From: Bacteriovorax stolpii
GTDB taxonomy: Bacteria; Bdellovibrionota; Bacteriovoracia; Bacteriovoracales; Bacteriovoracaceae
Direction: 5' to 3'
DNA: 32,505 nt
NCBI GenBank assembly: GCA_945905815.1
Contig: CAMDQH010000028.1
Span: 1-32,505 of the forward strand
A program made the position numbers and the translations under genes. Every line of letters begins with the position of its first letter. The stretch's first letter is position 1. Below the pieces are notes generated by a model. The model was not told where the DNA came from. It did no database searches and worked only from the letters and a program-made list of their open reading frames with translations. Below are positions 1-32,505 of the stretch, piece after piece.

Positions 1-416
1 ACCAGCGTGGCAGTATTATTAGTAACCTTACCTCTTGCCTCTTCCTCATAATAAATTGCATTCACGTAATGGAGCAATTCATCGGTCCACCGATACCCCT
101 GATGATCCATCTCGACTTGGATCTCATCAACGCTTCCATCAAAGATATCGGTATCATCTTCATTATCTTTTCTTCCAAAATTAGTTGAACCACCTGCAAC
201 GGAAAGGGCAGCCGAAAAATTACCTTTTTTGGCATCCACTCTTGGGTCACCTGAAAATTGAAGTTTCGCCCCAAACAAGGTAGGAGACATCATAAATGAA
301 GACAATATAAAAAAATCTAAACGCCTCAAAATCCCCAACTCACCACTGGCATTAAAACCATAGTTAACGGAATCATCATTTAATGGCACATTGGTAGAGG
401 ATCCTGAAAAATCCAT
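1..416 (-). CDS. Unrecognised protein, 5' part only, runs off the left edge
   Basis: The minus-strand frame stays open from a stop near 483 to the window edge, and its first ATG is at 416, giving about 138 residues. The composition looks coding: a Gly/Ser/Asn-rich beginning, then IFDGSVDEIQVE followed by an acidic stretch and TNNTATLV. FDGSVDE loosely resembles the end of LamG/concanavalin-like domains, but I cannot assign a family. No ribosome binding site is obvious before 416, and no signal peptide follows it. The frame is open for about 21 codons upstream of the ATG, so the start is uncertain. It could be a truncated remnant of an exported, type IV pilin-like or LamG protein. Sequence to the left is needed to tell an intact gene from a fragment. 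Confidence 0.4.
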   Translation of the reverse strand, partial: MDFSGSSTNVPLNDDSVNYGFNASGELGILRRLDFFILSSFMMSPTLFGAKLQFSGDPRVDAKKGNFSAALSVAGGSTNFGRKDNEDDTDIFDGSVDEIQVEMDHQGYRWTDELLHYVNAIYYEEEARGKVTNNTATL

Positions 417-568
417 TTGATATTGCTTACATCCCTGCAGCCGCAGATCTAGTGCTCCTTTGGCGAATTTTCCATGGGTTTCCGGTTAGATCATCCGGGT
501 ACAAGCGGTTCTTAAATAGGTGGAGCACGACACGAGACTCAATAGACCGATTTAATAAAGATATTTCA

Positions 569-620
569 TTCTTAGATTCTACATATATTAGACGATGACT
601 GAATAGTACTTCTTAGATTC
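569..620 (+). promoter_or_regulatory. Two copies of TTCTTAGATTC upstream of the photolyase gene
   Basis: The 11-base sequence TTCTTAGATTC occurs exactly at 569-579 and again at 610-620, 41 bases apart centre to centre (about four helical turns). The photolyase ATG is at 645. AT-rich DNA between the copies includes TATATT. Placement just ahead of a light-repair gene suggests regulator half-sites, but no core promoter could be assigned with confidence. Function is inferred from position only. Confidence 0.35.
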
Positions 621-644
621 CCCTCTTTTTGAGAGAATAAACAG

Positions 645-2030
645 ATGAAAACTCTTTGCTGGATACGCCGGGACCTAAGACTACATGACAACGCTGCCCT
701 TTCAAATGCCCTCCTTAGTGGCGAAACAACTATCGTTTTTGTTTTCGATTCACATATTTTGGATAAACTCAAAAATAAATCAGATAAACGAGTGACCTTT
801 ATTATGCAGTCTCTGCAAGAGATTGAAAAACAACTACAAAAGAAGGGATCATCACTCATAATCAGATATGGGAAACCAGAAGTAGAAATCCCAAAGTTAT
901 GTGAAGAGCTTAAGATCCAGAAAGTGTTCACAAACCGTGACTACGAACCCTACGCAAATAAAAGAGATGATGGTGTTTCTAAAAAGTTAAAAATACTCAA
1001 CATTGATTTTGAAACGTACAAAGATTCCGTTTATTTTGAAAAACATGAAGTTATAAATGGCTCTGGAAGCGTTTATAAAGTTTTTACTCCTTACAAAAAC
1101 AAGTGGCTCCAGCAGTTTGAAGAGACAGGTAGAACAGTTTCTGATTTTGAGTGTCAGCTCAAGAATGTACGTAAATTTGTGAACGCCAAAAATGTTCTCG
1201 AGCATAATTGGTACAAAGAAATTGGTTTTGTGGAAGATTTACCCTTGCTTACTGGCGGAACCTCTGAGGCACTTAAAAGACTCAAAAACTTTGATCGCGT
1301 GATCGCTGACTATACAGAAGGCCGAAATTTTCCTGCCCTTAATGGGACATCTAATCTTTCGGTTTATATTCGTTTTGGAAATTTATCCATAAGAGACATG
1401 ATCAGATTCTCCATTAAAACTAGCTCCGATGGTTCACAAACTTGGCTATCAGAAATTATTTGGCGGGATTTTTATCATATGATTTTGGATTCTCATCCCT
1501 ATGTGGAAAAAGAGTCCTACAAACGCGAATACGACAATATTAAATGGTTAGGTAAAGAAGAAGATTTCAAGGCCTGGTGTGAAGGCCGCACAGGGTTTCC
1601 GATTGTAGATGCGGCCATGCGTTGTCTAAACCAAACAGGTATGATGCATAACCGGCCTCGGATGATAGTCGCCTCTTTCTTATGCAAAATTCTTTTGATT
1701 GACTGGAAAAAAGGCGAAAAGTATTTTGCGGATCATCTCCTGGATTTTGATTTCGCTGCAAATAATGGTGGCTGGCAGTGGTCATCGAGTTCAGGTTGCG
1801 ATGCACAGCCCTACTTTCGTATCTTTAATCCTTATACTCAGAGTGAAAAATTTGATCAAGATGGTCAATTCATTCGAGAATGGATTCCAGAACTAGCACA
1901 TGCCACAAAAAAAGAAATTCACAGACCTGACAAAGATAAGTTTAAAAATTATCCGGCCCCAATCGTTTCTTATGAGCAGAATAGAATTCGCTGTTTAGCA
2001 ATGTATGCGGCCGTAATCGCAAAGAAGTAA
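645..2030 (+). CDS. phrB: Deoxyribodipyrimidine photolyase, class I CPD type
   Basis: This is a cytoplasmic FAD enzyme that uses blue/near-UV light to split cyclobutane pyrimidine dimers. The 461-residue length matches class I enzymes. Residues 1-130 form the antenna-binding alpha/beta domain, starting LCWIRRDLRLHDNAAL. The FAD domain shows TSNLS (235-239), W-R-D-F (273-276), HNRPRM (335-340) and NNGGWQW (373-379), all characteristic of the family; Trp residues here include the likely electron-transfer chain. The end, YFRIFNPYTQ, is also typical. The ATG at 645 is preceded by only a weak GAGAG ribosome site. The gene is convergent with the lipocalin gene, 16 bases apart, and carries a direct repeat upstream. 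CPD repair is inferred from family resemblance; some relatives are cryptochromes. Confidence 0.95.
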   Translation: MKTLCWIRRDLRLHDNAALSNALLSGETTIVFVFDSHILDKLKNKSDKRVTFIMQSLQEIEKQLQKKGSSLIIRYGKPEVEIPKLCEELKIQKVFTNRDYEPYANKRDDGVSKKLKILNIDFETYKDSVYFEKHEVINGSGSVYKVFTPYKNKWLQQFEETGRTVSDFECQLKNVRKFVNAKNVLEHNWYKEIGFVEDLPLLTGGTSEALKRLKNFDRVIADYTEGRNFPALNGTSNLSVYIRFGNLSIRDMIRFSIKTSSDGSQTWLSEIIWRDFYHMILDSHPYVEKESYKREYDNIKWLGKEEDFKAWCEGRTGFPIVDAAMRCLNQTGMMHNRPRMIVASFLCKILLIDWKKGEKYFADHLLDFDFAANNGGWQWSSSSGCDAQPYFRIFNPYTQSEKFDQDGQFIREWIPELAHATKKEIHRPDKDKFKNYPAPIVSYEQNRIRCLAMYAAVIAKK

Positions 2031-2046
2031 TGGCCACGTCTTTAAT

Positions 2047-2571
2047 TTACTTGGTTTGCTGAGGAACTTTCTGGAGATCTTTTAGATCAAAAGACTGAGC
2101 TCTCAAATTGCCTAAAATTTCTTGGTAAACATTTTCCGGTAGTGTTGGGGTTCGCGCCATAATCCAGACATTCTTTCGGTTGGGCACAGCAATCACAGTA
2201 TATGAATAGTCTGAAGCAAGATCAGTAATGAGATAAGCAAATTTCAGAGGCCAGAACGGTTGTATTCTCCATTCGGCATAGGTTTTTTTGTTATAGATAA
2301 AGGCTTTTTGAGGGTAAGATTTTTCTTTGCCATCGAAACTATCCAGATTAAATTTAAAATCAACGTCAATACGGTCCTCTTCATCATTCCACGTATACGT
2401 TTCGATTGCATTGTAAGCACCCTTTTCAATAAAAGTTGGGATATTGGCTATTACGTACCACTTACCCATAAACCGATTTATATCGACATAATCGACTGTT
2501 TTAACCGGACTGCTATGGCTAGTTGAACAAGAACTCATGAGTAACAGAAGCAAAGTGGTATAATTCTTCAT
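2047..2571 (-). CDS. blc: Outer-membrane lipocalin lipoprotein (Blc family)
   Basis: The 174-residue protein begins with a lipoprotein signal: a Leu-rich core followed by LMSSC, placing the lipidated Cys at residue 15. The lipocalin signature GKWY lies at 36-39 and is followed by the beta-barrel pattern of bacterial Blc, including a C-terminal IMARTPTLPE segment. Blc proteins bind fatty acids or lysophospholipids and help with membrane maintenance under stress. The next residue after the lipid Cys is Ser, consistent with outer-membrane sorting. It lies 60 bases downstream of menE on the same strand and could be a read-through tail gene of the men operon. Lipocalins are recurrent members of photolyase/LitR light clusters, which fits its photolyase neighbour. 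Confidence 0.88.
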   Translation of the reverse strand: MKNYTTLLLLLMSSCSTSHSSPVKTVDYVDINRFMGKWYVIANIPTFIEKGAYNAIETYTWNDEEDRIDVDFKFNLDSFDGKEKSYPQKAFIYNKKTYAEWRIQPFWPLKFAYLITDLASDYSYTVIAVPNRKNVWIMARTPTLPENVYQEILGNLRAQSFDLKDLQKVPQQTK

Positions 2572-2631
2572 ATTAATATCTTATCAGATTATCTAGCAAT
2601 TACCTTGGAACAAAACTTAAGCAAGCAGTTT

Positions 2632-3732
2632 TTAAAAAAAATCCATGTTAACAATAGTTTTACCTAACTCTGTTTTACTCAGACATTCAACCTTAAGCTT
2701 TATTTCAAAACGAACTGGACTTACGAGCTCTTCGACAGCAGCGATTATTTGAGGCGCCAGATTTTGTTCATAAATAAAGACGAGTACTTTTCCCTTCCTC
2801 TCATTTGAAGTCAAAAATAGATCCATCTTGCCCCAACATCCGTTATCCAGCATAAAGTGATCTAGCTTGTTTTTAAGTTCGGCCAAGGAAATCAAAAGAC
2901 CAGAGGATTTAAATGATCCATCAAGTCGCCCAAGCGGAATAATTCCCGTGTCAAAAATCTCAGCTCGATCAGATAAAGGATAAAACCCTTCAGAATCGAG
3001 GACACTTTTTGCCATTTTTATTTCCCAGAAATGATTTTTAACAAATTCACAAGTATAAAGGGATCGACTCTTAACCCAAATTCTTTTCAAATTATCAGTT
3101 TTAACTTCATGATGTGGTAAAAGTTTTAAACCATGAATGAGATCTCCTCCCGTTGCGAGCCCAGAAGCAACTTCAGTCATGCCAAAAGTTCGAACCAATG
3201 GCCATCCAAGTGCAATGGCACGTCTTTCAAGTTCCTCACCCAAAAAATCCCCCCCCACTAAAACAATTTTGAGAATAGGCGGACAGGAGACATTGAGTGC
3301 AACTAAATCATAAATCTGTGCAGGCACGAGCGAAATAACTGTGACATTTTGTAATGTGATATTTTCAGCAATAGTAGATGGATTCCAAGGGTGAAGGATC
3401 GCTGGTTTCTGATCTACAAGTAAACTTCTGACATAAATACTTAAACCGGCAATATGATAAGGAGGCAGGCATAGGCCCCAGCGGTCAAGGTGTGTAAGCT
3501 TAAGTCTTTCATGAACTGCCAAGGCACTCGTAAAAAGTGCTTCAAATGATAATGCATAACCTTTAGGATTTTGAGATGTCGTTCCAGAAGACAAAATACA
3601 AAATTGTCCTGAGATGCCATTATTCTGGAGCAGCTGACTAATCTCAGATGTTAAGTAATGCAATCTGGGAGGAAGAAAAAATTGATTCTCACGTTTTTTT
3701 TCAATCATTAAATCGTACATAGCGATTCCCAT
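2632..3732 (-). CDS. menE: o-Succinylbenzoate-CoA ligase (MenE), short form
   Basis: MenE activates o-succinylbenzoate with ATP and CoA. ANL-superfamily core motifs are present: the phosphate loop SSGTTSQNPKG at 48-58, FGMTE at 183-187, GRLDG at 268-272 and a C-terminal TELGKT containing the presumptive catalytic Lys at about 358. At 366 residues it is about 100 shorter than common MenE proteins, with the missing part at the N-terminus. The ATG at 3732 has a good AAGGA ribosome site six bases upstream, so truncation by a wrong start is unlikely. It overlaps menC by 25 bases and is the last men gene. Assignment rests on the ANL motifs plus operon position; by sequence alone another small acyl-CoA ligase would be possible. 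Confidence 0.88.
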   Translation of the reverse strand: MGIAMYDLMIEKKRENQFFLPPRLHYLTSEISQLLQNNGISGQFCILSSGTTSQNPKGYALSFEALFTSALAVHERLKLTHLDRWGLCLPPYHIAGLSIYVRSLLVDQKPAILHPWNPSTIAENITLQNVTVISLVPAQIYDLVALNVSCPPILKIVLVGGDFLGEELERRAIALGWPLVRTFGMTEVASGLATGGDLIHGLKLLPHHEVKTDNLKRIWVKSRSLYTCEFVKNHFWEIKMAKSVLDSEGFYPLSDRAEIFDTGIIPLGRLDGSFKSSGLLISLAELKNKLDHFMLDNGCWGKMDLFLTSNERKGKVLVFIYEQNLAPQIIAAVEELVSPVRFEIKLKVECLSKTELGKTIVNMDFF

Positions 3733-4550
3733 TTTTTGTCCTTAAGATCCGAAAGGAATGACTCAAGAACATCTTTACACAATTGAAACCCTTCTTTGTA
3801 GTTGCCCGTGAAAAGTTCCGGTACTTGTTGATAAAGACAAGGGGTTATTAGTCCATGGCATAATTCCAAATCTCCATACTCAATCAGTTCTTGATAAGTG
3901 AGATAATTGCCAAGCAAGTGCCCCATAGGAGCACTAAAAATCACATGTGCGGCCTGGGAAGGAAACAGTTCACGGTAAGGTTTATAAACTTTGACTTGGT
4001 ACGGATGACCTGAAATAAAATCCTGCGCCTTTGGTAAGTTGACAATACTCCAATCGGCTCGATTCAAGGGATCTTCAATATATTCAATAAAAGGGAGAAA
4101 CTCTGGGGTAATTACTTTTTCAAAAAAAGGCCAATCCTCTGCTGAAAAAATCCCATTCGCATCTAGTCTTATCGAATGGCCTGCTTGGATTAATGGAATA
4201 AATGCCAAATCCGATTTATGCAATAGCTTATATTTAAGTATTGTTGCCTGAGGTATTGTACCTTGAATAAATAATTCATGATTTTTAAATTTGAAAAATG
4301 AATCATTTTTAAGCGGCCAGGTAAGTCTGAGATGTGCTTTTTTCTGCGCCGGAGATTTTGCTTCTTTAAAACTTTCAAGAAATTTATCAACGGGGTCATC
4401 CCCTAGCTCGGGATGAGGAAAATACTCCCAGAAACTAATTGCCCCATTTTTTTCACCCATGAGAAAAACACCTTCTCGCTCTGAGAGATTTTCTCTTGCA
4501 TTTGGAGGACGTAAGGGAGTTAAAAAAAACTTATGAAAAGAGATGTTCAT
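3708..4550 (-). CDS. menC: o-Succinylbenzoate synthase (MenC), divergent
   Basis: MenC dehydrates SHCHC to o-succinylbenzoate and belongs to the enolase superfamily. RLDANG at 128-133 carries the first metal ligands, and FIEYIEDPL around 154-162 gives the second (Glu159). The enolase-barrel KVYKP segment at 187-191 supplies the Lys expected on the opposite side of the site. The third acidic metal ligand is not obvious in the expected place. REGVFL and PHPELGDD near the N-terminus match the MenC capping domain. At 280 residues it is shorter than the usual 310-370. It overlaps menA by 20 bases and menE by 25. The context, between menA and menE in an otherwise complete men operon, makes the call firm despite divergence. 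Confidence 0.86.
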   Translation of the reverse strand: MNISFHKFFLTPLRPPNARENLSEREGVFLMGEKNGAISFWEYFPHPELGDDPVDKFLESFKEAKSPAQKKAHLRLTWPLKNDSFFKFKNHELFIQGTIPQATILKYKLLHKSDLAFIPLIQAGHSIRLDANGIFSAEDWPFFEKVITPEFLPFIEYIEDPLNRADWSIVNLPKAQDFISGHPYQVKVYKPYRELFPSQAAHVIFSAPMGHLLGNYLTYQELIEYGDLELCHGLITPCLYQQVPELFTGNYKEGFQLCKDVLESFLSDLKDKKWESLCTI

Positions 4551-5400
4551 AAAAAAGACTCAAAAAAAGTAGTAGTGAAAAGACGATAAGATGTATACCT
4601 GCTATTTTTAGACCTAAGTTAAGTTTCTCGTACTTTTCCCAGATCACAATTTTCGCCAATTTGATACTTACAGGTAGTGCAAGCATCATCCACCAAAGAT
4701 TTGAAACGCCTTCTAGAAGAAAAATAAAACAATAGGGTAAATAGATTGTAAAGAGAGTCAGGATTTTGTACTTAGTTTCACTCATTCGGGTAGCTAAAGT
4801 CAGCTTCCCTACCTTCCTATCTTCATCCCTATCACGTAAATTGTTAATACATATGAGAGTCATGGTAAGAAAACCATAAATTGAAGCAAGACTCAGAACG
4901 TCTGGATGCAAACTATTTGTATAAATATAGTAAGAGCCAAAGACTGAAAATAACCCAAAAAATAAAAAAACAAAAATCTCGCCCAAACCCTTATAGGCAA
5001 GTGGTAAAGGTCCACCTGTATAGCCGTAAGAAAGATATAAAGAAAGCAGACCAGGTATCAAAATTATTGGTCCGCCTTTATAAATTAAAGGAATAGCAAA
5101 AAGAATTGCCGCAATCAGAGATCCAAATGCCCAATTACGAATGCTATTTTGACCAACGAGCCCTGAACTTGTAACGCGAACAGGACCATGACGGAATGTA
5201 TCTGCCCCTTTTTGGAAATCAATTAAATCATTGAAGAAATTTGTCGCCAACTGAATACATAAAGCACTCAAAATGCATAAAACAACCAGGTAAGGACTGA
5301 CAGAGAAATGATGAGATATCGACAGCATATAACTCATTAACGGAGGAATAATTGCAGCTACAAGTGTTTTTGGTCTGGTTGCAAGCAAAAAATTTCTCAT
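4531..5400 (-). CDS. menA: 1,4-dihydroxy-2-naphthoate polyprenyltransferase (MenA)
   Basis: MenA is an integral membrane UbiA-family enzyme that attaches the polyprenyl tail to DHNA, giving demethylmenaquinone. The 289-residue protein has about eight or nine hydrophobic segments. The two Asp-rich Mg-diphosphate motifs are both present: NDLID at 57-61 and NNLRDRDED at 186-194. The N-terminal LATRPKTLVAAIIPP is typical of MenA. The ATG overlaps the menH stop as ATGA, so translation is coupled. Its prenyl donor would be made by the prenyl diphosphate synthase at the head of the same operon. Confidence 0.95.
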   Translation of the reverse strand: MRNFLLATRPKTLVAAIIPPLMSYMLSISHHFSVSPYLVVLCILSALCIQLATNFFNDLIDFQKGADTFRHGPVRVTSSGLVGQNSIRNWAFGSLIAAILFAIPLIYKGGPIILIPGLLSLYLSYGYTGGPLPLAYKGLGEIFVFLFFGLFSVFGSYYIYTNSLHPDVLSLASIYGFLTMTLICINNLRDRDEDRKVGKLTLATRMSETKYKILTLFTIYLPYCFIFLLEGVSNLWWMMLALPVSIKLAKIVIWEKYEKLNLGLKIAGIHLIVFSLLLFLSLFYEHLFS

Positions 5401-6017
5401 AAGACTAATTCTCGTTTCAATATTGGAATTAACGAATCCGGCCTAAGATAAACGCGATGATCGGAAACAACTTCGATACATCTAATTGAAGAGCTAGTTA
5501 GCTGTTTGGCAATGCTTGAATATTTCTCGTCATACTTACCGTATATAAAACTAATTTTATTTTTATGTTCAATCATCTTTGGCAGATAGTTCTCCTGTTC
5601 GGACAAGCGGTATGAGTCAAAATAATTACGATGCGCCTTAAACAATTCACGGGGGAAATTTTTATTGACCTGACTTTGGTTAAATAAATCAAGGGTGTCC
5701 CAGAACTTTAGAAAATCATCTACTCCAAGGGTATCCATCTTTTGAATAATTTGATCTTCCCAAGCCTTCCTATTGGGTTTGTCTTGTTCATCTAGTCCAG
5801 GATGCGAACTTAAAAGAATAAGCCTCTTGATGTTAAATTTTAAATCAATTGCAAGCTTCGTCGCAATCCGACCACCCATCGAATAACCAACGACAATATC
5901 TTCTTCTGTTACATCTGTGGGAAGGTTTTCAAGATCATATACTCGACAATCGCCAATCTCTAAGTATGGATTCCAAATGTCAGCACCGCCAAAAAGGCCG
6001 GAGATAAAATGAATCAT
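5397..6017 (-). CDS. menH: SHCHC synthase (MenH), alpha/beta hydrolase
   Basis: MenH removes pyruvate from the MenD product SEPHCHC to give SHCHC. The protein is a small alpha/beta hydrolase with the nucleophile elbow GYSMGG (Ser at about 46 from the chosen start), a late Asp in IYGKYDEKY and a catalytic His in SDHRVYL. An upstream TTG at 6026 would add three residues, but the ATG at 6017 forms an ATGA overlap with the menD stop and has GGGAAG just ahead, so I chose it (206 residues). It sits between menD and menA in pathway-consistent order. Sequence alone would also fit a generic hydrolase; the operon settles it. Confidence 0.9.
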   Translation of the reverse strand: MIHFISGLFGGADIWNPYLEIGDCRVYDLENLPTDVTEEDIVVGYSMGGRIATKLAIDLKFNIKRLILLSSHPGLDEQDKPNRKAWEDQIIQKMDTLGVDDFLKFWDTLDLFNQSQVNKNFPRELFKAHRNYFDSYRLSEQENYLPKMIEHKNKISFIYGKYDEKYSSIAKQLTSSSIRCIEVVSDHRVYLRPDSLIPILKRELVL

Positions 6018-7429
6018 GCTTCCCAACTTCTTAGCAATTCCAAGGTTTCAAAGTTAGATGGATTAACTTCAAAAACCTGAACAGAATTAAAAAATTCAAA
6101 ATCGTTTCGAGCATAAGTCAAACCAAAGGCGTGAGTAATTTTTTCAAAATTAAAACCATGCTCCATAATCATACGGGGATTCATCTTCATGACATTAAAG
6201 ATTTGACCGCCAAAATTATTTAAAATTATGAGTTTAAGATTTTGAGGTATAGAAGCGAGAGATGAGAGATCATATTGCGTTGTAATATCACCTAAAATGC
6301 AATAGACAATTTCACTTGTACTGTGGGCAAGACCGATTGCTGTCGATAGTTGTCCGTCAATTCCATTTGCCCCTCGATTAGCAAATATTTTAAAATCTCT
6401 AGTCTGGATCATTTCAAAAAAACGTATTGAAAGAGAGTTTCCGATAAAAACATGGGATCTCTCAGGTAAATATCCCTGCAGTCTCATGTGGAAGCTTAAT
6501 TCTGAATGAGGATACTTGATAAGAAGCTGATTTAAGTCCTGGTATTTTTTTTGAGGCAGAGTAAATGGCTTAATGATTGCGAGACTACTCTTCCATTTTT
6601 CTAAGCAGGTCAATTCCTTAGAAGAATATTTCATGAGGGCCCCGTAGGATAACGCTCCAAGGCCCCTTGAATCAAAACTAAACGTTGGTAGATGTTTTTT
6701 TTCAAGAAGTCGCCAGGCCTTACTTAACGGAGTATGCCCAATTCGAATAACGCTGGTAAATAATTTCTCATTGATAAGTTTTATACAGTCTGTTTCATAT
6801 TTTATTGTGGAAAGATCATGTCCCTGGCTTAGGGTTTCAGCATAAAAAGGAATTCCCGTTTGTATGAGGTGTTTAACAAAATCACGCATACTATCGGATT
6901 CATGACTAACAAGAATCAATGGACGGGGATGCTCTTTGAGAAATAGTTCGAACCCATCCCACGAATTTTCATAAAAAGGTGCATGAGAAGAATCAATCTC
7001 GTTTTCATTTTCAATAATAACATTAATATGGGCCGGATAACTCAACTTCGAAAAATCAAGACTTTGAAGTTCATGCGTGGAGACTTCTAAAAAGGTTCTT
7101 CGGTACTCACGAGATATAATTTCATGATTAATTGTTTGGGGAGCACCGGTTTTTTGCATCCTTGCGGGACGGTCGCCAGTTATAAGCAAAAGAGGCACAT
7201 CAGAATAATAAGCTTCCACCATAGCAGACAGACACTCCGAAACAGCGGTACCTGAAGTTGTACAAATAGCAACTGGTTGCTTGGTCGACTTAGCGAAACC
7301 CAGTGCTTTAAAGCTAGCTGCTCGTTCATCAATCTCTAAGCTAAGAGATTCTGTATTGAATAAAGACAACAAGGTTTGATTCCTGGCACCTGTACAAAAA
7401 TAAGTAAATGGCAGCTCAGAGAGCTTCAT
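6014..7429 (-). CDS. menD: SEPHCHC synthase (MenD), thiamine-diphosphate enzyme
   Basis: MenD condenses isochorismate with 2-oxoglutarate using ThDP, the first committed step of menaquinone synthesis. The N-terminal PYR domain shows EIDERAASFKALG with the ThDP-activating Glu near residue 35, then TTSGTAVSEC and ITGDRPARMQKTGAPQTI, all typical of MenD. The C-terminal PP domain has the GD...N metal-diphosphate motif (GDITTQYD followed by ILNNFGG). At 471 residues it is shorter than the roughly 550 of E. coli MenD; the reduction appears to lie in the middle domain. The start overlaps the menF stop as ATGA. Confidence 0.94.
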   Translation of the reverse strand: MKLSELPFTYFCTGARNQTLLSLFNTESLSLEIDERAASFKALGFAKSTKQPVAICTTSGTAVSECLSAMVEAYYSDVPLLLITGDRPARMQKTGAPQTINHEIISREYRRTFLEVSTHELQSLDFSKLSYPAHINVIIENENEIDSSHAPFYENSWDGFELFLKEHPRPLILVSHESDSMRDFVKHLIQTGIPFYAETLSQGHDLSTIKYETDCIKLINEKLFTSVIRIGHTPLSKAWRLLEKKHLPTFSFDSRGLGALSYGALMKYSSKELTCLEKWKSSLAIIKPFTLPQKKYQDLNQLLIKYPHSELSFHMRLQGYLPERSHVFIGNSLSIRFFEMIQTRDFKIFANRGANGIDGQLSTAIGLAHSTSEIVYCILGDITTQYDLSSLASIPQNLKLIILNNFGGQIFNVMKMNPRMIMEHGFNFEKITHAFGLTYARNDFEFFNSVQVFEVNPSNFETLELLRSWEA

Positions 7430-8460
7430 AATAGAATTTCTCTTGTCGCTTCAATTTTTTGATAAATTTCATTTAACTCACTGCTCTCAACTGATGCATC
7501 GACTACTCCGGCACCAGCTTCAAGGATAAGTTTATTATCTTTTAATTGTATGTTTCGGATCATCACGAGTGATCGTTCTTTGTTATCATAGCTGACCTTG
7601 AACACTGACCCATGTAGCCGTTCAGGAAAAGCTTTATAGTATTCTGTCTGCAGGAGAAAAGGTCTGGCCTTGTGCCTAGGATATCCACCTAGTGCTGCTG
7701 TGGGAGACATTGCCTTAATCAATTCATCTGAATTGAAATTCGTTTTGAGTTTGCCTTCAATCAAAGTTTTTAAATGCACTAAACGCCCATAGGATGCAGT
7801 ATGAGTGTTAAGTCTTTGTAGTTCCAGGCAAAAAGGAGCTAAGTCCTCCATGATATTTTTAATAACGAGATCGTGTTCGTGTCGATTTTTTTTAGATAAA
7901 AGAAGTTCCGCCCCTTGAGAAACAGGAGCTGTTCCGGCCAAAGCAAAACTTTTTATTGAGTCGCCTTCGCAATCAAATAAAATTTCAGGAGTGGAGCCAA
8001 TGATGGCGTAATGATTTTCCCAAAAGCCGTAAGGTTCCCCTATCGTCGTAAACAAGGCTTGGTGGATGGCATGTTTTTTTAAATCTTCCGGCCGATCAAC
8101 TGTATATTCGACCCGAGACATCAACACTGCTTTTTTTAAATCAGGCTGGGCCGCTCGATAAAGGCTAAAATCTTTTTGAAATGCATCTTCAAATTTTTGC
8201 TCATTTACTAATTCAAACCTGAGGGATTCTTGGGGTAATATCGCTTGTATTTCACTCAATGTGACAATAACTATATCTTCAGGATGATAAAACTTTTTTT
8301 CTTGATTATAGAAATCTCTTATCTCAAACTGGATTGAACCCGTGGAAGGGTATTGTTTCCAAGACCCACCTTTAGCAAGTACAATTTTCTCCTTTTTATC
8401 CAAGGAAAAAAAACACCCCGTTTGGTAAAAATTTTTATCAAACCAGCCAGATAAATCCAT
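7426..8460 (-). CDS. menF: Isochorismate synthase (MenF)
   Basis: MenF isomerises chorismate to isochorismate and belongs to the chorismate-binding (anthranilate synthase I) family. The conserved C-terminal block is clear: FALAGTAPVSQGAE, SPTAALGGYPRHKA, then IRNIQLKDNKLILEAGAGVV and a Glu-rich tail ending EIYQKIEATREIL. The longest frame begins at a TTG at 8472, but the ATG at 8460 overlaps the menB stop (TAATG) and has GGGTG about seven bases upstream, so I use it (344 residues). Menaquinone rather than siderophore function is inferred from the operon. Confidence 0.93.
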   Translation of the reverse strand: MDLSGWFDKNFYQTGCFFSLDKKEKIVLAKGGSWKQYPSTGSIQFEIRDFYNQEKKFYHPEDIVIVTLSEIQAILPQESLRFELVNEQKFEDAFQKDFSLYRAAQPDLKKAVLMSRVEYTVDRPEDLKKHAIHQALFTTIGEPYGFWENHYAIIGSTPEILFDCEGDSIKSFALAGTAPVSQGAELLLSKKNRHEHDLVIKNIMEDLAPFCLELQRLNTHTASYGRLVHLKTLIEGKLKTNFNSDELIKAMSPTAALGGYPRHKARPFLLQTEYYKAFPERLHGSVFKVSYDNKERSLVMIRNIQLKDNKLILEAGAGVVDASVESSELNEIYQKIEATREILL

Positions 8461-9344
8461 TAATACACCCAAGGAAATTTATTCCATTCTGGTTCTCTTT
8501 TACCTAGAAAAGCTTCTTTACCTTCTTTCGCCTCATCAGAACCATAGGCCAGACGTGTCGCCTCTCCAGCAAAAATTTGTTGGCCAACCATTCCATCGTC
8601 TATCATGTTAAAAGCAAATTTAAGCATTTTCATAGCGGTTGGTGATTTTTGGCAAATGATGTGTGCCCAGGCAAGAGCTTCTGTTTCCAGGTCAGCATGA
8701 GCAACGACTTTATTGACCATACCCATTTGAAAAGCTTCTTCAGCTGAATAGGTTTGACCAAGAAAGAAAATTTCTCGCGCTCTTTTTTGGCCGATTTGTT
8801 TTGCCAGGTAAGCGGAACCGTATCCACCGTCAAAACTTGCAACATCAGGATCAGTTTGACGAAATTTTGCATGTTCCCTAGAAGCAATGGTTAAATCACA
8901 AACGCAATGAAGAGAATGTCCTCCTCCAACTGCCCACCCTGGTACTGCAGCAATAACTATTTTTGGCATAAACCTAATCATGCGCTGAACTTCTAAAATA
9001 TGGAGCCTTCCGTGGGGCAGATGACTCTCTTCTTCATCATATTCGTAACCTGTTTTACCTCTCACATTTTGATCCCCTCCTGCACTAAAAGAATAAACTC
9101 CATCTTTAGACGAGGGGCCATTGCCTGTAAGAATAATTGCACCTACATCATTTTGGCGATGGGCCCATTCGAAAGCAGTTAAGAGTTCGTCAACAGTTAG
9201 AGGCCTAAAAGCATTACGCATGTCTGGCCTATTGAAGGCAATTCGTACTGCTCCAGTTGAATTTGCTTTATGAAGGGTAATATCTTTAAAAGAATATCCT
9301 TTGATCTCTGACCAGGCGTTGTCATTAAAAATCGGAGAAATCAT
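8460..9344 (-). CDS. menB: 1,4-dihydroxy-2-naphthoyl-CoA synthase (MenB)
   Basis: MenB is a crotonase-fold enzyme that closes the second ring, converting o-succinylbenzoyl-CoA to DHNA-CoA. Diagnostic segments are FSAGGDQNVRG, VPGWAVGGGHSLH with the oxyanion-hole glycines, and KFRQTDPDVASFDGGYGSAY, which is specific to MenB among crotonases. The C-terminal EPEWNKFPW is also typical. The length of 294 residues is normal or slightly long. The ATG has GAGG a few bases upstream; the gap from ubiE is seven bases and the stop shares one base with the menF ATG. Confidence 0.97.
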   Translation of the reverse strand: MISPIFNDNAWSEIKGYSFKDITLHKANSTGAVRIAFNRPDMRNAFRPLTVDELLTAFEWAHRQNDVGAIILTGNGPSSKDGVYSFSAGGDQNVRGKTGYEYDEEESHLPHGRLHILEVQRMIRFMPKIVIAAVPGWAVGGGHSLHCVCDLTIASREHAKFRQTDPDVASFDGGYGSAYLAKQIGQKRAREIFFLGQTYSAEEAFQMGMVNKVVAHADLETEALAWAHIICQKSPTAMKMLKFAFNMIDDGMVGQQIFAGEATRLAYGSDEAKEGKEAFLGKREPEWNKFPWVY

Positions 9345-9351
9345 ATGGACC

Positions 9352-10029
9352 TCACTTCTTAGCTTGATAAATGTATGCTATCCCTCCAAAAAGGGGGGTA
9401 AAGGAAAGATGCTTAAAATCAGTATGTTGTTTCAGAAGATCCAAAAAATTTTCACCAGACGGAAAGCTAGCAGATGAAGTAATCAAATAATCATAAGCAT
9501 CGCCGCGACCACTGATGAAACTAAAAACGGGAAAATAAATTTTAAGCAATCCAAAATACAAAAAAGAAAAAAAACTATTTTCAGGCCTTCCAAACTCTAA
9601 AATATATGTCGAACTTGAGACGCGCGAAAGCTCTTTAAGTGCTAGTGGTAAATCTTCAACATTTCTAATTCCAAAAGAAACTGTAGCTGATTCAAAGGAT
9701 TTATCTGGAAATGGTAAGGCACTAAGATCAGAGACTTGAAATTTAACCTTAGAGCCGGCCGCCTCGCCTCTTTTAAGAGCGAGTTTTATCATTTGAGGTG
9801 AAAAATCTATCGCTGTTATACTATGTGATCCAAGCTTCTCTATTAAAAAAGCAATGTCTCCGGTTCCTGTAGCACAATCAAGAACCCGGTTTTCATTTTC
9901 AGAAGTAGCAAGTTTGGCCAACTTGTTTTTCCAAAGACGATGAGTCCCCATGGATAAGATATCATTCAAGATATCGTATCTTCCTGAGATATCGTCAAAC
10001 ATTGTCTTAATAAATTCGGCTTTAGGCAT
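9352..10029 (-). CDS. ubiE: Demethylmenaquinone methyltransferase (MenG/UbiE)
   Basis: This SAM-dependent C-methyltransferase makes menaquinone from demethylmenaquinone. The 225-residue protein begins KTMFDDISGRYDILND, the signature start of UbiE/MenG. SAM motif I is LDCATGTGDIAFL, followed by DFSPQMIKLA and SFGIRNVEDLPLAL, the latter another UbiE signature. It lies one base after aroF and seven before menB. With only menaquinone genes around and no ubiquinone-specific gene in view, the menaquinone role is the more likely one. Confidence 0.95.
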   Translation of the reverse strand: MPKAEFIKTMFDDISGRYDILNDILSMGTHRLWKNKLAKLATSENENRVLDCATGTGDIAFLIEKLGSHSITAIDFSPQMIKLALKRGEAAGSKVKFQVSDLSALPFPDKSFESATVSFGIRNVEDLPLALKELSRVSSSTYILEFGRPENSFFSFLYFGLLKIYFPVFSFISGRGDAYDYLITSSASFPSGENFLDLLKQHTDFKHLSFTPLFGGIAYIYQAKK

Positions 10030-10030
10030 A

Positions 10031-10798
10031 TTATACTCTTAGTACTTTATTAAAATGAGGAGCAAGTTCTTTAATTTTTTGGACGAGCTCAGTCGCGATC
10101 TCAGGCCCAATTGATTGTTGTCCATCTGAAAGAGCGTTATCAGGATCAGGGTGAACCTCAACCATAATTCCATCTGCTCCTGCGGCCAATGCTGCAACTG
10201 CTGCATCCGAAACATAACGACGATCGCCCATGGCATGAGAAGGATCAACAATGACTTTAAAAGCAGTATTTTTCTTTAAATAAATAACGCTTCCAAGATC
10301 GAGAAGATTTCTAAGCTTATTATCAAAAGACCTTACGCCTCTTTCACACAAAATAATGTTTTCCTGCCCTAATGCTTGCAAATACTCAGAGGCACCAAGC
10401 CATTCACTTATGGTGGCACTAAAGCCTCGTTTCAATATAACCGGCACTTGATAATTACCAAGCTCTTTTAAGAGTTCATAGTTATACATATTGCGGGCAC
10501 CTACTTGAAAACAACTTACAATCGGCAGGAGACCATCAATTTGTCGGGGATCAGTGATCTCTGTTACAAAACTCAATTTATGACTTTTTTTAATTTCTTT
10601 TATTAATTCAATTCCGACAATTCCAAGGCCTTGGAAAGAGTTTTTATTTGTCCGCATTTTATAAATGCCACCCCTTATTACAGAGGGACCAAATGGCAAA
10701 CTTAAAATCGCCTTCATTTGTTCAGAACTCTCAACGGCACATGGGCCGCCAATGAATAAAAATTCGTTTTTATCTATAAAAGGTGTTTCATTTTTCAT
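10031..10798 (-). CDS. aroF: 3-deoxy-7-phosphoheptulonate (DAHP) synthase, AroF/KDO8PS-like type
   Basis: The enzyme condenses phosphoenolpyruvate with erythrose 4-phosphate, the entry to the shikimate pathway that yields chorismate. The short 255-residue form lacks an ACT or chorismate-mutase regulatory domain, so feedback regulation is not visible. Motifs of the I-beta class are GGPCAVES near residue 17, MRTNKNSFQGLG, PVILKRGFSATISEW, and VDPSHAMGDR with DGIMVEVHPDP near the end. The ATG overlaps the prenyl synthase stop (ATGA). Placement inside the men operon suggests it feeds chorismate to menaquinone; whether it is the only DAHP synthase cannot be seen here. Confidence 0.93.
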   Translation of the reverse strand: MKNETPFIDKNEFLFIGGPCAVESSEQMKAILSLPFGPSVIRGGIYKMRTNKNSFQGLGIVGIELIKEIKKSHKLSFVTEITDPRQIDGLLPIVSCFQVGARNMYNYELLKELGNYQVPVILKRGFSATISEWLGASEYLQALGQENIILCERGVRSFDNKLRNLLDLGSVIYLKKNTAFKVIVDPSHAMGDRRYVSDAAVAALAAGADGIMVEVHPDPDNALSDGQQSIGPEIATELVQKIKELAPHFNKVLRV

Positions 10799-11718
10799 CT
10801 TACACGTCCTTGAACACCCTCGAGGAACTGTAATACACTTTTATATTCATCGGATGAATGAGAGATATTTTCTTTTTCAGCAAGTACAAACAATAGGTGA
10901 TACGTCTCTTCGAACAATTCGGTGACTTTTTCGAAAGTTTTTAATTTTGCGTCCTCTATTTGATTATCTGTCCATGGAGGATTATCAAATTTTGTGCCGC
11001 GAAGTTGGTATATCGCATAATAAAGTTCTGGATAGCTCTGGATAAGATTCAGAGTCGTAAAATTGATTAACCCTTCTTTTAAATCTTTTGCATACTCCTT
11101 ACCTGAAGATAAAGAGTAGTCCAAATTATCATCAACCAATTGAAAGGCAAGGCCAAGTTTAAAACCAAGCTGTTTACAGATCTCTTGAGACTCTAAGCTT
11201 AGTCCAGTCGTTACTGCTACTGAATGACAATTCCAGGCTATAAGTGCCCCGGTTTTTTTAAGGGCCACAGACTCTAAGTCTTCCCAATTTACATGTGCTT
11301 TCAATTTTAGTTCATCTTGTTCAAATTCTCCTGCTACAATTTCTTCTAACGTTTCAGCAAGAGTTTTCAAGATTTCATATTTTTCAAGTCGCACAAGTTC
11401 AGCAATGACACTTGCCAATAAATAGTCCCCGGCCAAGACCGCTTTCGAATTGGGCATAAAAGAGTTTAATGTTGGCCGGTCACGTCTTATGAAAGCATTA
11501 TCTACAACATCATCATGTATAAGGGACGCATTATGTATGAGCTCACTGGCCCAACAGATATCTCTACAATTTTCTTCCCCAAGTTTGAGCAATTTGCCTA
11601 ATTGCATAGTCAGTTTGGGACGAAAAAGTTTTCCTGGGCTTTCTAAGTGATTGTTAAGGATCTTATATACTACTGATCCTGATCGGATTTTATCTGCTGC
11701 CATACCTAAATTAAGCAT
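10795..11718 (-). CDS. Long-chain trans-polyprenyl diphosphate synthase (menaquinone side chain)
   Basis: This isoprenoid synthase elongates farnesyl diphosphate to the C30-C45 tail used by MenA. The first Asp-rich motif is HDDVVD (Asp69-Asp73), followed by RRDRPT, and the second is VDDNLD (195-199); GKLFRPKL near residue 30 binds the substrate diphosphate. Small residues ahead of the first motif (NASLIHDD) fit a long-chain product, but chain length cannot be fixed by eye. The 307 residues match IspB/HepT proteins. This is the first gene of the ten-gene men operon; an AAAGGG ribosome site precedes the ATG and a perfect inverted repeat lies 22-42 bases upstream. Confidence 0.92.
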   Translation of the reverse strand: MLNLGMAADKIRSGSVVYKILNNHLESPGKLFRPKLTMQLGKLLKLGEENCRDICWASELIHNASLIHDDVVDNAFIRRDRPTLNSFMPNSKAVLAGDYLLASVIAELVRLEKYEILKTLAETLEEIVAGEFEQDELKLKAHVNWEDLESVALKKTGALIAWNCHSVAVTTGLSLESQEICKQLGFKLGLAFQLVDDNLDYSLSSGKEYAKDLKEGLINFTTLNLIQSYPELYYAIYQLRGTKFDNPPWTDNQIEDAKLKTFEKVTELFEETYHLLFVLAEKENISHSSDEYKSVLQFLEGVQGRVR

Positions 11719-11740
11719 AGAAAGCCCTTTTTTAATGTCC

Positions 11741-11760
11741 AGTTTAAGCTTCCTTAAACT
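11741..11760. repeat. Perfect 8-base inverted repeat ahead of the men operon
   Basis: AGTTTAAG at 11741-11748 and CTTAAACT at 11753-11760 are perfect inverted copies with a 4-base centre. The element lies 22-42 bases before the ATG of the first men gene, within its probable 5' untranslated leader or promoter, and about 125 bases before the divergent photolyase-related gene. It could be a dimeric-repressor operator or an mRNA hairpin. No clear -10/-35 pair for the men operon could be chosen. Confidence 0.45.
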
Positions 11761-11885
11761 ACCCTAGCTCCCTTGGTTTTGCTTAACCCATTTGGCCTGT
11801 CTAGTTTTTGATACATGTTTGTTTAAACTATTTCCGGCTTAAATTAGATGCTGCAATTAACTTCAAATTCAAATATAGTTCATGT

Positions 11886-13370
11886 ATGAACACGGCCTTA
11901 GTTATTCTCGGTGACCAACTTTTTCCAATTAAGTTTTATGCCTCATTGCCGCATAAATTAGTTTTTATGGCAGAAGATGTTGGGCTTGCAACTCATTACA
12001 AATATCATAAGCACAAGATAGCCTTTTTTTTCGCCTCAATGCGTTCATATGCTGATGAACTTCGTGAATTAAAATTCAATTTAACTTACATGGAACTTTC
12101 AGATATAAGTTTCATAGACGGTCTAAAATCTTTTGTAAAAAAAAACAAAGTTTCTAAAATCTGCATGGCCGAAGTGCAGGATAAGTTTTTTGAATCATTA
12201 CTGGTTTCTTTTTTTATGGAAAACAATATTACTCATGAATTTCTTGAGTCCCCCATGTTTTTATGTCCCCGAACAGAATTTAAAAAATACCTCCTAAAAC
12301 ATCCAAAGCCTTTCATGAAATCTTTTTATGAAAAAGAAAGAAAAAGACTCAGTATTCTTTTAACTCCAAGCGGGACACCTGTTGGTGGGCAATGGAGCTT
12401 TGATGACGAGAATAGAAAAAAAGCGCCAAAAGTATTAACAAATCTTAAGATTTTAGAGCACCCTAAAAATGTAACCCTAAACGAGGTGATAATATTAATT
12501 AATAAAAAGTTCCCATCTCATCCAGGTTCTCTTGATAATTTCTGGCTCCCAGTAAATAGAAAAGAGTCGTTAAAAACTCTTAAACATTTCTTAAAAAATC
12601 ATTTAGCTGATTTTGGAAGCTATCAAGATGCAATTACTACACGAGACCCCTTTTTATTTCATTCGATGATCTCTCCTATGCTCAACAATGGATTAATCAC
12701 ACCGCAAGAAGTCATTGAGCACACGTTGAAAACGATGAGTGAAAACTCAGAAATACCACTTCATTCTGTTGAGGGCTTTTTAAGGCAAATCTTAGGATGG
12801 AGAGAATTTGTAAGAGGAATCTATCAGAATTTTTCAGAAAAAGAAGAAAACACGAATTTCTTTAATCATCAAAGAAAACTTTCAAGCCACTGGTACGATG
12901 GAACAACAGGAATTTTGCCTGTTGATGATGCTATTAAAAAAGCTAACAAGTATGGTTATTGTCACCATATTGAGCGACTGATGATTCTATCCAATATCAT
13001 GCTCTTGTCAGAGATTGACCCCAAAGAAGTTCATAGATGGTTTATGGAAATGTTTGTTGATAGTGCAGACTGGGTCATGGGACCTAACGTATACGGGATG
13101 GGACAATTTTCCGATGGAGGATTATTTGCTACCAAGCCATATATTTCAGGAAGTAATTATATCCTTAAAATGTCTGATTATAAAAAAAATGATGAATGGA
13201 CTAATATCTGGGATGGTCTTTACTGGAGATTTATCGATAAACACTCTGTGTTTTTCTCAAAAAATCACCGAATGAATATGATGGTTAAGCTATCTGAGAA
13301 GATGGATCCCGATAAGAAATTAAAATTGTTTGAATTTGCAGAAATTTTTATCAAATCTAAAACAATCTAG
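11886..13370 (+). CDS. Cryptochrome/photolyase-related protein (FeS-BCP type) lacking the cluster cysteines
   Basis: The protein belongs to the deoxyribodipyrimidine-photolyase-related family, whose studied members are FAD proteins with (6-4) photolyase or cryptochrome roles. It starts MNTALVILGDQLFP and has GWREFVRGIY (304-313), CHHIERLMILSN (359-370), DWVMGPNVYGMGQFSDGG (395-412) and TKPYISG, all family hallmarks. Its 494 residues are near normal. The [4Fe-4S] cysteines are absent: ILPVDDAIKK replaces the first Cys region, and the loop between MSDY (429-432) and LYWRF is about 12 residues with no Cys instead of a longer C-x2-C-x12-C loop. A TTG at 11808 would add 26 atypical residues, so I chose the ATG at 11886. 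TATAGT at 11874-11879 could make a leaderless transcript. It overlaps the next gene tail-to-tail by 4 bases. Confidence 0.92.
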   Translation: MNTALVILGDQLFPIKFYASLPHKLVFMAEDVGLATHYKYHKHKIAFFFASMRSYADELRELKFNLTYMELSDISFIDGLKSFVKKNKVSKICMAEVQDKFFESLLVSFFMENNITHEFLESPMFLCPRTEFKKYLLKHPKPFMKSFYEKERKRLSILLTPSGTPVGGQWSFDDENRKKAPKVLTNLKILEHPKNVTLNEVIILINKKFPSHPGSLDNFWLPVNRKESLKTLKHFLKNHLADFGSYQDAITTRDPFLFHSMISPMLNNGLITPQEVIEHTLKTMSENSEIPLHSVEGFLRQILGWREFVRGIYQNFSEKEENTNFFNHQRKLSSHWYDGTTGILPVDDAIKKANKYGYCHHIERLMILSNIMLLSEIDPKEVHRWFMEMFVDSADWVMGPNVYGMGQFSDGGLFATKPYISGSNYILKMSDYKKNDEWTNIWDGLYWRFIDKHSVFFSKNHRMNMMVKLSEKMDPDKKLKLFEFAEIFIKSKTI

Positions 13371-13705
13371 ATCGCTCTTATGAAAAGAAATAGATTAAAA
13401 ACAAATAACATAAATGCGGGAAGCATAGCAATTAACGGATCTTTAATCCTAATGCGAGCACACATACCTAGCAGCATTAAAAGAGCTAGACCAGCCGAAG
13501 CAAGCACTAGAAGTATGTGCGAATAAAAACCTAAAATTAAGCCGATTGCACCTAATATCTCCAGAACTCCCGTTAATTTCCTAAAGCGTAGCAGGCCATA
13601 GCGTTTAAACTCTATGATTGTATCCTTTGAAAATAGACAAAGTGGTCCATAGAATAGAAACGCCACAATTGAGGCTATTTGAACTCCAAATTCAGTTGTT
13701 TGCAT
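13367..13705 (-). CDS. DoxX-like small membrane protein
   Basis: The 112-residue protein has four hydrophobic segments and the DoxX-like pattern of an N-terminal helix, a Lys/Arg-rich FRKLTGVLEILGAIGLILG segment and a final helix pair. MCARIRIKDPLIAMLPAFML closely matches HLKIRDPLIKSLPALLML in the divergent gene at 13806, so the two are paralogues. DoxX-like proteins are inner-membrane proteins of poorly known function, some linked to redox stress. It is convergent with the photolyase-related gene (4-base overlap) and divergent from its paralogue, sharing a 100-base promoter region. Confidence 0.8.
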   Translation of the reverse strand: MQTTEFGVQIASIVAFLFYGPLCLFSKDTIIEFKRYGLLRFRKLTGVLEILGAIGLILGFYSHILLVLASAGLALLMLLGMCARIRIKDPLIAMLPAFMLFVFNLFLFIRAI

Positions 13706-13805
13706 TTTGTCTCACTCTTGTCGAATAGAAAAATTTGTCATGAAGTTGTTAGTTTCAGTAAAATATTAGCATACTAAAATGATTCTTATAACACTAGGGC
13801 CCTAA

Positions 13806-14177
13806 ATGACTTGGACAATAGCTAACATTTTACAAGTTATCATGGCCGGTGGATTAATCAACGTATGGTTACTTCGTTTTAATAAACACACTCCATTCAG
13901 AGGGGGATCTTCTAAATCAATCATTGAAGAATTCGCCACCTACGGCTTACCTGCTTGGTTTAGTTATTTAGTGGGAGCTCTCAAGATATCATCGGCAATA
14001 CTGCTTATCGCCGGCATCTGGTTGCCTCAGCTGGTTCTTCCTGTTTCAAGTCTCGTTTCATCTCTAATGGTTGGTGCAATTTTAATGCATCTTAAGATAC
14101 GGGATCCTCTTATAAAGTCATTACCTGCATTATTAATGCTCATTTTAGGTTTAAGCATCATTTTGATGACTGCCTAA
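13806..14177 (+). CDS. DoxX-like small membrane protein
   Basis: This 123-residue protein with about four membrane helices is a paralogue of the product of 13367-13705: both carry the segment (K/R)IRDPLI near the last helix and a central YGL...GALKI/GVLEI stretch. It is a DoxX_2-type inner-membrane protein whose molecular role is unknown. The ATG at 13806 has no strong ribosome site. The 3' end overlaps the DUF2071 gene tail-to-tail by 20 bases. The neighbourhood suggests a role in light or oxidative stress, but only by association. Confidence 0.8.
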   Translation: MTWTIANILQVIMAGGLINVWLLRFNKHTPFRGGSSKSIIEEFATYGLPAWFSYLVGALKISSAILLIAGIWLPQLVLPVSSLVSSLMVGAILMHLKIRDPLIKSLPALLMLILGLSIILMTA

Positions 14178-15174
14178 GTTTATAAAATGGCTTAAATTTA
14201 ACTTTGAGTTCCTTACAGTAACCTTGCCCAATAAATTCTTTCGCTCTTAAATCTGATCCTAGCTGGGATGAAAAATTGTCTTGGAATTTTTTTATTTCTA
14301 AGTCATTGAATTGCCAAGGAATATGTTCCACAATGCCATGAAGTGAATCTCGGTTTCTTTTTGTAAATAAACCATACCTTTCAGTTGCCCATAGATCAAA
14401 GAGACTGCTTGTTTTCTTGTCTCCTATTTCTGCCAAAATTTCGAGTGACGTATCAGAGTTCTGACTTTTGCAAAAATAAGAATTTTGATTTATTTCAATT
14501 TTAATAGCCGCTAAACGATAAGGCAGAGAAAAAATACTTCTCGCAATAAAAATAGCCGGTCTTAAATCAGCATCTAAAGTGAAAAAATAGACTCCCTTAA
14601 TTCCATCTACTTCAACATAAGTCCTGAGATTTAATTCATTTAATTTAGTCAGGCCTGGAACAGAAGGTAAGAAGGGAAATCGAATACTATCCATTTTGAA
14701 TGAGACAATTGAAATAACTGCTTTGCCATTATATTCATCAAGCTTAAACGGTACATGACTCTGTAAAAGCTTAGGCTCCACCTGATAATGCAAGAAGAGC
14801 ACGTCTTTCCACGTTTGGGCCATAATCCAGCCTCTGCTTTGGAGCGTAAGTGCCCAGAAATAAAGTAGCGGCTGAAGACAAGTTCTCCCCCATAGTAAAA
14901 CAGGACTCGAAAAACCAAAGATCGGTATCTGAAACCAAGAAACATATATATGAATCGGAGTAAGAATCAAAAACCATAAGGCAGTCAGTCTCGCTGATAT
15001 GTCCCTAAACCTAATTGTCCACAATCCAAATGCCAAAGAAGCTTCAATAACTCCTGCGCAAAAGTTGATAAGTAACTTGTTATCAAAAGGAATTGCCGGG
15101 TTAAACAACTGTGGCATAAAAAAATGTAACAAACTGGCAAAAAATAAAATCAAGGTTAGGATAAATCGTGACAT
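14158..15174 (-). CDS. DoxX-like membrane domain fused to DUF2071
   Basis: The 338-residue protein has two parts. Residues 1 to about 110 hold four hydrophobic helices (including FNPAIPFDNKLLINFCAG and WFLILTPIHIYVSW) resembling DoxX-like proteins. From about 115 to 320 it matches DUF2071/YqjF: WKDVLFLHYQVEPKLLQSHV, KAVISIVSFKM, ELNLRTYVEVDG, then KGVYFFTLDAD and a late GIVEHIPWQ segment. DUF2071 proteins are uncharacterised. The stop of the upstream hotdog gene is immediately followed by this ATG, so the two are co-transcribed. The fusion makes it the third DoxX-like segment within 2 kb. Confidence 0.82.
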   Translation of the reverse strand: MSRFILTLILFFASLLHFFMPQLFNPAIPFDNKLLINFCAGVIEASLAFGLWTIRFRDISARLTALWFLILTPIHIYVSWFQIPIFGFSSPVLLWGRTCLQPLLYFWALTLQSRGWIMAQTWKDVLFLHYQVEPKLLQSHVPFKLDEYNGKAVISIVSFKMDSIRFPFLPSVPGLTKLNELNLRTYVEVDGIKGVYFFTLDADLRPAIFIARSIFSLPYRLAAIKIEINQNSYFCKSQNSDTSLEILAEIGDKKTSSLFDLWATERYGLFTKRNRDSLHGIVEHIPWQFNDLEIKKFQDNFSSQLGSDLRAKEFIGQGYCKELKVKFKPFYKLRQSSK

Positions 15175-15633
15175 TTAGCCCATCAACTTCTGTTCACTTA
15201 TGTTTATGAGAGTAAATTCATTCATCATGATCTTCTTTCCCATCATTTCAATATGGCCACGGAATCTAAAAGAGTTTTCAATGTGGTCGAGTAATTCCAC
15301 CTTAATGTCTAGAGTTTCACCGGGTCTGGCAAAGTTTTTATATTTTGCCATGTGGATGGCCCGTAGGACTCCCAAGGCCCAGCCTTTTGTTTTCTCTGAA
15401 TCGTAGTCAGGAATGGGTGAATGGTGCTCGCTTATCATGAGCCCAGCGGCCTGAGTAGTCATCTCCTGCATGATCGCACCGGGAACAATAGGCACGTGCG
15501 GAAAATGTCCTAAGAGATAAAACTCATCTCCTTGAGGGGTAACTTGCGCATGCAAGTAATGATCAGAGTGTTCAACCACGTTAGAAAGAAAAAGATATGG
15601 GGGCCTATGATGAAGACGTTTCTGAATATTCAT
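15175..15633 (-). CDS. FabZ/FabA-like hotdog-fold protein
   Basis: The 152-residue protein carries the FabZ-type core: RPPYLFLSNVVEH, then GHFPHVPIVPGAIMQEMTTQAAG at about 42-64 with the His expected of 3-hydroxyacyl-ACP dehydratases, and later FARPGETLDIKVEL. It probably acts on an acyl thioester in the cytoplasm, as a dehydratase or thioesterase-like hotdog enzyme. The substrate is unknown, and the house-keeping FabZ is likely encoded elsewhere. A good AAGGAAG ribosome site precedes the ATG. It leads a two-gene unit with the DoxX/DUF2071 gene and is divergent from the TIGR03643 gene. Confidence 0.78.
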   Translation of the reverse strand: MNIQKRLHHRPPYLFLSNVVEHSDHYLHAQVTPQGDEFYLLGHFPHVPIVPGAIMQEMTTQAAGLMISEHHSPIPDYDSEKTKGWALGVLRAIHMAKYKNFARPGETLDIKVELLDHIENSFRFRGHIEMMGKKIMMNEFTLINISEQKLMG

Positions 15634-15710
15634 ATACTTCCTTGGAATAAAGACAATTTCGTCTAAGTTTTGTCACTTGTAAAAAGAATTTCAACATCTA
15701 AAATGATAAT

Positions 15711-16007
15711 ATGAGCATATCACGCAAGCTGAAAAGCAAGTTTGAAACTTTTACGATTGAAGACACTGACCGGATCGTCAGAATGGGATGGGAAGATCGA
15801 ACGAGCTACCAGGCGATTGAATTACAATTTGGTTTAACACCTTCTGAGTTAGTTCACTTTATGCGTTTTACTTTAGACCATAGCAGTTTCAAAAGATGGC
15901 GCAGAAGAGTTTTCGAGCAGGGCAAACTAAAGAACTCGCCACACAAAGATTTTCGGTTTAAGTGCAAATCCCAGAGGATGGATGGAAGTACCAAGAATTA
16001 TAAATAA
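15711..16007 (+). CDS. TIGR03643-type small protein of photolyase neighbourhoods
   Basis: The 98-residue basic, soluble protein contains IEDTDRIVRMGWEDRTSYQAIE and a GLTPSELVHFMR...FKRWRRRV segment, which I recognise as the TIGR03643 family. Such proteins are small, of unknown function, and commonly found with cryptochrome/photolyase genes. The middle looks like a helix-turn-helix-like fold (GWEDRTSYQAIELQFGLTPSELV), which suggests nucleic acid contact, but that is inference. The last ten bases overlap the convergent membrane-protein gene. CACTTGTAAAA at 15673-15683 upstream loosely resembles the box near gbsR/folE. Confidence 0.8.
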   Translation: MSISRKLKSKFETFTIEDTDRIVRMGWEDRTSYQAIELQFGLTPSELVHFMRFTLDHSSFKRWRRRVFEQGKLKNSPHKDFRFKCKSQRMDGSTKNYK

Positions 16008-16420
16008 GGCCAAATGATTAAGATCAGAAGTTTTAAGGTCCACAGGAATGTCCTTATCCAGTTTGTTTGAACCAGTCGCCCAATTAATATTGTATTCTTA
16101 CCTTCAAGTAACTTTTCATGCAAAGGGACTTGGATAAAGAAAGTGGATAGCCAAATAAGAATAACTAAAAACACGCTTACAGAAGAATACACGGTAGTTT
16201 TTTCGTAAAAAATCCAGCAAGTGACAAATAGCTCTGTCAGCATGAGAGGAATTGTAACAAACGAAATACCTCGCTGATGAGATATCATTGCCACGGAAAA
16301 ATCCTCTTCCTCATAATAAAAGAAACTGGGGTAATGGAGAATCTGAACTATCCATATAAGAACAAACAGTCCAAAACTGACAAGAAGATTTATGTGATCA
16401 GGCGAGAAATGTTTTATCAC
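15998..16420 (-). CDS. Small polytopic membrane protein, DUF1772-like pattern
   Basis: The 140-residue protein has four hydrophobic helices. Conserved-looking polar motifs sit between them: VQILHYPSF after helix 1, then FIQVPLHEKLLEG and LVQTNWIRTFLWTLK before the last helix. The NWIRT...W ending resembles DUF1772-type membrane proteins, but the match is by eye and tentative. The start is a GTG at 16420 with AGAGAAG about seven bases upstream; no ATG is available near. It overlaps the preceding membrane-protein gene by 23 bases, implying co-translation, and is the last gene of the folE-osmC-membrane unit. Confidence 0.65.
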   Translation of the reverse strand: MIKHFSPDHINLLVSFGLFVLIWIVQILHYPSFFYYEEEDFSVAMISHQRGISFVTIPLMLTELFVTCWIFYEKTTVYSSVSVFLVILIWLSTFFIQVPLHEKLLEGKNTILIGRLVQTNWIRTFLWTLKLLILIIWPYL

Positions 16421-16778
16421 GCTTGTACTTCTCTTTTAATAAATTAAAAAATGATGGCCACCAAATGAGATCGTTGAAAATGATGATCACCCCAAACGCC
16501 AAGGGAAACCGGTTAGTCAAAAGTGCTTGGGCAAAGCCAATGGGACCCAGGATTTTACCTAAGAAGCCCACTAAGACGATAGGAAAGTGTCGATATGGAT
16601 CAGAGGCCGCTATCCAATAACCAACCCCATAGACTCCCACAATCATCCCTACACATTGCCAAATCTCGGGATAATTATTTTTCTCCATCCCTAGTAATTC
16701 AAACATGGCATTGGGGAATAAAATAACCCATGCACCCCAGATCACATTATAAATGGCCGCAAGCTTAAGAGCTTTCAT
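16398..16778 (-). CDS. Small polytopic membrane protein, family not recognised
   Basis: The protein is mostly hydrophobic, with about four helices and the segments AAIYNVIWGAWVILFP, GVYGVGYWIAA, GKILGPIGFAQAL and NDLIWWPSFF. I do not recognise a named family. The frame is open from an upstream ATG at 16847, but that would overlap the OsmC gene by 65 bases and add a polar tail. The ATG at 16778, just after the OsmC stop and with AGGT upstream, gives a 126-residue protein that begins directly at the first helix. It is probably co-transcribed with the OsmC-like and folE genes. Confidence 0.65.
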   Translation of the reverse strand: MKALKLAAIYNVIWGAWVILFPNAMFELLGMEKNNYPEIWQCVGMIVGVYGVGYWIAASDPYRHFPIVLVGFLGKILGPIGFAQALLTNRFPLAFGVIIIFNDLIWWPSFFNLLKEKYKRDKTFLA

Positions 16779-16782
16779 AATA

Positions 16783-17211
16783 TTACCTGTAAATGATTTG
16801 TGAAATGATTTCAGTTTTGACTGACTGAAGAATGAAACCATTCTCAAGGGTCTTTTTAATTAATAGATCGGCCTTCTTCTTGTCTGAAGGATTACTCAAT
16901 TCAATTATTAATTTACATGCCTTCATTACAGGTTTTAAATTTTCATTTTTATCTACAATTAATTCGCTAGAGACATTCAGTTGGTCAAAACTCAAACGTG
17001 AATATTCAGCGTAGACCTTAAATGTTGCGACAAAGCAATTCTGAAGCGAGAGAAGAAAAAAATCTTCCGGACTAAAAGCTCCGCCGGCCCCCTCAAACTC
17101 CTTAGGGACAGAGCACGTTGTATCCAAACCAGAAGATGTAACCTTCCACTCATTTTGTATTCCTGAACTGGCCCTACTTGCACCATGAAAAGAAATCGGA
17201 TAGCTGATCAT
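16783..17211 (-). CDS. OsmC/Ohr-like protein lacking the usual second cysteine
   Basis: The 142-residue protein matches the OsmC fold: GAGGAFSPEDFFLLSLQNCF places Cys59 at the start of the central helix, the position of the peroxidatic Cys. The partner Cys normally found near residue 126 is absent (ENGFILQSV); Cys33 and Cys99 are elsewhere. OsmC/Ohr proteins reduce organic hydroperoxides with a Cys pair, so this member may use another partner or have a binding role. The ATG has GAGG five bases upstream. It lies 14 bases downstream of folE. A role in handling photo-oxidised lipids fits the neighbourhood but is inferred. Confidence 0.75.
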   Translation of the reverse strand: MISYPISFHGASRASSGIQNEWKVTSSGLDTTCSVPKEFEGAGGAFSPEDFFLLSLQNCFVATFKVYAEYSRLSFDQLNVSSELIVDKNENLKPVMKACKLIIELSNPSDKKKADLLIKKTLENGFILQSVKTEIISQIIYR

Positions 17212-17225
17212 ATAAACCTCATTTA

Positions 17226-17831
17226 TTAATCAATTGATTTCCAAAGACGTAATTTTTCATCTGGAGTCAGATTTTCCAGGCCTCTGGAGCTTTCAGTAAT
17301 AGTTTCTGAGCCATTTTTCTTAACCCCTCTCATCATCATGCACATATGGGAACCAGAAACCTTAACCAAAACGGCACGGGCACCAATGAGTGTCATCAAG
17401 CCGGAACAAATTTGATCAGTAAGCCTTTCTTGGACCTGGAGCCTTTTTGCAAAAACATCAACAAGTCTGGGTATTTTTGATAGTCCAATAATTTTATCGC
17501 TGGGATAGTAGGCCACACTCGCTCTGCCCCAAAATGGCAGCATGTGATGCTCGCATAAAGAAAAGAAATCAATATCTTTAATGCTAATCAGGCCAGCGCC
17601 TTCGCCGGGAAATATTCCCTCTCCAACAGCATCAGCTGGAGTCAATAAATATCCAGAGCAAACTTCATGAATGGCTTTAGAAAATCTCTGAGGGGTATTT
17701 AAAAGTCCCTCCCTCTGAGGGTTTTCGCCTACTGACTTTAAAATGAGTTCACCTGCCATCTTGGCATAGTCCATATGTGTTGGGTTAAAAATGGCTTGAT
17801 TTAAATCAAGTCCTCTATCAGAATTTTTCAA
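17226..17831 (-). CDS. folE: GTP cyclohydrolase I (FolE)
   Basis: FolE converts GTP to dihydroneopterin triphosphate, the first step of folate/pterin synthesis. The zinc ligands are visible: Cys and His in FFSLCEHHML (about residues 93 and 96) and Cys in GSHMCMMMRG (about 164). IGLSKIPRLVDVFAKRLQVQERLT is the classic FolE segment. No ATG fits: the first is about 20 codons in. The TTG at 17831 has AAGGA seven bases upstream, whereas the TTG at 17837 is too close to it, so the start is probably TTG (201 residues). Extra copies of folE are known members of photolyase/LitR clusters, where they may raise folate antenna for photolyase. Whether this is the sole folE cannot be told here. Confidence 0.95.
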   Translation of the reverse strand: MKNSDRGLDLNQAIFNPTHMDYAKMAGELILKSVGENPQREGLLNTPQRFSKAIHEVCSGYLLTPADAVGEGIFPGEGAGLISIKDIDFFSLCEHHMLPFWGRASVAYYPSDKIIGLSKIPRLVDVFAKRLQVQERLTDQICSGLMTLIGARAVLVKVSGSHMCMMMRGVKKNGSETITESSRGLENLTPDEKLRLWKSID

Positions 17832-17881
17832 TTTCAAGTCCTTTGCCTTGTTTTTTAAGTGGGGCTTAATCCTCTAGCCAC

Positions 17882-17910
17882 ATATACTTATAGTTTAATA
17901 CATTGTAAAC
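17882..17910 (-). promoter_or_regulatory. folE promoter overlapping an ACAYTGTAAAC box
   Basis: On the minus strand TTTACA (17909-17904) and TATATG (17886-17881 region) are separated by 17 bases, a good sigma70-like pair about 50 bases before the folE start. The -35 hexamer lies inside GTTTACAATGT, the reverse complement of the box ACATTGTAAAC at 17900-17910. A nearly identical box sits at 18010-18020 in the divergent gbsR promoter. Promoter and operator roles are inferred. Confidence 0.45.
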
Positions 17911-18003
17911 AGCAACAAACATCTCTTGGACATTAAAATGCTGTCCCAAGTGATTGTTATTAAAGCGCCGTCGAAAGAAAGTTAAATCGTTCGTGACTTT
18001 AAG

Positions 18004-18037
18004 TTCAGGACACTGTAAACTCTATTTAAAATACAGT
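18004..18037 (+). promoter_or_regulatory. gbsR-merR promoter with ACTGTA-N14-TACAGT inverted repeat
   Basis: ACACTGTAAAC at 18010-18020 is the second copy of the box seen near folE. Its ACTGTA (18012-18017) is mirrored by TACAGT at 18032-18037, giving an inverted repeat with a 14-base centre. A candidate -10 TAAAAT (18027-18032) and weak -35 TTCAGG (18004-18009), 17 bases apart, place the repeat across the spacer and -10, as expected for an autoregulatory operator of the following regulator genes. This is inferred from position and symmetry. Confidence 0.45.
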
Positions 18038-18049
18038 AGGTAAAAATCT

Positions 18050-18520
18050 ATGAAAAACAACAATCTACCTGAACTTGAATACCTAGCCGACCTGGTGGGA
18101 GAATTTATTGAGTACTGGGGTTTTAAAAAGATCCATGGAAAGATTTGGCTCAATCTCTATTTAAGTGATGCTCCCCTGGATGCAGCTGCGCTAATGGCAA
18201 AGCTTAATGTGTCCAAGGCACTCATAAGTATATCAATCAAGGATCTACTTGAATTTGAAGTAATCATTGAGCATGGACTTAGCCCAGAGGGTACAAGAAT
18301 CTATGGAGCAAACCCTGACCTCCACACGGTTATTAGTCATGTCCTAAGACAAAGAGAAAAGGTAATGATGGGTAAAATTCAAGCAGCATTTTTGCAATTG
18401 AAAAACATTTCCAAAGAAGAAATTTCTATAAATAGAATAGAGTTTAGTCGAGTCAAAGAATTAGACCGCTTCATTAAGAACGGTGAAAAAGGTTTAAATA
18501 CTTTGATGGCGATTCTTTAA
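18050..18520 (+). CDS. GbsR/MarR-family transcriptional regulator
   Basis: The 156-residue protein opens with LADLVGEFIEYWGFKKIHGKIWLNLYLSD, the pattern of GbsR-type winged helix-turn-helix proteins, followed by the recognition region LMAKLNVSKALISISIKDLLEFEVI and a wing ending GTRIYGA. The C-terminal half is helical and likely dimerises. No ligand can be inferred. The ribosome site is AGTAGG. It lies 12 bases before the MerR gene, so the two regulators are almost certainly co-transcribed, and it is divergent from folE across a 218-base region holding two copies of one box. It may regulate that region alone or with the MerR protein. Confidence 0.85.
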   Translation: MKNNNLPELEYLADLVGEFIEYWGFKKIHGKIWLNLYLSDAPLDAAALMAKLNVSKALISISIKDLLEFEVIIEHGLSPEGTRIYGANPDLHTVISHVLRQREKVMMGKIQAAFLQLKNISKEEISINRIEFSRVKELDRFIKNGEKGLNTLMAIL

Positions 18521-18532
18521 AAAGGTAATACA

Positions 18533-19060
18533 ATGAATGATTTTAACATTCAGGCTGCATCATTAATCAGTGGAGTTTCGGTCCACCAAATCAGAGCTTG
18601 GGAACGAAGATATAATGCTGTCAGACCTAGAAGGCTGGACAATAATTTCAGGTCTTATACACAAGAAGATATAACAAGACTGAAGTTGTTAGGTACTCTA
18701 ACAAAACATGGTATTGCCATAAGTAAGATTGCAGCCTTAGATGTTGCCGAACTACAGTATCAGAACGAGTTACTAACGCCTATAGAGAATCATCGCACGG
18801 AAATACATAACGGCAACGATGACAAAGAACGGCTTATTTTTTTGCTCTCATTTTTGAGTGCAAAAAAATTAGATATTTTGAAATATGAAGTCACAAAGTT
18901 TAATACCCTGAATAGCATCATCGAAATACTGATCCCGCTTATGAAGCGAGTCATGGTGCAATCAGATTTAACAAGTGATGATTCCCAAAGCTTATTAGTA
19001 ACATTGATAGAGCAAATTAATAAAATTTCAATCCAGGCATGTCATAAGAATGCCTCTTAA
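18533..19060 (+). CDS. MerR-family regulator, CarH/LitR type, without B12-binding domain
   Basis: Residues 1 to about 70 are a MerR DNA-binding domain of the CarA/CarH/LitR subgroup: AASLISGVSVHQIRAWERRY, then FRSYTQEDITRLKLL and HGIAISKIAAL. Residues 90-175 are helical and correspond in position to the small helical domain that caps B12 in CarH, but they contain no Trp or Glu-His pair of the cap motif. The protein ends at 175, where CarH/LitR proteins continue for about 100 more residues into the cobalamin-binding Rossmann domain. DNA recognition therefore looks intact while B12 light sensing looks impossible. AAAGG precedes the ATG. It is followed 26 bases later by the epimerase gene. Confidence 0.87.
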   Translation: MNDFNIQAASLISGVSVHQIRAWERRYNAVRPRRLDNNFRSYTQEDITRLKLLGTLTKHGIAISKIAALDVAELQYQNELLTPIENHRTEIHNGNDDKERLIFLLSFLSAKKLDILKYEVTKFNTLNSIIEILIPLMKRVMVQSDLTSDDSQSLLVTLIEQINKISIQACHKNAS

Positions 19061-19086
19061 AATTATGCTTATAAAAGGCTAAAAAT

Positions 19087-20454
19087 ATGAAAGTTTTAAT
19101 TACAGGTTCCACAGGACTTGTTGGTAAAGAGCTTGGCAAAAAACTTGTGATGGAAGGACATAGCCTTGTCGTTCTAGTGCGGAATGCTGAAAAAGCTAAG
19201 CTGGACCTTCCTTTTCCGGCAGAAATTTTCGAATGGTACGGACAAAAAGACCTCCCACTTGTCGAAGCCTTAAAAGGTGTTGAAGCTGTTATTCATTTGG
19301 CAGGAGAATCAATTGCAAGTGACAGATGGACTGAAAAAAGAAAAAAACAAATATATGATTCGCGTATTCTTTCAACACGAATCCTCGCCGAGGCGATAAA
19401 TAAGACAGCATCTGTAAAAACATTTATATCTGCCTCTGCCATTGGTATTTATGGAAACACCGGAAATGAACTTATAAGTGAGACACATGCCCAAGGTAAG
19501 GATTTCTTGGCCAACGTTTGCCAAAACTGGGAATTCGAAACTAAGAGAGTTGATACCAGGGTAAGGGTCGTTAACCTGAGAATTGGTGTAGTACTCTCTC
19601 GACAGGGAGGAGCACTTGAAAAACTTATTCCATTGTTTTCTGCGGGACTCGGTGGAGTCATTGGAAATGGCAGTCAATGGATGAGCTGGATACACATTCA
19701 AGATCTTGTTAATTTATGTTCTTTCAGCTTAACCCAAGAATCTATACGTGGTCCCTACAATGCTGTTGCATCAAGTCCGGTAACAAACAAAATTTTTAGC
19801 CAATGTCTTGCCAAAGCAATAGGACGTTCATTATTTTTCCCAGTTCCAAGTTTGGTTATGAAGATTGCAATGGGAGATATGTCGACCATTGTTTTGGCCA
19901 GTCAGAATGTAAACTCACAAAAAATCACAGATGCAGGCTTTAAGTTTACCTACCCACAAATCGAAGGTGCATTTGACGAAATATGTAGTCCTATTCATAA
20001 TGGCCAAAGGGAATATTTAGCCGAGCAGTGGGTCCCGCATACTTCTAAAGAAATATTCCCATTTTTTTGCAACGAAAAAAACTTAGAAAAGCTCACTCCC
20101 GATTTCCTCAATTTTAAAGTATTAAAAAAATCCACGAATGAAATTCAGGAAGGAACACTTATTGAATACCAATTGAAGTTGCATGGAATCCCTCTAAAGT
20201 GGAAAAGTAAGATTGGAAAATGGGAACCAGGAACTTCGTTCGTAGACGACCAGGTCGCCGGGCCATACAAGCGCTGGAATCACACCCATGAATTCATACC
20301 GATGTCTTCAGGTACTCTAATGCGGGATAGAGTTTCATACACTTTACCACTGGGCCGTATCGGAGACCTGCTTTTAAGCTGGAAACTGGTTAAAGATGTT
20401 AATAGAATATTTACTTACCGCAGAAAGGTAATTAGTAGTTTATTTGCTTCATAA
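19087..20454 (+). CDS. TIGR01777 epimerase-like domain fused to SRPBCC domain
   Basis: Residues 1 to about 295 form an extended-SDR Rossmann domain of the TIGR01777/YfcH type: ITGSTGLVGKEL at the N-terminus for NAD(P), HLAGESIASDRWTEKRK, SASAIGIYG with the Tyr, and NLRIGVVLSRQGGALEKL. Residues about 310-455 match an SRPBCC ligand-binding domain (EQWVPHTSKEIFPFFCNEKN, KLHGIPLKWKSKI, QVAGPYKRWNHTHEF). This two-domain form is common next to photolyase and MerR genes. No substrate is known; automatic labels as a SulA-like cell-division inhibitor should not be trusted. It is probably the third gene of the gbsR-merR unit and overlaps the flavoprotein gene tail-to-tail by 23 bases. Confidence 0.9.
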   Translation: MKVLITGSTGLVGKELGKKLVMEGHSLVVLVRNAEKAKLDLPFPAEIFEWYGQKDLPLVEALKGVEAVIHLAGESIASDRWTEKRKKQIYDSRILSTRILAEAINKTASVKTFISASAIGIYGNTGNELISETHAQGKDFLANVCQNWEFETKRVDTRVRVVNLRIGVVLSRQGGALEKLIPLFSAGLGGVIGNGSQWMSWIHIQDLVNLCSFSLTQESIRGPYNAVASSPVTNKIFSQCLAKAIGRSLFFPVPSLVMKIAMGDMSTIVLASQNVNSQKITDAGFKFTYPQIEGAFDEICSPIHNGQREYLAEQWVPHTSKEIFPFFCNEKNLEKLTPDFLNFKVLKKSTNEIQEGTLIEYQLKLHGIPLKWKSKIGKWEPGTSFVDDQVAGPYKRWNHTHEFIPMSSGTLMRDRVSYTLPLGRIGDLLLSWKLVKDVNRIFTYRRKVISSLFAS

Positions 20455-21346
20455 CGGATTCGACCGAACTGGCAGCGGCATTCAAGTCGTTGCCATAAAA
20501 ATAATCTCCCATGAGATATATTTTATCACCAGCCAAGAAGCTTTGAAATTGTGCTGAAATTGCATGGCTTACTTCTGAGTATCGCCACTTATGGATATGT
20601 GATTCTTTTACATGAAGATTTTCACCGTCACAAATATTCATGATTTGATTTTGAATGAGTTTTTTATCCAATTCAAAATATTGTTCAATAAAAGGCGCTC
20701 TACATTCAAGATGATAAAAATATCCTTCAAGCAGAATCTCTTTTTGTTTTATTTCCCATTGGTGCCAAAGTACTGATTGATCCGAAATGGCGGATTCCAA
20801 AAATGCCAAAAACTGAATGGAAGAGGAATACTTCACTTCTTCCAGGAACTTTGTTTTAAAACCAGAATTTTTTAAGATCTCATTTGCTTGAGGTGCCGGG
20901 ACAGAGAGAACTACTTTCTTTGCAATAGTGCTTATTTGGCCTGAACCGTCAAATAGCTCTAAGAAACCTTCATTGTTTTTAACTATTTTATGAACCAGAG
21001 ACTCCTTAAGAATTTCTTTATCTTTTGCCAAGAACTTGGTCCATTGATTAATTCCTTGGACGCAGTGGCATATCTCCCCTTCCATTTTCAAGAACTGATG
21101 ATCAAGCCCTATCTTGACCACTTCTTTCAGAAGTAAATGCTGTGGGGTGATGTTTCTTGCACCATGGTTAATAGATACGTTTTGCAGCCTTCGAGTCGCC
21201 AGGCGCCCACCGATACCTTTGGATTTCTCCAAAAGTACGACTTTCTGATCCGGCAAATTATGAGCAAGTATAAGTCCTGAAATTCCGGCACCAACAATGG
21301 CAACATCGTAAACGGTATTTGTGTTCATAGGTAGATACTCTTTCAT
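20432..21346 (-). CDS. FAD-dependent oxidoreductase, renalase/amine-oxidase-like
   Basis: The 304-residue protein begins with a dinucleotide-binding motif, VAIVGAGISGLILA, followed by VVLLEKSKGIGGRLATRR, the renalase-type FAD signature. KVVLSVPAPQANEIL in the middle and a C-terminal KIYLMGDYFYGNDLNAAASS (second FAD contact) complete the family pattern. It is a soluble flavoprotein of unknown substrate. Two starts are possible, ATG 21346 or 21328; GGATGAG favours the first. Related flavoproteins occur in light-stress clusters with TIGR01777 proteins and photolyases. It is convergent with the epimerase gene and divergent from sdhC. Confidence 0.85.
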   Translation of the reverse strand: MKEYLPMNTNTVYDVAIVGAGISGLILAHNLPDQKVVLLEKSKGIGGRLATRRLQNVSINHGARNITPQHLLLKEVVKIGLDHQFLKMEGEICHCVQGINQWTKFLAKDKEILKESLVHKIVKNNEGFLELFDGSGQISTIAKKVVLSVPAPQANEILKNSGFKTKFLEEVKYSSSIQFLAFLESAISDQSVLWHQWEIKQKEILLEGYFYHLECRAPFIEQYFELDKKLIQNQIMNICDGENLHVKESHIHKWRYSEVSHAISAQFQSFLAGDKIYLMGDYFYGNDLNAAASSVESVMKQINY

Positions 21347-21449
21347 CGAATCTCATCCGGCACTAATCAAATGTTAGTCAGGACCCCATCTTTGTGTAAA
21401 ATACTTTGCTTAGACATTGGTGTCGCACTGGATTAAAACAAGATATCAC

Positions 21450-21477
21450 CTGACAATTGCTGGATATCTGGTAATAT
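21450..21477 (+). promoter_or_regulatory. Sigma70-like promoter of sdhCAB
   Basis: CTGACA (21450-21455) and TAATAT (21472-21477) are separated by 16 bases, about 60 bases before the sdhC ATG. A ribosome site, AAGGGAG, follows near 21524-21530. This is a clear consensus-like pair; the transcription start has not been tested. Confidence 0.55.
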
Positions 21478-21539
21478 AAAAGCAATTAAATCTAAGACTT
21501 AAATCAAACTTTTATCGACTTGAAAGGGAGAACTTTTTC

Positions 21540-22214
21540 ATGGTTACATCTGCTGTTAATCACTACTTCAGATCATCCATTGGCAGAAAACAACTCGTGG
21601 CCGTAACCGGTCTATTGTTGTGTGGTTTTCTTGTGGGACATCTCGCTGGAAACCTCCTACTCATGGTGAGCTCTAATGCTTTCAATCTTTATGCTCATAA
21701 ACTTTTCTCATTAGGGCCCATGCTTTATGTGATTGAGGCCGGACTTGCTGGTATTTTCATCCTTCACCTTGGACTTGCGTTCAAGTTAAATATGGAAAAT
21801 ATGAAGTCTCGCGGAAAATATGAACAGAAAACTAAAACCGGTCGTGGAACAACTTTTGCTTCTCAAACTATGCCCTACACTGGACTCATTCTTCTCATCT
21901 TTCTCGTTCTTCATTTAATCAGTTTAAAGTTTGGAACTCATTACGAAGTAACTGTTGATGGCGTAGTGATGAGAGATCTTTACCGCACGACGATCGAATA
22001 CTTTAGTAGTCCTATCGCTACTGCCTGGTATGTTTTTGCAATGCTAACTGCAGCTCTTCATACTTCACATGGTTTTGCCTCAGCTTTTCAATCGATGGGC
22101 TGGAACCATGGTAAATATTTTAAGAATGTAAAACGTCTCGGACTTATCTATGCCATTTTGGTTGGAGCTGGCTTTGCCGGGCTTTCAATCTGGTGTCACT
22201 TGAAGGGAGGATAA
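21540..22214 (+). CDS. sdhC: Succinate dehydrogenase cytochrome b558 subunit (SdhC)
   Basis: This membrane anchor of a menaquinone-type complex II has 224 residues and five membrane helices, as in Bacillus and Wolinella enzymes that use a single large anchor with two haems. Candidate haem ligands are His in [11 protein letters not shown], in FILHLGLAF, in LVLHLISL and in AALHTSHGF. There is no separate sdhD, as expected for this type. It sits one base before sdhA. Together with the men operon in the window it indicates electron transfer between succinate/fumarate and menaquinone. Confidence 0.95.
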
Positions 22215-22215
22215 T

Positions 22216-24135
22216 ATGACTATTAACTTAGACGCTAAGGCTCCTAGTGGAGAACTTAAAGATAAATGGACTAAACACAAGTTCGAATCAAAACTTGTGA
22301 ACCCGGCGAATAAAAGAAAGTTTACAGTTATAGTAGTCGGAACTGGTCTTGCTGGTGGCTCTGCTGCCGCAAGTCTTGCTGAACTTGGTTACAATGTTCT
22401 TTCTTTTTGTATTCAGGATTCTCCTAGACGTGCCCACTCGATTGCCGCTCAAGGTGGTATCAACGGTACCAAAAACTATACCAACGATGGTGACTCAGTT
22501 AAACGTCTTTTCTACGACACCATTAAAGGTGGAGATTACCGCTCTCGTGAAGCGAACATTTATCGTCTGGCCGAAGTTTCAAATAACATCATCGATCAGA
22601 TGGTTTCACAAGGTGTTCCATTTGCACGTGAATACGGTGGATACTTAGACAACCGTTCATTCGGTGGTTCTCAAGTTTCACGTACTTTCTATGCTCGCGG
22701 ACAAACCGGTCAGCAGTTACTTCTGGGTGCATACTCAGGAATGATGAAGATGATTTCCAAGGGCAAGATCAAACTGTTCAATCGTCGCGAGATGATGGAT
22801 CTAGTTAAGATCAATGGCAAGGCCCGCGGAATTATTGTTCGTAACTTAATTACTGGCGAACTTGAAAGATACGCGGCCGACGCTGTTCTTCTTTGCACTG
22901 GTGGATACGGAAACGTTTATTTCCTTTCTACTAATGCCATGACGTCAAATGCTTCTGCTGCCTGGAGATGTTATAAGCGTGGAGCAGCTTTTGCTAACCC
23001 ATGTTTCACTCAAATCCACCCTACTTGTATTCCTGTTCACGGTGATTATCAGTCGAAACTCACCCTTATGAGTGAGTCACTTCGAAATGATGGACGTGTT
23101 TGGGTTCCCAAAAAAGAAAATGATTCTCGCAAGCCTGCAGATATCCCTGATGAAGAAAGAGATTATTACCTCGAGCGCGTTTACCCATCATTCGGTAACC
23201 TTGCACCAAGAGACGTATCTTCACGTCAGGCAAAATACCGCTATGATGAAGGCAAAGGTGTTGGGCCAACGAAACAAGCCGTTTTCCTAGATTTCCGTGA
23301 TGCCATATCACGTGATGGTATTGAAACAATCGCAGGTCGCTACGGAAACTTATTTCAAATGTACGAAAGAATTACGGGAGATAATCCTTATAAAACTCCC
23401 ATGATGATTTACCCTGCTGTCCATTACACAATGGGTGGATTGTGGGTTGATTATAATCTTCAATCAACAGTCCCAGGTCTCCATGTTTTAGGCGAAGCTA
23501 ACTTTTCAGATCATGGTGCCAACCGTCTGGGGGCTTCGGCACTTATGCAAGGTCTTGCTGATGGTTACTTCGTTGCTCCAAATACAATTAGTAACTATCT
23601 TGCTTCTAATCCACTTGAAAAAATCACCACTGATGACCAAGCATTCAAAGATGCCGAAGCTGCTGTGATTCTTCAAACTTCAAAACTTCTTGCCGTCAAA
23701 GGTAAGCGTACCGCTGATGATTTCCATAAGGCCCTCGGCCAAATTATGTGGAACCACGTTGGTATGAGTCGTAATGAAGCTGGATTAAAACAAGCGATCG
23801 ATGGCATCAGAAAACTTCGTGACGAATTCTGGAAAGATGTAAATGTTCCGGGCGATGCTGGAAACTTTAACCTTGAACTTCATAAAGCGACTCGTGTGGC
23901 CGACTTTTTAGAACTAGGTGAATTGATGGCGCTGGATGCTTTAGAGCGACGTGAATCTTGCGGCGGACACTTTCGTGAAGAGTATCAGACTCCCGATGGT
24001 GAAGCGAAGCGTGACGATGAGAATTTTTCTCACGTTGCTGCCTGGGAATATACCGGTCCAAATTCAAGTCCAGTTCGTCACAAAGAAGAACTGAAGTTTG
24101 AGTTTGTTCAACTTGCAACACGATCTTACAAATAA
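22216..24135 (+). CDS. sdhA: Succinate dehydrogenase/fumarate reductase flavoprotein (SdhA)
   Basis: The 639-residue catalytic subunit oxidises succinate at covalently bound FAD on the cytoplasmic face. The FAD fold is [19 protein letters not shown], the covalent His lies in [13 protein letters not shown], and the active-site regions include [22 protein letters not shown] and [13 protein letters not shown]. It is the long form typical of the B. subtilis/Wolinella class rather than the mitochondrial class. A strong GGGAGGATAAT ribosome site precedes the ATG. Codon use looks more ordered here than in neighbouring accessory genes, consistent with high expression. Confidence 0.97.
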
Positions 24136-24145
24136 GGAGAAGCTC

Positions 24146-24922
24146 ATGAGCTCTGAAAATATGACCTTAAACCTGAAAATTTGGCGCCAAAAAGGTGCAC
24201 AGACTGAAGGTAAATTAGTTGATTACCGCGTAGATGGCGTATCTCCTGATATGTCTTTTCTTGAAATGATCGATGTTCTAAATGAACAATTGGTTCGTAA
24301 AGGTGAAGATCCAATTGCTTTTGATCACGATTGCCGCGAAGGTATTTGTGGAATGTGTTCAATGAATATTGATGGAAAGGCCCATGGTGGTTTTAAAAAT
24401 ACCACGACTTGTCAGGTACATATGCGCTTGTACAACAATGGTGACACTATCGTAATCGAGCCATTCCGTGCTCAGGCCTTTCCTCTCGTTAAAGATTTGG
24501 CCGTTGATCGCTCGGCGATTGATAAAGTTATGATGAAGGGCGGTTACATTTCTGCCAACACTGGTAATGCCCAGGACGGTAACGCTATTTTGATACCGAA
24601 GCCTATTGCTGACGAGGCAATGGATGCAGCTGCCTGTATCGGTTGTGGTGCTTGTGTTGCAAGTTGCCCGAATGGATCAGGGATGCTTTTCATGGGAGCT
24701 AAGATTTCTCAACTTGCCCTTCTTCCTCAAGGTCAGCCTGAAGCGCCTCTTCGCGCTCTCAAAATGGTGCATGAACACGATTCACTTGGTTTTGGGAATT
24801 GTACCAACCACGCTGAATGTGAAGCGACTTGTCCGAAAGGCATTTCGATTGAACATATTGCCCGTATGAACCGCGAGTACTTGAAAGCTGCCTTCACTTA
24901 CCACGAAAAAACTCGTACATAA
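24146..24922 (+). CDS. sdhB: Succinate dehydrogenase iron-sulphur subunit (SdhB)
   Basis: SdhB carries electrons from FAD to quinone. The three cluster motifs are in order: [2Fe-2S] CREGICGMC with a later Cys in NTTTC, [4Fe-4S] CIGCGACVASCP, and [3Fe-4S] CTNHAECEATCPK. The frame is open from 24098 inside sdhA, but the ATG at 24146 follows the sdhA stop with AAGGAGA five bases upstream, so the protein is 258 residues. It ends the operon; a strong terminator follows. Confidence 0.97.
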   Translation: MSSENMTLNLKIWRQKGAQTEGKLVDYRVDGVSPDMSFLEMIDVLNEQLVRKGEDPIAFDHDCREGICGMCSMNIDGKAHGGFKNTTTCQVHMRLYNNGDTIVIEPFRAQAFPLVKDLAVDRSAIDKVMMKGGYISANTGNAQDGNAILIPKPIADEAMDAAACIGCGACVASCPNGSGMLFMGAKISQLALLPQGQPEAPLRALKMVHEHDSLGFGNCTNHAECEATCPKGISIEHIARMNREYLKAAFTYHEKTRT

Positions 24923-24937
24923 GTTTGATTTTTAAAG

Positions 24938-24966
24938 GGCCTCACTTCGGTGAGGCCTTTTTTTTT
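24938..24966 (+). terminator. Rho-independent terminator of sdhCAB
   Basis: GGCCTCAC (24938-24945), a TTCG loop, and GTGAGGCC (24950-24957) form a perfect 8-bp stem with the extra-stable UUCG tetraloop, followed by nine T residues. It begins 15 bases after the sdhB stop and ends beside the convergent mazF stop. Confidence 0.95.
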
Positions 24967-25294
24967 AATCAAAAAACATCTGCTTAAGTACAAGTTTGAT
25001 CTGAATAACTTCTGTTATTTTTAATTTAGATATTTTTTTTTTGAGTCTTTTTTTCGATACAGTCCTAATCTGTTCACACAACGCCTGACCTTCTTTACCA
25101 TCAAAAATCGTATCCACTCTAGTTGGCCAGTCTTTCTTCTTAGTCGTGAGAGGAACTACAATTATTGTATCCAACTGTTCATTCATAGAATCAGGAGAGA
25201 CGACAACACATGGACGCAGCCCTGCTTGCTCTGATCCTTTGACTGGATCAAGAACAACATCCCACACTTCCCCTCTATGAATTTCGGTCTTCAA
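24965..25294 (-). CDS. mazF: MazF-family endoribonuclease toxin
   Basis: The 109-residue protein fits MazF/PemK: IHRGEVWDVVLDPVKGSEQ, LRPCVVVSPDSMN, IIVVPLTTKKKDWPTRV and ALCEQIRTVSKKRL, all typical. MazF toxins cleave mRNA at short sequences when the antitoxin is degraded. The start is a TTG at 25294 with GGAG seven bases upstream inside mazE; no ATG lies nearby. It overlaps mazE by 20 bases, giving antitoxin-first coupling. Its stop abuts the T-run of the sdh terminator. Confidence 0.93.
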   Translation of the reverse strand: MKTEIHRGEVWDVVLDPVKGSEQAGLRPCVVVSPDSMNEQLDTIIVVPLTTKKKDWPTRVDTIFDGKEGQALCEQIRTVSKKRLKKKISKLKITEVIQIKLVLKQMFFD

Positions 25295-25511
25295 GATTTG
25301 ACTCCAACCATTCCCGATCTTCTTTTGAAAGAGCGGTATCTTTAAAAACCCATTTTGTGGAATGAGGACGTTTTTTGACTAGAAGTATCACGCCCTTCTC
25401 GGCAATTAATTCATACTCGAAAGATTCATCAAAGCCTGCAGCTTCAAGATCATTCTTTGAAACTCTGAACCCAAAGGAATTACCTATTTTTTGAAGTTTT
25501 GCTGCACTCAT
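25275..25511 (-). CDS. mazE: MazE-like antitoxin (AbrB swapped-hairpin fold)
   Basis: The antitoxin begins SAAKLQKIGNSFGFRVSKNDLEAAG, a MazE/AbrB-type DNA-binding hairpin, followed by a strand pair (YELIAEKGVILLV) and an acidic tail (KEDREWLESNLEDR) suited to blocking the toxin. The frame is open to a GTG at 25550, with another ATG at 25517. I chose ATG 25511 (78 residues), which starts directly at the conserved domain. No ribosome site precedes it because a 16-base palindrome lies immediately upstream, so the start is uncertain. It is followed by mazF with a 20-base overlap. Confidence 0.85.
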   Translation of the reverse strand: MSAAKLQKIGNSFGFRVSKNDLEAAGFDESFEYELIAEKGVILLVKKRPHSTKWVFKDTALSKEDREWLESNLEDRNS

Positions 25512-25513
25512 AC

Positions 25514-25529
25514 ACATGTTATAACATGT
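25514..25529. promoter_or_regulatory. Perfect 16-base palindrome at the mazE start (putative operator)
   Basis: ACATGTTATAACATGT is an exact palindrome ending two bases before the chosen mazE ATG. Type II antitoxins usually bind such palindromes to repress their own operon. Its position at the start codon means the promoter would lie in the 3' end of the PilZ gene (stop at 25543) and the transcript leader would be very short, or translation starts further upstream. Confidence 0.6.
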
Positions 25530-25542
25530 TACCACATCAATA

Positions 25543-26199
25543 TCAAGCACTCAAAATGATCCGACACTTGTTCTTTAAACGACTAAAAACATTCCAATTA
25601 AGCGGAACACTCAACGAAAGCCCTACCCGTTCGTCCTGCTTTTTTGGTGTCACATACAAAACTGTTCCAAAAATGTCCCGATCCAGGGTTTTATGGCCTA
25701 TCTCCTTAATCCAAAAATGGTCACACGGCCTTAAAAAGTCCTTATTCGATCCGGAAATCATAATGCCGATGCCACTCTCTGAAACATCAATAAGTCTAAC
25801 CTCTAGTCCTGGAGTCATCTCTTTAATAGAACGGGCAAATCTTTGAATAGATATGGACATATCCAAGTCGAAAGGAAAAACATAGCGGTCGGTAGGTCTC
25901 ATGGCCAATGCTCTAACTTCTTTGGGAATGGAGCAAATAAGTTTATTGCCGATAACTTGAAACTGCTCACGCTCTAGTCTGATAAAAATCGGATACCCCT
26001 GCTCCACTTGAGAAAGTGAAGTGCTTTTCAAGATGATTTTCTCATGAAAGGAATCAAACTCAAGTTGAATGAAATGGAATACGGTACGCTTCTGCTCAGC
26101 TCCGACTTGCCAAAAATCCCCACCGAAAGAGGCGCCTCTTTCGATTGCAGATACAATGTGAATATGTTTTTGCATTTGCTCGTGTTTGGAAAAATCCAT
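25543..26199 (-). CDS. PilZ-domain protein, likely c-di-GMP receptor
   Basis: The 218-residue protein has an N-terminal region of about 95 residues and a C-terminal PilZ domain. The PilZ c-di-GMP contacts are present: RPTDR (R-x3-R, about 101-105) and DVSESG (D-x-S-x2-G, about 138-143), with GLSLSV near the end. The frame is open from 26223, but ATG 26199 has AAGGA six bases upstream and is preferred. The N-terminal half aligns by eye with the ORF at 27559-27795 (FWQ/IWQ, KR, LEF/LEV), showing a paralogue with the same architecture. Its stop is 31 bases before mazE. Confidence 0.82.
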   Translation of the reverse strand: MDFSKHEQMQKHIHIVSAIERGASFGGDFWQVGAEQKRTVFHFIQLEFDSFHEKIILKSTSLSQVEQGYPIFIRLEREQFQVIGNKLICSIPKEVRALAMRPTDRYVFPFDLDMSISIQRFARSIKEMTPGLEVRLIDVSESGIGIMISGSNKDFLRPCDHFWIKEIGHKTLDRDIFGTVLYVTPKKQDERVGLSLSVPLNWNVFSRLKNKCRIILSA

Positions 26200-26225
26200 A
26201 CAACGTCCTTGTATGAGAAACACTC

Positions 26226-26275
26226 ATTCTGTAGATTTTTGTTTTATCGACAGAATTTGAAATTTAGTTTAATCT
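26226..26275 (+). promoter_or_regulatory. Promoter with 7-base inverted repeat ahead of the leader ORF/exporter
   Basis: ATTCTGT (26226-26232) and ACAGAAT (26250-26256) are perfect inverted copies 17 bases apart. The right arm overlaps a -35-like TCGACA (26247-26252), which is 17 bases from a -10-like TAATCT (26270-26275). The arrangement suggests a repressible promoter for the exporter at 26392 and possibly for the divergent PilZ gene. Function is inferred. Confidence 0.4.
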
Positions 26276-26310
26276 ATAAGTATCTTCTTTAAATTAAAGG
26301 CTTCTTTCGA

Positions 26311-26388
26311 ATGAATATATCTCTTTCCCTTATCGCTTTAACTCTCCTCGCGCTTTCTGCTCTCGTAAAAGCTGCTAACTTCCTTTAA
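26311..26388 (+). CDS. 25-residue hydrophobic leader peptide upstream of the exporter
   Basis: A short ORF encodes MNISLSLIALTLLALSALVK and five more residues, with 8 Leu and several Ala, enough for one membrane helix. AAAGG lies ten bases upstream. It stops three bases before the exporter ATG, which itself has no good ribosome site, so translational coupling is likely. It could be a regulatory leader peptide or a tiny membrane subunit. No family is recognised, and chance occurrence is not excluded. Confidence 0.4.
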   Translation: MNISLSLIALTLLALSALVKAANFL

Positions 26389-26391
26389 GAA

Positions 26392-27222
26392 ATGCTTGCC
26401 CCTATTACCGCTCTGGTTCTCGCAATTATCTCAATCCAGACCGGTGCAAGCTTTGCCAAAAATCTATTTCCTATTGCTGGAGCGGCCGGCACGACCACGC
26501 TAAGATTATTTTTTGCCAGTCTTATTCTTTGGGCGATTTGGCGGCCATGGAGATTTACATTCAAAAGATCTGATCTGAAAAATTTGTGTATCTATGGAAT
26601 GGCCCTTGGTTCAATGAATCTGGCCTTCTACTTTTCACTTCAAAGGATCCCACTTGGTCTAGCGGTAAGTTTAGAGTTTATCGGTCCGCTAACTTTGGCC
26701 ATTTTAACATCTCGTAAAAAAATTGATTTTTTTTGGGCAACATTGGCAGGTCTTGGTATTTTTATGGTCATGCCTAAGACTGAGTTAACTCATGCGATAA
26801 ATCCCGTCGGAATATTATTTGCCTTAATTGCTGGGATGTTCTGGGCCTTTTATATTTTGTTTGGACAAAAAGCAGGCAAAGATCTTCATAGCGGAATCGC
26901 GGCGACTATGGGGATGACTTTTGCCGCTTTAGTCGTGCTGCCATTTGGTCTCATGATAGATGGACCCAAACTGCTTAATGTAAGCATTCTTCCCATGGGT
27001 CTATTTGTAGCAATTCTTTCAAGTGCCATTCCCTATTCACTGGAAATGTACTCACTAAAAAAAATACCCACTAAAACTTTCGGAATCCTGATGAGCCTGG
27101 AGCCGGCCATTGCTTCTTTAGTAGGACTTATTTGTCTTGGGGAACAGCTTACTGTCATTCAATGGTTTGCTATTTTTTGTGTAATGGCCGCATCTTTAGG
27201 CAGCACGCTCATGCGAGACTAA
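26392..27222 (+). CDS. rhtA: EamA/DMT-family exporter, RhtA-like
   Basis: The 276-residue inner-membrane protein has about ten helices in two EamA repeats. The start (SIQTGASFAKNLFPIAGAAG) is close to RhtA, the E. coli threonine/homoserine exporter, and PLGLAVSLEFIGPLTLA and SSAIPYSLEMYSLKKIP are also RhtA-like. It exports amino acids or related metabolites by proton antiport; the exact substrate is not certain. The ATG lacks a clear ribosome site and lies just after a small hydrophobic ORF. Confidence 0.85.
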   Translation: MLAPITALVLAIISIQTGASFAKNLFPIAGAAGTTTLRLFFASLILWAIWRPWRFTFKRSDLKNLCIYGMALGSMNLAFYFSLQRIPLGLAVSLEFIGPLTLAILTSRKKIDFFWATLAGLGIFMVMPKTELTHAINPVGILFALIAGMFWAFYILFGQKAGKDLHSGIAATMGMTFAALVVLPFGLMIDGPKLLNVSILPMGLFVAILSSAIPYSLEMYSLKKIPTKTFGILMSLEPAIASLVGLICLGEQLTVIQWFAIFCVMAASLGSTLMRD

Positions 27223-27256
27223 GTCGAAGCGAATCTTTCTTTTTTCATTTCTTCTT

Positions 27257-27562
27257 TCAGAATTTGAAAAAAAACATCACTAAATGGCAAACTGATAAAG
27301 TGGTTTCTTCCATATGGTTTCGCCCACAAACCTTAACCATTTTAAAAGAAGAATTTCTTAAGAAATATTCCAGATTTAAACTGCTCGCCTTAACTCCAAC
27401 ACCACTTTCTGAGATATCTTCCAATTGACCCTTGATATCGATTGCCGAATCAATAGACAGCGTTCTGAGTGTAATATTAAGCGAACTTTTCTTAGGTAGC
27501 CTTGTTCTTTCTTTATTCCGAGCTTCAATCGCCTTGGCCTCTTTAGGAAAAACGCAGCTCAA
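27257..27562 (-). CDS. PilZ-domain fragment, 3' part of a probably split gene
   Basis: The 101-residue frame encodes a PilZ domain with RNKER (R-x3-R, 15-19) and DISESG (49-54). Its nominal start is a TTG at 27562 that overlaps the stop of the 27559-27795 ORF and has no ribosome site. CVFPKEAKAIEAR at its beginning aligns with CSIPKEVRALAMR in the middle of the intact PilZ protein at 25543-26199, so the conserved protein would continue upstream. One extra A in the A5 run near 27571-27575 would fuse both ORFs into a protein of about 180 residues. It is therefore a frameshifted gene, a sequencing error, or expressed by slippage. Confidence 0.7.
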   Translation of the reverse strand: MSCVFPKEAKAIEARNKERTRLPKKSSLNITLRTLSIDSAIDIKGQLEDISESGVGVKASSLNLEYFLRNSSFKMVKVCGRNHMEETTLSVCHLVMFFFKF

Positions 27563-27795
27563 TTGATTTTTGTGTGTTCTAAACTCGCCCGGCGAGATTT
27601 TGAAACATGATCAAATTCAAATGGCATCTCAGATAGTAAAATCATTGCTTCAGATAAGACTTCCAAATTTTTAATACTATGGGCAATTCTTTTATGAGGC
27701 AGTGTCTGCCAAATATCCCCTATCTCAACCACAGGGGCCTTGCTAACCATATTAAATATTTCGTCTCTATCTGCGAGAAAGCGATACTTATTCAT
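27559..27795 (-). CDS. 5' part of the split PilZ gene (N-terminal domain only)
   Basis: The 78-residue ORF begins MNKYRFLADRDEIFNM and contains IWQTLPHKRIAHSIKNLEV, which lines up with FWQVGAEQKRTVFHFIQLEF in the N-terminal half of the PilZ protein at 25543-26199. It ends EHTKIN, where the paralogue continues into the PilZ domain. Alone it would lack any c-di-GMP site. The ATG at 27795 has only a weak ribosome site, and the upstream region holds a palindrome and a 13-bp hairpin. Confidence 0.6.
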   Translation of the reverse strand: MNKYRFLADRDEIFNMVSKAPVVEIGDIWQTLPHKRIAHSIKNLEVLSEAMILLSEMPFEFDHVSKSRRASLEHTKIN

Positions 27796-27820
27796 AGACT
27801 CAAGATTATACCAACAAAAG

Positions 27821-27871
27821 ATTTGATCAAATATTTCAGCTAAGTAGAAAAGGTATACTTTCTACTTAGCT
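27821..27871. repeat. 12-base palindrome plus 13-bp inverted repeat
   Basis: ATTTGATCAAAT (27821-27832) is a perfect palindrome. Six bases on, AGCTAAGTAGAAA (27838-27850) is exactly mirrored by TTTCTACTTAGCT (27859-27871) around an 8-base loop. No T-run follows on either strand, so it is not a standard terminator. It lies 26-76 bases ahead of the split PilZ gene, in its leader or promoter region, and may be an operator or an mRNA structure. Confidence 0.6.
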
Positions 27872-27903
27872 AAAAATGGACATAAGCTGCCCGATTTAAC
27901 AGG

Positions 27904-28083
27904 CTATTTTTTTAATTCAACATTATAGGCCCTTTCAATTACTGGTCTCTTGGTATTCATCAGTTCGCCAGAAACGTTGAGAGGAGCAGTCAGTTTAAGA
28001 GAAATCTGATTTTTCTTTTCCCCCAATGTCACCAGTGCCAAACTGCAAGTAACGCGCAGCACGTTACAAAGCACGCAATCAAG
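27904..28083 (-). pseudogene. Possible 3' remnant of a degraded gene
   Basis: An open minus-strand frame of about 60 codons ends with a TAG at 27906-27904 and has no ATG except a late one. The last 40 residues look like real protein: LTAPLNVSGELMNTKRPVIE and a basic YNVELKK end. The first 15 residues (Cys/Val-rich) do not. No ribosome site or full-length product is visible, so I read it as the tail of a lost gene. A chance open frame is the alternative. Confidence 0.3.
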
Positions 28084-28119
28084 TTACAATTTAAGGACAA
28101 ATATTATTTTGGAGTCTTG

Positions 28120-28572
28120 ATGAAATTTTTCTTATTTATTTTAGTATTCGTTTCTTTACAGGCGTTCGCTTGCCCAGAACTTGCTGGGATTTATAAAGTT
28201 TGTCATTCATCAACCGATCAAAATACAAAGGCAGAAGTTACTGTTGAACAAAAAGTTGTTAACAAATATTGCCAATACACAATCACAACGCGTGATTCCG
28301 AAACTGAAAGTGCGAGGGTTGAAAAATATACTGCTGATGGAAAAATGAAAATTGTTTCAGACACAGATTCAGACACAGGCATAACAATCAGAACGGAAAC
28401 TTTAGCAACTCACCAAAACGATATTTTAACTATTAAAATGATTGCCACTCTTGATTCTGAAGCTTTTGCCGACGTGACAATTAAAGCATCGAAAGTGGGC
28501 AATCAATTTACACAAATATTTAACGGAATAAGTATGGGTGAACCAGTAAGTGATACAATCATCTGCCAATAA
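28120..28572 (+). CDS. Secreted protein of unknown function
   Basis: The 150-residue product starts with a clear signal peptide (MKFFLFILVFVSLQAFA) with cleavage expected before CPELAG. The mature part is rich in Thr, Ser, Asp and Val with alternating polar/hydrophobic runs, suggesting a small beta-structured exported protein, and has four cysteines that could form disulphides. The ATG at 28120 follows GGAG by five bases; a TTG three bases earlier is unlikely. No family is recognised. It is convergent with another secreted-protein gene 14 bases away. Confidence 0.7.
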   Translation: MKFFLFILVFVSLQAFACPELAGIYKVCHSSTDQNTKAEVTVEQKVVNKYCQYTITTRDSETESARVEKYTADGKMKIVSDTDSDTGITIRTETLATHQNDILTIKMIATLDSEAFADVTIKASKVGNQFTQIFNGISMGEPVSDTIICQ

Positions 28573-28586
28573 TTAGACTGCTTAAG

Positions 28587-28931
28587 CTAGTTACAAACAA
28601 CTTCCGCAACAACAGAGTTAGCAGAATCAATTAATTGCCCTTTTAACACTGCTTCGTCCGTACATGACTTCAAAATAACTTGCAGACGTTTGCCAAGGCC
28701 ATCAAAACGGTCCTGTCTTCCAAAAACTCCACATTTAATACGTGTATGCTCTAATGGGATCACTTCATGTTCATTAATAACTAAAGCTTCGTCAGAAATT
28801 TGAAGAGTCTCAACTCCTTCAATCCGAGTTTCAGTATCTTGAAAGGTACAATTTAATGGGGCAGCAAAGGCCTTATCTTGAAGAGCTGTTATAATCACAA
28901 GTAAAAGAAAGGCGGCCATAAACTTTTTCAT
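28587..28931 (-). CDS. Secreted protein of unknown function
   Basis: From the ATG at 28931 the product has 114 residues and a signal peptide (KKFMAAFLLLVIITALQ) with likely cleavage after AFA. Four cysteines in the mature part (NCTF, IKCG, KSCT and the terminal VVCN) may pair. An ATG at 28943 is in frame, but GGAG lies between the two starts, at the right distance for 28931. No family is recognised. It may be periplasmic or secreted, like its convergent neighbour. Confidence 0.65.
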   Translation of the reverse strand: MKKFMAAFLLLVIITALQDKAFAAPLNCTFQDTETRIEGVETLQISDEALVINEHEVIPLEHTRIKCGVFGRQDRFDGLGKRLQVILKSCTDEAVLKGQLIDSANSVVAEVVCN

Positions 28932-29033
28932 TCCATTCTCCATCTAGTTTCGGGAATATCTAATTATTAACACGGCCTAAAGGCCTGCGGAAGAAGTGCA
29001 TTTTGGCACTATGGCGTTTTTTTCGGGTTTCTT

Positions 29034-29126
29034 ATGCATCATTTTTACAAGAATTGGCCCTATCTTAAGGAATTTAAAGTCCTGATTGACTACGAAAGCC
29101 AGAATAATCTACCCTTGGTCCAATGA
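29034..29126 (+). CDS. Possible 30-residue ORF coupled to the SprT/DUF2786 gene
   Basis: ATG 29034 opens a 30-codon frame (MHHFYKNWPYLKEFKVLIDY and ten more residues) whose TGA overlaps the next gene's ATG as ATGA. The downstream gene has no visible ribosome site, so coupling would explain its translation. The ORF's own ribosome site is also weak. It may be a leader, or chance. Confidence 0.25.
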   Translation: MHHFYKNWPYLKEFKVLIDYESQNNLPLVQ

Positions 29127-30217
29127 TCATCTACGACCAGACCAGTATCGCCTTTATCCAAAGGACTGAAGAACTTCTTAAAGAAATTCTGCTAACCCTT
29201 GGTTTTGAAGTAAAAACCAAACGTTTTATTTTCAAAAAATATCTCTATCCTATAAATATTGTTGTTTACGAAGGCGGTAGTGATTTGGGGCATTTCAATC
29301 CAAGTTACTTTCAGATTGCACTAAACCGTAAACTTATTTATTTGGCCAAAGATGCTGTCCTCCGAGATATTCTTAAGCATGAACTAGCACATTACCTAGC
29401 TTTCCTGGAATACGGTCCTATCCAGGCCCACGGTGAGGAATTTAAGCAAACCTGCCGCCGATATGGTTTTCCTGATGAAATTTCTGCGGCCACCATGAGC
29501 TTAGACAACGCCAACCTGTCCAAGGAAGGCGACATCAATTCTGAACGGATTCTGGAGAAGGTAAAAAAACTTCTGCAACTAGCTCAAAGCTCAAATACCC
29601 ACGAGGCTGAACTGGCAACAGTTAAGGCCAATGCGCTTTTACTTCGGCACAATCTGGATCACGTTAATCTTAAAAATAATGATGAGCCAATATATTTGGA
29701 CCGAGTACTGGTTCAAAAAAGAAAAGATGCCAAAATTACGGCCGTCTACGACATGCTCAAACATTTTATCGTGAAGCCAGTTATAAGCTACGGTAAAAAT
29801 TCCTGCTGTCTTGAAGTTTCAGGCCCTCTAACTAATGTTAAATTGGCAGTATACGTTGCCAATTTTCTGGATCAAGAATTTGAGCACCTTTGGAATAAAG
29901 CAAAAGCTGAACATCAACTTCAAGGTCTTCGAGCTAAAAATTCATTTTTCTTGGGTATTGCAAAAGGCTTTGACGAAAAGATGAAAGAAACCAAAGCAAG
30001 TTTTTCGGCTGCAGATCAAAAATCACTCATGTTGGTAGAGAAAGATCTAACCAGCAGAACAAAAATGATTTATCGCAGCCTTTCCTCTTCACGAACTGCC
30101 AATAATATTGATTCACGTGCCGGAGATATCGGAATTAAAAGCGGAAAGAATCTAACGATTAGACAGGGTGTTGAGAGCTCTTTTAAAAAACTGTACCTAG
30201 GCTTTTCAAAATCATAG
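29123..30217 (+). CDS. SprT-like zinc metalloprotease domain fused to DUF2786
   Basis: The 364-residue protein combines an N-terminal SprT-like domain and a DUF2786 region. HELAH at 86-90 is the zinc/catalytic motif, with a third ligand His103 in QAHGEEF, and CRRYG follows as in SprT proteins. From about 142 to 185, ERILEKVKKLLQLAQS, HEAELATVKANALL and the following residues match DUF2786. The rest (190-364) is basic and partly helical with no motif I recognise. SprT-like proteases of other organisms act on DNA-protein crosslinks, but no such role is shown here. The ATG lacks a ribosome site and overlaps a small upstream ORF. Confidence 0.83.
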   Translation: MIIYDQTSIAFIQRTEELLKEILLTLGFEVKTKRFIFKKYLYPINIVVYEGGSDLGHFNPSYFQIALNRKLIYLAKDAVLRDILKHELAHYLAFLEYGPIQAHGEEFKQTCRRYGFPDEISAATMSLDNANLSKEGDINSERILEKVKKLLQLAQSSNTHEAELATVKANALLLRHNLDHVNLKNNDEPIYLDRVLVQKRKDAKITAVYDMLKHFIVKPVISYGKNSCCLEVSGPLTNVKLAVYVANFLDQEFEHLWNKAKAEHQLQGLRAKNSFFLGIAKGFDEKMKETKASFSAADQKSLMLVEKDLTSRTKMIYRSLSSSRTANNIDSRAGDIGIKSGKNLTIRQGVESSFKKLYLGFSKS

Positions 30218-30308
30218 AATAGCTTCATGGATCAAGTAAATTTAGAACAATTTGTGACGCTCTTTCTCTCCATTAATACCTACCCCTTCAATAAAAAGGA
30301 TTTTCTCC

Positions 30309-30695
30309 ATGAATTTTCAACCCCAAGTTAGAAAGTTTCTGGTCGTAGGATGCGCTTTCCTGGCACTCGCCGTTTTGATCGGCGCATTCGGGGCCCATGG
30401 ACTTAAAAATATTGTGACTCCAGAGAAACTCGTAACCTTTGAAACAGGTGTTCGTTATCATTTCTTTCATGCCTTCGGACTTGTCATCGTTGCGATGATC
30501 CAGCAGCTCTTCCCCGAAATTAAGCTACAGGCCGCCTTCTATGCATTTTTAGTAGGGATTTTTCTATTCAGTTTTAACTGCTACTTTTACGTCCTAAGCG
30601 ATCTCAAAATCTTTGCCATGATTGTACCAGTGGGTGGACTACTGTTTGTCGTGGGTTGGTTGATCATTGCCTGGAAGGCATTAAAACTTCGGTAG
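30309..30695 (+). CDS. DUF423 membrane protein (YgdD family)
   Basis: The 128-residue protein has four membrane helices and the DUF423 signatures: GAFGAHGLKNIVTPEKL, FETGVRYHFFHAFGLV and PVGGLLFVVGW. It is a bacterial inner-membrane protein of unknown function. AAGGA lies about nine bases before the ATG. The 3' end overlaps the convergent lipoprotein gene by 15 bases. A 35-codon frame overlapping its start in another phase looks accidental. Confidence 0.88.
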   Translation: MNFQPQVRKFLVVGCAFLALAVLIGAFGAHGLKNIVTPEKLVTFETGVRYHFFHAFGLVIVAMIQQLFPEIKLQAAFYAFLVGIFLFSFNCYFYVLSDLKIFAMIVPVGGLLFVVGWLIIAWKALKLR

Positions 30696-31820
30696 ACCAA
30701 ATCCGCAATTATTTTGCAAATAAACTTCAAAATCTTCATCTGTCGCAAATTTAAATTCGATTGGCGCAACGTCCATGGAATCCCAAAAATCAATTTTGGG
30801 ACGACGACACTTCTGACCGGTAGTTCCGTTGATTATGAGAACTTCGGCCGATCCGGAGTTCCCATGATCCATATCTATCTTTTGTTTTTCAAACTCACCT
30901 AATTGTGGTGATTGTCCACGAGCGTTCACTCTGAGAATGACCCCTCGCCCAGTATATTTAAAATCAGGATACAGACGTTTCATTCGGTCTGAGCTTGTAT
31001 CAACCGGGCCTTCCTGGAAGACTCCCCCAATAATTTCTTTTGAATCTTTATTAAATATCATCTTCTCACCACTCGGAAGAGTCACTTCCATGGTGTTGCT
31101 CAATTGCTCCAGAATCGGAAGCTGGTTTCGAGGAAAAACCATAAAGATAGAATGCATGGTATGCGAGATGGTGTCATTTGGAGCATCATCAATCTGCATC
31201 GCGATGTTCTGTCTGGCGTGCTCAGGATACTCAAAATTATAAGTACGTGATGAATTAAAATTTTTAACTATTTTATTTGTGCCCACGTTAACAAAACTAA
31301 ATTCTTCAGTTCCTGAAGCTGGGAAACGACTCCCTCTGCCAACCATCACTTCACCATTTGCTTTGGCTTCGATGAATTCATGATGATAAGGTAACAGCCC
31401 ATCTTTAAGTGGAGCAGTCGAAGATTTTAATACCGCCATCTTACTTTTAACTTTATTTTTCCAGTCTACTTGCATACGAATATCTGGACTCATCACTCTG
31501 GGCAATAAACTTGTCTTATAAATTCCCTGTTTAAGAGAAAAAGGTTTCGCTTCAACATCTTCTGAACAAGATAAAGTTAAGTCTGAAGGGTCCACATTGG
31601 TTAATATTGCTCCGTCTTTATCAAATAATTTTGCAACGACATAAGTTGAATCCATACCACTGGCAAAAACCGTTGAATCCTGAAAACTCAATTCAATCTT
31701 CGCCACACGAACATTTTCGTCAGTAAGACTGGCAAGATAGACCTTAGAAGAATTGAATGAGTACTTCAAAGGTGTTGTTGAAGAGCAGCTCACAATTAAT
31801 AACAAAATGAGATAGCGCAT
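30681..31820 (-). CDS. Lipoprotein of unknown function
   Basis: The 379-residue protein has a very short lipoprotein signal: a hydrophobic run ending LIVSC, with the lipid Cys at residue 12 followed by Ser, which favours the outer membrane. Residues about 40-135 look like an immunoglobulin-like beta domain (VYLASLTDENVRVAKIELSF, then YVVAKLFDKDGAILTNVDPS). The C-terminal half includes DMDHGNSGSAEVLIINGTTG. I cannot name a family. It lies 43 bases upstream of the queE stop in the same direction, so it may be co-transcribed with queE. Confidence 0.75.
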   Translation of the reverse strand: MRYLILLLIVSCSSTTPLKYSFNSSKVYLASLTDENVRVAKIELSFQDSTVFASGMDSTYVVAKLFDKDGAILTNVDPSDLTLSCSEDVEAKPFSLKQGIYKTSLLPRVMSPDIRMQVDWKNKVKSKMAVLKSSTAPLKDGLLPYHHEFIEAKANGEVMVGRGSRFPASGTEEFSFVNVGTNKIVKNFNSSRTYNFEYPEHARQNIAMQIDDAPNDTISHTMHSIFMVFPRNQLPILEQLSNTMEVTLPSGEKMIFNKDSKEIIGGVFQEGPVDTSSDRMKRLYPDFKYTGRGVILRVNARGQSPQLGEFEKQKIDMDHGNSGSAEVLIINGTTGQKCRRPKIDFWDSMDVAPIEFKFATDEDFEVYLQNNCGFGLPKF

Positions 31821-31863
31821 GCCTGGCTTATCGGTAAAATCTCTTAATACTTGAGCTAATTCG

Positions 31864-32505
31864 TTAGACTAGTCTCTCACTAGGGCCATAGGCCCATTTG
31901 TGTTGCTGACCTATGACTCTGAAAGGTAAACCAAAGGATTCATTGAGTTGAATCACCTGCTGAAAGCGGTTCATTGGGAAAGGTTCATTCGGTTCATAAC
32001 AAGGTGTCAGGCACCACGGAACGTTGGAATGAAGATTGTTTTTTACAAAGTGAAAAGCATCGTAGGTTGCTTCAAAATCTTTTTTATCTGATACCACGGC
32101 CTTAATCTGCGCCTTATTACCATAAGCTTCTAGAAATTTAGACAACAACTCTTTTGAAGTTTTGACTTGAGTTGATGGCGTTTTATAATCATAAGAAATG
32201 AAATCGACCATATCAAAAACTTCTGCAACGATTCTCGTTCCGGCAGCTTCAATATTTACGTAATAGTTTCTATCTTTAAGTTCTTTAATCAGCTCAATCA
32301 ATGCAGGAATATGTGATGGATGAAGTGGATCGCCACCAGTAATGGAAACTCGCTTAATAAGATTTTGTGAAAGTACTTCTATCTTTTCCATGACTTCATC
32401 CAAGGACTTCGTAAAAATCGGATCAAAGTCCCAAGTCTCTTTCGTATCACAATTCACACAGCCAATATGGCAGCCTTGAAAGCGCACGAAAATTTGTGGA
32501 ATTCC
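31864..32505 (-). CDS. queE: 7-carboxy-7-deazaguanine synthase (QueE), 5' end beyond the window
   Basis: QueE is a radical-SAM enzyme that contracts 6-carboxytetrahydropterin to CDG, the 7-deazaguanine core of queuosine. The cluster motif is C-x3-C-x2-C in GCHIGCVNCDT, preceded by IPQIFVRFQ, and the SAM contact is SITGGDPLH. The frame is open through the right edge, and the residues at the edge (GIPQIFVRF) are typical QueE sequence, so the true start lies outside; the GTG at 32487 is not the start. The C-terminal PCYEPNEPF and HKWAYGP fit the family. Its substrate pathway begins with GTP cyclohydrolase I, encoded at 17226-17831, but no link is shown. Confidence 0.9.
   Translation of the reverse strand, partial: GIPQIFVRFQGCHIGCVNCDTKETWDFDPIFTKSLDEVMEKIEVLSQNLIKRVSITGGDPLHPSHIPALIELIKELKDRNYYVNIEAAGTRIVAEVFDMVDFISYDYKTPSTQVKTSKELLSKFLEAYGNKAQIKAVVSDKKDFEATYDAFHFVKNNLHSNVPWCLTPCYEPNEPFPMNRFQQVIQLNESFGLPFRVIGQQHKWAYGPSERLV

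Follow-up and report, generated by a model that had tools for sequence, protein, structure and literature searches.

A short LitR/CarH-type MerR regulator without a B12 domain and its conserved GbsR-like operon partner in Bacteriovorax stolpii

Genes and features of the locus

The stretch analysed (the window) comprises 32,505 nt and is a whole contig (C28) of the 3.0-Mb genome of Bacteriovorax stolpii. It contains a gene for a short MerR-family regulator preceded by a GbsR-like gene, with folE, photolyase-related and menaquinone genes in the neighbourhood. The relatives used for comparison include Halobacteriovorax/Bacteriovoracaceae MAGs. The main features, in order of position, are as follows.

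10795-11718, minus strand: polyprenyl synthase, first gene of the DAHPS-UbiE-Men operon, predicted target
11742-11759, no strand: GTTTAAGCTTCCTTAAAC, the sole exact palindrome of this genome, preceding both the polyprenyl synthase/DAHPS/UbiE/Men operon and the photolyase-related gene
11798-11825, plus strand: candidate CarH-type repeat TGTCTA..TGATAC..TGTTTA in 11-bp phase, not above chance in the window alone, its support coming from other promoters
11886-13370, plus strand: deoxyribodipyrimidine photolyase-related protein (DPRP), predicted target
15998-16420, minus strand: small membrane protein, 140 aa, a homologue of which sits between the GbsR and short MerR genes in five relatives
17226-17837, minus strand: GTP cyclohydrolase I (FolE), divergent from GbsR, predicted target
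17893-17910, no strand: GTTTAATACATTGTAAAC, palindrome with one mismatch, between folE and GbsR
18003-18020, no strand: GTTCAGGACACTGTAAAC, imperfect second copy with three mismatches just 5' of GbsR, weak alone; a second copy occupies this place in relatives too
18050-18520, plus strand: GbsR-like (Mj223-fold) regulator, conserved operon partner, 12 nt upstream of the short MerR gene
18533-19060, plus strand: short LitR-like MerR regulator, 175 aa, with an HTH (about 6-81) and a four-helix bundle (94-174), without a B12 Rossmann domain
19087-20454, plus strand: TIGR01777-family SDR with a C-terminal cyclase-like part, probably co-transcribed here, not beside the module in relatives

The short MerR gene may plausibly control this local cluster. 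The polyprenyl synthase gene heads a nearly complete menaquinone operon (2632-11718, minus strand) and has the exact palindrome 24 bp ahead of it. By resemblance, the products of the operon are polyprenyl synthase, DAHP synthase, UbiE, MenB, MenF, MenD, MenH, MenA, MenC and MenE. Two adjacent ORFs of 91 and 109 aa (24965-25550, minus strand) resemble a MazE/MazF-type pair by eye.

Domain content and fold of the short regulator

The ORF begins with ATG at 18533 and ends with TAA at 19058-19060, and its 175-residue translation contains both IRAWERRY and FRSYTQEDI. The MerR HTH is the sole Pfam domain (residues 5-68; MerR_1, 54 bits), and B12-binding Pfam models gave no match, even at E 0.1. The NCBIfam models MlrA (36 bits) and CarH (28 bits) are both distant and far under their cut-offs, while CarA (2jml) and CarH were the nearest solved structures in a sequence search. 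The AlphaFold model (mean pLDDT 85) places the HTH at 6-81, followed by a low-confidence linker (84-94) and helices at 94-109, 113-120, 126-142 and 148-174. Full-length CarH chains of T. thermophilus are its top fold matches. Residues 2-170 of the model, covering HTH and bundle, align to CarH 5-160, which indicates that the short protein ends about where the B12 Rossmann domain would start. This alignment over two domains has a high rmsd (14-18 A), which probably reflects a different placement of the HTH and the bundle relative to each other.

The protein thus has the N-terminal HTH of the CarH type and, by fold only (AlphaFold model and CarH matches), the four-helix bundle that forms the cap in CarH. 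Of the CarH cap residues W131, E141 and H142 (PMC11796333) none is kept in the alignments, the Glu-His being replaced in the alignment with full-length paralogues, and the Rossmann domain with the ExHxxG histidine (H177) is missing because the protein ends earlier. The preliminary description, made from the DNA alone, had proposed a CarH/LitR-like MerR protein of 175 aa with neither a cobalamin-binding domain nor the cap Glu-His. Pfam, alignments and fold comparison confirm a LitR/CarH-type regulator without a B12 domain, and the alignment with the paralogues confirms the loss of Glu-His. The same description had also counted the loss of the cap Trp; the residue is indeed absent but is not diagnostic. 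A full-length LitR encoded elsewhere in this genome (C139, L041) has Val at the position of CarH Trp131, yet it aligns with CarH over both the cap and the Rossmann domain, with AQEH and GELHEIG retained (AEEH and GERHEIG in CarH), so Trp loss alone says little in this genus.

Conservation of the short form

Orthologues of the short MerR protein occur in six other congeneric genomes, with lengths of 173-184 aa and 51-56% identity. When a profile of the short form was run against 369 genomes of the phylum, these seven proteins were the only strong ones among the matches listed, the others among them being open frames of about 300 aa or more. In the closest pair (G006 and G024) dN/dS is about 0.03 both in the HTH and in the helical part, a ratio that is rough because dS is high. 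Purifying selection acts on both domains.

The stop codon is followed after 26 nt by the next start (19087), a gap into which no remnant of a domain of about 130 aa fits, and the earlier statement that no extra domain is encoded downstream holds. The presence of the same short form in six further genomes rules out that a frameshift from sequencing or a truncation of recent date produced it in this strain, the possibility against which the preliminary description had asked for a check. A truncated remnant of a B12-binding LitR, left by a frameshift or by gene decay, might be suspected from the protein being shorter than the other LitR-like proteins found and from the window copy being the most diverged of the seven. 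This reading is scarcely credible, as the end point is common to seven genomes, selection maintains HTH and bundle alike, and the space before 19087 is too small; we rejected it.

Full-length LitR proteins and phylogeny

All seven genomes with the short MerR gene encode a separate LitR-like protein of 310 aa. In the genome studied here its gene adjoins an acetyl-CoA synthetase-like gene. The full-length LitR is found in essentially the whole genus, also where the short form is lacking. Intact B12-binding orthologues in close relatives had been named in the preliminary description as evidence that would count against it. On this point the outcome is mixed. LitRs with Glu-His and a D/ExH motif do adjoin the same kinds of cluster genes in congeners without the short form, namely folE (G025, G017), phr (G003) and TIGR01777 (G018), the final Gly of ExHxxG being Asn in the G017 protein. 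The short proteins form a clade of their own (support 100/99) apart from these LitRs, and this separation led us to reject recent truncation of a LitR of the folE or phr clusters. None of the LitRs compared was identified as a full-length orthologue of the short protein. AU tests did not reject grouping of the short proteins with the full-length paralogues or with GbsR-linked LitRs (p 0.31-0.38), the value for kinship with the GbsR-linked, ligand-less LitRs of other genera being p = 0.31.

Since CarH oligomers form contacts through the four-helix bundle, the short LitR might partner the full-length B12-type LitR and tune or dampen its light response. In its favour, all seven genomes encode the full-length protein, Glu-His and ExHxxG are intact in the copy of the genome studied here, and the short protein retains the bundle. 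We nevertheless regard such a heteromer as quite unlikely, because the full-length LitR occurs genus-wide, also without the short form, so that there is no pair-specific co-inheritance, and because its gene lies elsewhere, beside acetyl-CoA synthetase.

One further protein may bear on the history of the group. On contig C49 of G014 (L064/L089) a 304-aa LitR without Glu-His and ExHxxG heads a DAHPS-UbiE operon, with two palindrome copies in its promoter. It is possibly an intermediate form related to the short protein, judging from a tree position with support of 62/88 and a long branch.

The GbsR-like partner and the module

The preliminary description had named two candidate partners that could carry the signal, a co-transcribed GbsR-like protein and the photolyase-related flavoprotein. 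The former is borne out as a conserved partner: a GbsR-like gene precedes the short MerR gene in one apparent operon in all seven genomes, and its products, at 70-77% identity, are conserved more than the short MerR proteins. A Foldseek search with the GbsR-like model returned Mj223 (1ku9) as top match (E 5e-8, 151 columns), with a MarR-like winged-helix architecture, and the CudC profile matched weakly (20.6 bits against a cut-off of 218). Five relatives carry a gene for a 139-144-aa membrane protein between the two regulator genes, overlapping the MerR start. The module lies near MeaB and methylmalonyl-CoA mutase genes (identified in G024, and by the coordinates of the mutase genes in the others) in convergent orientation in five of six relatives, and a photolyase/folE cluster adjoins it in none of the six, which makes that neighbourhood specific to this genome.

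The flavoprotein did not hold up as a signalling partner and was discarded, having no conserved linkage and not lying beside the module in relatives. In G016 the DPRP gene has a palindrome copy of its own, and with the absence of linkage this makes DPRP look like a target.

In other genera of the family GbsR homologues adjoin full-length LitRs without Glu-His and the ExHxxG histidine (L138-L144, L148), and the combination of a B12-less LitR with GbsR is thus a recurring pairing. Further homologues have menaquinone/polyprenyl genes as neighbours (L145, L146, L156) or lie close to photolyase, lipocalin, TIGR01777 or the pair of small membrane-protein genes (L150, L151, L153, L155, L157).

Within L150-L157 (for example L151, 4953-10052) GbsR homologues are found beside photolyase, lipocalin and the two small membrane-protein genes with no adjoining LitR, so GbsR alone may control such clusters. 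The two small membrane proteins of the window (140 and 149 aa; 15998-16847, minus strand) recur with GbsR or FolE/OsmC genes across the family, and the 140-aa protein shows faint similarity to anthrone oxygenase in two of six members (best E 0.0018).

Precedents exist for a different division of labour, in which some separate protein, a photoreceptor or an antirepressor, would bind the HTH of the short LitR and thereby switch this repressor, with GbsR as an independent regulator in the same operon. Three such pairs act through the HTH (BluF-BluR, PmSB-LOV-PmlR2 and CarS-CarA), the HTH is intact here, and this genome encodes a BLUF protein. The distribution of photoreceptors makes this arrangement unlikely: BLUF occurs in four of the seven short-MerR genomes and a LOV-like pattern, a pattern match that marks candidate LOV domains only, in three, neither beside the module; G024 (91% complete) shows neither, and the module is linked to no photoreceptor gene. 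This genome has no LOV-like motif. BLUF or LOV as a universal partner was rejected, each being missing from some of the seven genomes.

A palindrome associated with GbsR

The inverted repeat GTTTAA-N6-TTAAAC was first noticed 5' of GbsR in relatives, often in two copies. A spacer of six gave 18 matches in the module contigs and the window, and other spacers 0-3. The exact palindrome is present in 10 of 26 genomes of the genus, including all seven with the short MerR gene (Fisher p = 1.8e-4, a descriptive value because some of these genomes had served to find the motif). All 14 exact copies in these seven genomes lie 5' of the GbsR operon, of the polyprenyl synthase or DAHPS-UbiE-Men operon, of the photolyase-related gene or of a lipocalin gene. 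Three-mismatch copies in the window are at chance level, and one-mismatch copies number 21 genome-wide here against 33 for a control pattern, which is background. A genome-wide count of the palindrome across the order is near the control rate and uninformative.

G014 has GbsR (58%) but no short MerR gene, and three of its four exact copies precede polyprenyl synthase, folE and the LitR-DAHPS operon. Outside the genus, in G126, G131 and G084, the exact palindrome adjoins GbsR homologues, and no short MerR gene was found. In G013 and G009 the palindrome falls within or next to unrelated genes and seems to have arisen by chance. Promoters of full-length LitR loci beside folE, phr, lipocalin and TIGR01777 in congeners without a close GbsR have no palindrome with zero or one mismatch, none was found near the GbsR-linked LitRs of other genera, and G023, with a weaker GbsR homologue, has no exact copy.

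The palindrome tracks GbsR, also in genomes without the short MerR gene, from which we infer that it belongs to GbsR; GbsR most likely binds GTTTAA-N6-TTAAAC near gene starts. MerR proteins commonly bind palindromes or pseudopalindromes and every short-MerR genome has the palindrome, so the short MerR protein could itself be the binder, with another site or role left to GbsR. This is decidedly unlikely given that the palindrome stands beside GbsR in G014, G126, G131 and G084, where no short MerR gene was found.

A different inverted repeat, TGTATAG-N6-CTATACA, lies 5' of the full-length LitR genes beside phr and TIGR01777 (L067, 8330-8420; L069, 8240-8420).

Direct repeats of the CarH type

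A second element in several of the promoters above is an 11-bp direct repeat, TGTHTA-N5. Its reverse complement contains the TnnACA core known from the CarH/CarA repeat, for which PMC8156234 and PMC9304148 give the consensus. The operator form compared, tandem 11-bp direct repeats nnnnTnnACAn, is enriched in promoters of the relatives and at chance level in the window. With at most one mismatch, the 11-bp spacing is found in 11 of 19 promoters, compared with a mean of 0.34 and a maximum of 3 after shuffling; since the GbsR promoters are mutually homologous, perfect repeats occur in about three independent families (GbsR, lipocalin and G014 folE). The short LitR is the prime candidate for binding these repeats, and the full-length LitR paralogue could also bind them.

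Proposed regulatory circuit

Conservation, domain content, operon structure and the distribution of the palindrome are computed results. From them we infer the assignment of each protein to its site, and likewise dimerisation, repression and the signal. The explanation that we consider best, and to which we give about an even chance, is that a minimal B12-independent LitR-type factor and its operon partner GbsR jointly control a small photo-oxidative/menaquinone regulon. This regulon would comprise their own operon, the polyprenyl/menaquinone operon, the photolyase-related gene, folE and, in relatives, the lipocalin gene. GbsR, on the start-proximal palindrome, would be the signal-responsive and autoregulating part, and the short LitR would sit on the upstream repeats as a dimer. 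If the activity of the short LitR is not set by B12, the inducing signal would have to enter through a partner, most simply GbsR, whose ligand may be an isoprenoid, a quinone or an oxidation product. This dual circuit is favoured because no photoreceptor is universal and GbsR is the sole partner linked in all seven genomes. Several observations weigh against it: the 11-bp repeats do not exceed chance in the window, their promoters are partly homologous and reduce to the three or so families above, the full-length LitR of the same genomes could occupy them, the GbsR-linked LitRs of other genera have no palindrome nearby, and G023 pairs its weaker GbsR homologue with no exact copy.

A broader and somewhat doubtful extension is that a lineage of LitR photoreceptors swapped its built-in B12 chromophore for a co-encoded GbsR/MarR partner, giving a two-protein, two-operator switch that would couple photolyase expression to menaquinone/isoprenoid supply. 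The short LitR would then be the extreme product, and the ligand-less full-length LitRs beside GbsR in sister genera earlier or parallel stages.

If the dual circuit is true, light or photo-oxidative defence is linked to menaquinone synthesis in Bacteriovoracaceae, a family for which our literature search found nothing on light regulation. The switching of B12-less LitRs is known in few cases only, with LOV, BluF and CarS partners. The present system is small and offers a partner gene that is conserved, a defined palindrome and a handful of predicted targets, which makes the question of what replaces B12 directly testable.

Comparison with known systems

The short MerR protein resembles CarH and the class I LitRs of Thermus, Bacillus and Myxococcus in its HTH and four-helix bundle, which give the best fold match over model residues 2-170. 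It may also share the 11-bp direct repeats with a TnnACA core, candidates for which stand in related promoters. It differs from them in lacking the Rossmann B12 domain, Glu-His and ExHxxG and in having a GbsR partner. B12-less LitRs have been described as classes II, IV and V (PMC9758184). In class II (PplR/PmlR2 of Pseudomonas) the bundle is likewise kept and B12 binding lost, and in P. putida the class regulates, among others, photolyase, folE and a cryptochrome-like gene (PMC9758184). PmlR2, however, has an additional C-terminal domain (a truncated C-terminal construct is 25.9 kDa), whereas the short MerR protein ends after the bundle at 175 aa, and the partner of PmlR2 is a short LOV protein encoded by the adjacent gene in Pseudomonas mendocina, where the neighbours here are GbsR and the SDR. 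Classes IV and V (Vibrio and Micrococcales) are reported as homologues without a B12-binding domain and with unknown functions (PMC9758184); the likeness in domain content to the short MerR protein is by description only. The minimal architecture and the pairing with GbsR look new.

BluR-BluF of E. coli (PMC3509220) and CarA-CarS of Myxococcus (PMC8156234) are similar in that B12-independent MerR repressors are relieved by a partner protein, but BluR and CarA keep a C-terminal domain and are paired with a BLUF-EAL protein and an SH3-like protein rather than with GbsR.

On the side of the partner, our literature search found no paper tying GbsR to LitR or photolyase. In Corynebacterium, the MarR-type CrtR regulates carotenoid genes in response to isoprenyl pyrophosphates and has a part in light-inducible production of carotenoids (PMC5401885, PMC6739363); the isoprenoid-responsive CrtR is comparable to the GbsR partner by analogy only (PMC5401885). 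The partner has the Mj223/GbsR fold and so resembles the GbsR/MarR regulators GbsR, CudC and Mj223. CudC is named for choline uptake and conversion, whereas GbsR here is linked to photolyase, menaquinone genes and LitR.
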